From the NCBI RefSeq assembly GCF_001984175.1, contig NZ_MTQP01000039.1, positions 1 to 64,000 of the forward strand: DNA of 64,000 bases, read 5' to 3'. The notes under the pieces are model-generated. The model had not been told where the DNA came from. It did no database searches and saw only the letters and a list, made by a program, of their open reading frames with translations. Shown piece by piece: positions 1 to 64,000 of this stretch. Positions within the stretch are counted from its first letter, which is position 1, and every line of letters starts with the position of its first letter. Made by a program: the position numbers and the translations under genes. This stretch comes from Saccharothrix sp. ALI-22-I (GTDB taxonomy: Bacteria > Actinomycetota > Actinomycetes > Mycobacteriales > Pseudonocardiaceae).

Positions 1-146
1 CGTACCAATTCTACGCGGGCGAGTTGAAGCGCTGATTAAATCAGGTTACCGACCAGTGTTCCGCGGTGGACACTCAAATCAAGATTGATGCCAGTACATG
101 AAAGGCCCGATGTTGTCCATCGCGTATGGCGCGTTACCGGCTTGGT

Positions 147-1412
147 TCAGGCGGGCCTGGCCCTCCAGTACGGCGAGGAGTGGACGAGGGTGCCGGCTTT
201 CGGCCTGTGCTCGCTGCGTTTGGCTGCGCGTCGGCCATCGGGAGAGAGTGATCGGCTCTGTTGCGGGTCATGACGTTGGTGACGGCTGACAGGGCCTGAA
301 CGAGGGGACGGATCTTTCGGCGGCAGGATGAGAAATGCGGCCCCACGCGTCCGCCGAGCAGAAAGACCCATTCGTGCTCCACCGTAACGCTCCGCTGTCC
401 GTCTGGTGTGGACGCCGGGCGGGACCTCGGCGTCCGGGCTGGTGGCCGGCATGGTGGCCACGTCCGTGATCACGTTGGGACTGTCACCCGAGCAGGTCTC
501 GGTCACGTGCGCGAGGAACCCCTGCCAGCGGGTGACCTGTCCCCGACGCGCGTAGCGGGCCGTCGGGTCGTAGGGCGAGACGATCCGGTTCGCAGAAGGC
601 GGCAGACCGCTGCCCTCGTCATCCTCGCGCCAACGCAGGCGGCCCGTGGAGTCCACGTGGTAGTTCTGCATCAGTACCTGGCGCAGGGCCTGCACCTGAG
701 GCCCGTCCAGCAGGCCGGGATGGTGGTGGCTGAGGTGTTCGAGCAAGTGGCGGGCGTCCGTACCGGCGGTGTTGATCCTGGTCTTGGGCCGGGTCGGATT
801 CTTGCCCAGGCGCACCGGTCGACCGTAGCGACGGCCCCAGTGCTCGTCGACCAGACCGTCGAGCGCATGGTCGGCGGTGCGGGCGAGTTCCTCCAGGGCC
901 GCACGCACGGCCTCGGTGACCAACTCCAGGCGGGTCAGGTCGCGCACGGCGGCCAGGACGTGGGTGGAGTCGGTGCGCTGGGCGGTGCGCTCGCGGACCA
1001 GGCCGGCGTCCTTCAGGCGGGCCAGGGCGACATCGAGGAGGCGGTCCGCCCGGCCGGCCCGCAGGAGGCGGTCGCGGAAGTCACCGAGCACGCTGTGGTG
1101 GAAGCCGGGATCGTCGAGCTCCAGACCGAGCGCGTACTTGAAGTCGATACGGCAGCGCACGGCCTCGGCGGCCTCGCGGTCGGACAGGCCCAGCAGGAAC
1201 TGCAACACGCTCACCGTGGCCAACTGGGCGGGCGAGAGCCCGGGGCGTCCGTTACGCGAGTAACAGTCGGCGAAGTCCTCGTCCCTCCACAGACCCCTGA
1301 GGCGGTCACGCACCCACATCGCCGTCGTACCACCGGGATTACTGGCTCGCGCCATCCGCGCGGTGAGCTCCGGGACCTCCACCGCGGACCGGCAACCAAC
1401 CGGTAAGGACAT
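147..1412 (-). pseudogene. IS1182-type transposase, 3' part lost
   Basis: The N-terminal 330 residues read like an IS1182-family DDE transposase: the conserved opening (GLSPAQLATVSVLQFL), the DREAAEAVRCRIDFKYALGL stretch and the first catalytic-region block RTDSTHVLAAVRDL are all present. After about residue 333 (PPGVHTR) the reading loses family character and becomes a low-complexity Arg/Ser/Pro tail, so the distal catalytic half is missing or out of frame. Family members are normally well over 450 residues. No clean pair of terminal inverted repeats was found around it. It is probably an inactive element. Confidence 0.8.
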
Positions 1413-1637
1413 CTGACCACCTCGGAGCGCGATATGACTTCACCGACCCATAAGCCTCGCTGTTACCGATCAGTCACCCTCCGCGACACGCTGGCTGTTT
1501 CAAGATCACTGACAGAGTCAAGCTAAGCTCAAGGCCGACGTGTCGCCATGGGCGGGACGGAAGCTGCCTAGCGGCACACGTGACTGTCGCGGGCCACCGC
1601 GTCTGTGAGGGCGGGTCCTCGGGGGAAGGGGCGCCTA

Positions 1638-2690
1638 GTGCCGGAAGAGACACCATCCGAGCGTCCTGGTGACTCTGGCGCTGATGAGCCGCTTTTAGCG
1701 GATCTTCCTGGCGCGGCCAGGAAGCTCAAAGACAAACTGCACTCGCTGGGCGCACTCGACAGCGCGATCCGCCAGGAAATCCTTAACGGTGACAACGCCG
1801 CCGCACAGCAGCTCTCCCGGATCGCGCGTATGCATGCGGTGGATGCCTTGGGGGTGATGCTGGAATGCGTGGCGCTGCCGGTGGCCGAACGCAGTCGGTT
1901 CTCCGTCAACGCCATCCGGCAGGCCGAGCAGTTCCTCGAAATCGAGCCGGACACCTTCGCCTCGTTCTTCGCCGTGGACATCGAGCCCGACAACCGGGAG
2001 AGGAAGAAGGCGCTGCGGGAACTGCTCGTCGAGGTTCGCGACAGCATCCAGGACGCTCCGGTCGATGCGATGTCCCCCACGAGACCGCTGTTCTGGGTGC
2101 CAGCGGTTCTCCGGATCGGCTCCGCTGTCCTCGTCGCCACGGTCGTGGGAGCCCCGCTGGCTGCGCTCGCCGTCGGTGAGTCCGTCGTCGTGGAAGTCAC
2201 CAAGGCCGGGATCACCGTGACGGCGTGCGCCATAGCCGCCGAGTTGACCAACCGCGTGCTGGAACGATGGCTCACGCCTCCGGGACCCGCCGAGCCGATC
2301 GCGTCCTACAACTCGCACGATCACCCGAGACCACCTCACGAGCCGAACGACGATGGCGTCCACGACCTGAACTCACGGACTCCCGACGAGTTGGTGACGG
2401 AAGGGCCGGCGTCGCCAGCGTTCGACGAGCCGAGTGTGTTGCTGTCCGAGGACCTGGTGGTGAAAAGCCCGGACTGGCTGGACCTCAACGACCTGAGCCC
2501 ATCGGTGCTCGACGAGCTGCTCCTTGAGGATCTGGAGCAACCAACAGTCGACGATCTGGCAGAACGGCAAGTCGAGCTGTTCGAGCCAGTCGACGAGGAG
2601 GGCCTGCAGCCCGATCCGCCAGCTCCGGTCGACCTCGACGAACCACTACGTTCGAAAATCGACGATCCTTACGACGACTTCGACCTTTGA
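1638..2690 (+). CDS. hypothetical protein with one hydrophobic segment and acidic C-terminal half
   Basis: Not recognised. The GTG at 1638 is preferred over an in-frame GTG at 1605 because a strong purine tract (GGGGGAAGGGG, about 1620-1630) sits 7-8 bases upstream. The 350-residue product has a helical N-terminal region (about 20-145), a hydrophobic stretch at about 152-182 (VPAVLRIGSAVLVATVVGAP) that could span or associate with membrane, and a long acidic, Pro-rich, probably disordered C-terminal half. It stands alone between a broken IS and an empty stretch. The hydrophobic segment plus charged tail could suit a small membrane-associated accessory protein, but no function can be assigned. 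Confidence 0.6.
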   Translation: MPEETPSERPGDSGADEPLLADLPGAARKLKDKLHSLGALDSAIRQEILNGDNAAAQQLSRIARMHAVDALGVMLECVALPVAERSRFSVNAIRQAEQFLEIEPDTFASFFAVDIEPDNRERKKALRELLVEVRDSIQDAPVDAMSPTRPLFWVPAVLRIGSAVLVATVVGAPLAALAVGESVVVEVTKAGITVTACAIAAELTNRVLERWLTPPGPAEPIASYNSHDHPRPPHEPNDDGVHDLNSRTPDELVTEGPASPAFDEPSVLLSEDLVVKSPDWLDLNDLSPSVLDELLLEDLEQPTVDDLAERQVELFEPVDEEGLQPDPPAPVDLDEPLRSKIDDPYDDFDL

Positions 2691-3026
2691 TCACCCGGCA
2701 AACCACCGCCGGCCCTGCCGGGCGTTGACACCTTCACGCAGGGCCTACGCGTCGGAGCAGAACTGCGCGTCACACAGCCACGCGTGCCACACCGTGCGCC
2801 AGGGAACGCACGCTCATCAGCGTAAGTCGTTTTGTGTCAAGGGGTTGGTCAGTGATCGGGGTTCGTCGTCATTCCCTGCATAGCGGCATGGTTGGTCCCG
2901 GCAGCGTGTAATCGGGTTGGGTGACGACGGGTGGGGCTGCCCGTGATGAGCGTCGAGATCACCGAGGGGTGTCTCCATGCCGCGTGGGGCTCGCCCCTGC
3001 CCTGCTCGTGGCGCGGTTGCGCGGTT
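2691..3026. other. intergenic, no gene recognised
   Basis: Just after the preceding stop there is an inverted repeat (CCCGGCA ... TGCCGGG, about 2694-2722) with a 15-base loop that could act as a weak terminator. Nothing else in the stretch looks coding on either strand. Confidence 0.4.
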
Positions 3027-3195
3027 CAGGCCGCGGTGAGCGCGGCGGCCGGTGTGGCGCCGTGGGTGGCGATGTCCGGGTCCCAGCTCCGACCTGTGGT
3101 GATGACGGCGTGCAGGTGCCGCAGGATCGCGGCGGCGATGACGGCCTGGGCCTGGGTGAGTGTGAGCTTGTCCACGGCGCGGATGCTGGATCAAC
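3027..3195 (-). pseudogene. C-terminal fragment of an unidentified (transposase-like) protein
   Basis: Read on the minus strand, about 50 residues are clearly protein-like (IRAVDKLTLTQAQAVIAAAI, then a RSWDPDIATHG block) and end at a TGA at 3027-3029. An in-frame stop lies just upstream, so no start is available. The pattern resembles C-termini of actinomycete transposases, but I cannot name the family. It is a gene stump. Confidence 0.4.
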
Positions 3196-3386
3196 CCCGG
3201 CGGGCGCGGCCCGGCGTGGACCACGGCCAGGGTGCGGCGCTGGAGGTCGGCCTCCAGCGCCGCCCGGGCGCGGCCTGGCTGGTGGTGGTCGGCAGCGCCA
3301 TCACCTCGTCCAGCCCCATGTCCGCGCGCACCGCGCCCGCCCGTTGCGCGTTGGCCGGACGTCCCGGCCAGGACCGGGGCGACGGG

Positions 3387-4292
3387 TCACCGGGCGAGGG
3401 GCTTGTCCAGCACCAGCGCCGAGTAGCGGCAGGCGGCGCCCCAGACGAGGTGCGCGCGCACGCTCTCGTCCACGCGCCGCCAGTCGTCACGGGTCAGTTC
3501 GCGCAGTCCCGGCCAGCGCAGCCGCAACGCCCGGCGACCGGCCTCGGTGGACGTGACGCGCAGCGCCGGGCGGGCGAGCCGCATCGGGAGTCCGAGCACC
3601 GGACGCGTCCAGTCGTGCACGGCCCGGACGGTGAAACCGGCGTCGGCGGCCTTCCCGGTGTACCGGGCCAGGGGCTCGATCTGCTCGAAGTGCCACGCGG
3701 TCCGGACCACGCGGTCCGGGTCCACGGCGTCGATCGTGGTCGGGTCCGGGTCCCGCCAGGTGAAGTCGACCAGCACCAGCCGCCCGCCCGGCCGCAGCAG
3801 CCGGAAGCACTCGGCCAGGAACGCCCGCCGTCCGTCCGGCCCGAAGTGGAAGGCGGCCTCCAGGCAGTGCACCCGGTCGAACGTGCCGTCACCCAGCTCC
3901 ACGCCGTCCGCGCTCGGCGGCGGCGTGGTGGCGTCGGCGACCGCGAACCGGGTGTTCGGCCTGCTCCCGAACCGTCGGCGGGCCTCGGCGACCTGCTCGG
4001 GCTGCACGTCCAGCCCCACCGCGTCGCAGCCGCGTTCGCCCAGCAGCGCGGTGGACAGGCCGCGCCCGCAGCACGCGTCGAGCACCCGGTGCCCCGGCTG
4101 TGCGTCCAGCAGCGCCAGCGACCGTCGCAGCAACCTGCGCTGGAACCACCCCACCCCGCCCACGAGCAGCGGCAACGTCGGCACGGTGAAGTGGCCGACG
4201 TTGACCAGGTCACCCCAGCCGACGTGCCGCAGCACGTGGAACAGCACGTTGGCGTCGCTGTAGGAGTCGGCGATGTGCCGCTCGTCGGTCAT
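3387..4292 (-). CDS. class I SAM-dependent methyltransferase
   Basis: The 301-residue product has the Rossmann methyltransferase signature in order: motif I (HRVLDACCGRGLST, about residue 68), an acidic ribose-binding region, VADATTPP, the FDRVHCLEAAFHF loop and motif III LRPGGRLVLVDF. An aromatic-rich N-terminus (SYSDANVLFHVLRHVGWGDL) and the FTWRDP segment recall small-molecule O- or N-methyltransferases of natural-product pathways. The start at 4292 gives MTDERHIADSY and has GGAGGG 11 bases upstream; an upstream in-frame ATG at 4361 adds an unlikely leader. No biosynthetic partner is adjacent, so the substrate is unknown. Confidence 0.85.
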   Translation of the reverse strand: MTDERHIADSYSDANVLFHVLRHVGWGDLVNVGHFTVPTLPLLVGGVGWFQRRLLRRSLALLDAQPGHRVLDACCGRGLSTALLGERGCDAVGLDVQPEQVAEARRRFGSRPNTRFAVADATTPPPSADGVELGDGTFDRVHCLEAAFHFGPDGRRAFLAECFRLLRPGGRLVLVDFTWRDPDPTTIDAVDPDRVVRTAWHFEQIEPLARYTGKAADAGFTVRAVHDWTRPVLGLPMRLARPALRVTSTEAGRRALRLRWPGLRELTRDDWRRVDESVRAHLVWGAACRYSALVLDKPLAR

Positions 4293-4612
4293 GGCGATGC
4301 GCTCCCTCCGGGGGTAACCCGTTTGACGGACATCCTGTCCACCGTTCGGGGTGAACCTCACTGCGTCAACCCGGCAGCCCGCATCTGACCTCTCCAGGGC
4401 GCCACACCGGCAAGCGACCCGATGGCCTGTTCCGGCTGTGTGCCCGCAGCCGCAAGACAGGTCCGAACAACCCGGCAGCCTGATGTCCGGACGTACTCGG
4501 CGGACCGCTGCCCTGTCCGGCCGAACCTTGCGGTGTCCGGACCTACATTGCGGTACTCGGGCACCTCAACCAGCAGGCCAACCACATTGGATGCGTGCGA
4601 TTGGGCTGATGA
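4293..4612. other. intergenic, no gene recognised
   Basis: This contains the upstream region of the methyltransferase and then about 250 bases with no convincing reading frame, RNA structure or repeat. Nothing further seen. Confidence 0.4.
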
Positions 4613-5179
4613 TCAGCCTGGTGCGGTGACGATCGGCCCCAGCGGGCTGGGGAGCGCCGCCAGGTCGCGCAGCCGCCGGGGTGGGAAGTCGGTCCACGTC
4701 TCGCTGGGGTCGCGGGCGGCGTGCAGGTGCCGGTCGAGGAAGCGTTGCCAGCGCCGCAGTCCGTCGACGGCGGTGGCGATGTCGAGTTGCCCTGCTTCGA
4801 TCGCGTCGGCGAACTCGTCGAGATCGAGCAATCGCTGGTGGCGTCCGTCGGTGGGTACCAGGACGTCGGCGTAGAGGTCTCGTACGGTGATCGAGTCCTG
4901 TGTGGTCGAGACGTGCACGAGGTCCACGTACCAGGTGGTCGGTCCGGTCTGGGCGCGGTCGGTTCCGCGGGTGGACCGCCAGGCGGGAATGGACATGCTC
5001 ACACCGAGGTCGAGCAGCACGAACACGCGTTCCAGCAGTGTGCCTCCAGGCCACGGCTCGAAGCTGTCCGGCAGTTGGAACTCGTAGGCGAGCGTGTCAC
5101 CGAGGCGGATGCCGGGCAGCGGGCCGAACAACGGTGCCGGATCGCCGTGAGCGCCTCGCCAGACCTCAACCTGTTCCAT
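4613..5179 (-). CDS. DUF402-family protein
   Basis: The 188-residue reading from ATG at 5179 (MEQVEVWRG) carries the DUF402 core: TTWYVDLVHVSTTQDSITVRDLY, then DVLVPTDGRHQRLLDLDEFADAIEAGQL and a C-terminal helix RWQRFLDRHL. Family members include nucleoside phosphatase-like and tRNA/RNA-associated enzymes; the acidic cluster LDLDEF is the usual metal-site region. The frame stays open upstream to 5488, but that part has no family character. No clear Shine-Dalgarno precedes 5179, so the start is uncertain. Confidence 0.65.
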   Translation of the reverse strand: MEQVEVWRGAHGDPAPLFGPLPGIRLGDTLAYEFQLPDSFEPWPGGTLLERVFVLLDLGVSMSIPAWRSTRGTDRAQTGPTTWYVDLVHVSTTQDSITVRDLYADVLVPTDGRHQRLLDLDEFADAIEAGQLDIATAVDGLRRWQRFLDRHLHAARDPSETWTDFPPRRLRDLAALPSPLGPIVTAPG

Positions 5180-5576
5180 GAACCATTCGTACCCGACGCG
5201 GCGGAAGCATGCGGCGGTTCCCTCCGGACGCGCACATCGTGGTCGACAACGTTGTCGGCAAGCCCATCGCTGGCCGCCCGATGTCGGATGTGCCGTGGCA
5301 CCCGGATAGTCGGTGAGGTTCTCGGCTGCGGGCGCGCCCAGGACGGTGGTCACCTCAGTGCGCACCTCGTCGCAGGTCAGCGTGACCCGCTGATCGGCTG
5401 ATCGGCTGTCCCCGCCCGTAGCCCACTCCAGCTCCGTGCTGTCACTGCCGGACCCTGGATGTGTAGTGGTCCGCTGCCGCACCGGCACCCGATACGACAG
5501 CGGATGTACGCAGGTCCGATGCCACGTCGGCTACCCAAACCCCTGAAGGTGTCACTCGATCGGGTGGTCACGACGG
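5180..5576. other. intergenic, upstream of the DUF402 gene
   Basis: Open frames here lack family resemblance, codon structure or ribosome-binding sites. Nothing supported. Confidence 0.35.
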
Positions 5577-5885
5577 GTGGTACGGGCTTGGTGCGGAATC
5601 CTTGCTGGCGTGGATGTCGGAGTGGATTCCGGACCGGAATGCGACGTGTGTGACGATACCGGGTCGATCACCTGGCAGCAGCCCGTGCGCGATGCCGACG
5701 GGCTTGTGGTGTTGACGGAGATGAGCCATCCCTGTGTGCGGGGCTGTTCGGGGTGGCGGAAGATGCCCGCCGCCGAACAGGGCACCGTCGTGGACGACCC
5801 CGACGCGGCCCCGCTGCGGACGTCGAACGTGGCGCGGGCCAACCTGCACCACCGGACGGACTGGTCCCAGCCCCGACGGCTCTGA
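5577..5885 (+). CDS. small hypothetical protein with a CxxC...CxxxC knuckle
   Basis: A 102-residue reading from GTG at 5577 (an alternative GTG lies at 5616). The middle has ECDVCDDTGSITWQQPVRDA followed about 25 residues later by HPCVRGCSGWR, giving C-x2-C and C-x3-C pairs that could bind zinc, as in short zinc-knuckle proteins of actinomycetes. The remainder is polar and unremarkable. There is no strong ribosome-binding site and it sits among decayed DNA, so this is a moderate-confidence small gene of unknown role. Confidence 0.45.
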   Translation: MVRAWCGILAGVDVGVDSGPECDVCDDTGSITWQQPVRDADGLVVLTEMSHPCVRGCSGWRKMPAAEQGTVVDDPDAAPLRTSNVARANLHHRTDWSQPRRL

Positions 5886-6445
5886 GCATCGGCGGCCCCT
5901 CAGGACGAACGCGCCGACCGTCGACCGAGCGGGCGGGGCGAGACGCCGTGATGCTCCCGCTCCGTTGGCCGCTGTCGCCGACGTCCAGGCCCGCACCGAG
6001 GTTCGGCTGACCGAGGAGCAGCAGGCCGTGTGGCGGTGCTCATCGGTGACACTTCCGCGTTGGCCCGCGCCCCTCCGACGGCGACAAGTCCGAAACCGTC
6101 GGCGGTTGCTCACGGGACACGGCCCACAGGGCGGCGCTCTACCTCACCGAGGACGAGTCGGAGCTGTTGTGTCCGTCCCCGGCTGCGGCATGGCGTGCTC
6201 CTCGTCTGGACTGTGTGACCACGATGCCCAGCAGCAGCGCAACCAGCAGGCAGGTCCCCGCCGTCCACCACGCCCCAGGACTTGACCCGCCCAGTGCGCC
6301 GCTTCGAGCACGGCCACCACGACGTTCGTCACCCTCGGCAGCCGTGACCCCGACCGCCGACAGCACCATCACCGTCTCGTGTTCGGCGGCTCCGCCCGGA
6401 GCTCCATGCGTCGCCGGTACCGGATGCAGGGTGGAAGTGGTCAAG
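5886..6445. other. decayed intergenic DNA
   Basis: No complete gene. On the minus strand a hydrophobic stretch (WWTAGTCLLVALLLGIVV, about 6200-6280) suggests a lost membrane protein, but the surrounding frame is broken and no start or family can be named. Confidence 0.35.
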
Positions 6446-6625
6446 GTCCCCATGGTTGCTGTCCCGGAGGCCGGGACACTCCATGACGAGGTCGGGACTT
6501 GGAAGGCAGTTGTCGACGCTGACACCGGCCAGATCCTCGGCGCGGCACTGCTGGGGTGCAACGCCGGCGGGGTCATCTCCGCCCTGCATATGGCAATGCT
6601 CGGCGGGCTGTGCTGCCAGCAGTTC
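6446..6625 (+). pseudogene. C-terminal dimerisation-domain fragment of a mercuric-reductase-type flavoprotein
   Basis: About 60 residues match the dimerisation domain of pyridine nucleotide-disulfide oxidoreductases: GTWKAVVDADTGQILGAALL followed by GGVISALHMAMLGGL. The FAD and NAD domains upstream and the natural C-terminus downstream are absent, so it is a gene relic. Its 3' end runs into the relic of a gene on the opposite strand, which marks a recombination joint near 6620. Confidence 0.65.
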
Positions 6626-6986
6626 CGCAGCCGCCGATGCCGCTCGGCCAGCGCGGAGGCATGCGCGCGCACCGCCTCGTCGTGCACCCGGTGCACCTCG
6701 GCGGGACACCCGCACCCCGAACGTCGTCCCACCACCAGAACAGTTCCTCGACCAGACGCTTCGTGGGCGTCCTCAGCACGTCCGCGGTGTAGTCGAGGGA
6801 CCCCGGCGTCACCACCGGCGGCGGCAGCGCCAACCCCCGGTCGTCACCCAGGTGGATCTGCGCGGCCAGTCCGCACAGGTCCACCGGAGCGATACCGATC
6901 TCGATCGCCTGCCGCAGCACGCGGAACGGGCTGCGCGCGTACAGGTCGGGCCGGGCGATCCGCTGCAGGTGCGCGACGGCGCTCAT
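6615..6986 (-). pseudogene. frameshifted hypothetical gene, 3' end lost
   Basis: From ATG at 6986 the reading MSAVAHLQRIARPDLYARSP and the later LRTPTKRLVEELFWWW resemble a conserved actinomycete protein of unknown function. Family-like sequence then continues in another frame (VHRVHDEAVRAHASALAERH) before stopping at the flavoprotein relic. At least one frameshift and a 3' truncation are needed, so it is a pseudogene. Confidence 0.45.
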
Positions 6987-7221
6987 CCCCTCACAGTGCC
7001 ACTCCGGCCACGTCGCGCGACCCCCGTGGCAGGAACGTGCCCCCAGACCGGCTCAGCCGATCACGTCCGGCTCGCGCCGCACGCGGTCGGCGGCGTCGGG
7101 GGGGCAGAGAGCGGGCGGCGGTGCGGTCCTGCGGGCGCCCCCTCGGCGAGCAACGCCCGTTGGGCTACCCGGCCGCCCGCACGCACCACGTTGGGCCGCT
7201 GAATCCGCTCCTCCGACTGGA

Positions 7222-7227
7222 TAGCGT
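7222..7227 (+). promoter_or_regulatory. possible -10 element upstream of the S8 protease gene
   Basis: TAGCGT in the context CTGGATAGCGTCGAAG lies about 100 bases before the protease start and fits the actinomycete TANNNT -10 pattern. No clear -35 is visible. This is an inference from pattern only. Confidence 0.35.
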
Positions 7228-7329
7228 CGAAGTGTCGGGGGCGACTTCACTTCGGTACTCCGCATGTCGTTGCGCCTCCCGGTAGTGCGTTTCCACAGCG
7301 CGCTCAACCAGATTCGGGAGGTATCTGCG

Positions 7330-10300
7330 TTGAATCCGAGGTCACGAAAGCGTGGGATCGCTTGGGGGGCGGCGTTACTGGCGGTCGGTCTGGCCGCCGG
7401 CACCGCGACAGCGACCGCGTCACCCGTGTCACCACCGAGCCGCGTCGGCGGCGAACGGCACACCGTCACCCTGATCACCGGTGACCGGGTCGTCGTCGCC
7501 GGGCAGTCGCTGCTCTCCGTCACACCGGGTCGGGACCGCGACGGCATCACGTTCTACCGGTTCCTGCGTGACGGCCGGCTGCACGTCATCCCGCGCGACG
7601 CGGCCCGACCGCTCGCCGAGGGCAAGCTGGACCTGCGCCTGTTCGACGTCACCGGGCTCGTGGACGCGGGCTACGACGACGCGAAGCGCGACACCGTGCC
7701 GCTGATCATCACCGGCGACCAGCCGCAAGCCGGCGGCGTCCAGGTCACCCGAGCGCTGCCCACCATCGGCTCGGTGGCCGCGCGGACCGCGAAATCCGAG
7801 ACGGCAGGCACCTACCAGGCCCTGGTGAACGACCCGGGCGTCAAGAAGATCTGGTTGGACGGCATCCGCAAGCCCAGCCTGGACCGCTCCGTGGCGCAGA
7901 TCGGCACGCCGACCGCCTGGCAGGCCGGATACACCGGCAAGGGCGTCAAGGTCGCCGTGCTCGACAGCGGCGTCGACCAGACGCACCCCGACCTGGCGGG
8001 CCGCGAAGTCCTCGAACGCAACTTCAGCGAGGACCCCGACACCAGTGATCTGGTCGGCCACGGCACGCACGTCGCCGCCACGGTCGCCAGCGCCGGGGTG
8101 AAGTACCGGGGTGTGGCGCCGGACGCGCAGATCCTCGACGGCAAGGTCTGCTCGTTGGACTGCGCGGAGTCCTGGATCGTCGACGGCATGCAGTGGGCCG
8201 CCGACCAGGGCGCGGACGTGATCAACATGAGTCTGGGCGGCACGGACACCCCGGAGGTCGACCCGCTGGAGCAGGCCATCGAGACGCTGTCGGCCCGGAC
8301 GGGCACGCTGTTCGTGGTCGCGGCGGGCAACTCCGGCGCGCCGGAGACGTTGAGCTCGCCGGCCAGCGCGGACGCGGCGCTCGCCGTCGGCGCGGTCAAC
8401 CGGGACGACAGCATCGCGGACTTCTCCAGCCGCGGGCCGCGCGTCGGCGACGGCGCGCCCAGACCGGACATCACCGCGCCCGGCGTGGACATCGTCGCGG
8501 CCAAGTCCAGCACCGGTCGGATCGGCACCCCGGTGGGTGACAAGTACGTGGCGGTGTCCGGCACGTCCATGGCCACTCCGCACGTCGCGGGCGCGGCGGC
8601 GTTGATCGCTCAACAGCACCCGGACTGGAACGGCGCGCAGATCAAGGCCACGCTCATGGCGTCGGCCAAGAACAACCCGGCCCTGACGGCGTTCGACCAG
8701 GGCACCGGCCGCGTCGACCTGACCAAGGCCATCACCACCACGGTCACCGCCGACCCGCCGTCGCTCGCGCTCGGCCTGCACAAGTGGCCGCACGACGACG
8801 ACACCCCGAGCGGCAAGGAGTTCGCGATCCGCAACGCGGGCGCCGCGCCGGTCACGCTCGACCTCACCATCGACGCCAAGGGCCCCGGCAGCGCGCCCGT
8901 GCCGGCCGGCGTGTTCACCGTCAGCCCCGCCACGGTCACCGTGCCCGCAGGTGGTGAGGCCAAGGCCACCGTCACTGCCGACCCCAGGGCCGCGACCGCG
9001 GACGGCGCGTACAGCGGCACGGTCGTCGCGTCCGGCGGCGACGTGCGGCTGCGCGTGCCGGTGGGCCTGAACCGCGAGGTCGAGAGCTACGACGTCACGT
9101 TCGAGTTCGTGGACGCGGCGGGTCGGCCCGCGGTCGACTACTTCGCGCTCGTCATCGGTCTGGACGACGGCAGGTCCGTGATCCTGAGCGGTGACGTCGG
9201 CAAGGCCACCACCCGGCTGCCCATCGGCGAGTACATGGTCGTGACCGAGGTGCTGACCGACGGGACGAAGAGCGCCGTGCTGCCGATGCCGAGCCTGCGC
9301 GTCGGCCGCGACACCACCTCGGTCGTGGCGGACGCCCGGAAGGCGAAACCGATCTCCATCACCTTCCCGGACCCGAAGGCCGAACCCGCGTTCGGTGACC
9401 TGCTGCTCGGCCGCAGCCGCAACGGCACGCTCGTGGCCGGCATCGGCGGGCTGTACGCGGGCAGCTTCGGCAACGTCTCCATCGGGCACCTCGGCCCCGA
9501 GCTGCCCGCCGAGGACTTCTCCATGATGGTGAACACGCACGCCACCGGCACACCGGTCGGCACGACCCCGGTGACCTACCGGTTCGCGTGGGCGGAACAC
9601 GGCAAGGTGCCCACCGGCTTCGTCCGCGCGCCCGCCAAGCGCGAGCTCGCCGAGGTGCGGTCGGAGTTCGCCCCCGGGCCTGACGGCAAGCGGTACGCCT
9701 TCGCCGGCTACCCGATGCTGGCCTTCCCGTCCGGCGGCGGCCTGGGCGGTTTCAGCCTGGACACCGCGGTGACCGCGCCGGGTCGGTCCCTCGACTACAC
9801 CACCGCCGCGCCCGACGTGCGGTGGGCGTGGTCGCTCGGGCAGTTCCGGGGCGAAGCGATCGAGGCCCAGCTCGACACACCGATGCGCACACACCAGCCG
9901 GGGCGCACGTACCGGGAGCGGTTCAACCGCCCGGTGTTCGGCCCGGGGCTGCCCGCGAGCCCGTACCCGTACCTGAGCAGGACCGGTGACCTGGTCGACT
10001 TCTTCGTGCCCCTGTTCGGCGACCGGGACGGCCACCTCGGCAGGTCGGTGACGTCGTCGGCGCGGACGAGGTTGCTGCGCAACGGAACCGTGGTCGGCGA
10101 GACGGCCGAGCCGGCCGGCGGCCAGTTCGCCGTGCCACCCGGCGCGGCCGAGTTCCGCGTCGAGACCGAGACCGTGCGCGCGCCGGGTGTCTCGGAGTTC
10201 TCCACGGCGGTCAGCGGCGCGTGGACGTTCCGCTCGGACACCGTGCCGGGTGACCGGTACGCGCCGCTGCCGCTGACCGCGGTCCGGTTCACCCCGGCAC

Positions 10301-10575
10301 TCGACGCGAACGGCGCCGCGCCCGCGGGCCGGGTGCTGCGGGTGCCGCTCGTGGTCGAACAGCAGCAGGGCGCGGCCAACGGCCGGGTCGACCGGGTCCG
10401 GGTCGAGGTGTCCTTCGACGACGGCAAGACGTGGTCGACGGTGCCGGTGATCGGGCGCACCGCGTTCGTGCGCAACCCCGCCACCACCGGATACGCCTCG
10501 CTGCGCGTCAAGGGCTCCGACCGCAACGGCAACACGTTCGAGCAGACCGTGATCCGCGCCTACAAGATCGGCTGA
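7330..10575 (+). CDS. secreted subtilisin-like (S8) serine protease, large form
   Basis: The TTG start at 7330 is chosen because GGGAGG lies 8 bases upstream and the resulting N-terminus (basic NPRSRKRG, then a hydrophobic run ending in ATATASPV) is a Sec signal peptide; an ATG at 7264 would bury it. The product is 1081 residues. An inhibitor-like propeptide (HTVTLITGDRVVV) precedes the catalytic domain with Asp212 (VAVLDSGVD), His247 (GHGTHVAAT), the oxyanion Asn (VAAGNSG) and Ser413 (GTSMATPHVAG). The 600-residue C-terminal part is beta-rich. It is extracellular and probably self-processed. A terminator follows. A broken second copy of the same start region lies 160 bases downstream. Confidence 0.93.
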   Translation: MNPRSRKRGIAWGAALLAVGLAAGTATATASPVSPPSRVGGERHTVTLITGDRVVVAGQSLLSVTPGRDRDGITFYRFLRDGRLHVIPRDAARPLAEGKLDLRLFDVTGLVDAGYDDAKRDTVPLIITGDQPQAGGVQVTRALPTIGSVAARTAKSETAGTYQALVNDPGVKKIWLDGIRKPSLDRSVAQIGTPTAWQAGYTGKGVKVAVLDSGVDQTHPDLAGREVLERNFSEDPDTSDLVGHGTHVAATVASAGVKYRGVAPDAQILDGKVCSLDCAESWIVDGMQWAADQGADVINMSLGGTDTPEVDPLEQAIETLSARTGTLFVVAAGNSGAPETLSSPASADAALAVGAVNRDDSIADFSSRGPRVGDGAPRPDITAPGVDIVAAKSSTGRIGTPVGDKYVAVSGTSMATPHVAGAAALIAQQHPDWNGAQIKATLMASAKNNPALTAFDQGTGRVDLTKAITTTVTADPPSLALGLHKWPHDDDTPSGKEFAIRNAGAAPVTLDLTIDAKGPGSAPVPAGVFTVSPATVTVPAGGEAKATVTADPRAATADGAYSGTVVASGGDVRLRVPVGLNREVESYDVTFEFVDAAGRPAVDYFALVIGLDDGRSVILSGDVGKATTRLPIGEYMVVTEVLTDGTKSAVLPMPSLRVGRDTTSVVADARKAKPISITFPDPKAEPAFGDLLLGRSRNGTLVAGIGGLYAGSFGNVSIGHLGPELPAEDFSMMVNTHATGTPVGTTPVTYRFAWAEHGKVPTGFVRAPAKRELAEVRSEFAPGPDGKRYAFAGYPMLAFPSGGGLGGFSLDTAVTAPGRSLDYTTAAPDVRWAWSLGQFRGEAIEAQLDTPMRTHQPGRTYRERFNRPVFGPGLPASPYPYLSRTGDLVDFFVPLFGDRDGHLGRSVTSSARTRLLRNGTVVGETAEPAGGQFAVPPGAAEFRVETETVRAPGVSEFSTAVSGAWTFRSDTVPGDRYAPLPLTAVRFTPALDANGAAPAGRVLRVPLVVEQQQGAANGRVDRVRVEVSFDDGKTWSTVPVIGRTAFVRNPATTGYASLRVKGSDRNGNTFEQTVIRAYKIG

Positions 10576-10581
10576 ACGGGA

Positions 10582-10612
10582 AGGGGGCATTCGCGCACGC
10601 GAGTGCCCCCTT
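10582..10612 (+). terminator. intrinsic terminator after the S8 protease
   Basis: A long GC-rich inverted repeat (AGGGGGCA ... TGCCCCCT with an inner CGCG/CGCG pairing) begins six bases after the stop and is followed by TTTCGG. Position and strength fit a rho-independent terminator. Confidence 0.75.
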
Positions 10613-10736
10613 TCGGATGGCTTCGAAGTCGTTGAGGGCTTCGACTATTCGGGCTCACGGCGCCGCCGCGAGTCAGCGGTGCCTTCCGAGTGCGCGTTCT
10701 GTCACCGCGCACGACCCGATTCGGTAGGTGTCTGTG

Positions 10737-10875
10737 TTGACCGCGAGATTACGACGAGTCGCCTTGGCCGTGGCCGGCTCGTCGCTACCACGGCCACGGG
10801 GGTGGCCAGCGCGACGCCGGACCCGGCGCGCCGCGACGCCGTCGGATCGACCCTCATCCTGATCACGGGCGACCG
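10737..10875 (+). pseudogene. truncated, frameshifted second S8 protease N-terminus
   Basis: From a TTG at 10737, in a context like that of the intact protease (TAGGTGTCTGTG TTG), the sequence encodes a basic N-terminus and hydrophobic run. After a one-base frameshift it gives TATGVASATPDPARRDAVGS and LILITGDRV, the same propeptide opening as the intact gene. The similarity stops exactly at the end of the IS-derived element at 10876. This is a partial paralogue inactivated by frameshift and insertion or deletion. Confidence 0.65.
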
Positions 10876-11010
10876 TGTAGGTGCCAGAACTCTGCGCTGG
10901 GTCGCTGAGCTGCGGTGATCGTGCACCATGGACCGCAGGGGCATGATCGTGAAGCGTGGCGTTGCGACACGCAGGTCAGAGCATCAATACAGACTTCTGG
11001 CACCTCACAC
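10876..11010. mobile_element. MITE-like internal-deletion derivative of the local IS
   Basis: About 135 bp with near-perfect terminal inverted repeats: TGTAGGTGCCAGAACTCTG at 10876 and, reverse-complemented, TGTGAGGTGCCAGAAGTCTG at the right end. The first 90 bp match the outer right end of the IS copies at 22.4-23.6 and 25.2-26.4 kb (AGAACTC type). The right terminus is of their other-end type (AGAAGTC). Both ends are therefore kept and the transposase is deleted. It abuts the broken protease copy. Confidence 0.7.
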
Positions 11011-11093
11011 GGTCGCGACCGTGGTGGGCTGATCTCGCCCAGGGAGGAGTGGAGACCTACTCGATCGACTGTGAGCACGAGGAGATGATGAAC

Positions 11094-11195
11094 GTGGAAC
11101 CGGTTTTGAGCATCGGCAAAATCGTCTCGGACGTGTTCGCGCGGTACGGTTCGGTGCGGGAATCCGTGCTGGAGTCTTCTGTTGTGAAAGTCTAG
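11094..11195 (+). CDS. 33-residue peptide gene upstream of an MFS exporter
   Basis: GAGGAG at 11079-11084 lies 9 bases before GTG 11094, a better fit than the ATGs at 11085 and 11088, which sit 0-3 bases from it. The product starts MEPVLSIGKIVSDVFARYG and ends ESSVVKV; it is amphipathic, with no Cys, and carries Ser/Glu near the C-terminus. It ends 17 bases before the start of the exporter, so the two are probably co-transcribed. It could be a ribosomally made peptide precursor or a short translational leader. No modifying enzyme remains intact nearby, only the carbamoyltransferase stump at 12557. The product is unknown. Confidence 0.5.
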   Translation: MEPVLSIGKIVSDVFARYGSVRESVLESSVVKV

Positions 11196-11212
11196 CCGGA
11201 GGAATTCTCGAA

Positions 11213-12469
11213 GTGTCCACGAAGGAATCTGGCGACGCCAAGGTGAGGCTGGGAAGCCGCTTCCACAGACTCTTCGGCGCCACGTTTGTGTCGGCCATCG
11301 GCACCGGCATGCACGCCGCCGCGTTGCCCCTGCTGGCCCTGCAGAGCACCAGCAGCCCGATGGCGTTGAGCTTCGTCGTCATGGCCGCCGAGATTCCCTG
11401 GGTGCTGCTCTCGCTACACGCCGGTGTCGTGGTGGACCGGCTGGACCGCCGACGGGTGATGGTGTGGGCGGACCTGGGCCGGTTCGCCGTCCTGGTCGGT
11501 CTCGCGGTGCTGATCCTGACCGCGCAGGTGAACCTGCTGTGGCTGGTGGTCGCGGCGTTCCTGCTGGGCGTCGGCCAGGTCTTCTTCGACCTCGCCGCCC
11601 AGTCGGCCATTCCCGACTTCGTGTCGCGGGATCCGCGGAGCCTGGCAACGGCGAACGGGCGGATCGTCGCGGCGGAGAGCAACGGTGAGGACTTCGTGGG
11701 GCCTCCGGTCGGCTCCGCGCTGTTCGGCGTGTGGAACTTCCTGCCGTTCGCCGGCAACGCTCTCTCGTTCGCCGCCAGCGGCCTGTTGATCTTCTCGATC
11801 CGGACGGACGCCAAGCCGAAGGAGACGTCCGACGCTCCGCGCAAGAGCGTGCGGAGCGAAATCGTCGAGGGCATTCGGTGGTTGTTCGGGAACCGGACCC
11901 TGCGGGCGCTGGCCACGGTTTCCTGCCTCGGCAACGTCGCCGCCACCGCTCAGTTCGCGATGCTCGCGCTGCTGGCCAAGGAGGTCCTCGGACTTCCGGA
12001 TTTCGGTTTCGGTCTGTTGCTGACGGCCACCGCGGTCGGCGCGACGGCCGGGGGACTGGCCGCCGCGGCCGCCAGCAAGCGATTCGGCCCAGGCACAGTG
12101 ATGCTCGCGGGCAAAGCCGGCGTGGGCGCGGCCATTCTGGTTCTGGGACTTGTCGCCAATTCGTGGGTTGCGGCCGCGATGATGATGGTGACCGGTGCGT
12201 TGATGACCGCGGAGAAAGTCGTTGTGAGCACATTGCGCCAGCGGATCGTGCCCGACGAACTCTTGGGGAGGGTGCTCTCGTCGAGTAGGCTGGTGGTAAT
12301 GGCTGGGGGGCCGGTCGGTGCGGCACTCGGCGGCGTTCTCGCCAGCTTGTTCGCCGTCCAGGTCTCGTATGTCGCCGGTGGTGTTTTTCTCATCCTGGTG
12401 GCGCTGGTCTTCTATCCCGTGCTGAACAACCGCGCCCTGGCAAGCGCTACGGACGAGTCGGCCGGGTAA
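11213..12469 (+). CDS. MFS exporter (EntS-like, MFS_3 type)
   Basis: The 418-residue protein starts at GTG 11213 with GGAGG about 9 bases upstream. It has about 12 hydrophobic segments, starting with LFGATFVSAIGTGMHAAALP, and the MFS loop 2-3 signature VVVDRLDRRRVMVWADLGRF. The AQSAIPDFVSRD and GEDFVGPPVGSALF motifs are typical of enterobactin- and macrolide-exporter-like MFS proteins. It would act in the cytoplasmic membrane as a proton-driven efflux pump. It follows a tiny gene and precedes a carbamoyltransferase stump, which suggests export of a small natural product now lost from this locus. Confidence 0.88.
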   Translation: MSTKESGDAKVRLGSRFHRLFGATFVSAIGTGMHAAALPLLALQSTSSPMALSFVVMAAEIPWVLLSLHAGVVVDRLDRRRVMVWADLGRFAVLVGLAVLILTAQVNLLWLVVAAFLLGVGQVFFDLAAQSAIPDFVSRDPRSLATANGRIVAAESNGEDFVGPPVGSALFGVWNFLPFAGNALSFAASGLLIFSIRTDAKPKETSDAPRKSVRSEIVEGIRWLFGNRTLRALATVSCLGNVAATAQFAMLALLAKEVLGLPDFGFGLLLTATAVGATAGGLAAAAASKRFGPGTVMLAGKAGVGAAILVLGLVANSWVAAAMMMVTGALMTAEKVVVSTLRQRIVPDELLGRVLSSSRLVVMAGGPVGAALGGVLASLFAVQVSYVAGGVFLILVALVFYPVLNNRALASATDESAG

Positions 12470-12556
12470 GCGAGAAATCCGCGGCCGCGCGGGAGGTGCC
12501 GCTCCGCACTTCGCGCTCGGGATATGTCATCCCACAACACGGGGAGACGATTTGTC

Positions 12557-12625
12557 GTGATCATCTGCGGAATCAAGGCATCGCACGACGGTGCGGTCGC
12601 GGTCGTCGAGGACGGCCGCCTCTGA
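12557..12625 (+). pseudogene. N-terminal stump of a NodU-type carbamoyltransferase
   Basis: GTG at 12557, preceded by GGGGAG, encodes 22 residues (IICGIKASHDGAVAVVEDG) that match the conserved start of NodU/CmcH carbamoyltransferases, including the HDG of the N-terminal domain. The frame then hits TGA, and the DNA changes to unrelated IS remnant. The gene has lost more than 95 percent of its length. Confidence 0.6.
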
Positions 12626-12776
12626 CCCGATTCCGCGAGTAGTGGGCTGAGGTGATCTACATGTGCGGATGTGGATCTTTGGATGCGTGTTCCGGTGGCC
12701 GGGCATGTTTGTGGCCCGGTAGTCGCACCGGATTCGTGTTCGGGGTCCTTGGTCGGGGCCGGGTGGGCCGGGGTGG

Positions 12777-13050
12777 TCAGGGCATCGCGGGAAGCGTCCG
12801 GAGTCGGGCGAGGATCTTCGCGAGTAGGTCGTGGCCGGGCGGTAGCCGCAGGATTGGTTGTCCTGCATGAGAAACGAGACGTGCGGGGGTGGTGATGAGA
12901 CGGTGGCGCAGGGTGGTGATCATGGCTTTGCCGTCGCGGGTGCCCCACCCGGCGAGCCGCCCGGTCGGTCCTTCGGTTGCGGTGAGTTGGTGCAGCCAGG
13001 CGGCCATGGTGGCGGCGAGGAGCGCACCCCACGTCCAGGCGGTGTGACCT
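12777..13050 (-). pseudogene. C-terminal fragment of an IS1380-type transposase
   Basis: The minus-strand reading AWTWGALLAATMAAWLHQLT followed by KAMITTLRHRLITTPARLVS and LRLPPGHDLLAKILARL is the familiar C-terminal region of IS1380-group DDE transposases. The catalytic part is missing. The fragment directly abuts another gene fragment on the opposite strand near 13045. Confidence 0.6.
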
Positions 13051-13429
13051 CGGCCGCAAGTTCGACCACGACCAGGTCAACAACATCCTGGTCCGCTCGA
13101 TCCCGCAGATCGCCGAGACGCTCACCCGCGACTACGGCGGCGGGATAACCCCGCTGCGCAACACCCTGCACGGCCTGGACATCGTGCTCACCGGCACCGG
13201 CCTGAAGCACTACCGGGAGCGGGTGTGGTGGTCGGCGGTCTCGTACCTGACCACCACGGACGAGGAAGAGGTCGAACTGGTCCACCAGAAGCTCGACTGG
13301 GAGTCCGCCCAGCTGGCCAAGCTGATCGCCGACCAGAGCGCGTGGAGCCTGCCCGTGCGCACAATCGGCCGCGCGATCCGCAAGGACGACTACAGCCGCA
13401 TCACCCTGGAGAGCCCGGCAGCCGCGTGA
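13043..13429 (+). pseudogene. C-terminal part of an unidentified protein
   Basis: An open frame enters from the transposase fragment and runs 128 codons to TGA at 13427-13429. It is protein-like and hydrophilic (KFDHDQVNNILVRSIPQIAE, GLKHYRERVWWSAVSYL, LVHQKLDWESAQLAKLIADQ). No start codon with a ribosome-binding site lies at its beginning, so it is the tail of a gene whose 5' part was lost at the IS joint. I do not recognise the family. Confidence 0.45.
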
Positions 13430-13470
13430 GGGGCCTTCCTGAGATGGTGGAGAGATGTGGCCCGCGTCCG

Positions 13471-14526
13471 TCAGGCGCCTCCGGCGTGGGCGGCGGCCAG
13501 GTGCGGCGGATCGGACCGGACTCGGGCGGAGAGGGCGATCTGCTCTCGCAGTTCCTCCAACCCGGCCATGGCGACGTCGTAGGCGCTGTCCACGCCGGGC
13601 TCCGGGTCGTCCTCGCCGGGCCGCCAGAACCGCCGGCGTGCCATGCGCATGGAGTTGGCGAACGGCGGGATCGCGTTGAACACCTCGACCAGGTACGGTC
13701 CGCGATAGACGGGTTCGATCTCGTTCAGGATGATGTCCCACGGGATCCAGCTGTCGTGCACCGCGCCACGGTCTGGTGCGGATATGTGGACGTAGTGGAG
13801 CCGATCCTGCCGTGTGGCTCGAGCGACGTTGTCCTTGAAGATCGAGGGACCTTGGCTTTCCATCACGACTTGCGCGGTGTCGATCGTTGCGCCGCACTGC
13901 GCGTGCCCGAGGTCGTCGAGGAAATCCAGAACCTGCGAGACCATGTTGGGTGGAGGCGTCTCCCAGCTCTTGACGGGCTCGATGGCGAGCTTCACTTCTC
14001 GCGCTGCGGCGTACGTCGCCAGTTCCTCGAAGACGGGACGCGCCGCGTGATAGCGCGGCTTCATCCAGGCCAGGAGGGCGTCGCTCCATATCGGCTCGTT
14101 GTCGTCCGTGAGCGGGAAGACGCCGTAGGGGTAGAGGAACGGTCCTGACATGATCGAGTCGCCGCCCAGGACCTGGGTGATGTCGACGCGTGACTTGAGG
14201 TAGGAGAGCGCCTGGCTGCGCTGCTCCTCGTAGGGTGAAGTCGGGTCGAAGGTCCGTGTGGTCCCGACGTTGGTGGTGAACTTCACGTCGTTCAGCCCGG
14301 CCTCGTCGAATGCTTTCTTGAGGCGGACGTAGCTTTCGACTTCGAGTTGGTGGTCGACCGTCGCGGGCTGGGAGGCGATGTGCAGGTCGAAGCCGTCGTA
14401 GCCCATGTCGGTGAGGGCTTTCAGATGATCGATCAGGATTTTGGTGTAACGCGCGTCCTGTGGCCTCAGATCGGCCGTGAACATGAAGAAGCTGAAGAAT
14501 ATGTCTCGCTTGACTGGCGCGTTCAT
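13471..14526 (-). CDS. sugar (phosphate) isomerase/epimerase, xylose-isomerase-like TIM barrel
   Basis: This 351-residue protein has the AP-endonuclease-2/xylose-isomerase-like barrel with the usual metal ligands in order: Glu in KLAIEPVKSWE, Asp in GATIDTAQVVM, His in YVHISAPDRG and Glu in YLVEVFNAI. Family members epimerise keto-sugars or cleave and isomerise 3-keto-glycosides. It is the last gene of a minus-strand operon with an IolE-like enzyme and a GMC dehydrogenase, so a keto-sugar or keto-inositol is the likely substrate. The start at 14526 (MNAPVKRDI) has GAGGACACCAGGA just upstream. There is no signal peptide, so it is cytosolic. Confidence 0.85.
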   Translation of the reverse strand: MNAPVKRDIFFSFFMFTADLRPQDARYTKILIDHLKALTDMGYDGFDLHIASQPATVDHQLEVESYVRLKKAFDEAGLNDVKFTTNVGTTRTFDPTSPYEEQRSQALSYLKSRVDITQVLGGDSIMSGPFLYPYGVFPLTDDNEPIWSDALLAWMKPRYHAARPVFEELATYAAAREVKLAIEPVKSWETPPPNMVSQVLDFLDDLGHAQCGATIDTAQVVMESQGPSIFKDNVARATRQDRLHYVHISAPDRGAVHDSWIPWDIILNEIEPVYRGPYLVEVFNAIPPFANSMRMARRRFWRPGEDDPEPGVDSAYDVAMAGLEELREQIALSARVRSDPPHLAAAHAGGA

Positions 14527-14595
14527 TCCTGGTGTCCTCTGCGTGAGGTGAGATCCGGTGTCGGCGGGCTGCGCAATTCGGGGGTCCCGAATTCA

Positions 14596-15519
14596 CTACC
14601 AACCCAGGACACCGGTGAGGTAGTGGCGGGCCTTCTTTGCGTACTCGAGCGGGTTGGCCTTGTTCGGGTCCTGCTCGGCTTCCACGACCAGCCACCCCTG
14701 GTAGTCGGCGTCGGCCAGCACCTCGAGGATGGGCTGGAAGTCGATCGCGCCGTCTCCGGGCACGGTGAAGACGCCGAGCTCGATGCCGTCCTGGAACGAC
14801 AGGCCTTCTTCGCTCACCTGGCTCACGAACTCCGGCCGGATGCTCTTCATGTGGACGTGGCCGATGCGGTGGGCATGAGCCTTGGCCAGCTCCAGCGGAG
14901 TCAGCGGGTCGCCGGTGGCGAAGGCGATGTGGCCGGTGTCGAGCAGCAGGTGGACCAGGGCCGGATCGGTACAAGCCATCAGCCGGTCGACGTCGGCGCG
15001 GTACATGACGCCGGTGCCCATGTGGTGGTGATAGCTGAGCCTCATCCCGGCCGAGTTGGCGATCTTGCCGAGTTCCTGCAAGCCCGACGTCAAGGCGTCC
15101 CACTGGGCATCGGTGAAGACAGGGCGGTTGGCGAACACGTCGATGGGGAGCAGGTGCGACGAAGCTCCGAACTCGGCCACGACCACCTCGGTCCCGCCCA
15201 GTGCCTTGATGCGGGTCAGCGTGTCCTCGAAGGCGGATATCGTCTTCTGCCGCATGTTGTTGATCGTGAAGTACGTGCTCGTCCATGGCTCGGACACCCG
15301 CAGGCCGCGGAGATCGAGAGCGGCCTTGAGCACGTTGTTGTCGGAGGGGTATTTGTGCCCGATGCTGCAGCCCTGGAAGCCTGCGAGCGCCATCTCGCTC
15401 ACGGCTTGGCCGAAGGGGATGCCGGCGTCGATGGTGGGGAAGTCGTCGTTCCACCACAGGGTGCAGCAGACGCCCAGCTTCACCTTGTCCGGGCTGAGGC
15501 GGTTACCTAGTTCTGTCAT
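14596..15519 (-). CDS. IolE-like inosose dehydratase / sugar isomerase family protein
   Basis: From ATG 15519 (MTELGNRLSPDKVKLGV) the 307-residue product resembles myo-inosose-2 dehydratase: IPFGQAVSEMALAGFQGCSI, YHHHMGTGVM, LLLDTGHIAFATGD, IGHVHMKSIRP and LVVEAEQD supply the metal-binding Asp, His and Glu residues of the TIM barrel. Its start overlaps the stop of the upstream subunit gene by 4 bp (ATGA), so translation is coupled. IolE dehydrates 2-keto-myo-inositol. With no other iol genes here and a GMC dehydrogenase in the operon, a different keto-sugar is possible. Confidence 0.85.
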   Translation of the reverse strand: MTELGNRLSPDKVKLGVCCTLWWNDDFPTIDAGIPFGQAVSEMALAGFQGCSIGHKYPSDNNVLKAALDLRGLRVSEPWTSTYFTINNMRQKTISAFEDTLTRIKALGGTEVVVAEFGASSHLLPIDVFANRPVFTDAQWDALTSGLQELGKIANSAGMRLSYHHHMGTGVMYRADVDRLMACTDPALVHLLLDTGHIAFATGDPLTPLELAKAHAHRIGHVHMKSIRPEFVSQVSEEGLSFQDGIELGVFTVPGDGAIDFQPILEVLADADYQGWLVVEAEQDPNKANPLEYAKKARHYLTGVLGW

Positions 15520-16025
15520 TGTGTTGCCTCTTTCAAGTATCGGGCCTCGATGCGGGGTGGTTGGGCCCAGGAGCCGTAGCCGGGAGCCTTGGCACCGGGG
15601 GGATTGGCCGCGATGGCCCGCCACAGCAGCCCTTCCTGGTAGGAGGCAGCGGTGACGGTGGAGGTTTCGGCCGCCGTGCGGGCCTCGTAGCAGTCGGTCC
15701 ACTCGGGTGGCAGCCCGTACCACATCCCGGCGTACCAGAGCTTGATCACGTTGCGGGCCACCGGGCCGAGCCGGTCGTCGCTGAAGATCCGGTGGCGCAG
15801 GGCCCGGTCGAGCAGCGTCCGGTCAGGGCTTTCGGCATCACCGGCCGCGTCGGCTCGGGCGGCCCGGTGGGCGCCCAGGAGGGCGGTGACGACTCCTTCG
15901 CCGCAGGCGTCCCGCACCTTGGCCAGGTACTGGTGGGCCAGGCCGGTGCCGAGCAGGTCGGTCTCCTCGAAGGCGGTGAGGTCGACCGAGAGGAGGAGGA
16001 ACTCCTTGAACGAGTGGGCGGTCAT
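15516..16025 (-). CDS. sugar dehydrogenase small subunit (gluconate 2-dehydrogenase subunit 3-like)
   Basis: The 169-residue protein (MTAHSFKEFLLLSVDLTAFE, then LIKLWYAGMWYGLPPEW after RNV, and EGLLWRAIAANPPGAKAPGY) has the pattern of small subunits that accompany GMC-type flavoprotein dehydrogenases of sorbitol or glucoside-3-dehydrogenase type. Unlike many family members it shows no twin-arginine signal, which implies a cytosolic complex with the GMC protein two genes upstream. Its ATG overlaps the stop of the ferritin-like gene (ATGA), and its own stop overlaps the next start, so three genes are translationally coupled. Confidence 0.8.
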   Translation of the reverse strand: MTAHSFKEFLLLSVDLTAFEETDLLGTGLAHQYLAKVRDACGEGVVTALLGAHRAARADAAGDAESPDRTLLDRALRHRIFSDDRLGPVARNVIKLWYAGMWYGLPPEWTDCYEARTAAETSTVTAASYQEGLLWRAIAANPPGAKAPGYGSWAQPPRIEARYLKEATQ

Positions 16026-17134
16026 CCCGTCACCGCCTGGGCTACCTCGCCGGCGGTCCGGGAGGCGCCCGGATCGTGGCCGACCGCGGTCGGGATCTCG
16101 AAGGTAGGAGCGGCGTGCAGACCGTCGCTGCCCGGCAGGGGGTTGCGCACCAGCCGGTTGATCCCGTCGCGCAGGCGGAACATGTGCCAGATGGCGTCCT
16201 GCAACAGGCTTGGTTGCCCGTTGAACGCCTTCGTGAGCAGGGCGAGGAAGACTCCGTAGTCGGCGTTGAAGTCCCGGGCGGCACGGGCGAGTTCCGATCC
16301 CGCCGGGTAGTCGGCCAGCCGGGCGCTCACCTTCACCTGGTACACGTCGTTCCAGGAGATGTTGAGCGGCGGCCCCGAGGGTTCGTCGGGGTGGTCGCCG
16401 ACCTGGTAGTAGTGGCCGAGCTGCAGCTGGCGGAACCGGTAGTAGTGGGCCAGTTCCCCGTCTTCGCCGTAGATGCCGGCATCGAGGCCCTCGCCCTGAT
16501 CGGCGATGAACTGGAGCGCCTGCCGGGCCGAGTCCAGGTCGGTGACGGGAATCACTGCCCCGCCGCCGGAGTAGAAGTACTCGGGCCCGACCTGCCGGGT
16601 CGGATCGCCTTGGAAGAGATCGGGCTCGCGGTCCGCCACCTTCTCGAGCCCTTCGATGATCTCTGCGTAGAACTCGCCGATGCTGTAGAAGCGCAGGCTC
16701 TCGTCCGTCGGGCTGGAAACCGGCGTCGGCCGGTGGCTGTCCGATGCGGGCACCAGCCGTGAGCTGTCACGGGGAGCCTTGCCCGGCCGCTCGATCTTGC
16801 AGAACGTCTCCACCGCCTCGGGGGAGAAGGGCCGTAGGTCGACGGTGAAGTCGCACTCCCCGTCGGGCAGGTAGGTCGGGTAGGACGGCACGAAGCCGCG
16901 GCGGCTCAGGTCGGGCGTCCCGCCGATGGCGTTCAGGACGTTGGCGGCGAGGGTGAGGTGCAGCATCTCCTCCACCGCGACCACCCGGATGATGTGGGCG
17001 GCGTCGGAGTTGGTGGTGGGATGTATGGAGTAGTACGCGGTCAGGTAGGGGGGAATGGTCGCGTGCTCGAGCACCATCGCCCTGTGCAGGTACTTGATCA
17101 GGTCGTCACGGTTGTGGATGGTCGACGCGGTCAC
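16022..17134 (-). CDS. ferritin-like (VioB/iminophenylpyruvate-dimer-synthase-type) protein
   Basis: The GTG start at 17134 overlaps the stop of the GMC gene (GTGA) and follows GGAGG. The 370-residue product opens with the ferritin-like domain: YLHRAMVLEHATIPPYLTAY and later VVAVEEMLHLTLAANVL supply the Glu and EExxH ligands of a di-iron or related helical-bundle site. The family is known from VioB/RebD-associated domains and from stand-alone genes beside GMC dehydrogenases. Its role here is unclear; electron transfer or an oxygen- or peroxide-dependent step in sugar oxidation is possible. It lies inside the tightly coupled operon. Confidence 0.8.
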   Translation of the reverse strand: MTASTIHNRDDLIKYLHRAMVLEHATIPPYLTAYYSIHPTTNSDAAHIIRVVAVEEMLHLTLAANVLNAIGGTPDLSRRGFVPSYPTYLPDGECDFTVDLRPFSPEAVETFCKIERPGKAPRDSSRLVPASDSHRPTPVSSPTDESLRFYSIGEFYAEIIEGLEKVADREPDLFQGDPTRQVGPEYFYSGGGAVIPVTDLDSARQALQFIADQGEGLDAGIYGEDGELAHYYRFRQLQLGHYYQVGDHPDEPSGPPLNISWNDVYQVKVSARLADYPAGSELARAARDFNADYGVFLALLTKAFNGQPSLLQDAIWHMFRLRDGINRLVRNPLPGSDGLHAAPTFEIPTAVGHDPGASRTAGEVAQAVTG

Positions 17135-19056
17135 CGGGCCACCTCCTGGGGGCGGCTCTGGGCGGCGGCCTTCGAGGTGATGTTGATCGCTGCGGACTCG
17201 GCGTCGAGCTGGGTCAGCATGGCCTGGGCACTGCGCAGGCACAGGGCGGCGACGGTGAGCGTCACGTTCGACGTGCTCACGGTGGGCATGCTTCCCCCGC
17301 CGACCAGGTAGAGGTTCTGGTAGTCCCAGCACCGCTGATCCGCGTCCACTACCGAGGTCGACGGGTCACGGCCCATCATGTGGGTGCCGGCGAGGTGGTT
17401 GCCGCCTCGGATCTCGTACCCCTCGCCGGCGTAGACGGCGTAGCCCCAGAAGTTCGGGTCGTACTCGGTGTGGTCCTCGGCCCCGAGGCGGGCGAAGATC
17501 CGTTTCGACAACTGCCGGGCGTACGCCACGCCCCGCATCGTGTAGTCGGGGATGTCGTAGGTGAGGATGGGCCGCATGTTCCCCAGGTGGTCGGTGAAGG
17601 CCGGGTCCACGGTGATCCGGTTGCTCGGGTTGGCGGGGACTTCGACCATGAACGCCAACTGCAGCTGGCGGGACACCCGGTCCACCAGGCCTTGGCGGAG
17701 GGCCTCGCCGTAGCGACCACCGGCGTCCACCAGGTCGATCAGGTCGGTCATCGGCGCACCCCGGGCCCAGCCCCAGCCGTCGTTGTGGATGTCGACGCTG
17801 AACGCCGCCTGGTGGCGGCGGAAGCGGCCGCCGCGCAGGTCGGTGATGCCGCCGGTGCAGTTCGTGCCCCGGAAGGTGCCGGCCACCTCCGGTAGCAGGG
17901 CCCACGCCAGCAGGTAGGCGTGGTCCATGAAGTTGCGCCCCATGAGGCCGCTCGATCCGTGCAGGCCGGAGGCCAGCATCAGCCGGGGGTTTTCCACCGC
18001 GTTGGCGGCCAGGATGAACAGCCGACCCCGGGCGCGCAGGGTGGTGAAGCCGGGACTGTCGGGCTGGTCGTAGTGGCGGTACTCGATCTCCGTCACTCGG
18101 CGGGTGTGTTCGTCGATGTGCACGTTGTAGGCCACCGCTTGGGCCACCAGGTGGACCAGGTCGCTCTGGAGGGCCGCGGCGAGGGTCTTGCCGGCGTTGT
18201 ACTTGGCCTGCACCGGGCAGATGGGCACGCAGTTGTTGTTGCCCTGGCACCGCCCGCCGACCTCGACCTGGTACGTGCTCACCGCCCCTTGCGGCACGTA
18301 GCCCTTCCCGCCGTTGTAGGCCGGGTTCGGTATCCCGTTCCGCCCCTGTGGCCATGGCCGGACCCGCAGCTCCCGCGTCACCCCGTCGAGCTCGACCGGC
18401 ATCCCGTTGACGTCCTTGGCGACCATCTGGTCCAGGTACGACAGGGGCAGCCCTTTCATGGGGAACACGTAGCCCTCGTCGAACTCGACCCCGAGGTAGG
18501 TCTGGTCCTCCACGTCGGCGGAGACGCCGATCTCGCGTTCGGCCTCGTTGTAGTACGGGGCGAGATCGTCGTAGGTGAGCGGCCAGTCGGCGCCCTCGCC
18601 GTAGAGCGTGCGCATCCGGAAGTCCTCGGGCAGCATCCGCGGCGTCTTGGCCTCCCAGTGCATGGTGGTGCCGCCGAGGACCCTCGTGTAGGTCGTGTCG
18701 GTGGCGAAGGGTCCGCTCTGGACGATGTAGGCCGAGGCGTCCGGCGAACCGGGGAAGATGCGCCGTGCGTCGGTGCCGCGGGGCATCGGGGCGTTGGGGA
18801 CGACCGGGTAGGGGGACTGGTTGTCCTTGCTGGTCGCCGAGTAGAAGCGGTCGAGGTAGCCTTCGTAGCCCTTCAACGTGAGGTCCTCGCCCGGGCCCGC
18901 TTCGAGTATCAGCACGCTCTTGCCGGCGGCGCTCAGCCGCGAGGCGATGATGGCTCCGGCGATCCCGCCGCCGACGATGACGGCGTCGTAGAGGACGTCG
19001 GTCGTCGCTGCGGGGTCGGTGCGCTTCGCCGCCCCCTCGGGGAATCTCACGTACAT
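17131..19056 (-). CDS. GMC-family FAD-dependent sugar dehydrogenase, large subunit
   Basis: The 641-residue protein has the FAD Rossmann motif (AVIVGGGIAGAIIASRL, about residue 26), the GMC stretch TYTRVLGGTTMHWEAK, a Cys cluster CQGNNNCVPICP that could hold an iron-sulfur centre or structural disulfide, and the C-terminal catalytic-site block NHLAGTHMMGRDP followed by NLYLVGGGSMPTVS. It resembles large subunits of sorbitol, fructose and glucoside-3-dehydrogenases. With the small subunit encoded two genes downstream, it probably oxidises a secondary hydroxyl of a sugar. There is no signal peptide. The start at 19056 has GAGGAG about 10 bases upstream. Confidence 0.88.
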   Translation of the reverse strand: MYVRFPEGAAKRTDPAATTDVLYDAVIVGGGIAGAIIASRLSAAGKSVLILEAGPGEDLTLKGYEGYLDRFYSATSKDNQSPYPVVPNAPMPRGTDARRIFPGSPDASAYIVQSGPFATDTTYTRVLGGTTMHWEAKTPRMLPEDFRMRTLYGEGADWPLTYDDLAPYYNEAEREIGVSADVEDQTYLGVEFDEGYVFPMKGLPLSYLDQMVAKDVNGMPVELDGVTRELRVRPWPQGRNGIPNPAYNGGKGYVPQGAVSTYQVEVGGRCQGNNNCVPICPVQAKYNAGKTLAAALQSDLVHLVAQAVAYNVHIDEHTRRVTEIEYRHYDQPDSPGFTTLRARGRLFILAANAVENPRLMLASGLHGSSGLMGRNFMDHAYLLAWALLPEVAGTFRGTNCTGGITDLRGGRFRRHQAAFSVDIHNDGWGWARGAPMTDLIDLVDAGGRYGEALRQGLVDRVSRQLQLAFMVEVPANPSNRITVDPAFTDHLGNMRPILTYDIPDYTMRGVAYARQLSKRIFARLGAEDHTEYDPNFWGYAVYAGEGYEIRGGNHLAGTHMMGRDPSTSVVDADQRCWDYQNLYLVGGGSMPTVSTSNVTLTVAALCLRSAQAMLTQLDAESAAINITSKAAAQSRPQEVAR

Positions 19057-19137
19057 GGGGCAGTCACTCCTCTGCCCGGCCCCTGGCGCAGCCGGGCCGG
19101 CGTGGTGTGCGGGATCGGTGTCGGCCTGCCACCGCGG

Positions 19138-20568
19138 TCACACGGCCTCGGCACGGGCTCGCATAGCGGACAGGTAGGCGGCGTAGCTCCAGGTCAGGTT
19201 GTGGACACTGCGCTCGTAGCCGGTGGTGCCGTCGAACTGCTCGGAGAGCTCCAAGTTGTCACTGTGGTAGACGACGGCCCGCACCATGGCGTCACCGGTC
19301 GCCGTCAAGGCTGCTGCTGCCGCCGCCGGGGCCGTCGACGCGTCGATGCCGGACGGGGCGAAGAAGGGTGCGGACAGGTCGTCCACGGGTACCTTGCCGC
19401 TGGACTTGATCTCGGCGGCCAGCTTGTAGTGCAGCTCGGCAACGTTGCACGTGGACAGGGCCCAGGGGTGACCGCCGAGCACCGGGTCGGATGTGTCACC
19501 GTCGTAGACGTCGCCGGGGTAGCGGCCGAACAGCGGCCCGATACCGAAGTTTTCCCTGTCCGCCTTGTTGATCGGGTAGAAGGCGATGCCGCCCTCCTCC
19601 CATTGCGAGCGCAGCTGGGCCGCCGTGGCCAGCAGCTTGGTGTCGGTGACGGGAACGGCGCCGTAGACGGCCGACTGGACGATGTCGATGTTCGGGTCGT
19701 AACCGCTGACGACCGGATCGTGGGGTGATGGCTGGGCCCCGTTGCCGGGGTCGGCCATCACGCTCACGTACTTGCTCCCGTCCCAGTGGCCCGCGAGGGC
19801 CTGGCGTAGCCAGTCGACGGCGGGCCGCAGCCCGGCCGGCTTTTCGATGCCGGCGATGGTCGAGGCCTGGATCTCCTGGAAGCAGCGCAGCTGGGCGGAT
19901 CGGGCGAAGAAGCTATAGCCGCTGTGCTCCTCCCACAGGTTCGTGGTGGGGTCCTCGTAGACGCCGAGGAGGAAGGCCACGTTCGAGTTCACCAGGTCGA
20001 CCGCCCGCTTCCGGGTGTCGGGATCGAGCTGGTCGTAGGCGGCCAGGATGGTGATGGACTGCAAGGCCGGACCGTCGTTCTGCTCGGTCCACGGGCGGAC
20101 GTCGCCGGCGATGGTGAAGCAGGCGTGACCCTTGGTCCACGGCGGCTGGGTGTTGGAGTGGCAGAGGTCGGCGAACGTCACGTAGTCGTTGAGTGTCTGC
20201 ACCGCGCCGCTCGGGCCGGTGGGCATGTCTGCCTTGGCCACCTCCATGGCCGTGATGGCCCCGTCGCGCACCCAGTTGAAGACGTAGTCCTGGTCGATGC
20301 CTGGCGTGTCGGCAGGGAAGGACGGGGCGGCGATGATGCACCCAGGCTTCGAATCCCGGGAAATGTCGTCCGGCGACTGTGGATCGCTGTAGACGAAGCC
20401 GTCACTGGCGATGTTCCGGAACATGAAGGTGTACATGATCGGCACGAGCGACGCCAGATCGACCGCTCCTGGAGCGAAGGAGTTTCGGACGTTCGCCCGA
20501 GCCAGGGGTGTGCCGGCGGATCGGTTCGTGCGGGCGGGCATGTCGAGCGTGGTGGTGGACTCGAACAT
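19138..20568 (-). CDS. glycoside hydrolase family 15-like (glucoamylase-type) protein
   Basis: From ATG 20568 (MFESTTTLDMPARTNRSAG) the 476-residue protein carries the (alpha/alpha)6 GH15 landmarks: DYVFNWVRDGAITAMEV, the acid-bearing NLWEEHSGYSFFARSAQ, the second carboxylate LSEQFDGTTGYERS and the typical LTWSYAAYLSAM ending. Family enzymes release glucose from the non-reducing ends of alpha-glucans or cleave trehalose and related glucosides. No signal peptide is seen, so it may act inside the cell on short substrates. It is the first gene of the keto-sugar operon, 81 bases before the GMC gene, which links glycoside hydrolysis to sugar oxidation. Confidence 0.8.
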   Translation of the reverse strand: MFESTTTLDMPARTNRSAGTPLARANVRNSFAPGAVDLASLVPIMYTFMFRNIASDGFVYSDPQSPDDISRDSKPGCIIAAPSFPADTPGIDQDYVFNWVRDGAITAMEVAKADMPTGPSGAVQTLNDYVTFADLCHSNTQPPWTKGHACFTIAGDVRPWTEQNDGPALQSITILAAYDQLDPDTRKRAVDLVNSNVAFLLGVYEDPTTNLWEEHSGYSFFARSAQLRCFQEIQASTIAGIEKPAGLRPAVDWLRQALAGHWDGSKYVSVMADPGNGAQPSPHDPVVSGYDPNIDIVQSAVYGAVPVTDTKLLATAAQLRSQWEEGGIAFYPINKADRENFGIGPLFGRYPGDVYDGDTSDPVLGGHPWALSTCNVAELHYKLAAEIKSSGKVPVDDLSAPFFAPSGIDASTAPAAAAAALTATGDAMVRAVVYHSDNLELSEQFDGTTGYERSVHNLTWSYAAYLSAMRARAEAV

Positions 20569-21073
20569 TGCTGGACTCCGTTGTATTTCGAGCGGATTCG
20601 TCGGATCGGGCGGATTCGTCGGATCGGGAAGCGGTGAGTTCTTCGGCCGGTCCAAGCCGGTAGCAGGCTCCTGTCCATGTGATGACCGTGACGTCGGGGC
20701 GAAGCCTGCAGATACGTCAGGAAATTTTTAGGCGCGAGCCCGAGCTGGCTCGCCGCCGAGCCAGGAGCGACCGTCAACTAGGCAGCCCCGTTATCCCGCC
20801 CCGCCGACGCCTCCAACTGATCCAATGCTCGGCCTCGGCCCAAAAGAACGTCAAGACTCGGAATCCAACTCCACCCAATGGTGTTGACGCCGGGTCGGAA
20901 GCAGGGCCGCTGTACCCGGCGAGCCGCGCGGCGTTCTGGCGCCGGCGCCCAACCGGGCCGTTGCGTGGCTGGTCCACTTCCCGTCGGTGTCCGGACGGCT
21001 GATGGTGCGGGCGTTGCTGGCCGAGTGCAGACATGCCGCTTGACCTGCGGCAAAGACTTTCGAGCGGCACAGG
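20569..21073. other. upstream region of the sugar operon plus unrecognised DNA
   Basis: The first 100 bases must hold the promoter of the GH15-led operon; a short direct repeat (GATTCGTCGGATCGGGCG and variant, about 20594-20632) lies just upstream of its start. The rest shows short open frames on both strands but nothing I can support as a gene. Confidence 0.4.
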
Positions 21074-21313
21074 ATGAGGTTGTCGGCAGGCACAGGGTTC
21101 CAGTCCGGCGAGGTGACCGGGATCAACGACTCGTCCATCTCGGTGACGAGCACCGACGGCTACACCAAGACCTACACGATCGACGGTGACATCGTGAGCC
21201 GGTTGACCGACATCGCCCAAGGCGACACGGTGACCGTCGTCTCCGAGGACGGCACGGCGCAGTCGATCACCGAGGCGGGCGCGATGCCCGGCAGTCAACC
21301 TCCGACGCAGTGA
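21074..21313 (+). pseudogene. DUF5666-like domain, 5' truncated
   Basis: The 79-residue reading has a small beta-barrel pattern (GFQSGEVTGINDSSISVTST, then YTIDGDIV, QGDTVTVVSEDGTAQSITEA) typical of the DUF5666 part of secreted actinomycete proteins. The expected signal peptide and N-terminal part are missing and no ribosome-binding site precedes 21074. The central segment also looks slightly shortened. It is probably the remaining 3' part of a longer gene. Confidence 0.5.
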
Positions 21314-21368
21314 GGGCGGGCAAGAAGGCGGACTCGCCCGACCACAGCGGCGAGTTCGCCTCGTCATG

Positions 21369-22442
21369 TCAGTCCGTTGTGGTCTGTGGGTGGATGTTCT
21401 TGTTGAGGTGGAAGAGGTTGGTGGGGTCGAGTTCGCGTTTGAGGGCGGCGAGGCGGGCCATCTTCTGTTCGCCGTAGGCGTCGGCGACCCGGCTGGCGGG
21501 CTCGTCGGCGTCGAGGAAACCGGGGTGGGTGCGGCCGTCGGAGAACGGCCGGATGGCATCCCAGCCGTCCCGCGTCCAACCGGTGTGGGATGCGGCGTTG
21601 CCTGGGTCGTTCCACGTGGATTGGAACATGCAGAAGAACCGGGCGTCCCGGCTGGGGAACGCGGTGCCGCCTTCCGCGACGTGACCGATGGCGCCTTCGA
21701 GGTGGATCAGCTCGATCAGGCACTGCGGCGACACGGCGGCGTCGGCGTGCCGGGTGAGGGTCGCGATCGCCTCGTCGCCGAGTTCCGGGAGGTAGCCGGT
21801 GCGGATGCTCTGGTGGTAGCCGTAGTCGCCGGCGGGCATGCCGTCGAACATGCTTTGCAGCGCCAGGTAGGGCATCGGCGCGATCATGTCGGCCGCCGGC
21901 GGCCCGAACTCGCGCAGCGGGCGGAGCGCGTCGTCGGCCTCCTCGGGCGGGCCGCTGAAGCACACGCCGATCGCTACCGCGGGCGCGCCGTGCAGCGATT
22001 CGGGCAGCTCAGGCATCGGTGGCGCGGTGAGGAAGATGACCGTGGAGGTGATGGAGTCGGGCTCGGTCGCGGCGAACTCGCGGTAGAAGGCGAGCACGTC
22101 GGCCAGCCGGTCGCCCGGGTGGATCAGCAGCCCGGCCACGACCTGGTCGACCGGGTGCAGCCGAAGCTCCAGCTCGGTGACGATGCCGAAGTTGCCGCCG
22201 CCACCACGCAGGCCCCAGAACAATTCCGGGTTCTCGTGCTCGCTCGCGGTGAGCAGCCGCCCGTCGGCGGTGACCACGTCGACCGACAGCAGGTTGTCGA
22301 CGGTCAACCCACGGCGGCGCATCAGCCAGCCGAGGCCGCCGCCGAGCGTGACACCGGCCACCCCCGTCGTCGAACACTGCCCACCCGTCGTCGCCAGGCC
22401 GAACGCCTGCGTCTCCCGGTCCAGCTCCGCCCACGTGAGGCC
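21369..22442 (-). pseudogene. BBE-type FAD-linked oxidase, N-terminus removed at an IS end
   Basis: The reading from the IS end (PAGLTWAELDRETQAFGLAT) to the stop at 21369 covers the second half of the FAD-binding domain (GVAGVTLGGGLGWLMRRRGL, LFWGLRGGGGNFGIVTELEL) and the substrate and BBE domains, ending LKRELDPTNLFHLNKNIHP. The first 100 or so residues, including the histidine that normally anchors FAD covalently, are absent. The frame runs into IS sequence at 22443. Other family members oxidise sugars, phenolics or natural-product intermediates. Confidence 0.8.
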
Positions 22443-23625
22443 TGCGGGGTGCCAGAAGTCAGCCGTGTGGCCTGACCTGCGCGTTAAGCTGCGGCGGGTT
22501 CGTACTCGTTGATCAGGCCGCCGAGGACTGGTCGGCGGTGTACCGATGTGCGGCTCGGTTGCGGAATCGGATGGTCCGGTCGTGGTGGTAGGAGTTCGTG
22601 GGCTCGGTGTGGGCGGCGGTGGTTGTAGTGAGCCGCGTATCGGTTGAGCACTGATTTGAGGTGGTGCTCGTTGATGATGAGCAGTCGGTCGGTGGCTTCG
22701 CGTCGGACGGTGCCGTCGAACCGTTCGGCATAGCAGTTCGCCCGCGGGCAGCGTGGCGGAATCTTCACGACCTCGATGCCGGAGTCGGTGAGGACGGCGT
22801 CGAACGAGACGGTGAACTGGCCGGCCCGATCCCGGATGAGGAACCGGAAGCGATCGGCCCTGTCGTCGAGGTCCATGAGCAGGTTGCGGGCTTGTTGGGT
22901 GGTCCAGGGTCCGTCGGGGTTGGTGGTGGTGCCGAGGATGTGGACGTAGCGGGTGGCCACTTCGAGCACGAAGAACACGTAGACCCTTTTGAGGGTGACG
23001 GCGCAGTCGACGTGGAAGAAGTCGCAGGCCAACATGCTCGTGGCCCTGGGTACGCAGGAACCGTCGCCACGAGGGGTCGGTGTCACGCTTGGGCGCGGAG
23101 GGTATGCGTAGGCGCTTGAGCACACGGCGAACCGTGGACGCGGCTACCCGGTGCCCTGGTTTGAGCAGCTCGCCCTGGATCCTGCGGTAGCCCCAGCCGG
23201 TGTTCTCCCGCGCCATCCGCTCGACCAACGCCACCACGGTGTCGTCGACCGGTGCGATTCGGGTGGGTCCCCTTCTTCGCGATCAGGCGCCGATGCCATC
23301 GCAGGACGGTGTCCGGTGTCGCCAACCGGCGCTGGCGCAGCAGCCGAGGGAGTTGCCGCACGAGCGCGGCGAGCACCGCGCGATCGGCCCACTCCAGCCG
23401 GGGGCGAGGATTGGTCCGGCGCAGCACGGGGACCTCGTGCCGCAGCACCAACAGCTCGGCGTCCTTCGCTGCGGAGGACCGGCCGAGCAGAACCAGCCAA
23501 CCGACGAGCCGAACGAAGATCAGGTACAGCAGTCGTAACGCCACGTCTCACGATCATGCTCCTGCGGTTCGTGGTGCGCGATCCCCGCAGCTCAGCGGTC
23601 CAGCGCAGAGTTCTGACACCCCACA
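22443..23625. mobile_element. insertion sequence copy A, about 1.18 kb, inactive
   Basis: It is bounded by imperfect inverted repeats, TGCGGGGTGCCAGAAGTC on the left and GAGTTCTGACACCCCACA on the right. It has the same organisation as copy B at 25250-26442, but its transposase frame is broken. The flanks belong to two different genes (FAD oxidase on the left, TPR protein on the right), so a deletion or recombination has occurred at this element. No target duplication was seen. Confidence 0.8.
22484..23544 (-). pseudogene. integrase-core transposase of copy A, frameshifted
   Basis: The N-terminus [20 protein letters not shown] and helix-turn-helix region are in one frame (23544 to about 23280). 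The middle [20 protein letters not shown] continues in a second frame. The DDE core (FFHVDCAVTLKRVYVFFVLE, FLIRDRAGQFT, CYAERFDGTVRREATD) runs to PVLGGLINEYEPAAA in a third. At least two frameshifts relative to intact copy B make it non-functional. Confidence 0.85.
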
Positions 23626-23817
23626 GGCCACACCTACGGGGCAGCCATGACCCTCCGGGAACTTGGCAACGCTCAACACGAGATCGGCCGGCTAGACCAA
23701 GCCCGCGCATCGTGGCACAGGGCACTCGCCATCCTGGACCGGCTCCACTCACCCCGGGCCGCCGAACTCCACACCCGGCTCGCCACCCTCGACAACCCAA
23801 GCCCACCAGCACCATGA
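23626..23817 (+). pseudogene. C-terminal TPR fragment of a regulatory protein
   Basis: Starting at the IS end, the reading GHTYGAAMTLRELGNAQHE and GRLDQARASWHRALAILDRL contains a tetratricopeptide repeat and ends at TGA 23815-23817. Such C-termini are typical of SARP/AfsR-like or other TPR-containing transcription regulators. The internal ATG at 23647 has no ribosome-binding site. It is the 3' stump of a much longer gene. Confidence 0.6.
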
Positions 23818-23879
23818 TCAGCCACAGCATCCCGGGCACGCCTCGGTGGGTGGTACTGCGCACGATGGCCCGAAGGCTT

Positions 23880-23909
23880 TGTCCGGGGCGGCGAAGGTCG
23901 CCCCGGACA
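23880..23909. terminator. strong hairpin, probable terminator for the GH16 gene
   Basis: TGTCCGGGGCG and its exact inverted complement CGCCCCGGACA are separated by 8 bases. On the minus strand the hairpin lies about 125 bases after the GH16 stop. There is no long T-run, so it may act as a factor-independent GC-rich terminator or protect the transcript end. Confidence 0.5.
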
Positions 23910-24032
23910 GTGCCTCCAGACGATTTGGCTCTCCTGCTGGTTTCGTGGGTGGCTCTGGACTGCTGTCGGCCGGCGAACGCGTACCGCCAGGTTCGCTGGC
24001 CGGCGCTGATGTCGGGGTGACGGACCTCGAAC

Positions 24033-24788
24033 TCAGTACTTCGTGTAGCTGACCGAGTCGTATCGGGCGGTCAGGGGTGTGCCGGGGTATACGAAGGGGC
24101 CGAGCCAGTCGTCGACGCCGATGCCGGGCCAGAGGTTTGCCATGATGCGCTGCGGGCGGGTGGGGAGCGGGCCGCGTGACCCGGTCTCCTGGTGGACGAG
24201 GCGGCCGTCGACGAACCAGTTGATCGTGCCCCTGTTCCACCACTCGATGGCGTAGGTGTGGTAGCCGGTGGAGGCGTCGAATCCGAGGTTGATGATCGTT
24301 TCGTGTCCGCCGACGCCGTTGGTGAAGTAGTTGGTCTGCATCTGGGTGGTGTTCTTGCCGAGGATCTCGACGTCGATCTCGTCCCAGGGCTGGTTGTCGC
24401 TCGGTCCGGTGTAGGTGAAGAACGACGTCACTGTGCCGGGGCGTTTGACGGCCATCATCCGCACCTCGAACCGGCCGTACGAGTACAGGTCGTTGGAACG
24501 GAACTCGCCGGAGGCGTAGGGCTTGCCGGAACAGCCGCCGGGGCACGTGGCCTTGTCCAGGTTGATGCCCGTGACGCCGCCGTTGGACCAGACGTGGTCC
24601 GCGCGCCAGCCGACGTTGAACATGCTGCCGTTGCTCCAGCCGTCGGCCTTGTGCCAGCGACTGGTGTCGAACCAGTTGAAGTGGTCGACGAAGCTGCCAC
24701 CGATGGCGGCGTGGGCGGTGGGAGAGAGGTGGACGGCGGCGAGAGCCATTGTCGCGGTGAGGACGAGCGTTCGGATGAGGCGTTTCAT
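24033..24788 (-). CDS. secreted GH16 endo-beta-1,3(4)-glucanase
   Basis: The 251-residue product begins with a Sec signal peptide (MKRLIRTLVLTATMALAAVH, cleavage after THAHA-like ...TAHA). The GH16 sandwich follows: SNDLYSYGRFEVRMMAVKRP, the catalytic WDEIDVEILGKN (two Glu with Asp between) and YHTYAIEWWNRGTINWFVDG. It would cleave mixed-linkage or beta-1,3-glucans outside the cell; there is no carbohydrate-binding module. The start at 24788 has GGAGCAG upstream. The CebR-like palindrome about 70 bases upstream predicts induction by cello-oligosaccharides. Confidence 0.92.
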   Translation of the reverse strand: MKRLIRTLVLTATMALAAVHLSPTAHAAIGGSFVDHFNWFDTSRWHKADGWSNGSMFNVGWRADHVWSNGGVTGINLDKATCPGGCSGKPYASGEFRSNDLYSYGRFEVRMMAVKRPGTVTSFFTYTGPSDNQPWDEIDVEILGKNTTQMQTNYFTNGVGGHETIINLGFDASTGYHTYAIEWWNRGTINWFVDGRLVHQETGSRGPLPTRPQRIMANLWPGIGVDDWLGPFVYPGTPLTARYDSVSYTKY

Positions 24789-24857
24789 TGGCTGCTCCGG
24801 TTTCTGGAGGCGACTGCCGGCGGCGGTACATCGTGGGCGGGGATTGCGGGCGCTATA

Positions 24858-24871
24858 TGAGAGCGCTCTCA
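24858..24871. promoter_or_regulatory. CebR-like operator upstream of GH16
   Basis: TGAGAGCGCTCTCA is a perfect 14-bp palindrome and differs by one symmetrical change from the CebR consensus TGGGAGCGCTCCCA. On the minus strand a -10-like TATAGC directly follows it, so a bound LacI-type repressor would block transcription. Confidence 0.75.
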
Positions 24872-25200
24872 CATTTGTGATTAACGGTCCGCGCTGTCAA
24901 CCCTGAAAGAACCGATCGACACCGTTCCGTAACTTGTCGGGTACTTTCCGCATTGGAGGCGTGACGGTGTCGCCCGGCGGCGCAGACGCCGATATCAGGG
25001 GCGCCCGACCGGATCGATCCGACGGTCCCGCGCCGTCGCCCGGCCGAGCGTCGCGGCAGGACTCGGCGATCCGCGAACCTCCGTGCGGCGCAAGGGTTCC
25101 GCGGACCGTTGCGCTGTCCGGCCGCCGCCGCCGCGGGCGCGCGGAGGTTACCGTTGATCGATCCAGTACCACTTCAGGACATACTCGCAACGGAGCAATC

Positions 25201-25250
25201 ATGCCCGACTTACGCGCGTCGCTGGCCGTGTTGGCGCTCGCGACAGCCCT
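25201..25250 (+). pseudogene. N-terminal stump of an EamA/DMT-type transporter
   Basis: ATG at 25201, with GGAG 5 bases upstream, encodes MPDLRASLAVLALATALWGA, the standard first membrane helix of EamA-family transporters. The frame runs straight into the end of IS copy B at 25250 and the remainder of the gene is not on the other side. It was cut by the IS or by a deletion at it. Confidence 0.55.
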
Positions 25251-26442
25251 GTGGGGCGCCAAAAGTCGGCCATATGGTCTGACCTGCGGGTTAGGCGGCT
25301 GTGGGTTCGTACTCGTTGATCAGGCCGCCGAGGACTGGTCGGCGGCGTATCGATGTGCAGCCCTGTTCTGCGCTCGGGTGGTCGCGTCGGGGTGGGGTGA
25401 GTTGTCGGGCTTGGTGGGGTCGGCGGTGGTTGTAGTGGGCCACATAGCGCTGCAGCACCGCCCGCAGGTGGTGTTCGTTGATGATGGGCAGGCGGTCGGT
25501 GGCTTCGCGTCTGACGGTGCCGACGAACCGTTCGGCGTAACAGTTTGCCCAGGGGCATCGTGGCGGGATTTTCACGACCTGGATGCCGGTGTCGGCGAGG
25601 ACGGCGTCGAACGAGGTGGTGAACTGGCCGGCCCGGTCGCGGACGAGGAACTGGAAGTCGTCAGCTCGGTCACCCAGGTCCATGAGTAGGTTGCGGGCCT
25701 GTTGGGTGGTCCATGCCCCGTCGGGGTTGGTGGTGGCGCCGAGGATGTGGACGTAGCGTGTGGCGATCTCGATCACGAAGAAGACGTAGACCCGCTTGAG
25801 GGTGAAGGCACAGTCAACGTGGAAGAAGTCGCAGGCCGACATGCCGGCGGCTTGGACGCGCAGGAATCGCCGCCAGGAGGTGTCGCTATCACGCCTGGGT
25901 GCGGGCGGGATGCGCAGGCGCTTGAGCACGCGGCGGACGGTTGACGCGGCTACCCGGTGGCCGAGCTTGAGCAGCTCGCCCTGGATCCGGCTGTAGCCCC
26001 AGCCGGCGTTCTCCCGGGCCATTCGCTCGATCAACGCCACGATGGTGTGGCCGATCGGGGGTCGGCCGGTGCGGTTCGGGTAGGTCCACTTCTTCGCCAC
26101 CAGGCGACGGTGCCATCGCAGTACGGTGCCCGGCGTCACCAACCGGTGTTGCCGTAACCAGTCGGGTAGGCGTCGCACCAACACGGCGAGCACAGCGCGG
26201 TCGGCCCAGTCCAACCGCGGGCGAGAGTTGGTCCGGCGCAGCACGGCGACCTCGTGCCGCAGCACCAGCAACTCCACGTCCTTGGCCGCCGATGACCGGC
26301 CGAGCAGCACCAACCAGCCGACGAGCCGAACCAAGATCAGATACAGCAGTCGTAACGCCACGTCCCACGATCATGCCTCTACCACCCATGATGCGCGATC
26401 GCTGCAGCTCAGCGTCCCAATGCAGAGTTCTGGCACCCCACA
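25250..26442. mobile_element. insertion sequence copy B, about 1.19 kb, apparently intact
   Basis: The ends are TGTGGGGCGCCAAAAGTC (25250) and GAGTTCTGGCACCCCACA (to 26442), inverted to each other with few mismatches. The single transposase gene reads from the right end leftwards on the minus strand. The left flank is an EamA transporter stump and the right flank an unrelated short tail, so host sequence was lost around it. No direct target duplication was found. Confidence 0.85.
25291..26361 (-). CDS. DDE integrase-core transposase (IS3/IS481-like), intact
   Basis: The 356-residue protein starts [20 protein letters not shown] and has the helix-turn-helix block [20 protein letters not shown], a second DNA-binding segment [20 protein letters not shown] and the rve core with Asp in FFHVDCAFTLKRVYVFF, Asp in LVRDRAGQFTTSFDAV and Glu in ANCYAERFVGTVRREATD. 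It ends LGGLINEYEPTAA about 40 bases inside the element. Related proteins abound in actinomycetes. All three catalytic positions appear present, so it could still act on copy A and the miniature copies. Confidence 0.92.
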   Translation of the reverse strand: MALRLLYLILVRLVGWLVLLGRSSAAKDVELLVLRHEVAVLRRTNSRPRLDWADRAVLAVLVRRLPDWLRQHRLVTPGTVLRWHRRLVAKKWTYPNRTGRPPIGHTIVALIERMARENAGWGYSRIQGELLKLGHRVAASTVRRVLKRLRIPPAPRRDSDTSWRRFLRVQAAGMSACDFFHVDCAFTLKRVYVFFVIEIATRYVHILGATTNPDGAWTTQQARNLLMDLGDRADDFQFLVRDRAGQFTTSFDAVLADTGIQVVKIPPRCPWANCYAERFVGTVRREATDRLPIINEHHLRAVLQRYVAHYNHRRPHQARQLTPPRRDHPSAEQGCTSIRRRPVLGGLINEYEPTAA

Positions 26443-26657
26443 GGCGGTGTCTACCGGCGGGACTACTACACCTATGCTCTCGTCAAGGATCGATGACGTC
26501 CTCCGGCAGCAGCCACAACGCGCCGACCGGTGCGCGAGTCACAGCACCCCGACCGATCCGACGAGGTCGCCGGGCTCGTACTCGACCGGATCACCCCGCC
26601 GCGACCGTGAGCCGCGATGTGCTGCTGGTCGGACGGCCGCGCCGCGCCGGAAATTGC

Positions 26658-26663
26658 TAGCGT
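26658..26663 (+). promoter_or_regulatory. -10 element for a probably leaderless HAD gene
   Basis: TAGCGT ends 7 bases before the GTG start, the geometry of leaderless actinomycete transcripts in which transcription begins at the start codon. Confidence 0.5.
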
Positions 26664-26670
26664 CGGAGGG

Positions 26671-27339
26671 GTGGATCACGACAGCACTTTCGGCGCCGTC
26701 CTGTTCGACTTCTCCGGCACGCTGTTCGACGACACCTCCGTCCTCGACCCCGCCGCCATCGCCGCGACCGGCGTCGATCTCGGCGGGTCGACCGCCGTCG
26801 AGGTGGTCCGGCGGGTGCTGACGCACGTCGACTCGCCTGCCTCCCTGGAAGCACGCCGGGGTTGCGACGTGTCGCAGGAGGCCCACCGCGCGGTGTGGAC
26901 GCGGCTGATCGCCGAATCCGGGCCGTTCGCGCCGGATCTGGTCGACGCCGTCTACGCCGCGTTGACCGATCCGGCCGCGTGGACCCCGTACCCCGACACC
27001 GCGGTTGTGCTGGGGGCGTTGCACGAGCGGGGCGTCCGAATCGGTGTGCTGAGCAACATCGGCTGGGACATCCGGCCCGCGCTCGCCGACGCCGGCGTGC
27101 TGGATCTGCTCGACGCGGTGGTGTTGTCGTGCGAGCACGGCGTGGAGAAGCCCGATCCGGCGTTGTTCGCGTTGGCGTGTGAGCAGATCGGTGTGGCTTC
27201 CGGTCGGGTGTTGTACGTGGGCGACGACCCGGTCAAGGACGGCGCCGCGGTGCGGGCGGGTCTGCCGGTGTACCTGTTGCCCGCCGAGCGTTCGGTGGAC
27301 CGTGAACGAGGGTTGGGCACGGTGCTGCGGCTGGCGTGA
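26671..27339 (+). CDS. HAD-superfamily phosphatase, probable cluster dephosphorylation enzyme
   Basis: The 222-residue product has HAD motif I (VLFDFSGTLFDD), motif II near VLSNIGWD, the Lys of motif III (HGVEKPDPALF) and motif IV (YVGDDPVKDGAAV). Position +2 of motif I is Ser instead of the usual general-acid Asp, an oddity for a phosphatase. In validamycin pathways a HAD enzyme (VldH) removes the 7'-phosphate after coupling, and that is the inferred role here. It lies tail-to-tail with the MDR gene with a 1-base gap and marks the left edge of the cluster. Start at GTG 26671, probably leaderless. Confidence 0.82.
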   Translation: MDHDSTFGAVLFDFSGTLFDDTSVLDPAAIAATGVDLGGSTAVEVVRRVLTHVDSPASLEARRGCDVSQEAHRAVWTRLIAESGPFAPDLVDAVYAALTDPAAWTPYPDTAVVLGALHERGVRIGVLSNIGWDIRPALADAGVLDLLDAVVLSCEHGVEKPDPALFALACEQIGVASGRVLYVGDDPVKDGAAVRAGLPVYLLPAERSVDRERGLGTVLRLA

Positions 27340-27340
27340 T

Positions 27341-28330
27341 TCACGGCCGTACCAGCACCTTGCCCAGGTACCGGGTCGCCGTCAACTCCCGCAGTACATC
27401 CGGGAGGTCGACCAGGTCGACCTCCCGCGTCACCAGGCGCTCCACCCCCACCCGGTCGTGCGCCAAAGCCTCCAACGCCAGTGCGAAATCGGTCGGACTG
27501 GTGCCGTAACTGCCGCCCACGACCACCGGCTTGCCCCGCCACCGCACCGGAACGGCCAGCTCGCCGCGTCGCACCCCGTCCAGGTCGCAGTCCAGCCCCG
27601 ACAACCGGTCCCCGGCACGGGTGCCGCCGTAGAGCAGCACCAACCCACCGGGACGGACCAGGCGCAACGCCTCCTCCAACAGCTCCGGGAACACGAAACT
27701 GGCCGCCACCACGACCACGTCCTGGCTGTCGGGGGCGACCCGGCGCGCCACCTCGTCCGGCAGGATTCCGTTGTCCCGCAGGAACCGCAGCCGGTCGGGA
27801 CTGCGGTTGCGCAGCGCCGCCACCGCGCCCGCCCGCCGTGCCAGCGCCGTGATCAGCACCCCGGCCACACCCGCGCCCAGCACGCACACCGCCGTGCCGC
27901 GCAGGTCCGTGCCGCGGTGCCGGGCGGCGGTGGTCAGGCAGTGCGCCGCGCACGCCGCGGGCTCGGCGAACACCAGGCGCCGAGCGGACACGCCCGACGG
28001 GGCGACCGGCAGCGCCCGCGCCACGGCGTCCTCCTCACCGCACACCCACAGCGCACGGGCGAACCCGGTCCCACGTCGCACCGGCGGGTTCGGGTCCAGG
28101 CACACCCGGGTGCCCGGCGGCAGCCGCGCCGTGGAACTGTCCACCACCTCGCCCACCAGTTCGTGCCCGAACTGGCCAGGGCCGCCGCGGGTGCCCGCGA
28201 CCTCCTTCAGGTCGGAGCGGCACACGCCCATCAGCTCGGTGCGCACGAGCACCCCGTGCGCACCCTCGTGCCGCACGGGCGGTTCGGCGGACAGCACCGG
28301 TCCCGCCGCCGACAGCTGCACCGCGCGCAC
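27341..28330 (-). CDS. zinc-type MDR alcohol dehydrogenase of the cyclitol cluster
   Basis: The 329-residue medium-chain dehydrogenase has the catalytic zinc ligands (Cys in LMGVCRSDLKE, GQFGHELVGEVV) and a Rossmann motif VCVLGAGVAGVLITALA. The four-Cys structural zinc lobe is largely missing, so it is a compact form. The GTG start directly abuts the stop of the aminotransferase gene, so the two are co-translated. In validamycin-type clusters a comparable dehydrogenase (ValN class) reduces an enone or ketone of the cyclitol before amination or coupling. Assignment to that step is by context. Confidence 0.82.
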   Translation of the reverse strand: MRAVQLSAAGPVLSAEPPVRHEGAHGVLVRTELMGVCRSDLKEVAGTRGGPGQFGHELVGEVVDSSTARLPPGTRVCLDPNPPVRRGTGFARALWVCGEEDAVARALPVAPSGVSARRLVFAEPAACAAHCLTTAARHRGTDLRGTAVCVLGAGVAGVLITALARRAGAVAALRNRSPDRLRFLRDNGILPDEVARRVAPDSQDVVVVAASFVFPELLEEALRLVRPGGLVLLYGGTRAGDRLSGLDCDLDGVRRGELAVPVRWRGKPVVVGGSYGTSPTDFALALEALAHDRVGVERLVTREVDLVDLPDVLRELTATRYLGKVLVRP

Positions 28331-29599
28331 CTACAGCATCTCCAACGCCTCGCCGAACCGGTCGGCGATCAGGTGGGCGTCCTCGACGGTCAGCACCAGC
28401 GGCGGGCGCAGCTCGATCACGTTGCCCTCGCCGTGCTCGGACACCCTGGTGATCACCCCGCGCGCGGACAGCGCCTTGTTCAGCGCGGCGGCCAGGCGCG
28501 GCGAGCGCGACCCGTCCGGCTCGGCCAGCTCCACGCCCAGCATCAGGCCGACGCCGCGCACCTCGTCCAGGCACGGGTGGTCGGCGCGCAGCGCGGTCAG
28601 CCGCTCCAGCAGCACCGCGCCGGTGGTCCGCACGGTGGCCAGGAACTCCGGCTGCCGCACGATCTCCAGCGCCACGGTCGCCGCGGCGGCGGACAAGGTG
28701 TGGCCGCCGTAGGTGAAGCCGTGCATGGACCTTGGCATCCCCACCAGGTGTTCCTCGGTGAGGATCGCGGCCAGCGGCAGGCCGCTGCCGGTCAGCCCCT
28801 TGGCGGTGGTCAGGATGTGCGGGCTGACCCCGAAGTGCTCGGCGGCGAAGAGCCTGCCGGTGCGGCCCATGCCGGTCTGGTTCTCGTCGAAGATCAGCAC
28901 GATCTCCCGCGCCTCGCAGAAGTCCTTGAGCCGCTGCAAGTAGCCCGGTGGAGGCACGACGTTGCCGCCTACGCCGCTGATCGGCTCGATGATCATCGCG
29001 GCGACGCTGCCGGAGGAGGCGTAAGCGATGAAGTCCTCGATGCGGTCGACGCACCACAGCCCGCACGAGTCCGGTGTCTGGCGGTAGAAGCAGCGGTGGC
29101 AGTACGGTTCGGGTACCCGCACCGCGCCGGGCATGTGGTAGGGGAACGGAGCGCGCATCCGCGACGTGCCGTTGTAGCTGGCGGTGGCGATGCTCTGGCC
29201 GACGTGCCCGCGGAACGGCACGATCACGTCGCGCTTGCCGGTGTGCCACTGGGCGATCTTGATCGCGCCCTCGTTCGCGGTGGAGCCGCTCGCGCTGCGC
29301 AGGTTGACCCGCGTCAGGTTCGCCGGGCTCAGCTCCACCAGCTGCCTCATCACCTCGTTGGTCGGACCGGTCTGGAACGACGAACTGGCGAACACCAGGT
29401 CGTCCGCCTGCTCCTTGACCGCCGCGACCACGGCCGGGTGGTTGTGCCCCAGCACCAGGTTGAACGTGCCGGACACGCAGTCGAGGTACTCGCGGCCGGT
29501 GGAATCCCACACCCGCACGCCCTCACCGCGCACCAGCAGCGCGTCACCCAGCTCGTAGTACGCGTGGTCGCGTGGGTCGATGCCGGTGAGCGGGTTCAT
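28331..29599 (-). CDS. class III PLP aminotransferase, ValM/VldL-like
   Basis: The 422-residue protein has the class III fold signatures: SGSTANEGAIKIAQWHTG, the PLP-pyridine Asp in LIFDENQTGMGRTGRLF and the Schiff-base Lys in ILTTAKGLTGSGLPLAA. Two CxxC-like pairs (YCHRCFYRQTPDSCGLWC) are shared with this subgroup. In validamycin biosynthesis ValM aminates valiolone/valienone phosphate to give the amine that becomes the bridging nitrogen. Its ATG overlaps the stop of the pseudoglycosyltransferase gene by one base (TGATG), which supports joint action. Confidence 0.88.
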   Translation of the reverse strand: MNPLTGIDPRDHAYYELGDALLVRGEGVRVWDSTGREYLDCVSGTFNLVLGHNHPAVVAAVKEQADDLVFASSSFQTGPTNEVMRQLVELSPANLTRVNLRSASGSTANEGAIKIAQWHTGKRDVIVPFRGHVGQSIATASYNGTSRMRAPFPYHMPGAVRVPEPYCHRCFYRQTPDSCGLWCVDRIEDFIAYASSGSVAAMIIEPISGVGGNVVPPPGYLQRLKDFCEAREIVLIFDENQTGMGRTGRLFAAEHFGVSPHILTTAKGLTGSGLPLAAILTEEHLVGMPRSMHGFTYGGHTLSAAAATVALEIVRQPEFLATVRTTGAVLLERLTALRADHPCLDEVRGVGLMLGVELAEPDGSRSPRLAAALNKALSARGVITRVSEHGEGNVIELRPPLVLTVEDAHLIADRFGEALEML

Positions 29600-31026
29600 C
29601 AGCGCAGCCCCAGGCTCTCCAACTGGTTGTCCACCCACCGCTCCAGCGTCCAGGGCCGTGCGGTGTCGCGGCGCGCCCGCGCGGCCTCGGCGCGCCGCTC
29701 CGGCGGTGCGAGCAGCCCGGCGGCGATGGCCTCGGCCTGCTCCACGACGTCCTGCGGGTTCACCGTGCGGCACACCGGGCCCAGGATCTCCGCCGCGCCC
29801 GCCATCTCCGACAGCACCACGTCCGCGTCGCGCCGGTTGACCAGCGGGGCCTCGAATACGCTGAGGTTCTGACCATCCACGGTGGAGTTGAACACGAGCA
29901 GGTCGGCCCGTTCGAAGCAGCCGAAGGTGTGGTTCACGTCGTTGTCGCAGTGCGTGCGCACGGAGTCCTCGCCCAGTTCCGCGTTGGCCGCGGTGACCTC
30001 CTCCTCGACTCGTCGCACGTAGTCGGCGTTGGCCTGGACGTAGAGCCGGTTGGGGTTCATGCGCACCAGCATCCGCGTGCCGCGCAGCTCCGGGTTGTCC
30101 TGCACCGCTTTGACGAACGCCCGCACCGCGCGCCAGGCGTTCTTGATCGGATCGGTCCGTCCTGAGTGGACGACCAGTCGGTGCTGACCTGCCCACTCGG
30201 CGATGCCCTCGGGCAGCTTGGAGTCGCGTCGCGTCAACGTCTCCGGGCTGTAGCCGAGGGGCTGGGTGCGCACCCTCGTGGTGCGCCCGCGCAGGCGGAC
30301 CACCGCGGCGGAGTGGTCGACCTCGGCGTCGGGCAGCAGGTCGGCCACGCAGGACAGGAAGTTCGCCGTCCACCGGCTGGTGAAGAACCCGATGACGTCG
30401 GCGGCCAGCATTCCCTCCAGCACCTCGACGCGGATGGGCTTGGGCAGGATGCGCCAGTAGTCGGCCGACGGCCACGGGATGTGCACGAACAGCAGGATCG
30501 GCGCGTCCGGCCGGTGTGCCCTGATCCGCGCGGGCACGCACACGAGCTGGTAGTCGTGCACCAGGTACACCGGGTCGGGGTCGTCGGCGGACCGGGTGAC
30601 CATCTCGTCCGCGAAGTCGGCGGTGAACTCGGCGAACCGCTCCCACGCGCCCCGCGTCGCCGGGCCGAAGGTCGGGGTGGTCCAGCGGTCCCAGCCGTAG
30701 TTGTTGCCGGCCCACATCAGCTCGGCGGTGAGGAAGTCCTGCACCACGCGGAACGTCTCGCGGTCGTGACGCAGGTGGTGGACCCGGATGGTGCGGCCCG
30801 ACGGCAGCTCCACGACCGTGCCGTCGGGGTGCTGCTCGGCCGCGCGGTGGTCGTCGTCGGTGTCGGCGCTGACGATCCACGACACGTCCAGGTACCCGGC
30901 CTGCTCGGCGACGACGTTGCCGGTGCCGCCGGGAGCCAGCCACGCCCGCAGCTCACCGGTGTCCTCGTCCGGCGCGTAGGTGACGACGGCCCGCTTGCTT
31001 GCCAGGAACAGGTGCTTGTCGGTCAA
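29599..31026 (-). CDS. vldE-like: pseudoglycosyltransferase, VldE/ValL-like (GT20 fold)
   Basis: The 475-residue protein is related to trehalose-6-phosphate synthase but carries features recalled from VldE/ValL: the N-terminal FLASKRAVVTYA and WLAPGGTGNVVAEQ, the block AGNNYGWDRWTTPTFG, VYLVHDYQLVCVPA, VHSGRTDPIKN in place of the OtsA RxDYxKG segment, and NSTVDGQNLSVFEAPL. VldE joins GDP-valienol and validamine 7-phosphate through a non-glycosidic C-N bond. The TTG start at 31026 follows GGAGG and overlaps the SDR stop (TTGA). It is the diagnostic gene for a pseudo-oligosaccharide product. Confidence 0.9.
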   Translation of the reverse strand: MTDKHLFLASKRAVVTYAPDEDTGELRAWLAPGGTGNVVAEQAGYLDVSWIVSADTDDDHRAAEQHPDGTVVELPSGRTIRVHHLRHDRETFRVVQDFLTAELMWAGNNYGWDRWTTPTFGPATRGAWERFAEFTADFADEMVTRSADDPDPVYLVHDYQLVCVPARIRAHRPDAPILLFVHIPWPSADYWRILPKPIRVEVLEGMLAADVIGFFTSRWTANFLSCVADLLPDAEVDHSAAVVRLRGRTTRVRTQPLGYSPETLTRRDSKLPEGIAEWAGQHRLVVHSGRTDPIKNAWRAVRAFVKAVQDNPELRGTRMLVRMNPNRLYVQANADYVRRVEEEVTAANAELGEDSVRTHCDNDVNHTFGCFERADLLVFNSTVDGQNLSVFEAPLVNRRDADVVLSEMAGAAEILGPVCRTVNPQDVVEQAEAIAAGLLAPPERRAEAARARRDTARPWTLERWVDNQLESLGLR

Positions 31027-31937
31027 CGGTCCTCCACTGCTCGGTGCGTCTGGTCCAGTGCTTCGGACAACCTCCGCGCGTTCTCGTCCACCCCCAGGGG
31101 CTCCAGCCCGACCAACTCCGGCAGCCGGGCTGCCCGTTCGCTGTGCAGGCAGGCGTTCTCCGGGCGGCAGGAGTAGGGGCCGTCGGCGCGCTTGGAGGGC
31201 CGCAACAGGCTCGCGTCCAGGTCGAGCACGGCGGCGATGCGCAGCGCCCACTCGTGCCGCGTCAGCCGATCCGGCCCACCCAGGTGCAGCAGTCCCGTGC
31301 GCCCGGCGGCCAGCAGCGCCGCTGTCCAGGCGGCCACGTCGTCCACGTGCACCGGGGTGTTCCAGTGGTCGTCCGGTACCCGGAGCTCGCGGCCGGCACG
31401 GAGGGTGCGGACACAGGTCGTGGCGAAGTTGGGCCGCAGCCCGTCGGGATCCCAGCCGTACACCAGGCTCACCCGCAGCACCAGCGCCGCGCCGGTGTCG
31501 AGCAACGTGCGCTCGGCGGCGAGTTTGGCCGTGCCGTAAGCGTTGGCGGGACTGGTCGGGTCGGACTCGCCGCAACTGGGCCGGGTGCCGTCGAAGACGT
31601 TGTCGGTGGAGATCAGCAGGACCGGGCGGCCGTCCGCGGCGTCGGCGAGGTTGCGAGCCCCACCCGCGTGTGCGGCCCTCGCGGCTTCGGGGTTGGCCTC
31701 GCACCAGGTGATGTCGGAAGGACCGTGCACCACGACCACGGAGTCGGGGGAGTGTTCGCGCACCGCGACCCGGCAGGCGTCGGCATCCCGCACGTCCAGC
31801 GGATACCAGGGCAGCCCGGCCGCGGACGCGGCGGCGGGACGTCGTCGTGAGCAGACCACCGCGTGGTCGCCCCGCCCGAGCAGGTGCGCGGCGATCGTGC
31901 CGCCGAGGTAGCCGCTGCCGACCACGAGCGCCTTCAC
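31023..31937 (-). CDS. extended SDR (RmlD-like) reductase/epimerase
   Basis: The 304-residue protein has the NAD(P) motif VVGSGYLGGTIAAHLLG, the catalytic region LLISTDNVFDG and NAYGTAKLAAE (YxxxK) and later HVDDVAAWTAAL, as in dTDP-4-dehydrorhamnose reductases. The GTG at 31937 follows GGGGAG. It is translationally coupled to the pseudoglycosyltransferase gene. A cyclitol keto-reduction or epimerisation is likely. An enzyme of this type is not part of the minimal validamycin set as I know it, so it may define the product of this cluster. Confidence 0.82.
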   Translation of the reverse strand: MKALVVGSGYLGGTIAAHLLGRGDHAVVCSRRRPAAASAAGLPWYPLDVRDADACRVAVREHSPDSVVVVHGPSDITWCEANPEAARAAHAGGARNLADAADGRPVLLISTDNVFDGTRPSCGESDPTSPANAYGTAKLAAERTLLDTGAALVLRVSLVYGWDPDGLRPNFATTCVRTLRAGRELRVPDDHWNTPVHVDDVAAWTAALLAAGRTGLLHLGGPDRLTRHEWALRIAAVLDLDASLLRPSKRADGPYSCRPENACLHSERAARLPELVGLEPLGVDENARRLSEALDQTHRAVEDR

Positions 31938-32097
31938 CACACCGCTCCCCGCCCCGGCCCGCCTCGGCCGTCGGTGTCGGGGCGTACCGGGCGTCGCGGC
32001 GGTCGGTACGCCTGCTGGTCGGCGCTGAGGTTCTGGGAGGAGCGGAGGTTGCCGCAGACGCACCAACGACCGCGGTGCCGCTCGGCGCAGCGCCCCC

Positions 32098-33261
32098 TCA
32101 CCGTGCCACCGCCGCGGGTGCGCGCACCACCGCGGACGCGACGGCCACCACCAAGCCGCCGCACGCCACGGCGGTCAGCGCCGTGGTCAACCCCCACGCC
32201 CCGGCCAGCACGCCGACCACCGGCGGGCTGACCAGGAAACCCAGGTACGACAACGTGGTGACGGCGGCAATGGCACCCGGACGGCGCGCGTCGTCGACCG
32301 CCGCGCCTGCCAAACCCAGCAGCGTCGGCAAGGCCGGGGCCAGTCCCACGCCCGCGACCGCGAAGCCGGCCAGCGCGAGCACCGACGGCAGCCCGGCCGC
32401 GGCGGACAGCGCCGCCGTGCCGACGCCGACCGCGCCCAACACGCCCCCGGCCAGCAGCAGCACCCGGCCGGAGACCCGGTCGCCCCGCCACTGGGCCAGC
32501 AGCCGACCCGCGAACAGGCCGGACATGTAGCACGCGGGGGCGGCGCTGCCCAGCAGCGGACCGGCACCCAGGCTCTCCTCCAAGTGCAGCGCACCCCACT
32601 GCTCGACGGCGTTCTCCAGGAACAGCACTACCGCGGCGAGCAGCCCGAACGCGATCAGTAGCGGCGCGGTCGAGCGGTGTGCCCCCGGTTCGGCGGCCGG
32701 AGCGCGCCACCCGGAGCGGTCCACCGCCAGGAGCGCGCTGAGCAGTACCAGGGCGGCGATCACCAGCAACACCGGCAACGGTCCCGCGCCGCCTTGCCGG
32801 GCCAGGCCGACGGCGGGCGCGGCCAGCACCATGGCCAGCGGGGTCGCGGCGTGGACCTTGTTGAACAGCCGCACACCGTGGCGCGCTTCGTGGGCGGCGG
32901 TGGTGGTGTTGAGGGCGACCTCGATCGCCCCGGAGGTGGCGCCCACCAGCAGCAACGCCCCGGCGAAGGTCAGCGGCGAGGTCGCCAGGCCCGGCAGCGC
33001 GCAGGCCACCGCGAACGCCGTCAGCACCACCGGCAGCGTCCACGCCCGCAGCGCGCGGACCAAGGGCGCGGTCGCGACCATGGCCGGCAGCGCACCCGCC
33101 GGGATGCCGAACAGGGCGAGGCCGAGCTGGGTGTCGGTCGCGCCGACCTGATCCTTGAGCCCCGGCAGCAGTGCGGCCCAGCTGCCCCAGAACAGGCCCC
33201 AGCTCGCCGCTGCGGCGATCAACCCCACGTGCAGGGGACGTCCGGCTGGGATGACCGGCAC
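32098..33261 (-). CDS. MFS transporter of the cyclitol cluster
   Basis: About 12 hydrophobic segments in 387 residues (VGLIAAAASWGLFWGSWAAL, then LVRALRAWTLPVVLTAFAVA and so on), with FNKVHAATPLAMVLAAPAVG typical of the fucose-permease/sugar-porter-like MFS branch. The GTG at 33261 has GGGAGGG 6 bases upstream; an ATG at 33276 overlaps that site and is less likely. It is divergent from the cyclase gene and first on the left arm of the cluster, so export of the product (self-protection) or uptake of a precursor is probable. Confidence 0.82.
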   Translation of the reverse strand: MPVIPAGRPLHVGLIAAAASWGLFWGSWAALLPGLKDQVGATDTQLGLALFGIPAGALPAMVATAPLVRALRAWTLPVVLTAFAVACALPGLATSPLTFAGALLLVGATSGAIEVALNTTTAAHEARHGVRLFNKVHAATPLAMVLAAPAVGLARQGGAGPLPVLLVIAALVLLSALLAVDRSGWRAPAAEPGAHRSTAPLLIAFGLLAAVVLFLENAVEQWGALHLEESLGAGPLLGSAAPACYMSGLFAGRLLAQWRGDRVSGRVLLLAGGVLGAVGVGTAALSAAAGLPSVLALAGFAVAGVGLAPALPTLLGLAGAAVDDARRPGAIAAVTTLSYLGFLVSPPVVGVLAGAWGLTTALTAVACGGLVVAVASAVVRAPAAVAR

Positions 33262-33374
33262 GAATGACCCTCCCATCAGTCACGATCCGTGCAACGGTTG
33301 TCTACTGAAAGTTACTCTGGCACGGTTGGAATGACAACACGTGCCCTTTTCGGGTGATCCCCGAGAGGAGAACG
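33262..33374. promoter_or_regulatory. divergent promoter region of the cyclitol cluster
   Basis: These 113 bases separate the leftward genes (MFS, SDR, pseudoglycosyltransferase, aminotransferase, MDR) from the rightward genes (cyclase, fused kinase, nucleotidyltransferase). Both promoters must lie here. AACGGTTGTCTACTGAAAGT is AT-richer than its surroundings. No cluster-situated regulator is encoded nearby, so control is probably from elsewhere. Confidence 0.6.
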
Positions 33375-34532
33375 ATGGACCGTCCCGGCTATCAGATCCG
33401 TGACAACATCTCCCTCCCCGACAGCCTCGGCCCTGTGCGCGTCGACGTCACACGCGACGACTCGTACCGCATTCACGTGCTGGCCGACGTGGACAGCGCG
33501 GTCCGAACGCTCCTGGCCGAACTCGACGACCGCCACGCCGTGGTGATCACCGACCAGGTGGTGGCCGACCTGCACGCGGGGCGCTTCACGTCGGCGCTGG
33601 CCGACCGGGGCCTGCTGCTGGGCGTCCACGCGATGCCCGCGGGTGAGAAGAGCAAGTCGCTCACCACCGCCTTCGAGCTCATCGACTGGCTGGCCGAGGT
33701 CGACTTCGCCCGCCGCGACGTGGTGGTGGCGCTCGGCGGTGGCGTGGTGGTCGACACCGCCGGCTTCGTCGCCAGCGCCTACATGCGCGGCGTGCCGTAC
33801 GTGAACGTGCCGACCACGTTGCTGGCCCAGGTCGACGCGGGCATCGGGGGCAAGGTCGCGGTGGACCACAGCGAGGCCAAGAACCTCGTGGGCGCCTTCT
33901 ACCAGCCCAGAGCGGTGATCTCCTGCCTGGAGCACCTGAGCACGCTGGACGCCCGTCAGGTCCGCTCCGGGCTGGCCGAGGTGGTCAAGAAGGCCGTGAT
34001 CGCCTCACCGCAGCTGTTCGAGTTCATCGAGGAGCGCGTTGACGAACTGGTGGCGTGCGCGTCTCCGGCGATCGGCGTGCTGGTGCACGCCGCCGGCGCG
34101 ATCAAGACCGAACTGGTCAGCCGCGACCCCTATGAGGCAGACCTGCGCCGATCGCTGAACTTCGGGCACACCACGGGTCATGCCGTCGAGACCGTCACCG
34201 GTTACGGCCCTGTGCTGCACGGCGAGGCCGTCGCGTTCGGCATGGCGGTGGCCGTGGACGTGGCCCGCGACCGCGGGCTGGTCGTGCCCGGGGTGGCCGA
34301 CCGGATCATCGGGCTGATCCGGCGGCTGGGCCTGCCCGTGACGCTGCGCGAGCTCGCCGGCCAACCGGCCGTCGACGACGTGCTGGCCGCGATGACCAAG
34401 ATCCGGCAGATCCGCGACGGCAGCCTGCGTTTCGTGCTGCCCGTGGAGCCGGGCACCACGATCATCGCCGAGGACGTCACCGAGGACGAGGTTCGCCGGG
34501 CACTGCTGCGCGACCGGACGGCCGCGCCGTGA
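33375..34532 (+). CDS. sugar phosphate cyclase (dehydroquinate-synthase superfamily)
   Basis: From ATG 33375 (AGGAG 5 bases upstream) the 385-residue protein has the cyclase landmarks: NAD-binding ALGGGVVVDTAGFVAS, NVPTTLLAQVDAGIGGK, KNLVGAFYQPRAV, Zn-ligand Glu in GLAEVVKKAV and Zn-ligand His residues in LNFGHTTGHAVE and LHGEAVAFGM. The context demands a C7-cyclitol (valiolone-type) product from sedoheptulose 7-phosphate. However, the motifs are closer to DHQ and 2-deoxy-scyllo-inosose synthases than to the ValA/AcbC pattern as I remember it (VAVDHSEAKN replaces KTGVN). The exact product is therefore uncertain. Confidence 0.88.
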   Translation: MDRPGYQIRDNISLPDSLGPVRVDVTRDDSYRIHVLADVDSAVRTLLAELDDRHAVVITDQVVADLHAGRFTSALADRGLLLGVHAMPAGEKSKSLTTAFELIDWLAEVDFARRDVVVALGGGVVVDTAGFVASAYMRGVPYVNVPTTLLAQVDAGIGGKVAVDHSEAKNLVGAFYQPRAVISCLEHLSTLDARQVRSGLAEVVKKAVIASPQLFEFIEERVDELVACASPAIGVLVHAAGAIKTELVSRDPYEADLRRSLNFGHTTGHAVETVTGYGPVLHGEAVAFGMAVAVDVARDRGLVVPGVADRIIGLIRRLGLPVTLRELAGQPAVDDVLAAMTKIRQIRDGSLRFVLPVEPGTTIIAEDVTEDEVRRALLRDRTAAP

Positions 34533-36667
34533 GCCCGCTGTGGACGTTGGACGCCGGTGGCACCACCACCACCGCCACCGGGCCCGGCGGGCGGCTGCGC
34601 AGCGGGTCGGTCAACCCGGCCTCGGTCGGCGACGAGCGGGCGGGCAGCACGCTGCGGTCGTTGTTCGCCGACCTCGGGGCCCGGCTGCGCGGCGAGCCCG
34701 CCTTGGGCTGGATCGCCACGGCCACGCTCGACCCGGTCGCTCCCCGGCCCGAGCTGGACCGGCTGCGCGCGCTGGCCGTCGACGCGGGGCTGCGCGGACG
34801 GGCGGTGGTGTCCAACGACGCGGTGCCCTGGCTGGTCGCGCCGCCGCTGTCGGGCCGGGGAGCGGTCGTCGTGTGCGGGACCGGGTCGGGGTTCCTGGCC
34901 TGCGACGGTGTGAGCGCGCCGACGCGGGTGGGCGGCTGCGAGTACCTGGGCAGCGACGAAGGCAGCGCGTTCGACATCGGGTTGGCCGGACTGCGCGCCG
35001 CGGTGCGCGCGGGGGACGGTCGGGGCCCGGCGACCGCGCTCGCGGCGGCGTTCCGGCCGACGCCCGCGCTGTTGGCGCGCGATCTGGCGGCGCGGGCGTT
35101 CCCCAAGGCCGATGTCGCCGCCCTGGCTCCGGTGGTGTGCCGGACGTGGCTGGAGGGCGATGACGTGGCGGCGTCCGTGGTGGCGCGTGCGGTGGACGAG
35201 CTGGTGGTCGGTGTCGCCGCCGCGGCGCGGTCCGCGGGTTTGGTGGACGGGTACCGGGTCGCGGCGGGCGGGGGTGTGCTGCGGGGCAGTCCCGACCTGC
35301 TGGCGGAGTTGGACCGGGCGCTGCGCGCGGCGCTGCCGGTGATCGAGGTCGTGCCGGTGTTCGACCCGGACGACGCGGTGCTGGGCGCGCTCACCGCTTG
35401 CGCCCGCGACGGCGACCTCGTCCTGCCGCCCGGCGCCGAGGGGTCCTGCGCCTGGCTGCTGGACCTCGCGCCCGACCGGGTCGTCCCGGCGTCGAGGTCG
35501 GGCGATCCCGCACCGGAGGTGTCCGGGCCGGGGGATTCCAGCGCGGAGCCCCGGGTAGCGGAGCCCCGGGTAGCGGTGGTCCCGGAACAACACGCTTCGA
35601 GCACATCGACTGCCGGACCGGCGGCTTCCGGGCCGGTGGCGGCTGAACCGGCGGTTTCCGGACCGGCGGAACCGAGGCCGAGCACGCAACGGCCGGCGGT
35701 CACCGCGCCCGTGGCGGTGGGGTTGTGCCTGGCCGCGTGGGGTGGCGCGGGGCTGGACGCCGCGATCACCGCCGCCGCCGAGTCCGGTGTGGACGCCGTG
35801 GACCTGCCGACCGACACCACTTCCGGGTTGGTCGACGCCGATCGCTGGGCCGACGACGCGGACTACCGGGCCGACCTGCGCGCCGCGCTGCGCCCGGTCG
35901 TCGTCACCTGCGTCAGCAACAGCCGCGACGCCCAACTCCTGCTCGGCCCGCACGGCCCGCACACCGATCCCGTGCTGCGCGGCAGCCCGGACGAGAAGCG
36001 GGCGCACGCGTTGCGGCACGCCTCGCACGCCGTGCGGATCGCCGCGGACCTCGGCGCCGGGCAGGTCCGGCTCATGCTGGGCGTGCCCGACCTGGCGCGT
36101 TGGCTGTCCTGGTGGCACAGCGACGTCGGGTGGGACGACAATATCGCCGCCTGGCGCGAGGCCGCCGATCCCTTGCTCGACCTGGCTGCCGAGCACGGCG
36201 TGGAGCTGCTCGTGGAACCCCATCCCAAGCAGGTCGCCCACGACCCGCCGAGTACGCGAACCCTGCTCGACGCCGTCGCCGGGCACCGCGCGTCGGTGCG
36301 AGTGTGCCTGGACATCGCCAACATCGCCGCCACCGGGCACGACCCGCTGGCCTGCGTGCGCGGCTGGGGCGCCGACCTGGGCGCCGCGCACGCCAAGGAT
36401 TTGCAGCGCTGGACCGGCGCGGACGTCCCGACCGGTGCGGGCTGGTCCCGCTACGGGCCCGGACCCGCGATCAGGTTCCGCGCCCTGGGCAGCGGCGACC
36501 TGCCGTGGCCCGCGCTGATCGCCGCGCTGCTCGACGAGGACTTCACCGGGGTGCTCTACGTCGAGCACGAGGACGCCCTGCTGCCGCGGCGGCAGGGCGT
36601 CGCCAACTCGGTGCGGCTGCTGCGCGCGCTGCTGCCCGACCGCCAACCGCAAGGGAGGACGTGGTGA
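34529..36667 (+). CDS. fused BadF/BcrA-type sugar kinase and TIM-barrel sugar epimerase
   Basis: The 712-residue protein joins two enzymes. Residues 1-310 are an ASKHA kinase (phosphate-binding LDAGGTTTTATG, VVCGTGSGFLACDG, GSDEGSAFDIG, AAGGGVLRG). About 320-395 is a Pro/Ala/Ser-rich linker. Residues 398-705 are a xylose-isomerase-like barrel with metal-ligand positions in LLVEPHPKQV, VCLDIANIAA, AAHAKDLQRW and VLYVEHEDALL. Validamycin pathways need a C7-cyclitol kinase and an epimerase; here both could sit on one chain. Its GTG overlaps the cyclase stop (GTGA), which suggests successive steps. Roles are inferred from fold and context. Confidence 0.85.
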   Translation: MSPLWTLDAGGTTTTATGPGGRLRSGSVNPASVGDERAGSTLRSLFADLGARLRGEPALGWIATATLDPVAPRPELDRLRALAVDAGLRGRAVVSNDAVPWLVAPPLSGRGAVVVCGTGSGFLACDGVSAPTRVGGCEYLGSDEGSAFDIGLAGLRAAVRAGDGRGPATALAAAFRPTPALLARDLAARAFPKADVAALAPVVCRTWLEGDDVAASVVARAVDELVVGVAAAARSAGLVDGYRVAAGGGVLRGSPDLLAELDRALRAALPVIEVVPVFDPDDAVLGALTACARDGDLVLPPGAEGSCAWLLDLAPDRVVPASRSGDPAPEVSGPGDSSAEPRVAEPRVAVVPEQHASSTSTAGPAASGPVAAEPAVSGPAEPRPSTQRPAVTAPVAVGLCLAAWGGAGLDAAITAAAESGVDAVDLPTDTTSGLVDADRWADDADYRADLRAALRPVVVTCVSNSRDAQLLLGPHGPHTDPVLRGSPDEKRAHALRHASHAVRIAADLGAGQVRLMLGVPDLARWLSWWHSDVGWDDNIAAWREAADPLLDLAAEHGVELLVEPHPKQVAHDPPSTRTLLDAVAGHRASVRVCLDIANIAATGHDPLACVRGWGADLGAAHAKDLQRWTGADVPTGAGWSRYGPGPAIRFRALGSGDLPWPALIAALLDEDFTGVLYVEHEDALLPRRQGVANSVRLLRALLPDRQPQGRTW

Positions 36668-36671
36668 CACC

Positions 36672-37796
36672 GTGCACGACGTGAGGGCTGCCCTGCTCGC
36701 CGGAGGGCTCGGCGAGCGGATGGGCAGGTTGACCGACGACACCTGCAAACCGCTGGTGCCCTACGCGGCTTCGTGCCGCCTGATCGACTTCAGCGTCGAC
36801 AACGCGGCGCGCTCGGGCATCGACGAGGTGGTGCTGATGTCCCTGCACCGCGAACGCGACCTCATCGACCACATGGTGCGGCACTGGGATGGTTCCGGCA
36901 TCAAAGTCCACTTCGGACCGCACGACGAGCTGGTCCGTTCAGGCGCGACCGGACGACTGCCCGAGCGACCGCCCGAACGCGGAACCGCGGACGCGCTCCT
37001 CGCCAACGCCGAGTACGTGTTCGCCCCCGGAGCTCGCGACGTCCTGGTGCAGCACGCCGATCACGTCTACTCCTTCGACTACGGGCCGATGGTCGCCGCG
37101 CACCGGCGCAGTGGCGCGGACGCCACGATCGGCGTGCAGCGCATCGAGCGCCGTTATGTGCGGTTGTTCGGCATGGTGGAGGTCGATGACGACCTGGTGG
37201 TGCGCCGGTTGGTGGAGAAGCCCTCCGAGCCGACATCGGACCTGGTGTTCACCGCGTTCTGCTTGTTCCGCGCCGACGTGCTGCGCCACGTGCTGGACGA
37301 GCTGGCCGCGTTGGGCGAGGACGGCTGGCAGCACGACATCAGCCGTGACGTGCTGCCGGCGATGATCGCCTCCGGGCGGCGCGTGCTGGCCCACCCGATC
37401 AGCGGCTACTGGGCCGACATCGGCACCGTGGAGCGCTACCACGCCGAGCACCTGAAGCTGTTGGGTCGGCCGCACCCGCTGCCGCCGCACGCGCTGCCCA
37501 CGACACTGGCGGGCCTCACACCGCGCTACGACCCGGAGCTCGACAGCCTGCTGCCGGGCGAACCGCCGCGCGGCGCGGACGTCCGGTCCAGCGTGCTGTT
37601 CCCCGGCGCGGTCGTGGAGCCGGGCGCCGTGGTGCACCGGTCGGTGGTGCTGCCGGGCGCGGTGGTGGGCACGGGTGTAGTGGCCCTGGAGACGGTGGTG
37701 GGAGCGGGGGAGCACCTGACCGGCTCCCGCACGGGTTTGACTGAACTGGCGCCGGTGCGGCGGCGCAGGCCCAGACGGCCGACGCAGCCTACGTGA
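36672..37796 (+). CDS. GlgC-like sugar/cyclitol 1-phosphate nucleotidyltransferase, ValB-like
   Basis: The 374-residue protein starts at GTG 36672, four bases after the previous stop. It has the nucleotidyltransferase motif LLAGGLGERMGRLTDDTCKP, the RGTADAL substrate loop, VLVQHADHVYSFDYG, LVEKPSEPTSDL and the GYWADIGTVERYH block of ADP-glucose pyrophosphorylases. A left-handed beta-helix tail (SSVLFPGAVVEPGAVVHRSV) follows. ValB/VldB activates valienol 1-phosphate in validamycin biosynthesis. The last 15 or so residues (RRRRPRRPTQPT) are encoded out of frame by DNA belonging to the following GH43 signal-peptide region, so the natural C-terminus was probably altered by a recombination joint. 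Confidence 0.85.
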   Translation: MHDVRAALLAGGLGERMGRLTDDTCKPLVPYAASCRLIDFSVDNAARSGIDEVVLMSLHRERDLIDHMVRHWDGSGIKVHFGPHDELVRSGATGRLPERPPERGTADALLANAEYVFAPGARDVLVQHADHVYSFDYGPMVAAHRRSGADATIGVQRIERRYVRLFGMVEVDDDLVVRRLVEKPSEPTSDLVFTAFCLFRADVLRHVLDELAALGEDGWQHDISRDVLPAMIASGRRVLAHPISGYWADIGTVERYHAEHLKLLGRPHPLPPHALPTTLAGLTPRYDPELDSLLPGEPPRGADVRSSVLFPGAVVEPGAVVHRSVVLPGAVVGTGVVALETVVGAGEHLTGSRTGLTELAPVRRRRPRRPTQPT

Positions 37797-39074
37797 TGGG
37801 GTACTTCAAGGAATCGCTGAACGGTTCGGGCGGCGTCAACGCCGTCCACCTCGCCGTCAGCAACGACGGTCTGGAGTGGACCCCGCTCAACGACAACAAC
37901 GCCATCCTCACCCCCGACCGCAGGCACCAAGGGCATCCGCGACCCGTTCATCACCCGGCTCAACAACGGCACGTGGGTCGTGCTGGCGACCGACATCCCG
38001 GTGGGCGGCTCGTTCACCAAGCCCAACCAGAACATCCACGTCTGGACCTCGCCCGATCTGGTGAACTGGTCGGCCGACCGGCTGCTCAACGTCAACAGCA
38101 CCAACACGACGTCGTTCAGCTGGGCGCCCGCGGTGCACTGGGACCCGTCGCGCAACGCCTACGGCGTCACGTTCTCGACCATCCCCCCGGGCGGCTCGCA
38201 CGCGGTGATCTCGGTGTCCTACACCACCGATTTCGTCACCGCGACCGCGCCGGTCGTGTTCTTCGACCCCGGGTCGGCCGTCATCGACTCCCACGTGATC
38301 ACAGGCGTGAACGGGCTGAACTACCTGTACTACCGCAACGACGCGACCACCGGGATCCTCGGGGCGCGGTCGACGTCACTGCAGCCGGGCAGCTTCACCC
38401 GCTACAGCGGCGCGATCGGTGACAACCGGTGCACCGAGGCGCCGACGCTGGTCAAGTCGCTGACCGCGAACAAGTGGTGGCTGTGGGCCGACACCTACTG
38501 CCCCAACGCGAAGTTCGACCTGTGGGAGGGCGACCTCGCCGCGCCGACGTGGACCAAGGTCGGCCGGCAGTCCTACACCGCGCCGCTGAACGGCAAGCAC
38601 AACACCGTCCACCCGATCACCGCCGCCGACCGCGACCGCCTGCTCGCCCGCTACGGCGGCACGAGCTGGAACCGGGTCAAGTCGCTCAACTTCCCGGGCC
38701 ACTACGTCCGGCACGCGAGCTCGATCGGCCGCATCGACGAGCAGCCGTTCGAGCCGCACCAGGACTCGCAGTGGCGGCTGCGGGCCGGCCTGTCCGACCC
38801 GAACGCCGTGTCGTTCGAGTCGGTCAACAGGCCCGGCTACTTCCTGCGGCACCAGGGCTTCGAGGTCAAGCTCATGCAGAACGACGGCACGTCGACCTTC
38901 GCCGCCGACGCCACGTTCACCCGGGTCGCCGGTCTCGCGGATTCCTCCTGGTCGTCGTTCCGCTCGGTCAACTACCCGACCCGCTACCTGCGGCACTCGG
39001 CCTTCGTGCTGCGCATCGACGAGATCACGAGCGCGACCGGCCGCGCCGACGCGACCTTCCGCGTCGTCTACTGA
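37748..39074 (+). pseudogene. GH43-type arabinofuranosidase/xylosidase with CBM42, start lost and frameshifted
   Basis: The frame entering at 37748 gives AGAAAQAQTADAAYVMGYF, the end of a signal peptide and start of a mature enzyme, but the start codon and signal core are missing. After NAILTP (about 37918) one extra C in a C-run shifts the frame; from GTWVVLATDIPVGG onward it continues to 39074. The catalytic domain (NIHVWTSPDLVNWSA, FSWAPAVHWDPSR) is followed by an AbfB/CBM42 domain (VKSLNFPGHYVRHASSIGRI, SFRSVNYPTRYLRHS). The gene has lost its start and is probably not expressed as an enzyme. Confidence 0.85.
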
Positions 39075-39091
39075 CCCCTGGGGACAGGCAG

Positions 39092-39735
39092 ATGTTCCGC
39101 TCACCACGAGCGCCGCGTTGGCGCCGCCGCCGTCCGGCGGCGGCGCTGATGGGGTCCGTGCTCGCGCTCGGCCTCGTCGCGGCCGGCGTCACCACCACGA
39201 TCTCCCAGGCGCAGTCCTCCGGTCCTGCGGTGTTGGACAAGGCCGCGATCCTGAGCGCCAACGGGCTCGACGAGCCGGAGTGATACACGAACAACATCCC
39301 GTTCGTGGACACGCCGGACGACACGATCGACCGCGTCTACTACTACCGGTGGAGCACGTACAAGCGCGCGCTGCGCTACACCGTGCCCGGAACCGGGTAC
39401 ATCTCCACCGAGTACGACAACCCGGTCTGGTACTCGGGCGGCAACACCGCCGGCAGCAACGAGGCGCACTCGGCGCTGGTGGACGCGGCGGGCTACCACA
39501 TCCAGGACGGGCGCTGGCTGCGCAACCGGGACTTCGCGGGCGACTACCTGGACTTCTGGCTGCGCGGTGGCGGAAACTTCTCCGCGCGCAACTTCAGCGA
39601 GTGGATCGCGAGCGCCGCCTACCAGCGGTGCCTGGTCACCGGTGACGACACGCAGCTCAAGGTGTACCTGCCGCAGTTCATCGCGCTGTACAAGAAGTGG
39701 GACTCGAACTTCACCAACGACACATCGGTGGGCTG
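39092..39735 (+). pseudogene. secreted MGH1-like glycoside hydrolase, in-frame stop and 3' truncation
   Basis: ATG 39092 begins a signal peptide (basic RSPRAPRWRRRRP, then a hydrophobic run ending SQAQSSG). At codon 64 a TGA stands where relatives have Trp (DEPE-[stop]-YTNNIPFVD). The same frame then continues coherently (IDRVYYYRWSTYKRALRY, YHIQDGRWLRNRDF, DYLDFWLRGGG). Near 39735 the reading switches to a different enzyme's C-terminus. One nonsense change plus a large deletion make this a relic of an (alpha/alpha)6-barrel hydrolase. Confidence 0.75.
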
Positions 39736-40490
39736 TCGGAGCCGTGGCTCGGTGATGCGATCTTCTTCGAGGAGCCGCTGGGCGTGTCGGCCCCGGCGGG
39801 CAACACGTATGCGGGGATGCAGGGGCAGACGATCAGCAAGGGCTGGTTCTGGCACCCTTCAACGCCGACCGAGGGGTTGATGAGCAGGGCGGACATCCTG
39901 AACCACCTCGCCGACCTGGAACCGAAGTACACCTCGTTCATCCTCAACTGCCCGCCCAACCGCAACGGTCGCCTGGACACCAACATCGTCAACCGCCTGG
40001 CCGAGGTCGGCGCGGCCTGGAACCCGAACACCTCGCGCCCGCCGCTGCCCGTGCAACAGGCGCGTTGCGAGTTCCCGATCACCCCGGTCAACGCCTACGC
40101 CACGGGCGCGCGCACGGGCGAGGGGCCGCTCAACGCGATCGACGGGCTCAGCGACGTCCGGTTCGAGACGTGCTGGTCGACGTGGGGCCTGCCGTCGCCG
40201 TTGCCCCAGACGATCACGGTCGACCTGGGGGCGGTGTGGAGCAACGTCTCCACCCTCGAATACCTGCCCAAGCAGTGGAACCGTTCCAACTCCACCGACG
40301 GCGACATCACCTCGGCGACCATCTCCACCAGCACCGACGGCGTCACGTTCAGCACCGTGGCCACCGCGAACTGGGCCGGCGACCGCAAGACGAAGATCGT
40401 CGAGTGGCCGGGTCGCGACGTCCGCCTCGTCCGGGTCCTGGTCACCGCGGCGACCGGTGGCTACGCGAACATCAGCGGCCTGGCCGTCCC
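39730..40490 (+). pseudogene. C-terminal part of a GH29 alpha-L-fucosidase with F5/8-type C domain
   Basis: From LSEPWLGDAIFFEEP the reading has GMQGQTISKGWFWHP, ILNHLADLEPKYTSFILNCP and GRLDTNIVNRLAEVGAAW, the usual C-terminal strands of family 29 fucosidases. A discoidin-like domain follows (LNAIDGLSDVRFETCWST, ISTSTDGVTFSTVATANW). The catalytic N-terminal domain is absent; it was joined here to the preceding hydrolase fragment by deletion. Confidence 0.7.
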
Positions 40491-40715
40491 TCCGTGGTGT
40501 CGCGGTTCCCCGCCGAGAACACCGTGTACCGCCTGCAGGCGCGGCACAGCGGGAAGGTCGTCGACGTGTACCAGGCCCGCACCGCGAACGGGACGGACGT
40601 CCTGCAGTGGCCGTGGCTGGGCAACGCCAACCAGAAGTGGACTTTCATCCCGACCGGGACAGCGGTGAACGGGATCCCGTCTTGCGTCGGGGACGACGAC
40701 ATGCGGAACGGCTAG
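40490..40715 (+). pseudogene. ricin-type lectin domain remnant
   Basis: After another frame change the sequence encodes VYRLQARHSGKVVDVYQART and GTDVLQWPWLGNANQKWTF, one beta-trefoil unit of a RICIN-type carbohydrate-binding domain. It then ends prematurely at TAG 40713-40715. A full domain has three such units, so this is the truncated tail of a secreted enzyme, overlapping the stop of terC by 3 bases on the opposite strand. Confidence 0.65.
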
Positions 40716-41710
40716 CTCTGGTCGGTGGGGTGGTGTGCGCGTAGCGAGCCGGCGTGGGCTTTCGCCGACGGGTCGTGCTTGGTCTTGATCAGGCTGGCGA
40801 CGGTCACGATCACCAGCACGACGAGGATCACGCCCAGGCTGACCGGGGTGGGGATCTCCGGCACGCTCTGGTCGATGTCCACGTGCGCCCAGTGCAGGAT
40901 CAGCTTGACGCCGATGAACGCCAGGATGATCGCCAGGCCGGCGGAGAGGTAGACCAGCCGGTCGAGCAGGCCTTTCACCAGGAAGAACAACGCGCGCAGG
41001 CCGAGCAGGGCGAACGCGTTGGCCACGAAGACGATGTAGGGCTCCTCGGTGACGCCGAACACCGCCGGGATGGAGTCCAGGGCGAACAGCAGGTCGATGC
41101 CGCCGATCGCGATCAGCACCACGAACAGCGGTGTGAACACCCGTCGGCCGTCGATCCGTGTGACCAGCTTGCCGCCGACGTACTCGTCGGTGATCGGCAG
41201 GACCCGGCGGACGGACTTGACCAGGAAGTTGTTCTCGACGTCGGGGTCCTCGTCACGGTGCCGGAACAGTTGCACGGCGGTGAATATCAGCAGGAGCCCG
41301 AACAGCAGGAACATGAACGAGAACAGCGCCAGCAGCGTGGCGCCGAGCGCGATGAAGACCGCCCGCATGACCAGTGCCAGCACGATGCCGAAGGTGAGCA
41401 CCTTGTGCTGGTGCTCGGCCGGCACCGCGAACGTGGTCATGATGATCACGAACACGAACAGGTTGTCGACCGAGAGGCTCTTCTCGACGATGTAGCCGGC
41501 GAAGTACTCGGTTCCGTACTGCCCACCGTGCTCGGCCGCGAACCACACCCCGAAGCCGATCGCGACCAGCACGTAGAACACCGACCAGGCGGTCGCCTCG
41601 GGGAACCCGACCTGGTGCGGCCGGAGCCAGCCCAGCGCCAAGTCCACGGCGAGCAGCACGAGAACGAGGCCGATGGTGATCGCCCACGTCCAGAAACCGA
41701 TATCCAGCAC
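40712..41710 (-). CDS. TerC/Alx-family integral membrane protein
   Basis: The 332-residue protein has about nine membrane segments and the family motifs SVDNLFVFVIIMTTFAVP and LFALDSIPAVFGVTEEPYIV, whose Asp residues lie within membrane helices. TerC/Alx proteins are associated with manganese export, metal loading of secreted proteins and tellurite tolerance. The GTG start at 41710 has GGGAG 5 bases upstream. It is a single gene; the 300 bases upstream show no clear yybP-ykoY-type riboswitch fold by eye. Confidence 0.92.
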   Translation of the reverse strand: MLDIGFWTWAITIGLVLVLLAVDLALGWLRPHQVGFPEATAWSVFYVLVAIGFGVWFAAEHGGQYGTEYFAGYIVEKSLSVDNLFVFVIIMTTFAVPAEHQHKVLTFGIVLALVMRAVFIALGATLLALFSFMFLLFGLLLIFTAVQLFRHRDEDPDVENNFLVKSVRRVLPITDEYVGGKLVTRIDGRRVFTPLFVVLIAIGGIDLLFALDSIPAVFGVTEEPYIVFVANAFALLGLRALFFLVKGLLDRLVYLSAGLAIILAFIGVKLILHWAHVDIDQSVPEIPTPVSLGVILVVLVIVTVASLIKTKHDPSAKAHAGSLRAHHPTDQS

Positions 41711-42007
41711 GGCAACTCCCGAGTTCCTCGTCCGTCTACAGTGGACGTACTGTACCGGTCCTGGACAAGCCTGTCACCGTTCGGAGGCTCACCTTTACCG
41801 GGTCAGGCCTTACACGCTTTCGGTGCTGGTGAGCACCCGCTTCGGCCCGTACCACACGGTTTCCGACCTCGCTGGAGGGTCACGTGAAGGCGTGGACTCA
41901 TCAGCACGCCGACGAAACGAGACGGAAAGGTCTCATGTGGATGGTTGCCGGAGCGGCATTCGCTGCCCCACTGACGTGCGGGTCAAAGATCTAGTGGTGC
42001 ACCGTCG
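41711..42007. other. upstream region of terC
   Basis: This holds the leader and promoter of terC (minus strand). TACAGTACGTCCACTGTAG, on the minus strand about 25-50 bases before the start, is a short inverted-repeat-like element. No gene is seen. Confidence 0.4.
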
Positions 42008-42364
42008 TTACGGCACGTTGACCCACCGGTTGGTCCAGTTCCCGGTCAGTTCCCGCGTGGCGTTGGTCCTGTGCGAACTACACGTTGAACCGCTGTGCGA
42101 CGCCACGATGACGTAGCCGCCAGTCACGTACTTCCCAGTGGATGTGTCCCGCCCGGATTGCGCCCCGAAGCAGCCGAGACGTTCACCGGTCCAGCTGTCC
42201 TTCCAAGAGATAGACGCTGCCGATTCCGGCAGGCACGCTCGTCAGCAGGATGTTCTTGGAGACAGCTGCTTGTGCGGGGCGGCGGCGAAGACCAGGCTGC
42301 CCACGGCGCAGGCGGCAACGGCAGTCGCAGCGATGCGACCTCGCCTGAATGTTCCTGTACTCAT
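42008..42364 (-). pseudogene. small secreted protein with two compensating frameshifts
   Basis: ATG 42364 begins MSTGTFRRGRIAATAVAACA and a hydrophobic signal peptide ending near FAAAP. In that frame it stops soon after, but a second frame continues naturally with AQAAVSKNILLTSVPAG and SVYLLEG. The first frame then resumes with SWTGERLGCFGAQSGRD and KYVTGGYVIVASHSG to TAA 42008-42010. One base lost in a C-run and one gained near 42195 would explain this. It is either a pseudogene or two sequencing errors in a roughly 118-residue secreted protein of unknown function. Confidence 0.45.
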
Positions 42365-42773
42365 TGTTCCTACCTTGATTCTTGATTGCCGTACGGAGGG
42401 CAATGCGAGTCAGGTCTTGGTGCTTGCCCCTCCACTGGAGGGGGGTAAGCACACTCTCGCCGGGAGCCGGTAAGCGCCCGTACAGCAGACGTACAAGGCA
42501 GAGCCAACACTGGGACAAAATGTGGTTGGAGTCGCACTGGGTGCACGGGCGTGCGGGTTATCGGTGCTCAGGGAGATGGTGTTGCTGGCCGGGCGTCATG
42601 GGCTTCGGGTGTGGATGCCCGAGGCGGGTGGTCTCGTCCCGGTGGACGGTCCGGGGTTTCCGGCGTTGTTGACCGTGTTGCAGTCGGTTGTCCACTCGCC
42701 CGCCGTGCGGGGAGCCGGGGCGGGGCGGCGTCGATCGGGTGGACGAGGTGGCGTCCGAGTTCGGCCTTGGGCG
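42365..42773. other. intergenic, no complete gene
   Basis: There are no convincing reading frames. A CCTCCACTGGAGGGGGG hairpin-like element lies near 42430. Nothing else supported. Confidence 0.35.
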
Positions 42774-42850
42774 CTGGTCGAGGATGCCCATCACCGACGT
42801 CCAGTTGTCGGAGATGTCGCCGGTGGTCCGCCACAGGGGTTGCCCGCAGC
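42774..42850 (-). pseudogene. tiny GH27 alpha-galactosidase fragment
   Basis: The minus-strand reading LWRTTGDISDNWTSVMGILD matches the conserved block of family 27 alpha-galactosidases around the second catalytic Asp. Neither side continues the homology. It is a relic just downstream of the LPMO gene. Confidence 0.45.
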
Positions 42851-42885
42851 CCTGCGGCGGCGGGCAACCTCGTGTGGGGCGTGGG

Positions 42886-44013
42886 TCAGGATGTGGTGCA
42901 GGTGAGGGTGGGTGTGCCGGCGGTTCCGGAGGCGACGAACCCAAAGCTCGTGCTCGTGCCCGCGCCCAGTGAGCCGTTGTAGGCGACGTTGCGTGCGCTG
43001 ATCGTGGATCCGCTGGTGGTCACGGCCGCGCTCCACGAGGAGTCGATCCGTTCGCCGTTGCCGAAGGTCCAGTTCACCGCCCAGCCGGTGATCGCCGTGG
43101 TGCCGGCGGTGACGCGTACTTCGGCCTGGAAGCCGCCGGACCACTGGGACGCGATCCGCAGCGTGGCGGAGCAACCCGCCGAGGGATTGCCGGTCGTGGT
43201 GGTCGTCGTGGTGGTGGTCGTGGTGGTGGTAGTTGGCGTGGTCGTGGTCGTGGTCGGGCCGGTGCCGCCGTCGGTGAAGTTCACGTCGCTACAGGCGTAG
43301 TAGCTCTGGTCGGCGTGACTGGCCTTCCACACCGTGAAGAGGACGTGGTGGCCGGTGCGGCCGGGTGCGTTCACCTCGACCGGTGTCCTGGTGCCGGTGG
43401 GGATCCTGCCGGTCTGGCCGACCAGGTCCAGGTCGCTCCACCGCAGTGCCCGGGTCTTGGGGTCGAAGCCCTGTTTGGTGGAGTAGACGCGGATGTAGTC
43501 GGCGCCGTGCGAGGAGGTGTCGTTGAGGTTGAGGGTGAACCGGCTGGGGCGGTTCGGGGCGATCCAGGCACCGGGCTTGTCCATGGCGGCGTAGCGACCG
43601 TTGAAGGTCAGGCCGCCGCTGCACAGCGTCCCGTCGGGGACGGCGGCCTGGTGGTCGCTGCCACCGCCGTCGCGCAGCAGGCCGTTCCAGTTGTACATGG
43701 CGGAGGGATCGGCCTGCCACGCCTGGTAGCACATGGGGTCTTCGGTGGCCATCTGCTGCGAGGGGCCGTTGGGCCAGCGGTGGTAGCAGCCGTAGTGGCG
43801 TGACGGCGGGTCGCTCACCGCGCCGTGGGCCGAGGCGCTGCCTGCGCCGAGGACCACCAACAGGGTCGTCAGCAGCGTCAGACAGGCACCGAGGACCGCT
43901 GCCGCTCGCCAGACCGTGGTGTTGGCCGGGCGTGAGGCGTCGGTCTTCAAGGTGTCCGGCGGCTGGTGACGTTTGTTGGGGGTGTTGTCCGAGAAGCGAT
44001 GCATGGGTTTCAC
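42886..44013 (-). CDS. secreted AA10 lytic polysaccharide monooxygenase with C-terminal CBM2
   Basis: GTG 44013, with GGAG 5 bases upstream, is preferred to ATG 44004. A twin-basic N-terminus and long hydrophobic signal (AAAVLGACLTLLTTLLVVL) end at GSASA before the mature His (HGAVSDPPSRHYGCY), which forms the copper histidine brace; the second His is in FTVWKASHADQSYYAC or TSSHGADY. A Thr/Pro linker made almost only of Thr leads to a cellulose-binding CBM2 (CSATLRIASQWSGGFQAEVR ... WAVNWTFGNG). The 375-residue enzyme oxidatively cleaves cellulose or chitin and would cooperate with the cellulase encoded just upstream. Confidence 0.94.
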   Translation of the reverse strand: MKPMHRFSDNTPNKRHQPPDTLKTDASRPANTTVWRAAAVLGACLTLLTTLLVVLGAGSASAHGAVSDPPSRHYGCYHRWPNGPSQQMATEDPMCYQAWQADPSAMYNWNGLLRDGGGSDHQAAVPDGTLCSGGLTFNGRYAAMDKPGAWIAPNRPSRFTLNLNDTSSHGADYIRVYSTKQGFDPKTRALRWSDLDLVGQTGRIPTGTRTPVEVNAPGRTGHHVLFTVWKASHADQSYYACSDVNFTDGGTGPTTTTTTPTTTTTTTTTTTTTTGNPSAGCSATLRIASQWSGGFQAEVRVTAGTTAITGWAVNWTFGNGERIDSSWSAAVTTSGSTISARNVAYNGSLGAGTSTSFGFVASGTAGTPTLTCTTS

Positions 44014-44263
44014 CAAATCTCCATTGATCGATGACGTGGGCTTCGCGGTCACGCCGGTAACCCGACGTCCACGGCCAGATCTGGTCCCGCCGCCGCTACC
44101 GCCACACCTGCGGCGACGACGGCCGACGCGACGATCACCGGCACCGGGACGGCACCCAAGGGCGCTTCGCATGCACTGCGCTGGGCATGCCTCGTGCTCC
44201 TGTAGATGTGCGGGGACCGCCCAGAGGACGCTGCGACTCTCCGGGAGCTCCCAGAGTGATCGG

Positions 44264-45802
44264 TTACGGGGTGACGTAGGGGTCTTGGCTGAGCAGGTGG
44301 GCCTTGAGGCCCTCGCCGACGCCGGGCTCGGGCGTGCCGTTCCAGTCCTTGATGAGCACGGCACCTGTGCTGCAGCCCCACGGGTTCCAGGTCCACGCGA
44401 GGTAACCCATGTGGTGCGCGTCGGCCCAGTCCACCAACCGCTGCATGTACTCGAAGCCGCAGTCGTCCTGGCCGAACTCGCCGAGCACGACCGGGACCTG
44501 CTGTGCGAGCGGGGCGATCTGGCTGTCCCAGCAGGATTCGGTGACGCAGGCGTTGAAGCTGTAGGCGTGCCAGGACGCGGCGATGTTGTTCAACGGGTCG
44601 GTCGGCTTGTGGGCCAGCCACTCCCGCGTGTCGTTGGCCCACTCCAGGCCGCCCAGCATGAGGATGTTGGTCGCGCCGGTGGCCCGCACCGCGTCGACCA
44701 GGTCCTGCATGCCGGCGGTTTCATAGGGAAGGCCGGTGCAGGTGCCCCCATCCCGCCAGCACTGCCAGCCCAAGGTCTTGTTCCAGTCGCTGGCGATCTC
44801 CGGGTACGGCTCGTTGAACAGGTCGAAGACGACGGCGTTGTTGCCCTTGAACGCATTGGCGACACCGGTCCAGAACTGCGGGGCGTACCGCGCGTCCGGC
44901 ATCGGTTTCTGGCACGTCGCGTGCTCGTCCTTGCAGTGCCAGTCCGGCCCGTTCGTGTAGGCGCCCCAGGTCCAGTGCAGGTCGAGGATCACGTTGATGC
45001 CGTTCGCCACCAGCAGATCCACGTAGTCCTTGACGTTCTGCTGGTAGGTGGCGCCGCCGGGCGAGCCGTTGACGTCCAGCCAGCACTCCTCGTTCAACGG
45101 GATCCGCACCGCGTGGATGTTCCAGGTCTTCATCGCGTCCACCGACGCCTGGTCCACCGGACCGCCGTCCCACATGCCCTTGCCCTGTACGCAGGCGAAC
45201 TCGCCGCTGGAGCGGTTCACCCCCAGCAACCGGTACGGCTTGCCGTCCGCGGTGACGATCTTGTTGCCGGAGACGCGCAGCGCCGGTGCGGGACCGTCGA
45301 CCGGCGGAGTGGTCGTCGTCGTGGTCGTGGTCGTGGTGGTGGTCGTCGTCGTCGGGTCGGTGCCGGTGCACGCGGCACCGTTGACGGCGAAGTCCGTCGG
45401 CTTGGCGTTGCTGCCGCTGTAGGAGAAGTTCGCCCCGGTACTGACGCTGCGACCCGCCGGGATGGTGCCGTTCCAGCTCATGTTGGTCACGGTGACCTGC
45501 TTGCCCGTCTGGGACCAGTTGCCGCTCCAGCCGTGTTGCAGGGTCTGGTTGCCGGCGTAGGTGTAGGTCAGCGTCCAGCCGCTGACCTCCGATGAACCGA
45601 GGTTGGAGACGGTCACATTGGCGCCGAACCCACTGCCCCAGTCGTTGGTCGTGTAGTCGACCCGGCACGCGAACGCGGCCGCCGCGCTCGCGTCACTCGC
45701 CCACGATCCGCCCGCCGCTGCCATCAGAACCGTGGAAGCGATGGACCCCGCAGCAGCCAACGCGGCGAGCGCGGTGCGGCGTTTCCTGACTCTTCCCAAC
45801 AT
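44264..45802 (-). CDS. secreted cellulase: CBM2 - Thr linker - GH5
   Basis: ATG 45802 has AAGGAG 5 bases upstream. The 512-residue protein has a Sec signal (LAALAAAGSIASTVLMAAAG), an N-terminal CBM2 (FACRVDYTTNDWGSGFGANV), a poly-Thr/Pro linker and a GH5 catalytic domain with VRIPLNEECWLDVNG, acid/base Glu in VVFDLFNEPYPE and nucleophile Glu in PVVLGEFGQDD. It would act outside the cell as an endoglucanase or exo-acting cellulase. The perfect CebR box upstream predicts cellobiose-responsive derepression. The LPMO gene lies 250 bases downstream on the same strand. Confidence 0.95.
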   Translation of the reverse strand: MLGRVRKRRTALAALAAAGSIASTVLMAAAGGSWASDASAAAAFACRVDYTTNDWGSGFGANVTVSNLGSSEVSGWTLTYTYAGNQTLQHGWSGNWSQTGKQVTVTNMSWNGTIPAGRSVSTGANFSYSGSNAKPTDFAVNGAACTGTDPTTTTTTTTTTTTTTTPPVDGPAPALRVSGNKIVTADGKPYRLLGVNRSSGEFACVQGKGMWDGGPVDQASVDAMKTWNIHAVRIPLNEECWLDVNGSPGGATYQQNVKDYVDLLVANGINVILDLHWTWGAYTNGPDWHCKDEHATCQKPMPDARYAPQFWTGVANAFKGNNAVVFDLFNEPYPEIASDWNKTLGWQCWRDGGTCTGLPYETAGMQDLVDAVRATGATNILMLGGLEWANDTREWLAHKPTDPLNNIAASWHAYSFNACVTESCWDSQIAPLAQQVPVVLGEFGQDDCGFEYMQRLVDWADAHHMGYLAWTWNPWGCSTGAVLIKDWNGTPEPGVGEGLKAHLLSQDPYVTP

Positions 45803-46150
45803 CAGCACTCCTTTGTGCAGGTGACGTTCAGCCCGCCGCCGTGTCTTCCGGAAGCGTTCAACAGGTAGGCAGGGCCGCTGAATTGGGGGTGTGCCGCTCC
45901 GGGATAAGTACCTACACCTACCTGGGAGCGCTCCCAGAAAGACCGTAGCGAAGATGTTGCAAAACTTGAAGACCCTCGGCACGGAAACATCCCGGGCGTT
46001 CCGTTGCGCCAACCCGACTTGCCGGATCGGCATTCGTAAAATCGGTCGTCAAATCCCGGAGTCGTGGCCGAACGAATCAACTGCGTTTATCGGCTCCGAA
46101 CTCCGGGCGCACGGGTATGAACTTCTCGGCTCACTCCGGTTGCGCGTGGT
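45803..46150. other. intergenic with the cellulase promoter region
   Basis: This contains the cellulase 5' region and the CebR-type box at 45923. The remaining 200 bases up to the beta-mannosidase stop show no gene. Confidence 0.45.
45923..45936. promoter_or_regulatory. CebR operator, consensus palindrome
   Basis: TGGGAGCGCTCCCA matches exactly the operator bound by the LacI-family repressor CebR in Streptomyces and its orthologue in Thermobifida. It lies about 120 bases upstream of the GH5 cellulase start. No cebR gene is in the window, so the regulator acts in trans. Confidence 0.88.
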
Positions 46151-48595
46151 TCACGAGACGCCCGACGCTGACGTGTTGGCGCAGCGAAGCACGCGCGGAT
46201 GCAGCAAAGCTGCCGGTTCGTGCAACTTCTCCGACGTGCGCACGATGAAGTGGTGTGCTTCGCCGGCGGTCAGCGAGATGAGCATGTCGTCGACGACCGC
46301 GTCGGCGGCCACCTTGTCGGCCAGCAGGCTGAGGTCACGGACGTACGAGGTGGCCCGCACGTCGACGCGGTACCCACCGGCTGCGGGTGTGACGGCGGCG
46401 GTGAATGGCTCCGGGTGGTAGCGGAGGTCGAGGTCTTCGCCGAACAGGTGGTGGGTGCGGACGCCGCCGGCGGTCGCGACCAGCACTTCGCTCTTCGGGT
46501 CGGTGGGTTCGAGGAGGTCATCGGCCAGGTCCAGCAGCGCGGTGGATCGAGGCGGCACGCTGAGCCGCAGTTCGGCGGTGGCCAACACCTCGCCGGCGAA
46601 ATCCTGTCGGGTCACGTGCACCGCGCCCGCCCAGGGTTCGTCGTGGTCGTTGATCGCGACCAGGGTGGGCCTTTCGCCGCGGAGCTGGACGGTCAGCAGC
46701 CGTGGCGCGAACGCGTGCTTGAGGGCGTAGTAGAGGGGCTTGGGGCGCTCGTCGCTGTCGACGGCGGACCACGAGGTGACCGGCCAGCAGTCGTTGAGCT
46801 GCCAGACCAGGGCTCCCGCGGTCCGCGGCCACCAGGAGCGGTAGTGCTCGATGCCGAAGGCCACCGCGCGGGCCTGGTTGAGCTGGGTCGCCCAGTGCCA
46901 CTGCTCGAAGTCGGTCGGCACCGGCAGGTGGGGTGCGAGGCCGCGGTCCAGTTTGCCGTTGCCGTCTTCGGCTTTCTGGTGGAGCAGGAACGCGGGCGAG
47001 GTGGGCGTCAACGGTTCGTCGTGGACCCATCGGGTGAGGGTGGCCCAGGTGGGTGGCCCCTGAAAGCCGAACTCGGCGCAGAACCGCGGGACGTGGTCGC
47101 GGTAGTGCGTGTAGTCCAGGGCGTTCCAGACGTCCCAGTCGTGGCGGGTGCCGTGGTCGGCGCCGTTGGGTGGCAGGTCACCGGGGCTGTACGGGCTGCC
47201 CGGTGCGTACGGGCGGGTGGGGTCGAGTTCCTCGATGATCTTGGGCAACAGTTCGTGGTAGTAGCCGCCACCCCAGGTTCGTCCCTCCAGGCCGTCTTGC
47301 CAGCCCCAGTCCGTGTAGGCGGGGAGGTTCTCGTTGTTGCCGTTCCACAGCACGAGGGACGGGTGGGCGACCAGGCGGGTGATGTTCTCCCGGGCCTCGG
47401 CCTCGACCTCCCCGAGCAGTGGCTCCTCTTCGGAGTAGTAGGCGCACGCGAACGGGAAGTCCTGCCACACCATCACGCCGCGTTCGTCGCAGGCGTCGTA
47501 GAAGTCGTCGGTTTCGTAGATGCCGCCGCCCCAGACCCGCAGCATGTTCATGTTCGCGTCGACGGCCTGGTCGATCCGGCGGGCGAGCCGCTCGCGGGTG
47601 ATCCGGGTGAGGAAGTGGTCGTCCGGGATCCAGTTGGCGCCCTTGGCGAAGACGCGCTTGCCGTTGACGACGAAGACGAACGGGGTGCCGGACTCGTCCG
47701 GTTCGGTATCCACGGTGACGGTGCGGAACCCGATCCGGCGCCGGACGGTGTCCACCTGCCGGCCATCGGCCAGCAGCGCGACGGTCAGGTCGTAGAGCGG
47801 CTGGTCGCCGTAACCGACCGGCCACCACAACCGGGCGTCCGGCACGAGCACGGTGACGTGCGCGATGTCGCCGGTGATCGTCATTCGTTCCGTGCGGTCG
47901 CCGACCGTGACCAGCGCGGTGTAGTCGCGATCCGCGGCGCGGTCCAGTTCCAGGTGCACGTCGACGCGGCCGGTGCCGTCGGCGTCGACGGTGACGAGCG
48001 GGCGCACCCGGGCCAGACGGGCGGTGTCCCAGCGTTCCAGCCGTACGGGTTTCCACAGGCCGGCGGTCTGCAGGTCGGGTCCCCAGTCCCAGCCGAAGGA
48101 GCAGGCCATCTTGCGGATCGCGTTGTAGGGGTGTGGGTACGCCCGTTGGCGCCAGCCGAGTTCGGCCTCCGCCTGCTCGGCGTGGGTGAGCGCGGACCGC
48201 AGCGTCACGGTCAGGTCGTTGCCGCCGTCGCGCAGCGATCGCCCGACGTCGAAGCGGTAGCCGCGGTGCATGTTGGCGGTGCGGCCGAGCACATCGCCGT
48301 TCAACTCGACGGTGGCGACGGTGTCGATGCCATCGAAGACCAGTTCCACTCGCTCACCGACCTGCGGCGCCTCCGCCTGGAACGTCGTCGAGTACTGCCA
48401 GTCGACGCGGTGCAACCAGGTCAGCGCCGCCTCGTTGCGGTCCAGGTACGGGTCCGGGATGAGGTCCGCGGCCATCAGGTCGAGGTGGGTGCTGCCGGGT
48501 ACCCGGGCGGGCACGTCCCGGTCGGCGAGGACCTCCGGCACCGGGCCTCCCACGGCGCGCAGGCGCCAGCCGTCGTGCAAGTCCGAGCGCGTCAT
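46151..48595 (-). CDS. GH2 beta-mannosidase, cytosolic
   Basis: The 814-residue protein shows the GH2 layout: N-terminal jelly roll (RVDWQYSTTFQAEAP, ELVFDGIDTVATVELNG), immunoglobulin-like domains, then the TIM barrel with NMLRVWGGGIYETDDFYDAC, acid/base Glu in VLWNGNNENLPAY and nucleophile Glu in RFCAEFGFQG. There is no signal peptide, so it hydrolyses imported manno-oligosaccharides in the cytosol. A good promoter with an overlapping inverted repeat lies upstream, and the ROK regulator gene 420 bases upstream is the likely controller. Length and motifs fit the family. Confidence 0.93.
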   Translation of the reverse strand: MTRSDLHDGWRLRAVGGPVPEVLADRDVPARVPGSTHLDLMAADLIPDPYLDRNEAALTWLHRVDWQYSTTFQAEAPQVGERVELVFDGIDTVATVELNGDVLGRTANMHRGYRFDVGRSLRDGGNDLTVTLRSALTHAEQAEAELGWRQRAYPHPYNAIRKMACSFGWDWGPDLQTAGLWKPVRLERWDTARLARVRPLVTVDADGTGRVDVHLELDRAADRDYTALVTVGDRTERMTITGDIAHVTVLVPDARLWWPVGYGDQPLYDLTVALLADGRQVDTVRRRIGFRTVTVDTEPDESGTPFVFVVNGKRVFAKGANWIPDDHFLTRITRERLARRIDQAVDANMNMLRVWGGGIYETDDFYDACDERGVMVWQDFPFACAYYSEEEPLLGEVEAEARENITRLVAHPSLVLWNGNNENLPAYTDWGWQDGLEGRTWGGGYYHELLPKIIEELDPTRPYAPGSPYSPGDLPPNGADHGTRHDWDVWNALDYTHYRDHVPRFCAEFGFQGPPTWATLTRWVHDEPLTPTSPAFLLHQKAEDGNGKLDRGLAPHLPVPTDFEQWHWATQLNQARAVAFGIEHYRSWWPRTAGALVWQLNDCWPVTSWSAVDSDERPKPLYYALKHAFAPRLLTVQLRGERPTLVAINDHDEPWAGAVHVTRQDFAGEVLATAELRLSVPPRSTALLDLADDLLEPTDPKSEVLVATAGGVRTHHLFGEDLDLRYHPEPFTAAVTPAAGGYRVDVRATSYVRDLSLLADKVAADAVVDDMLISLTAGEAHHFIVRTSEKLHEPAALLHPRVLRCANTSASGVS

Positions 48596-49015
48596 GGCAG
48601 CCCTCTTCCTCGTTGGTCGACGCAGGGTCGGAGATCACAGAGATAGTTACTCAGGCAGGTGAAGTAAGTCAATAACCTGGGCAGACGAGCATGAGGTTCG
48701 CCGTGCCCTCGCTGGCCGGTCGGCGGCCATCCGCTGGTGACGGCTTATTGAGGCAACTTAATAATCTCGCAGGCAACTGTCATGGCACGCCTGGTGCAAC
48801 ACGTCAAGGAGGACGTAGTGATACGTGTCGAGGAGTCCCGGCGCGGGTGACACCGGAGGGCGGTCACCACCCGGCACTTCGCCGACGACACCCGCCCTCT
48901 ACCGCGGCGGATCGTCCAGCGCGGTCCGGCCGACGAGATCATCCCCGACCCCCGACACCCGCACACCGGACTGCTCGCCGCGCCGCCGCACCGCACGAGC
49001 ACCGAAGGCGAATGG
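48596..49015. other. intergenic between ROK gene and beta-mannosidase
   Basis: This holds the beta-mannosidase promoter and operator at 48644-48672. The rest, including an AT-rich patch around 48745-48775 (TTGAGGCAACTTAATAATC), shows no gene. Confidence 0.45.
48644..48672 (-). promoter_or_regulatory. beta-mannosidase promoter with overlapping TTACT-n11-AGTAA operator
   Basis: On the minus strand TTGACT (48672-48667) and TAACTA (48649-48644) are separated by 17 bases, a near-ideal housekeeping promoter. An inverted repeat TTACT-n11-AGTAA (48647-48667) covers the spacer. A repressor bound there would block RNA polymerase, and the adjacent ROK protein is the natural candidate. Confidence 0.65.
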
Positions 49016-50275
49016 TCAGGGTGCCTCGCCCGCGCCGGCGGGCACCGGCCGCGCCCCGTCCTCGGAGCGGCCGTGGCCGAGTGTCAGCTCGCTCTGCAGG
49101 ACGAGAACCGCCCCGCCGATCGCCGCCGCGTCCGACCCGTTGACCGACGGCACCACCCGCACCGGATGCGCCCGCCGAGCGAACAACCGGCGGTCCAACT
49201 GCTGTTGGATCACCGCCTGGTAGATCGAGCCCGCCACCGCGAAGCTCTGTCCGGCCAGGACGATCACATCCAGGTCGAACAGGGTCGCCACGGTGACCGC
49301 GGCATGACCGAGGTAGCGCGCCGACCGCTCGACGAGTTCACGGGCCTCGGGATCGCCGGCGTTCGCGGCTGCCGCGATCCGCGCGAACTCGGTCAGGACG
49401 TCATCGCCGGCCGGATCGAGCGCCAGCCGTCGGGCGAGTCCCGGTGTCGCCAACGCCTGCCGGACCAGAGCCGACGGGCCGGCGTAGTTCTCCAGGCACC
49501 CGACGTTGCCACACGGGCATTCGTCGCCGTGGACGTCGATCGAGATGTGGCCGATCTCCGCAGTGTTCGACGAACTGCCCCGATACACCTCACCGGCGAC
49601 CACCACCCCGCCGCCGATCCCGGTGGCCATGTAGATGCAGCCATAGGTGCTGTGCGGGTCCACCGCACCCATCCAGTACTCGCCGATGGCGGCCGCCGCG
49701 GCGTCGTTGTCGAGCACCACGGGCAGGCCGAGGCTCTCCGCGAGGCGCCGCGCGACGGGGTAGTCGCACCACTCCTCGGTGGGCTGCGGCGTCAACAGCA
49801 CACCCGCACGCCGGTCCTGCGGACCGTAACTGACCAGGCCGACCCCGAGCACCTTCTCGCGGTCGACAGCCGCCGTCGCCAGCAGGGCGTCCACCTGCGA
49901 CGCCACCAGCGGCAGCGCACGCTCCGGCGGCATCGACGCCACGCCTTGGAACGAAGTCCGGGCCACCGGTCGTCCAGCCAGGTCGACGACCACGATGACG
50001 CACGTGTTGCGCTCCAGTTGGACTCCCACGCCGTAGCGGGCCGGCGGGTTGAGCTGGACCAGCGTGCGCGGCTTGCCGCCCGTCGGCGCACCACGACCGG
50101 CCTCGACGACCAGACCGTCGCCCAGGAGTTCGCGAACGACCTCGGAAATCGTCGCCCCGGTCAGACCGGTTGCCGTCGCGAGCTCCACCCGGCTGATCGA
50201 GCGCGCAGCCCTGATCACGTCCAGAACCAGGCCGCGCGTCTTCGGTCGGCTTGCCCAGACCGGGCTCCTCGCCAC
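49016..50275 (-). CDS. ROK-family transcriptional repressor (mannoside/xyloside type)
   Basis: GTG 50275 follows GGAGGAGG 5-6 bases upstream. The 419-residue protein has an N-terminal winged helix (SRVELATATGLTGATISEVV) and a ROK sugar-kinase-like domain: VVLDNDAAAAAIGEYW, GCIYMATGIGGGVVVAGEVY and the zinc-site signature GDECPCGNVGCLENYAG. It should bind DNA without inducer and release it when a sugar binds. Its position upstream of the beta-mannosidase gene suggests control of manno-oligosaccharide use. AGTAA-type half sites occur in front of both genes. Confidence 0.9.
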   Translation of the reverse strand: MARSPVWASRPKTRGLVLDVIRAARSISRVELATATGLTGATISEVVRELLGDGLVVEAGRGAPTGGKPRTLVQLNPPARYGVGVQLERNTCVIVVVDLAGRPVARTSFQGVASMPPERALPLVASQVDALLATAAVDREKVLGVGLVSYGPQDRRAGVLLTPQPTEEWCDYPVARRLAESLGLPVVLDNDAAAAAIGEYWMGAVDPHSTYGCIYMATGIGGGVVVAGEVYRGSSSNTAEIGHISIDVHGDECPCGNVGCLENYAGPSALVRQALATPGLARRLALDPAGDDVLTEFARIAAAANAGDPEARELVERSARYLGHAAVTVATLFDLDVIVLAGQSFAVAGSIYQAVIQQQLDRRLFARRAHPVRVVPSVNGSDAAAIGGAVLVLQSELTLGHGRSEDGARPVPAGAGEAP

Positions 50276-50295
50276 GGATTCCTCCTCCACCCCGC

Positions 50296-50320
50296 TACTT
50301 TTCCAGGCTACTTTACTTAC
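50296..50320 (-). promoter_or_regulatory. possible autoregulatory site of the ROK gene
   Basis: Two direct CTACTTT copies (50296 and 50309) and an ACTTACTTA stretch lie just upstream of the ROK ribosome-binding site. They share the AGTAA/TTACT core of the beta-mannosidase operator, in keeping with autoregulation. Confidence 0.4.
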
Positions 50321-50559
50321 GCCTTCTTCCTGCTCATTCGCGCCGTCGATGGCGGGCCGGCGGCACGGCGGCGCTGGCGTCGACAGGACCGGGCGGATCA
50401 TCCTGCCGCCTGGACGACACCAGCCATGCCCGAACCACAACCAGGGCCAAATGACTTTGCCGGACCCTGCCTCGAATGGGCGAATGTCCCTCTCAGGCGA
50501 TCTTTCACGGAGCGGCCCCCGAAGTGATCGGGCGGACATCCAGAGGGCGATCAGCCCGT

Positions 50560-50906
50560 CGCTGAACAGGAACTCCCATTGCGGACCGGACCCCGGCGGC
50601 TTTTTCCGGCTCCGGCTGCGTTCGGCGGGGGCAAGGCAGTCTTCGGGCATTCGGTCCGCGCGGCTTGGGCGGTGACCGTGCGCAGCAGTGACCTGCTCAG
50701 GGTGATCGCGCCGAAGAGGATCGCGGCGCCGACGGCGAGGCAACCTTTTGGTGCCGGACAGACTGGCATTGCTGAGATCCGCGCGGGTGAGGTCGGCCTT
50801 GTGCAGGAGCGCCTCGTCGAAATTGCAGCCGATGAGGAGGGTATGGGAGAGGTCGGCCTTGGTCAGGTCCGCTCCGGCGAAGTTCGTTCCGCTGAGCTTC
50901 TGCCAC
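50560..50906 (-). pseudogene. pentapeptide-repeat protein remnant
   Basis: The minus-strand reading from 50906 has A(D/N)LxX repeats: WQKLSGTNFAGADLTKADLS and later HKADLTRADLSNASLSGTK, about ten pentapeptides. After a frame change a hydrophobic stretch (VGAAILFGAITLSRSLL) follows. The 5' end is cut at the junction with a hydrolase fragment on the other strand. Not functional as it stands. Confidence 0.5.
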
Positions 50907-51174
50907 GCCGGCGCTGACCGAGTTGGCCGCCGGGGTGGACCTGCTGCTGGCTGAGGCGACCCTGGCGCAGACCGACGTCACCGGGCACGGTCACCTGTCC
51001 GGCGCGGACGCCGGGTGCGCGGCGGCGCAGGCCGGGGTGGGGCGGCTGGTTTTGACACACTTCGCCTCGATCGAGCCGGAGTGGCTGCGCGGCCTGGTGA
51101 AGGCGGCATCGGGTGAATTCACCGGTCCGGTGACGCTCGCCGAGCCCGGCCTCACCATTGAGGTGAGGGACTGA
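50907..51174 (+). pseudogene. C-terminal fragment of an MBL-fold hydrolase (RNase Z-like)
   Basis: The reading TELAAGVDLLLAEATLAQTD, then GHGHLSGADAGCAAAQAGVG and RLVLTHF covers the last metal-binding motifs of metallo-beta-lactamase-fold phosphodiesterases and ends at TGA 51172-51174. The N-terminal HxHxDH part is missing, so it is a gene relic. Confidence 0.55.
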
Positions 51175-51181
51175 GCCGCCG

Positions 51182-51630
51182 TGGATCACTTGGGTTTCGA
51201 GATCGGTCAACCTCGGCACGACGGCCCGGTCGAAGAGCCGGAAGACCTCTTGGGCCAGCCGGCGGTGCGCGGAGTTCGGCGTGTGCGCGACGAGTCTCGC
51301 CAGGTGCTGGAAGTGCTGGACGTCCCACACCAGCACCCGCCGGTCGGCAGGATGCGTGAATCCCGCGAGCGCCACGTCGATCCGGCCCAGCATCTCCCCT
51401 GCCTGGCCGAGCTGGTTCGCGTCCGGGTCCGCCCCCGCCCAGACCGGGCCTTCCACGAAGTCGAACACCCGCAGGATTCGAGTTCCACCGTGGTTCTTCT
51501 CGACGACCAGGCTGTCGTTTCCGTCGACGGTCGGCTTCACCCGCTGGACCGGCAGCTCGGGCGCCGCGCCTTCGAGAAAGCGCATCGCGGCGGTCTGCAG
51601 GGCGACGACGGTCTCTTCCTCGGCGCACGT
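51182..51630 (-). pseudogene. aminoglycoside-phosphotransferase-like (APH) kinase fragment
   Basis: The minus-strand reading AAPELPVQRVKPTVDGNDSL, ILRVFDFVEGPVWAGADPDA, VWDVQHFQHLARLVAHTP and RLTDLETQVIHG covers the N-lobe and hinge of a choline/APH-type kinase. It stops just before the catalytic HxDxxxxN loop, where unrelated sequence begins. It is truncated at both ends. Confidence 0.5.
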
Positions 51631-51644
51631 CGGTGGCGGCGGAC

Positions 51645-52814
51645 TCAGAAAGCGGGGGAGGGCTGCTCCGTGTGCTGCCCCTGACGACGCGCGTCCAGCA
51701 CCGCGTCTCGCAGCCGGCACTGGGCGATCGTCAGGCACGCGTACACCGCGCCACGTGCTGTCGACAGGCCGAGCACCTGCGTCGCGACCGTCAGCTTCGG
51801 GACCGCCGGAAGGCTCTCGCCGAGACGTTTGCGCACCTCGGGAAGGACTTCGTCGACGAGCGGGCGCAAGCGGCCCACGAAGTAGACCGAGTCCGGGTCC
51901 AGTGTCACGACGGCGGCGCTGACGGCGGTCACGATCGCCGTGGTGAACGCTTCCAGGATCTCGGCGCGGGGCGTGTCGTCGTGTGGTTGCAGCCAGAGGT
52001 CTTCGATGTGTTCCAGGTCGAGTCCCCGGTCGCGGCAGAACCGGAGCAGGCCCCTCGTGCTCATCAGGCCGTCGAGGGTCTCGTCGTCCACTCCGGAGGG
52101 CAGCACGCCGATGTTGCCGAAGGCGGGCGTGCGCCCGTGGGCGATCTCGTGGTCCGTGCAGGCTGCGAAGTTCAGGATGCTGCTGACGCTGAAGAGCGCG
52201 GCGTCCCTGACGGTGACGTCATCGGTGAGGATGTCCAGCAAGGACGCGTTGGCGTCGCCGTCGAGGAGCACGGGAACGCCGAGCAGATCCTCCAGGGCGC
52301 GCTGGAGAGCGGAGCCTTCGACGAACTTCATCGACTCCGCCGGCCCGAAGATCTCGGCGCCGTCGCGGACCCGGCCGGGTACCGCGACGACGATCTGACG
52401 CAGCGGTCCCTCGGCCGGTTCGCTGACCCCGGCGATCAGGCCGGCCAGCCACTCGGCCGCCTCGCCGATGTTGTCGAGGCCCGCGGTGGGAACGATCACG
52501 TGCTCGATCTCGCGACCCCTCAGGTCGGTCGCCAGGGCACCGGTGGTCTGCGCGCCGAAGCTGATGCCGACGACGTGCCCGGTCGTGCCGGGTATGTCCA
52601 GATAGGTCGGCGGACGGCCGCGACCTGCGACCGCGTCGACTCCGCGGTCCACGACGAAGCCGTCTGCCCGCAGCGCCTCCACCGCTCTGGACACCGTCGC
52701 CTTGCTCAAGCCGGTCAGCTCGATGAGCTTGTTCCGCGTCAACGGAGCCTGCGCGAGGACCACGTCGAGGACAGAGGCCTTGTTGTAGTCACGTGCTGTC
52801 GGATTGATCGTCAC
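51645..52814 (-). CDS. ROK-family transcriptional regulator, second copy
   Basis: The 389-residue protein starts at GTG 52814 (TINPTARDYNKASVLDVVL). An N-terminal helix-turn-helix (TRNKLIELTGLSKATVSRAV) precedes a ROK domain with GHVVGISFGAQTTGALATDL, LLDGDANASLLDIL and YFVGRLRPLVDEVL. The ROK zinc signature CxCGxxGC is absent (the region reads HGRTPAFGNIGVLPSG), so it is a divergent member probably without kinase activity. The target operon is unclear: a truncated HAD gene lies upstream and only relics lie downstream. There is no Shine-Dalgarno, so the transcript may be leaderless. Confidence 0.85.
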   Translation of the reverse strand: MTINPTARDYNKASVLDVVLAQAPLTRNKLIELTGLSKATVSRAVEALRADGFVVDRGVDAVAGRGRPPTYLDIPGTTGHVVGISFGAQTTGALATDLRGREIEHVIVPTAGLDNIGEAAEWLAGLIAGVSEPAEGPLRQIVVAVPGRVRDGAEIFGPAESMKFVEGSALQRALEDLLGVPVLLDGDANASLLDILTDDVTVRDAALFSVSSILNFAACTDHEIAHGRTPAFGNIGVLPSGVDDETLDGLMSTRGLLRFCRDRGLDLEHIEDLWLQPHDDTPRAEILEAFTTAIVTAVSAAVVTLDPDSVYFVGRLRPLVDEVLPEVRKRLGESLPAVPKLTVATQVLGLSTARGAVYACLTIAQCRLRDAVLDARRQGQHTEQPSPAF

Positions 52815-53052
52815 GGTATGACGATATCAAACGTTTCAGTTTGGAACTGGAACGAAAGGTCCGACCAGTCGCGAGGAACTCCGACGAAGCAGGACTGAAG
52901 CTACCTGCGGATGGCGTCGACGCCCAGTCGGCACTCGTCCTCACGCAATGGCAGGAGAGCTGCACCGGACGTGCCGGCGGTTCGTAACCCAACCGCTTCA
53001 GGTTGGCGAGTACGGAAACCGTCCGTGCGGTGAGGAGGGCATCGTCGTGTTC

Positions 53053-53496
53053 TTAGGCCTGGGCCTGCTCGGCGGTGTAGACCGCGTGGAACGGCGCACC
53101 GAGCTTCTCCACGTTGCTCATCACCTGACTGTCGGCCGCGTTGCTCAGGATGACCAGGGGGTAGCGGGAGGCCAGAGCCCGCAGCGCGTCCGGAACCTCG
53201 GGGTACGGCCCCCACGTGGGGACCGCGTCCACGATGGCCTGGCCGTCGGCCTCCCGGTACGGGAGCTCGAAGCGCTCCAGGGTCTTCCGCAGCGAATCGT
53301 GGATCACCTCGGAGAAAGGCTTCCAGGGGCCCAGGACCTCGTCGAGGCGCTGCCACTTGAAGCTCTTGATGAAGTCGTCCATCTGGTCAGCCGGAACGAC
53401 GTCTGCGAGCAAAGTGCGGGTCATGGCCGCAAGCTGCCAACGGATCAGTGTCCCGTGCATGTCGAACGTGATGTATTTCGGCTCGAAGTCGATCAT
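53053..53496 (-). pseudogene. type II haloacid-dehalogenase-like HAD protein, C-terminus missing
   Basis: ATG 53496, with a GAGAGAG tract 8 bases upstream, opens MIDFEPKYITFDMHGTLIRW. Motif I is DMHGT, with His at the +2 position as in dehalogenase-like (not phosphatase) members. Motif II is VILSNAADSQV. The frame ends with AVYTAEQAQA just before the Lys motif (normally YKPR) and the final acidic motif, at 147 residues against the usual 220-240. The catalytic C-terminal third is gone, so it is probably inactive. Confidence 0.65.
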
Positions 53497-53779
53497 TAGC
53501 GTTTCTCTCTCTTCTCTTTCTTGGCAGGACGCTCCGGCGGAAGGGGGTGCAAAGTCGTCACCCCTCGGATGCGAGGACGACACGCGCATTCACGCTGTGT
53601 GATCAGTACCGTCGGCGTGGCGCAAGGAGCCGGTGGAGTTCGGCTCCGGTCACGGGGTCATCTGGTCGACCGTGACGGCAACGATCACCTGTGGACCCGC
53701 GCGACTCGCCCGTTGACGGTCCGTAGCGGACGGCCTAGCGTCTGTCACCGTCACTGGTCGAGCCGGGAGACGGCCGTGT

Positions 53780-53930
53780 TGATCACCCGTGCCGAGGGTG
53801 TGTCGGGTTTCGCATCAATATTTGGCGACGTTGTGGCGCGACAACGGGTTGGGGTCGCACCGGCAGGGTCCGTTCGCGCTCGGCAAGGACCCCGAGTTCG
53901 CGGACAAGGTGGCCGACGGAGCCGGCGGGA
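53780..53930 (+). pseudogene. IS630-type transposase fragment
   Basis: The reading RVSHQYLATLWRDNGLGSHR followed by QGPFALGKDPEFADKVAD matches the segment just before the DDE core of IS630-family transposases. Nothing of the catalytic part remains. Confidence 0.55.
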
Positions 53931-53967
53931 TTCGACTTCCTCCCCTGACGTTGGGCACACTGCGCTG

Positions 53968-54642
53968 GTGGACCTGACTTGGGACGAGGTCGATCCCCGG
54001 AGGCATCCGTTCGACAGTTCCTCCGCACTCGCGGTGATCTCCCGACTCGAACCCGACGGTGACAGGCCCACCCGCCCGGCGGGCAGCGTCGTCTCCGCGC
54101 CCGACCTCCGCTGGGAGGGTGCTGAAGGCGGCCGCTGGCTCGGCGCGATGGCCGAGGCCATCACGGCGCGGTTCGGACGCTGGGCCGTCGGCTGGCAGTG
54201 GACCCGCGTGGACGGTGGGCCGGTGGTGCGCGGCTGGTGCTGCTCAACCCACTCCCTGACCACCCCTGCCGAGACCCTGCCCCGGATCGCCGACGCCCTG
54301 TGCGACTGGCGGGCGTGGCTGGAGGACCTGGCCGAGCGCTTCGACCGCTTCCCGCTGGGCGATCTGCCGGACGAGGAGCGCGAGGGCGCCTGGGAACGCG
54401 CCACCGTTCACCTGGTCACCCATGTCGTGGCCCGCGTGGAGGCCCACGACGCCTGGTACGACCACTGCGAGCAGGTGCTCACCTGGTTCCTGACCCGCTG
54501 GGGTGTGCCGGCGGACCGTGCGCGGACCCTCGTCGAAGAAGCGATCGGCGGCCGGTTCGGCAGCTGGGTCGAGCCAGACGGCAAACTCGTTCAGGACGTC
54601 GCGGAACACCTCGCCGTCACGATCGAGATCGACCGGCTGTGA
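53968..54642 (+). CDS. hypothetical protein co-encoded with a Fic protein
   Basis: GTG 53968 begins VDLTWDEVDPRRHPFDSSSA; a weak -10-like CACACT ends 6 bases before it, so the mRNA may be leaderless. The 224-residue protein is soluble, rich in Trp and acidic residues (RFGRWAVGWQWTRVDGGP, ADALCDWRAWLEDLAERFDR, VEAHDAWYDHCEQVLTWFLT) and has no recognised domain. Its stop overlaps the start of the Fic gene (GTGA), so the two are translationally coupled and may form a toxin-antitoxin-like or enzyme-partner pair. Function unknown. Confidence 0.75.
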   Translation: MDLTWDEVDPRRHPFDSSSALAVISRLEPDGDRPTRPAGSVVSAPDLRWEGAEGGRWLGAMAEAITARFGRWAVGWQWTRVDGGPVVRGWCCSTHSLTTPAETLPRIADALCDWRAWLEDLAERFDRFPLGDLPDEEREGAWERATVHLVTHVVARVEAHDAWYDHCEQVLTWFLTRWGVPADRARTLVEEAIGGRFGSWVEPDGKLVQDVAEHLAVTIEIDRL

Positions 54643-55259
54643 CCGTGCCCGACCACCTGCGGACCTGGCTCGCGGTAAGGGAATCCGTGTCGTGGTACGA
54701 GGTCCGCCCGTGCGACGAGAGCCCGTCGACCTCGGCCCGCGACGGCGCCGTGCACGACATCCGCACGTACGACCACGCCCGCTCCCCCGAACGTGCCGCG
54801 CGTCTGCTGGCGGCACTCGATCAGGCCCGTACCGATGCCGCGGCCGGCACACCGCTCAGTTTCGCCCTGCTCAGTGCCTGGCAGCGCCGGGTGCTGGGCG
54901 TGCCGCACGCGCCGTTCCGGGTTCATCCAGCGTTCGCCAGGAAGGGTCGTGAGCGCTACGGCCTCGTCGACTCTCGACGGTTCGAGACCTGTCTCGGCGA
55001 GTGCGGTGACCCAGTCATCCCACTCGCCGCCCGAGCCGCACGCGTGTACCTCGACATCTGCTTCTTCCACCCGTTCGACGACGGCAACGCCCGGTCGGCG
55101 TTCCTGGCGCTGGACTTCGTGCTGACCCGCGCCGGTATCACCATCGGCCAGGTCGGTCCCCTCCGCAGGTTCCCCCGCCGCGCCGATGACGCCGGCGGTG
55201 CGCTCGTGTTCGCGGATCTGGTTTCCGTACTGATAACCGCGAAACCGGCGGACCTCTGA
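54639..55259 (+). CDS. Fic/DOC-family protein with divergent active-site motif
   Basis: The 206-residue protein starts at GTG 54639, overlapping the upstream stop. The Fic core is DICFFHPFDDGNARSAFLAL (about residue 140), matching HxFx(D/E)GN but with Ala where GNGR has the second Gly and without the last Arg of GNGRxxR. That changes the phosphate-anchoring loop, so nucleotide transfer (AMPylation) may be weak or altered. Similar HPFDDGNAR motifs are familiar from actinomycete Fic proteins. It probably modifies or is restrained by its co-encoded partner. Confidence 0.78.
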   Translation: MTVPDHLRTWLAVRESVSWYEVRPCDESPSTSARDGAVHDIRTYDHARSPERAARLLAALDQARTDAAAGTPLSFALLSAWQRRVLGVPHAPFRVHPAFARKGRERYGLVDSRRFETCLGECGDPVIPLAARAARVYLDICFFHPFDDGNARSAFLALDFVLTRAGITIGQVGPLRRFPRRADDAGGALVFADLVSVLITAKPADL

Positions 55260-55291
55260 CCTGTCAATCCCCTTGAATCGTGGAGACGATG

Positions 55292-55560
55292 TTATGCCAC
55301 TTCGGCCCTGACCTGGGCCGTTGATGCCGACCGTGCTCGTGCCATCTGGTGCTCGAACGGGATCGGGACCGGCCCGTCGTTGGCGCTGTGTCTCCGGGTG
55401 GTGTTGTAGAAGTCCGCGATCCAGGTCGAGATCTTGATCCGGGCCTCGGCGCGGGTCCGGAAGTGCTGTCGGTGCACGAACTCGACCTTGAGCGTGCTGT
55501 TGAACGCCTCGGCGGCGGCGTTGTCCAGGGCACATCCGACCCGGCCCATCGACTGCACGC
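55292..55560 (-). pseudogene. IS3-type transposase (OrfB) C-terminal fragment
   Basis: The minus-strand reading QSMGRVGCALDNAAAEAFNS, STLKVEFVHRQHF, IADFYNTTRRHSA is the last catalytic block (with the DDE Glu in AAAEAF) and tail of IS3-family transposases. The 5' part is lost and the end PVPIPFEHQMARA is intact. Confidence 0.65.
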
Positions 55561-55879
55561 GTGGCCCGGCATCCGGCGGGAGAACAGGTCCTCGAGGGTC
55601 GTGCGCTCCGGCGGGCGCTGAAGGGGGATCGTGGCTCGGTCGGCGCGGAGTTGGTGATCGCAGTCCCAGAGCCGACGTCGTGTCGTGCCGCTGAGCGCTC
55701 GGTTCAGTCGGCTTCTGCCCTGTTCCTGCGGCCTCATGTATCAGTCCACTGTGGATTGTTCTGCTCTGCTCTGCGCTGGAGCGAGACCGGGGCACGGCCA
55801 GGAATGCACCACCTGCCTACTGCCCGGATGGGAAGTCGATCCTGCCCATGAGGGCAGGCCTCATCACGGTATCCACCGA
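55561..55879. other. intergenic before the metalloprotease-effector gene
   Basis: Short, unsupported frames only. It probably contains the remainder of the decayed IS3 element and the upstream part of the promoter at 55880. Confidence 0.35.
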
Positions 55880-55885
55880 TAGCGT
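55880..55885 (+). promoter_or_regulatory. -10 element, leaderless geometry
   Basis: TAGCGT ends 8 bases before ATG 55894 and there is no Shine-Dalgarno, which fits a leaderless transcript of the effector gene. Confidence 0.45.
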
Positions 55886-55893
55886 GATGTGCC

Positions 55894-58059
55894 ATGCGGG
55901 ATCAGGTGCCGAAGGTGCGGCCGCGGCTCCAGGCGGATGCCGGCGGTCGGCGGGCGGTGTCCGGACGCGCACCGCGGATCCTTCAACTGCAGCGGACGGC
56001 CGGCAACGTCGCGACTACGACGCTGCTGTCCGTCCAACGCCAGGATCACTCCGGTGGCGAGCTCTCCGCCGAGCAGCAACGCCAACTGCTCCACGCGTCC
56101 ACCACCCTCCGCCAGGTGCAACCGCTCTCGGCCGGTGACAGCCAGACGCTGCAGCAGGCCGTGCCTGCGGCGCCACTACTGGAGTCGATCCGCGAACGGG
56201 ACGCCAAGCGCGGTCAGCTCGCCGACCGCACCGCCGAGCTCGAACGGATGCGGGACCAGCAGGCCCACCCGCCCGAGCACGGTGCTCCACCCAACCGTGA
56301 GATGGTCGACGAGGTCGCCCGTGCGGTCGACGGGCTCACCGCTGACGTGACCCGGCTGGAACAGTTCGTCCAGGCCGGAATCGGCGCGCTCGGGATCTCC
56401 TCGGAGCACGAGCTCGCGAGCCTGATCACCGACCGCTTCCCACGGATGTTCCTGGAACGCGGCAAGCAGATCGCGCTGACCGAACTGGAGCACAACCGCC
56501 GCATCGTGGAGGCCGAGACACACCGCTACGGCCTCGACGCCTGCATCGACCCGTCCGCCCGGCAGGCCCTGGTGACGGCGGCGCAGGACCTGCTGGCCCA
56601 CGACCAGCGGATCGACGAGCTGCAACAGCGGCTCGGTCTGGCACGCTCCGACGTCGACATGCCCTCCGGCGGTCCGCCTGATCCGGCCAGGATGAGCTCG
56701 TCCTACCACGACATGACGGCGCTCCAACAGCAGGTCGAACAAGCCGGCGCCGAACGCGAGGAACGGCGCCGGCGGTACGCCCTCCAACACCCGATCCTCT
56801 TACGCGGCAACATCGACCTGCGGGCCATCGCGTCCGGCGACACCGCGCGCTTCGACACGGTCGTCGGCGGTGAGCTGCGACAGATCAGCGAGAACATCGA
56901 CGCCACCCGGGACAACATCGACAGCGGCCGGCTCAAGGTCTGGAACCTGACCGACATCGCCCGAATGACCAGCCAGGACTTGGGCGTTGCCAATAACGAG
57001 CTGCTGCAAACAGCCATCCGGGAATACGTGGGACGCGAGCAGGCCGACGACACGATCGTGCGCGCCGCGGTGGCCGCGCTGGCCATCACCGCGGCCATCG
57101 TCGCCACGATGGCCACCGGTGGCGTGGCGGTGGTCGCCGGTGCGGTCGCACTGGGCGTCGGCGGCTACCAGGCCACCCAATCGGTGCGCGACTTCCTCGC
57201 CGAGGGCGCCGCCGGCAACGTCGCCCTGGATCCGGCGGTGCAGGACATCTCGCGCCAGGAGCCGGAACTCGGCTGGCTGATCCTGGACCTGATATCGGTC
57301 GGGTTGGACGCGATCCAGGTCGTCCGCGCGGTGCAGGCACTTCGCACGGTGGTTCGGACCGTGTCCACGACGGGTCAGGTGGTGGAGTTCGCCGCGCAGG
57401 CCCGTCGTGTCCTGCCCGCCGCCGCGGCGGAACGCGTGGTGGCCAGTGTGACGCGGCAGGCGGGTACCCGAGCGGCGATCGGGCGGACGGTGGAGGCGAT
57501 CGGCGCCCAATTCCGCCGGGCCGACCTGGCCGAAGTCGTCCGGCACCTGGAGGAGGTGGCGGACCGCGGCTACCAGGTGATGGCCGGCAACCTCCGGGCG
57601 CAGGGGCGGATCCGGCCCTTGACCAGGGAAGGCCTGGAGGCCGTGTACCACGGTGACGAGCTGGCCACCAAGATCGCCAACTACCTCGGCAACGACGGAA
57701 TCTACGACCCGATCCGCGGCTGGCTGTGGGTCAAACCCGGTCATTTCAACGAGGTCTCGTCCACGATCGTGCACGAGACGACGCACTGGCTGCAGACCAC
57801 GCAGCACGCCGGGCTCACCATCTTCATGGAGGAGTTCCAGGCTTACACGATGGAGCAGCGCTATGTCCGCGCCTTGTTCCGCTCGGTCAACGGCGACCTC
57901 GACCAACTGCCGTCCTCGCTGGTTTGGTTGATCGGCGCGAGTGAGGAGCGGATAGCCGCGCACATCCTGGAGAACTACCCGGCCGCACGGCGGGTCACCG
58001 ACCTCGACGCCGCGAGGACCGCCGAAGAAGTCCTGGCGAGGATGCGGGTGTTCCAGTGA
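55894..58059 (+). CDS. large effector-like protein: cargo-type N-terminus, hydrophobic segment, HETTH metalloprotease domain
   Basis: The 721-residue protein opens with a basic leader and ILQLQRTAGNVATTTLL (residues 29-45), resembling the LQRTAGN motif common at the N-termini of actinomycete DUF4157 and contractile-injection-system-associated proteins. Long helical, probably coiled-coil regions follow (60-390), then a hydrophobic stretch at 389-425 (ALAITAAIVATMATGG, VVAGAVALGVGGY). The C-terminal domain has a zinc-protease motif H627-E-T-T-H631 (STIVHETTHWLQ) with Glu646/Glu647 (FMEEFQAY) as a possible third ligand. The stop overlaps the next gene (GTGA). A toxin delivered by an injection system and paired with an immunity gene is the best inference. 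Confidence 0.7.
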   Translation: MRDQVPKVRPRLQADAGGRRAVSGRAPRILQLQRTAGNVATTTLLSVQRQDHSGGELSAEQQRQLLHASTTLRQVQPLSAGDSQTLQQAVPAAPLLESIRERDAKRGQLADRTAELERMRDQQAHPPEHGAPPNREMVDEVARAVDGLTADVTRLEQFVQAGIGALGISSEHELASLITDRFPRMFLERGKQIALTELEHNRRIVEAETHRYGLDACIDPSARQALVTAAQDLLAHDQRIDELQQRLGLARSDVDMPSGGPPDPARMSSSYHDMTALQQQVEQAGAEREERRRRYALQHPILLRGNIDLRAIASGDTARFDTVVGGELRQISENIDATRDNIDSGRLKVWNLTDIARMTSQDLGVANNELLQTAIREYVGREQADDTIVRAAVAALAITAAIVATMATGGVAVVAGAVALGVGGYQATQSVRDFLAEGAAGNVALDPAVQDISRQEPELGWLILDLISVGLDAIQVVRAVQALRTVVRTVSTTGQVVEFAAQARRVLPAAAAERVVASVTRQAGTRAAIGRTVEAIGAQFRRADLAEVVRHLEEVADRGYQVMAGNLRAQGRIRPLTREGLEAVYHGDELATKIANYLGNDGIYDPIRGWLWVKPGHFNEVSSTIVHETTHWLQTTQHAGLTIFMEEFQAYTMEQRYVRALFRSVNGDLDQLPSSLVWLIGASEERIAAHILENYPAARRVTDLDAARTAEEVLARMRVFQ

Positions 58060-58595
58060 ACGAGTTGGCCTCCCGGGCGGTGCGGATCGTCGGTGACCCC
58101 GGCGACTGGCGCGCCGTTCAGCTCGCCGGTTGGTCACCGACGCGCGAGTCGGCCGGCTACACCGTGTTCGACGTGGTCCCGGCCGTGCGGTCGGACCCAC
58201 CGCCGCGCCCGCGCGGTGTGGCGTTCACACCCCAGGGCAACGCGTACGACCTGACCGATCCCGACCGCTTGCGTACTTACGCCGCCGGCCTGCCACCGGT
58301 GGAAGCGGCGCGCCTGATCTGCCGCTACCAGGGCGACTTCACCCGCCACCAGAACCTGGTGGAGTCGCTCGACGCCCTCGCGGACCACCTCGGCGACCAC
58401 ATGCCGCAGCACGTGGCACCGGTGTCGGAGCACGGCTTCTTCTCGTACCACCTGGAAAAGGACGCCGCAGGGGTCTACCGGGTAAGCGTGAACGAGTGGC
58501 GGACGGACACCGCCGACGGGCTTCCCTGGTCCGCGGTGACCATCGCGTCGAGCGTGCCCAGCCGGCACTACCCCGGTCGGCCAGGACTTCATTGA
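58056..58595 (+). CDS. partner or immunity protein of the metalloprotease effector
   Basis: The 179-residue product starts at GTG 58056, overlapping the effector stop (GTGA), so it is made in step with it. It is soluble, with no signal or membrane segment, and has an alternating polar pattern (YTVFDVVPAVRSDPPPRPR, DRLRTYAAGLPPVEAARLIC, EHGFFSYHLEKDAAGVYRVS). No family is recognised. Small soluble proteins directly after toxin genes often neutralise them. That role is inferred from position only; a chaperone for the effector is the alternative. Confidence 0.65.
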   Translation: MNELASRAVRIVGDPGDWRAVQLAGWSPTRESAGYTVFDVVPAVRSDPPPRPRGVAFTPQGNAYDLTDPDRLRTYAAGLPPVEAARLICRYQGDFTRHQNLVESLDALADHLGDHMPQHVAPVSEHGFFSYHLEKDAAGVYRVSVNEWRTDTADGLPWSAVTIASSVPSRHYPGRPGLH

Positions 58596-58685
58596 GTCGG
58601 GACGGTGGCGCGCGAATCCGGCCAGGCAGGACGCCTGCCAGCCGCACCACCGCGCTCAGCCCCGTACTGGCCGAAAATGCCGTCC

Positions 58686-58975
58686 ATGCAGGTCAAGCGG
58701 CGTGGTGGTACTCGTTGAGGAGGCCGCCCAACCGCTGCCATCGGTGGATGTCGAGGTGGGTGAGTCCTGTTTGATCGGTGCGACCTCATGTCGCAGCGCC
58801 AGCAGCTCGACGTCCTTGGCCGCGGAAGACCGACTGAGAAGCACCAGCCGACCACCGAGCCGAACGAAGATCGGATACAGCAGTCGCAACGCCAGGCCTC
58901 ACGATCTGCTCCTGCCGTCGATGACGTGCGATCACCGCTGCTCAGAACCCTGGTGCAAGCTTCTGACACCCCACA
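58686..58975. mobile_element. deletion derivative of the local IS
   Basis: On the minus strand the transposase N-terminus (LLYPIFVRLGGRLVLLSRSS, AKDVELLALRHEVA) is followed at once by the region matching the extreme C-terminal end (LNEYHHAA-type). About 1 kb of the gene is missing. The right end GCTTCTGACACCCCACA matches the ends of copies A and B; the left end is degenerate. It lies 25 bases from the RNase J stop codon. Confidence 0.7.
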
Positions 58976-59000
58976 GGTCGGTGGGGCGCTCCGGCGGGCC

Positions 59001-60677
59001 TCATGCTTCGACGACCACCGGGATGACGACCGGTCGGCGGCGGTAGGTGCGTTGGGCCCACATCTGCACTTCGCGGCCGATCAGCCGTTCCAGTTCTTCG
59101 AGGTCGGTGACGCCGCGCTCGGTCGCGTTCGCCAGGGCTTTCTCGATCGCGGAGGTCGTGGGCTGGAACGTCGTGCCGTCGTGTTCGAAGCCGTGCGCGA
59201 TGTAGTCCGGGTTCTCGGTGAGCCTGCCCGTGTCGGTGTCGATGATCGCGACGACGGTGATGACGCCTTCCTCACCGAGGGTCCGGCGCTGGGCCAGCGA
59301 GGCCTCGGTGACGCCGCCGACGGTCTGCCCGTCGACGTAGACGTTGTGGATCTCCACCTTGCCGGTGAGACGGACGCGTCCGTCCTGGAGGTCGATCACG
59401 TGGCCGTTGGCGGCGATGGGCACCCGGTCGCGGTCCACGCCGGTGCTGACGGCGAGTTCGGCGTTGGCGCGCAGGTGTCGTGCTTCGCCGTGCACGGGCA
59501 GGACGTTGGCGGGTTGCACGATGTTGTAGCAGTAGACGAGTTCGCCGGCGCTGGCGTGGCCGGAGACGTGCACCTTGGCGTTGCCCTTGTGCACGACCTT
59601 CGCGCCGAGGTCGGTCAGGCCGTTGATGACCCGGTAGATGGCGTTCTCGTTGCCGGGGATCAGCGAGCTGGCCAGTAGGACGGTGTCGCCTTCCTCGACC
59701 TGGATCGAGTGGTCGCCGCTGGCCATGCGGGACAGTGCGGCCATCGGTTCGCCCTGCGAGCCGGTGCAGACCAGGGTCACCTGGTTCGGTGGCAGCCGGT
59801 CCATGCGCTTGATGTCCACGACGAGACCGTTCGGCACCTTGAGGTAGCCCAGTTCGGTGGCCACGGCCATGTTGCGGACCATGGAGCGGCCGACGAAGGC
59901 GACCTTGCGGCCGTGGGTGTGGGCGGCGTCGAGGACCTGCTGGATGCGGTGGACGTGGCTGGCGAAGCTGGACACGATGACCCGGCGGGGCGTGGTGCGG
60001 AACACCTCGTCGATGGCGGGGGCCAGGTCGCGTTCGGCGGTGGTGAAGCCGGGCACGTCGGCGTTGGTGGAGTCGACCAGGAACAGGTCGACGCCTTCCT
60101 CGCCGAGGCGGGCGAAGCCGCGCAGGTCGGTGATCCGACCGTCCAGCGGGAACTGGTCCATCTTGAAGTCGCCGGTGTGCAGCACGAGACCGGCGGAGGT
60201 GCGGATGGCGATGGCCAGGCCGTCGGGGATGGAGTGGTTGACCGCCAGGAACTCCAGGTCGAACGGGCCGCGCGAGAGCTCTTGCCCTTCCGCGACCTCG
60301 ATCGTGACCGGCGTAATGCGGTGTTCGAGTAGCTTGGCCGCGAGCAGGCTCAGCGTCAGCCGTGAGCCGACGATCGGGATGTCGGGTCGTTCCCGCAGGA
60401 GGTAGGGCACCGCGCCGATGTGGTCCTCGTGCCCGTGGGTCAGCACGACCGCCACCACGTCGGACAGCCGGTCCCGGAAACAGCTCCAGTCCGGGAGGAT
60501 CACGTCCACACCGGGCTGGTGCTCCTCGGGGAAGAGGACTCCGCAGTCGACGACGAGCAGCTTGCCCTCGTGCTCGAACACGGTCATGTTCCGGCCGATT
60601 TCACCGAGCCCGCCCAGGGCGATGACGCGCAGCGCGTCGGGGGCGAGGGGCGGCGGAGGGGCGGAGGTTCGAGCCAT
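59001..60677 (-). CDS. rnj: ribonuclease J
   Basis: The 558-residue protein (from ATG 60677; an in-frame GTG lies at 60683) has the beta-CASP metallo-beta-lactamase motifs: VVLTHGHEDHIGAVPYLL, LHTGDFKMDQFPLDG, FLVDSTNADVPGFT, RVIVSSFASHVHRIQ, VSGHASAGEL and PVHGEARHLRANAE. The C-terminal domain ends QRTYRRRPVVIPVVVEA. RNase J is the 5'-3' exo/endoribonuclease of RNA turnover and rRNA maturation in actinobacteria. Here it is not in its usual dapA neighbourhood, so it may be a second copy. A perfect palindrome overlaps its start, which suggests control by the neighbouring MerR regulator. Confidence 0.94.
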   Translation of the reverse strand: MARTSAPPPPLAPDALRVIALGGLGEIGRNMTVFEHEGKLLVVDCGVLFPEEHQPGVDVILPDWSCFRDRLSDVVAVVLTHGHEDHIGAVPYLLRERPDIPIVGSRLTLSLLAAKLLEHRITPVTIEVAEGQELSRGPFDLEFLAVNHSIPDGLAIAIRTSAGLVLHTGDFKMDQFPLDGRITDLRGFARLGEEGVDLFLVDSTNADVPGFTTAERDLAPAIDEVFRTTPRRVIVSSFASHVHRIQQVLDAAHTHGRKVAFVGRSMVRNMAVATELGYLKVPNGLVVDIKRMDRLPPNQVTLVCTGSQGEPMAALSRMASGDHSIQVEEGDTVLLASSLIPGNENAIYRVINGLTDLGAKVVHKGNAKVHVSGHASAGELVYCYNIVQPANVLPVHGEARHLRANAELAVSTGVDRDRVPIAANGHVIDLQDGRVRLTGKVEIHNVYVDGQTVGGVTEASLAQRRTLGEEGVITVVAIIDTDTGRLTENPDYIAHGFEHDGTTFQPTTSAIEKALANATERGVTDLEELERLIGREVQMWAQRTYRRRPVVIPVVVEA

Positions 60678-60682
60678 GGTCA

Positions 60683-60705
60683 CACTCTCACGTTACGTGA
60701 GAGTG
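60683..60705. promoter_or_regulatory. perfect 23-bp palindrome at the RNase J start
   Basis: The arms CACTCTCACGT and ACGTGAGAGTG are exactly complementary around a single central T. On the minus strand the TAACGT within it can act as a -10 for a nearly leaderless RNase J transcript. A related site lies at 61264-61284 on the other side of the merR gene, so a MerR-family operator is likely. Confidence 0.7.
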
Positions 60706-60740
60706 CGCCGGCGTGAACAGCGGCCCCGGTTCGGGGCTGC

Positions 60741-61124
60741 TCAGCTGTTGGGCAGGTGTGCGCGCAGGGTGCCGGCGAAGTCCTCGGCGATGCGCAGCTG
60801 GGCGCGGAGTTCCTCGCAGCGTTCCTCGGCCGTGGTGTGGAACTGCGCGAGGCGGTCGAGGTGCTTGTCGCGGTCATCGTCCTCGGTCGCGGACAGGGCG
60901 TCGAGGATGGTCAGCAGCTCGCGCATCTCTTCCAGCTGGAAGCCCAGCGGTTTCATGCGCTTGATCACTTGGAGGCGGTCGACATCGGGTTCGGTGTAGA
61001 GGCGGAATCCACCCTGGCTGCGGGCGCTGGGCACGGCCAGGCCGACTTCCTCGTAGTAGCGGATCGTGCGCAGGGACAGGCCGGTCCGGTCGGCCACCTC
61101 GCCGATCTGCATGTGCCCGCCCAC
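60741..61124 (-). CDS. MerR-family transcriptional regulator
   Basis: GTG 61124 follows GGAAGGGA by 6 bases; the conserved part begins at the internal Met (MQIGEVADRTGLSLRTIRYY). The 127-residue protein has the winged-helix domain (EEVGLAVPSARSQGGFRLYT, DVDRLQVIKRMKPLGFQLEE) and a long dimerisation helix (LDRLAQFHTTAEERCEELRA). It has no conserved Cys cluster for metals and no large effector domain, so the signal is unknown. It lies between RNase J and prfC, with palindromic sites on both sides, and probably controls both or itself. Confidence 0.9.
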   Translation of the reverse strand: MGGHMQIGEVADRTGLSLRTIRYYEEVGLAVPSARSQGGFRLYTEPDVDRLQVIKRMKPLGFQLEEMRELLTILDALSATEDDDRDKHLDRLAQFHTTAEERCEELRAQLRIAEDFAGTLRAHLPNS

Positions 61125-61263
61125 GAATTCCCTTCCGACGCCTACTGCGTATTCGGCCATTGTGGCACCCGGTGCGGCACGGTGACCTCGTCCGCGCCCC
61201 CGTGCCGCACCGGCCGCATAAGCGATCCGGGTGTCCGACTCGTGCGATGGAGGGCACGACAAA

Positions 61264-61288
61264 TACTACCGTAACGTAAGAGTAGAAT
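61264..61288. promoter_or_regulatory. second MerR-like site and -10 element for prfC
   Basis: TACTACCGTAACGTAAGAGT shares its right half (CGTAACGT-x-AGAGT) with the palindrome at 60683. TAGAAT at 61283-61288 is a good -10 for prfC, about 28 bases before the start. No good -35 is seen, typical of promoters that need a MerR-type activator. Confidence 0.55.
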
Positions 61289-61315
61289 GGCCGGCATCCG
61301 TCGACCCCAGGAGCT

Positions 61316-62932
61316 ATGAGCATGATCACTGCCGGTCCGTTGGCCGTCTCACCCGCTGATGTGCTGCGGGAGGCGGATCGGCGGCGCACGTTCGCGGTGA
61401 TCAGTCACCCGGACGCGGGCAAGTCCACGTTGACCGAGGCGTTGGCGCTGCACGCTCAGGTGATCTCCGAGGCGGGCGCGGTGCACGGCAAGTCGGGCCG
61501 GCGCGGGGTGGTGTCGGACTGGATGGAGATGGAGAAGGCGCGGGGGATCTCCATCACCTCGGCGGCGTTGCAGTTCGCCTACGGCGACGCGGTGGTCAAC
61601 CTGCTCGACACGCCCGGTCACGCCGACTTCTCGGAGGACACCTATCGGGTGCTCGCGGCGGTGGACTCGGCGGTGATGCTGCTGGACGCCGCCAGGGGCC
61701 TGGAGCCGCAGACGCTCAAGCTGTTCGACGTGTGCCGTCACCGGGGCATCCCGGTGATCACGTTCGTCAACAAGTGGGACCGGCCCGGCCGTGACGCGCT
61801 GGCGCTGTGCGACGAGCTGGTGGAGCGGATCGGGTTGCAGCCGATGCCGTTGACCTGGCCGGTCGGCGACGCGGGCCACTTCCGGGGCGTGCTGGACCGC
61901 CGTGACGGGCACTTCGTCCGCTACCGGCGCACCGCAGGTGGCGCCACGGCCGCGGGCGAGGAACGCTTCGGCCCGCAGGTGGCCGAAGCCGAGGAGGGCA
62001 CCGAGTGGACCCGCGCGGTGGAGGAGGCCGACCTGCTGGCCGCCTCCGGCGGGGACTTCGACCTGGAGCGCTTCCTGGACGCCTCCGCCACTCCGGTGCT
62101 GTTCGGCTCGGCCGTGCTCAACTTCGGCGTGCGGCACCTGCTGGACCTGCTGGTAGAACTCGCCCCTCGTCCCACACCCCGACTGGACGTCCAGGCACGC
62201 CCGCGTGCGCTGGACGCGCAGTTCTCCGCGTTCGTGTTCAAGGTCCAGACCGGAATGGACCCCTCTCACCGCGACCAGGTCGCCTTCGCCCGCGTCTGCT
62301 CCGGGGTGTTCGAACGCGGCATGGTGGTCACCAACGCCACCACCGGCAAACCGTTCGCCACCAAGTACGTCCAACAGGTCTTCGGGCAGCAACGCTCCAC
62401 ACTGGACACCGCCTACCCCGGCGACGTGATCGGACTGGTCAACGCCACCGCGCTGCGCGTGGGCGACACCCTCCACGTCGAGAAGCCCGCGGTGCGCTTC
62501 CCGGGTCTGCCCAGCTTCGCGCCCGCGCACTTCGCCGTGGCTCGCCCGGCGGACCTGAGCCGGTCCAAGCAGTTCCGCAAGGGCATCGAGCAATTGGAGT
62601 CCGAGGGTGTGGTGCAGGTGCTGCGCTCACCGCGTCGGGGAGACGGCGCGCCGGTGTTCGCCGCCGTCGGCCCGATGCAGTTCGAAGTCGCCGCACACCG
62701 CCTGGACGCCGAGTTCAAGTCACCGGTCCGCCTGGAACGACTGCCCTACACCGTGGTGCGTCGCCTGGACGACCTCGCCCACCGGGCCGTCGTCGACAGC
62801 CGCGGCAACGAGGTGCTCACCCGCGCCGACGGCGTCCACCTGGCCCTGTTCACCGACTCCACCGCCCTGGCTGTGATGCGACGCCTGCACCCCGAGGTGT
62901 CCCTGGAACCACTGGTCGCGGGCACCGACTGA
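61316..62932 (+). CDS. prfC: peptide chain release factor 3
   Basis: The 538-residue GTPase has G1 SHPDAGKSTLTEAL, the switch region ARGISITSAALQFAY, G3 LLDTPGHADFSEDTYR and G4 FVNKWDRPGRD. Domains II and III of RF3 follow (FVFKVQTGMDPSHRDQVAFA, FGQQRSTLDTAYPGDVIGLV, VGPMQFEVAAHRLDAEF). RF3 recycles RF1/RF2 from ribosomes after termination. AGGAG is 3-4 bases from ATG 61316 and 9 from ATG 61322, so translation may start at the second Met. A MerR-like site in its promoter is unusual for a translation factor. Confidence 0.95.
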   Translation: MSMITAGPLAVSPADVLREADRRRTFAVISHPDAGKSTLTEALALHAQVISEAGAVHGKSGRRGVVSDWMEMEKARGISITSAALQFAYGDAVVNLLDTPGHADFSEDTYRVLAAVDSAVMLLDAARGLEPQTLKLFDVCRHRGIPVITFVNKWDRPGRDALALCDELVERIGLQPMPLTWPVGDAGHFRGVLDRRDGHFVRYRRTAGGATAAGEERFGPQVAEAEEGTEWTRAVEEADLLAASGGDFDLERFLDASATPVLFGSAVLNFGVRHLLDLLVELAPRPTPRLDVQARPRALDAQFSAFVFKVQTGMDPSHRDQVAFARVCSGVFERGMVVTNATTGKPFATKYVQQVFGQQRSTLDTAYPGDVIGLVNATALRVGDTLHVEKPAVRFPGLPSFAPAHFAVARPADLSRSKQFRKGIEQLESEGVVQVLRSPRRGDGAPVFAAVGPMQFEVAAHRLDAEFKSPVRLERLPYTVVRRLDDLAHRAVVDSRGNEVLTRADGVHLALFTDSTALAVMRRLHPEVSLEPLVAGTD

Positions 62933-62962
62933 CCCACGGCTCGGCCTCGTCACCGCACCTTC

Positions 62963-63097
62963 GTGCACCCAGCCGCGTCGCAGGAGGCGGCGGCTGAGAC
63001 GCTGGGGCTGCCGCTGAGCACCTACAAGCGGCACCTCAAGCGCGGCGTGGACCGCGTCGTCGCCGACCTGTGGCACCGAGAAATGAGCCGGAAGTGA
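62963..63097 (+). pseudogene. C-terminal fragment of an ATPase/HTH-type protein
   Basis: The reading AAAETLGLPLSTYKRHLKRG and VDRVVADLWHREMSRK to TGA 63095-63097 matches the C-terminal helix-turn-helix of some actinomycete ATP-binding proteins. No start or upstream domain is present. It is a short relic. Confidence 0.4.
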
Positions 63098-63206
63098 GCC
63101 TCGACCGGTCTGGTGCCCGAACCCGCGCCGGCGTGCCTGGTCGGCGGACGGGGCGTGGGTGGTAGGCGGCTGCGGGGTAGGACTGCACGACGGAACTCCG
63201 GTGTGG

Positions 63207-63614
63207 TCACAGCACCGTGTGCCGGGTGGTGTTCATCGTCGCGGCCACCCTGCCTGCGGCCAGGGACACTCCGGGTGGCAGCGGATGCTGTGTCAGGTTG
63301 GTTGTGACCTCCTCGAACATTCGCAGCAGGTCGTCCAGCCCGGGCAGCTTCGGCTTGCGCCGTGCGTGGGCGAGTTCGGTCTGCCAGCCGCGTACGAGTT
63401 CGACCGCGCGGGCCGGTGCCGGCGCGGGCAGCAGTACCAACCGCTCGACGTCGGCGCGGCGGTGGCCTCCGGTGCGCTCGTCCAGGAGGGAGCCGATCGC
63501 GGCCGCGACGCCGAGCAGCGTGCCGTAGCGGGTCTCGGGTGTGGCGTCCGCCGTCGGGGAGGGCAGCGGCCGGTCATGGCTCATGGGTGCGTTCCAGGTG
63601 GCGGTTTCGGTCAC
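63207..63614 (-). CDS. hypothetical protein
   Basis: The 135-residue reading starts at GTG 63614 (TETATWNAPMSHDRPLPS); an internal ATG at 63581 is an alternative start. It has a plausible helical core (YGTLLGVAAAIGSLLDERTG, ARAVELVRGWQTELAHARR, LDDLLRMFEEVTTNL) and codon usage like neighbouring genes. There is no known domain, signal or membrane segment. It stands alone at the right end of the window. Unrecognised. Confidence 0.45.
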   Translation of the reverse strand: MTETATWNAPMSHDRPLPSPTADATPETRYGTLLGVAAAIGSLLDERTGGHRRADVERLVLLPAPAPARAVELVRGWQTELAHARRKPKLPGLDDLLRMFEEVTTNLTQHPLPPGVSLAAGRVAATMNTTRHTVL

Positions 63615-64000
63615 TGTCAGGTGATCGGATTATGCATCGCTCACCCGATCGAGTGAACAGCGCCCGGTAGTCCGCGACTGGCCGGCCGCCCCTGCACCGT
63701 GCCGGCCGACGCGGCTACCGGGGGAGTGCGGCTCATGAGGGCACCCCTCTTGGGACACCCGGCCCCTGCTCGCGGTGCTCGACGCGGGCGCCGGCCCGCA
63801 CCCGCACCACTGGGGGAGATGGACGCGGTCATCCCGCAGCGGTCGAAGCGGTCGGTGGACTCCGCCCCGCCGTCCAGGGGGCACCGGTATCCGCGCCTTC
63901 TCCCAGGGGTGCACCGTGGGCCGATTCCGTCGGGCCGCCGATCCGGGGCTCGACCACGCCGAACCGGCACGAGCACCACGGGTGTCCGGGCATCGTCGAC
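63615..64000. other. right end of window, no gene recognised
   Basis: Several open frames run through on both strands, but none has family resemblance or a ribosome-binding site. A gene may start or end beyond the window. Confidence 0.3.

What the first reader, a model, noticed from the sequence alone, without database searches (positions are those of the whole stretch)
26671..37796. Compact validamycin-type C7-cyclitol pseudo-oligosaccharide cluster
Sequence: nine adjacent genes encode a sugar phosphate cyclase, kinase-epimerase fusion, GlgC-like nucleotidyltransferase, VldE/ValL-like pseudoglycosyltransferase, class III aminotransferase, MDR and SDR oxidoreductases, HAD phosphatase and MFS exporter, with overlaps or tight spacing and one divergent promoter region. 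Knowledge: VldE-type enzymes make C-N-linked pseudodisaccharides, and ValA/B/C/M/N and VldH supply the partners. Inference: the locus makes an N-bridged pseudosugar (possible trehalase or glycosidase inhibitor). No ValG-like glucosyltransferase and no VOC-type epimerase is seen, and there is an extra SDR, so the product need not be validamycin.
Basis: partly seen in the sequence, partly recalled or inferred. Interest (0 to 1): 0.88.

Follow-up and report, generated by a model that had tools for sequence, protein, structure and literature searches.

The report
Validoxylamine-type pseudosugar gene cluster
A soil bacterium carries a nine-gene cluster that very probably makes a nitrogen-linked sugar mimic that blocks trehalase; a close relative is reported to make such a compound by a known alternative route, so it is a sound but fairly ordinary find.

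Summary
In detail: nine intact genes lie at 26671-37796. The GT20 protein is a VldE/ValL orthologue (68.7% identical to VldE, 17 of 17 checked VldE site residues kept), not a trehalose-phosphate synthase. Two points need correction. The 'extra' SDR is the orthologue of the SDR upstream of the VldE gene in a validamycin-type cluster. The cyclase is not ValA-like: it groups with the cyclase of a syntenic Actinosynnema mirum cluster, which the literature (title and citing sentence seen, the rest recalled) ties to 2-epi-valiolone synthase and an 'alternative pathway to pseudosugars'; validoxylamine A is listed as an Actinosynnema product. Validamycin's ROK kinase and VOC epimerase are replaced by a fused BadF-type kinase and TIM-barrel protein; ValG is absent. 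Best explanation: an EVS-fed validoxylamine A pathway, a new member of a known kind. Beyond that, of 32 VldE-type loci 29 have this kinase type and 3 the ValC type. The validamycin back-end genes nest inside the larger group while its front-end genes do not, which suggests that validamycin's front end was swapped in as a unit.

The parts
26671..27339 (+). HAD-family phosphatase; predicted to remove the 7'-phosphate of the coupled product (ValO/VldH role); GTG start, an ATG lies upstream at 26617
   Evidence: Pfam PF00702; 61.3% identical to the HAD protein of L023; syntenic in A. mirum
27341..28330 (-). MDR oxidoreductase, in the ValN place
   Evidence: Pfam ADH_N; 54.6% to the L023 protein
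28331..29602 (-). class-III aminotransferase, in the ValM place (TTG at 29602 or ATG at 29599 as start)
   Evidence: PF00202, 4.4e-86; 67.4% to L023
29599..31026 (-). GT20 pseudoglycosyltransferase, VldE/ValL orthologue (TTG start)
   Evidence: 706 bits to VldE 3vdm; 68.7% identical to VldE; 17 of 17 VldE site residues kept
31023..31940 (-). RmlD-type SDR, in the ValK place
   Evidence: PF04321; 58.8% to L023 SDR; GTG start
32098..33276 (-). MFS transporter, probable exporter
   Evidence: PF07690; 71.2% to the A. mirum MFS at the same place
33277..33374 (.). divergent intergenic region between the two transcription units
   Evidence: sequence; aligned with 7 relatives, partly conserved
33375..34532 (+). 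sedoheptulose 7-phosphate cyclase of the presumed 2-epi-valiolone synthase (EVS) group
   Evidence: PF01761/PF24621; tree; 80.0% to A. mirum; lacks the DKK motif of the AroB/aminoDHQS-like rows
34529..36667 (+). fused cyclitol kinase (BadF/NagK-like, about aa 1-310) and TIM-barrel presumed epimerase (about aa 396-700)
   Evidence: PF01869 and PF01261; model of the second half with mean pLDDT 91.4, nearest folds AtHYD, SCO6571, then isomerases and ketose 3-epimerases
36672..37796 (+). GlgC-like nucleotidyltransferase, ValB-type (GDP-valienol formation predicted)
   Evidence: PF00483; TIGR02091 below its cut-off; 50.1% to the L023 protein; tree

Best explanation
The locus is a validoxylamine A (or very close analogue) biosynthetic cluster of the A. 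mirum type. The cyclase turns sedoheptulose 7-phosphate into 2-epi-valiolone; the fusion protein phosphorylates C7 and epimerises C2; SDR and/or MDR steps give valienone 7-phosphate, where the C5 stereocentre that separates EVS from EEVS products is lost, and then valienol 7-phosphate. The GlgC-like enzyme makes GDP-valienol; MDR and aminotransferase make validamine 7-phosphate. The GT20 enzyme couples the two through a C-N bond, the HAD phosphatase removes the phosphate, and the MFS protein exports the product. Shown here: gene content, orthology, conserved VldE site, synteny with A. mirum. Inferred: every catalytic step and the product.
For: GT20: 706 bits to VldE versus 164 bits for the best other structure; all 17 residues that I took from PMC3441724 (Results section, part 1 of 2 read) kept, against 10 of 17 in the genome's own OtsA, which lacks the three guanine-contacting ones; tree. 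The SDR-GT20-AT-MDR set of the validamycin-type locus L023 is kept in the same order at 54.6-68.1% identity. Gene-for-gene synteny with G083, whose single 8,248,144-base contig has the size published for A. mirum DSM 43827 (PMC3035213 passages). G083 has one VldE-type gene at E<=1e-100 and 4 PF01761 cyclases, of which the one at 2.216 Mb lies in this cluster. [quoted passage not shown]
Against: No chemistry from this strain. The 2012 and 2013 A. mirum papers are not held, so 'EVS = Amir_2000' and 'validoxylamine A comes from this cluster' rest on recall, a title and one citing sentence. The link of the 2.216 Mb cyclase to Amir_2000 is by gene-number interpolation, not by a locus tag; the listing counts one 'amir2000' in PMC4426668, but its main text shows none. 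Nearest solved folds of the TIM domain include a hydratase (AtHYD, rank 1) and a dehydratase (AsbF, rank 17), so it could be the dehydratase rather than the epimerase. The NT is below the cut-off of each of the 16 NCBIfam models it matches, so its nucleotide is not shown. The cyclase passes the aroB cut-off.
Confidence: 0.82

Rival explanations
1. Same pathway, but the acceptor keeps its C5 hydroxyl: the EVS stereochemistry is preserved as valiolone, aminated to valiolamine 7-phosphate and coupled to GDP-valienol, giving a hydroxylated validoxylamine with possible glucosidase-inhibiting action.
For: EVS plus a 2-epimerase would give valiolone 7-phosphate directly (inference from the chemistry of the named enzymes). 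EVS-type cyclases are present in 23 of 23 BadF-kinase loci in which a cyclase was reached, which a lost stereocentre would not demand.
Against: A ValN-type reductase is present and would be superfluous. Validoxylamine A is the compound listed for Actinosynnema (PMC7570522 passage). EVS- and ValA-type front ends sit on the same SDR-GT20-AT-MDR back end, which argues for one shared intermediate.
Confidence: 0.08
2. The cluster makes a longer pseudo-oligosaccharide, with a glycosyltransferase encoded elsewhere adding sugar to validoxylamine.
For: In L023 the ValG-type gene lies about 2.8 kb past the VldE gene, and such a gene could be unlinked here.
Against: No ValG-like hit in the window or in the fetched stretches (at most about 10 kb per side, some cut short) of the 29 BadF-kinase loci. 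The rest of the genome was not searched for glycosyltransferases.
Confidence: 0.06
3. An ordinary trehalose-phosphate synthase operon with a second shikimate-type DHQ synthase.
For: GT20 and DHQ_synthase are the formal Pfam families, and the cyclase exceeds the TIGR01357 aroB cut-off (321.8 versus 305).
Against: The genome has an OtsA and an AroB on other contigs. The GT20 protein is 32.9% identical to that OtsA over 331 aligned residues. The cyclase separates from AroB and lacks its DKK motif.
Confidence: 0.02

Closest known systems
Actinosynnema mirum DSM 43827 pseudosugar cluster (cyclase recalled as Amir_2000, 2-epi-valiolone synthase; validoxylamine A)
   Same: All nine genes, same order and orientation; 67.5-81.8% identity for the eight single-domain proteins (L038); the same kinase-epimerase fusion
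   Different: The HAD gene lies about 2 kb from the MDR gene in A. mirum and 1 base from it in the window
Validamycin cluster (val/vld; yardstick L023, S. hygroscopicus NBRC 13472, GT20 94.7% identical to VldE)
   Same: Divergent front and back units; SDR-GT20-AT-MDR order; NT and HAD present
   Different: ValA-type cyclase, ROK kinase and VOC protein instead of EVS-type cyclase and BadF/TIM fusion; ValG-type GT2 gene present; its MFS gene is not matched by the window's MFS protein
Acarbose cluster (acb)
   Same: Cyclase, 7-kinase, 2-epimerase, dehydrogenase, nucleotidyltransferase and a pseudoglycosyltransferase (PMC9200736, two sections read)
   Different: AcbS resembles GT5 and not GT20; AcbM is a ROK kinase (passage); no sequence comparison with acb proteins was made here
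Noviherbaspirillum clusters L026 and L027 (Betaproteobacteria, product unknown)
   Same: GT20 48-49%, aminotransferase 55-57%, SDR 44% identity
   Different: ValA-type cyclase and ROK kinase, no BadF/TIM hit

Membership tests
VldE/ValL-type pseudoglycosyltransferase | sequence grouping with VldE rather than OtsA | tested here: met
   34 rows; 32 VldE-type rows including VldE and the window against own OtsA and L030, 100/100 (long branches flagged); 68.7% to VldE
VldE/ValL-type pseudoglycosyltransferase | ligand-site residues of VldE (17 positions taken from PMC3441724) | tested here: met
   17 of 17 identical
VldE/ValL-type pseudoglycosyltransferase | couples GDP-valienol with validamine 7-phosphate | not testable with these tools
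   needs enzyme assay
[quoted passage not shown]
   37.7% identity; opposite side of a 100/100 branch
Validamycin biosynthetic cluster | ROK kinase ValC and VOC epimerase ValD | tested here: not met
   no ValD hit in the window at 1e-6; the only ValC hit is a separate ROK protein at 49190-49759
Validamycin biosynthetic cluster | glucosyltransferase ValG | tested here: not met
   no hit in the window at 1e-6
EVS-fed validoxylamine cluster (A. mirum type) | cyclase in one clade with the A. mirum cyclase | tested here: met
   80.0% identity; 5-row clade 99/97 within a 13-row clade 86/91
EVS-fed validoxylamine cluster (A. mirum type) | same gene content and order | tested here: met
   nine of nine genes, same orientation
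EVS-fed validoxylamine cluster (A. mirum type) | cyclase product is 2-epi-valiolone; end product validoxylamine A | not testable with these tools
   needs assay and LC-MS
3-dehydroquinate synthase (AroB) | grouping with actinobacterial AroB and its DKK motif | tested here: not met
   it nevertheless passes the TIGR01357 cut-off

The most novel reading that the evidence does not exclude
The industrial validamycin cluster is itself the exception. Its back end (valK-L-M-N) descends from EVS-type clusters like this one, and its front end (cyclase, kinase, epimerase, nucleotidyltransferase) was replaced as one unit across the divergent promoter by a ValA/ValC-type set. Pseudosugar pathways would then be built from interchangeable front and back halves that meet at a common intermediate, probably valienone 7-phosphate, with the BadF kinase/TIM epimerase pair as a non-ROK, non-VOC way to reach it.
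Probability: 0.62. Interest if true: 0.5.

Novelty: new member of a known kind. Interest (0 to 1): 0.33.

Why it matters
It gives a compact nine-gene source of a probable trehalase inhibitor without the glucosylation step of validamycin, and a second enzyme set (EVS-type cyclase, BadF kinase, TIM-barrel epimerase) for making the valienone half. If the swap of front ends is real, parts of the two types could be combined in heterologous production, and products of uncharacterised VldE clusters could be predicted more safely.

Tried and rejected
Rejected: ordinary OtsA; ordinary AroB; the SDR as an extra gene; a chance assembly of sugar genes. No use: promoter scan of the divergent gap; paper search for AtHYD; attempts to read Asamizu 2012, Osborn 2017, Kean 2014 and Asamizu 2013 (not held). 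Acarbose AcbO and AcbM sequences were not obtained, so homology of the fusion with them is not tested. A search of 354 genomes of the family of L030 (Micromonospora) for the epimerase gave 4 hits, none shown to be the acarbose locus. A search of the three genomes holding L023, L026 and L030 for the fusion at 1e-8 found 0 of 3; the tool warns that an empty answer without a positive control shows little.

Against the swap reading: single-gene tests reject the one-clade alternative only for the aminotransferase (p-AU 0.004); SDR 0.302, MDR 0.164 and GT20 0.323 do not. The rejection at 4.1e-5 comes from the concatenation (27 rows), was made after I had seen the GT20 tree, and the two Noviherbaspirillum rows have unusual composition. 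In the NT tree the L023 branch is long (0.88) and the split rests on three rows of the other type. Loci whose cyclase was not reached (L013, L017, L020, L024, L040) were labelled EVS in these trees by their kinase type. PMC12041759 (Discussion read) describes the cyclases beside ValL homologues as similar to valA and does not mention the split.

Rows dropped: L021, L045, L046 from the cyclase tree (34 of 37 used); L002, L021 and L033-L037 from the GT20 tree; L007, L013, L015, L017, L021, L028 from the concatenation (27 of 33 used); L007, L011, L015 have no usable NT (30 of 33 used); L030, one of 28 loci, left out of the VldE-type count as OtsA-like (26%).
Full report
What is there. HAD reads rightward; MDR, aminotransferase, GT20, SDR and MFS leftward; cyclase, kinase-epimerase fusion and nucleotidyltransferase rightward. 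A 98-base gap separates the two large units. The window lies in a 10.3-Mb genome of 69 contigs.

The GT20 enzyme. The best solved relatives are VldE entries at about 706 bits; the best other structure scores 164 bits. Of 17 residues that I took from PMC3441724 (Results part 1 and mechanism section read) as GDP- or cyclitol-binding, the window protein keeps 17, while the genome's own OtsA keeps 10 and lacks the three guanine contacts. In a tree of 34 rows the window protein lies among 32 VldE-type rows, separated from own OtsA and L030 at 100/100.

A yardstick. Locus L023 (Streptomyces hygroscopicus NBRC 13472) carries a GT20 that is 94.7% identical to VldE. Around it lie HAD, VOC, ROK kinase, NT, ValA-type cyclase, RmlD-type SDR, aminotransferase, MDR, family-2 glycosyltransferase and MFS genes, the content expected of a validamycin cluster. 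Gene names are from papers (PMC3424136 passages; PMC12041759 introduction and discussion); assigning each name to an L023 gene by place and family is mine. Identities of window to L023: GT20 68.1, aminotransferase 67.4, HAD 61.3, SDR 58.8, MDR 54.6, NT 50.1, cyclase 37.7%. So the SDR belongs to the validamycin set.

The cyclase. The genome has two PF01761 proteins, this one and one on contig C50. In a tree of 34 cyclases (37 available) the window falls in a 23-row group (86/85) with the A. mirum-type cyclases. Six AroB- or aminoDHQS-like rows are next (99/96), and five ValA- or DDGS-side rows lie across a 100/100 branch; the program warns of long branches there. In a 15-row alignment the three AroB/aminoDHQS-like rows have DKK where the nine rows of the window's group have IR[QEK]IRDG. 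The label aminoDHQS is my guess. NCBIfam would still call the protein aroB (321.8 bits, cut-off 305). PMC5133447 (passages) warns of this: confirmed EVS enzymes would be taken for DHQ synthases from the tree alone. That the more distant 10-row half of the group (54-59% identical) also makes 2-epi-valiolone is inference.

The A. mirum link. G083 has one contig of 8,248,144 bases, the published size of A. mirum DSM 43827 (PMC3035213 passages). Its cluster around 2.216 Mb matches the window gene for gene. Its other cyclases lie at 3.866, 5.018 and 6.251 Mb. The MAA genes amir_4256-4259 (PMC10384724 passage) fit the 5.018 Mb cyclase by interpolation, which places tag 2000 nearest to 2.216 Mb. That Amir_2000 is the 2-epi-valiolone synthase is recalled (Asamizu 2012, not held). 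PMC7570522 lists validoxylamine A as an Actinosynnema product and cites a 2013 paper on an alternative pseudosugar pathway in A. mirum DSM 43827 (passage and reference list; the paper itself not held). This is the main reason to call the locus a new member of a known kind.

Kinase-epimerase. The kinase half is BadF/NagK-like, whereas the L023 kinase is ROK, as ValC and AcbM are said to be (PMC9200736 passage). The halves are fused in 10 of 25 loci in which both were found and in the window. These 11 all lie in one 12-row clade of the back-end tree (99/99); the twelfth, L011, is cut by its contig end. The second half gave a model of mean pLDDT 91.4. Its nearest solved folds are a 2-hydroxy-3-keto-glucal hydratase and SCO6571, then isomerases and ketose 3-epimerases, with a dehydratase at rank 17. 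Residues E172, D204, H230 and E288 are invariant in 26 sequences; I recall such a quartet as the metal and acid-base set of this fold. Epimerase is favoured because the domain stands where validamycin has its VOC epimerase; dehydratase remains open.

Distribution and the swap. Of 32 VldE-type loci (27 of the 28, and 5), 29 have the BadF kinase and no ValC-type hit, and 3 (L023 and the two Noviherbaspirillum) have the ROK kinase and no BadF hit. A cyclase was reached in 26 of 32: 23 EVS-type, all with the BadF kinase, and 3 ValA-type, all with the ROK kinase. The epimerase was found in 26 of the 29; in L007, L011 and L015 the contig ends at the kinase (tblastn at 1e-10 on fetched stretches only). 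In the concatenated tree of SDR, GT20, aminotransferase and MDR (27 rows) L023 sits with L025 and L029, both EVS-type, at 100/100, and a single EVS-type clade is rejected (p-AU 4.1e-5). Each of the four single-gene trees shows the same trio at 99-100 (SH-aLRT), but only the aminotransferase alone rejects the alternative (0.004; SDR 0.302, MDR 0.164, GT20 0.323). In the nucleotidyltransferase tree (30 rows) the 27 BadF-type rows part from the three others at 100/100, with a long L023 branch. The simplest reading is one replacement of the front unit in the validamycin lineage. I saw no statement of this in the listings, passages and sections that I saw of the held library, but the most relevant papers are not held.

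How rare. With the GT20 protein, 5 of 397 genomes of the order match at E<=1e-100, own genome included. With the cyclase, 2 of 394 of the class match at 1e-80, own included.

Verdict. It is best filed as an EVS-fed validoxylamine A cluster of the A. mirum type. The locus is ordinary in kind; the mosaic history of the validamycin family is the more interesting by-product.

Noticed in passing
L059 (G918), L060 (G793), L061 (G856): Micromonosporaceae stretches of 19 kb with a cyclase (55, 56 and 42% identical to the window's), BadF kinase and TIM epimerase but no GT20, aminotransferase or nucleotidyltransferase hit; L059 and L060 also have an SDR hit. They may make a single C7-cyclitol.
   Followed up: partly
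L026:2935-13620 and L027:6280-17080: VldE-type clusters in two Noviherbaspirillum species (Betaproteobacteria) with ValA-type cyclase and ROK kinase, outside Actinomycetota.
   Followed up: partly
window 37793-40668: Secreted carbohydrate-active genes (AbfB domain, MGH1-like glycoside hydrolase) split over several frames just past the cluster; they look degraded.
   Followed up: no
window 25291-26361 and 21369-23237: Integrase-core transposase gene next to the cluster and what looks like part of a similar copy further left, with a GH16 gene between them.
   Followed up: no
window 13471-20655: Two AP_endonuc_2 TIM-barrel proteins, a GMC oxidoreductase and a GH15 protein on one strand, possibly a sugar-oxidation operon.
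   Followed up: no
L028:6865-13740: In the Streptacidiphilus sp. 4-A2 record several cluster genes match only in pieces, possibly assembly errors.
   Followed up: no
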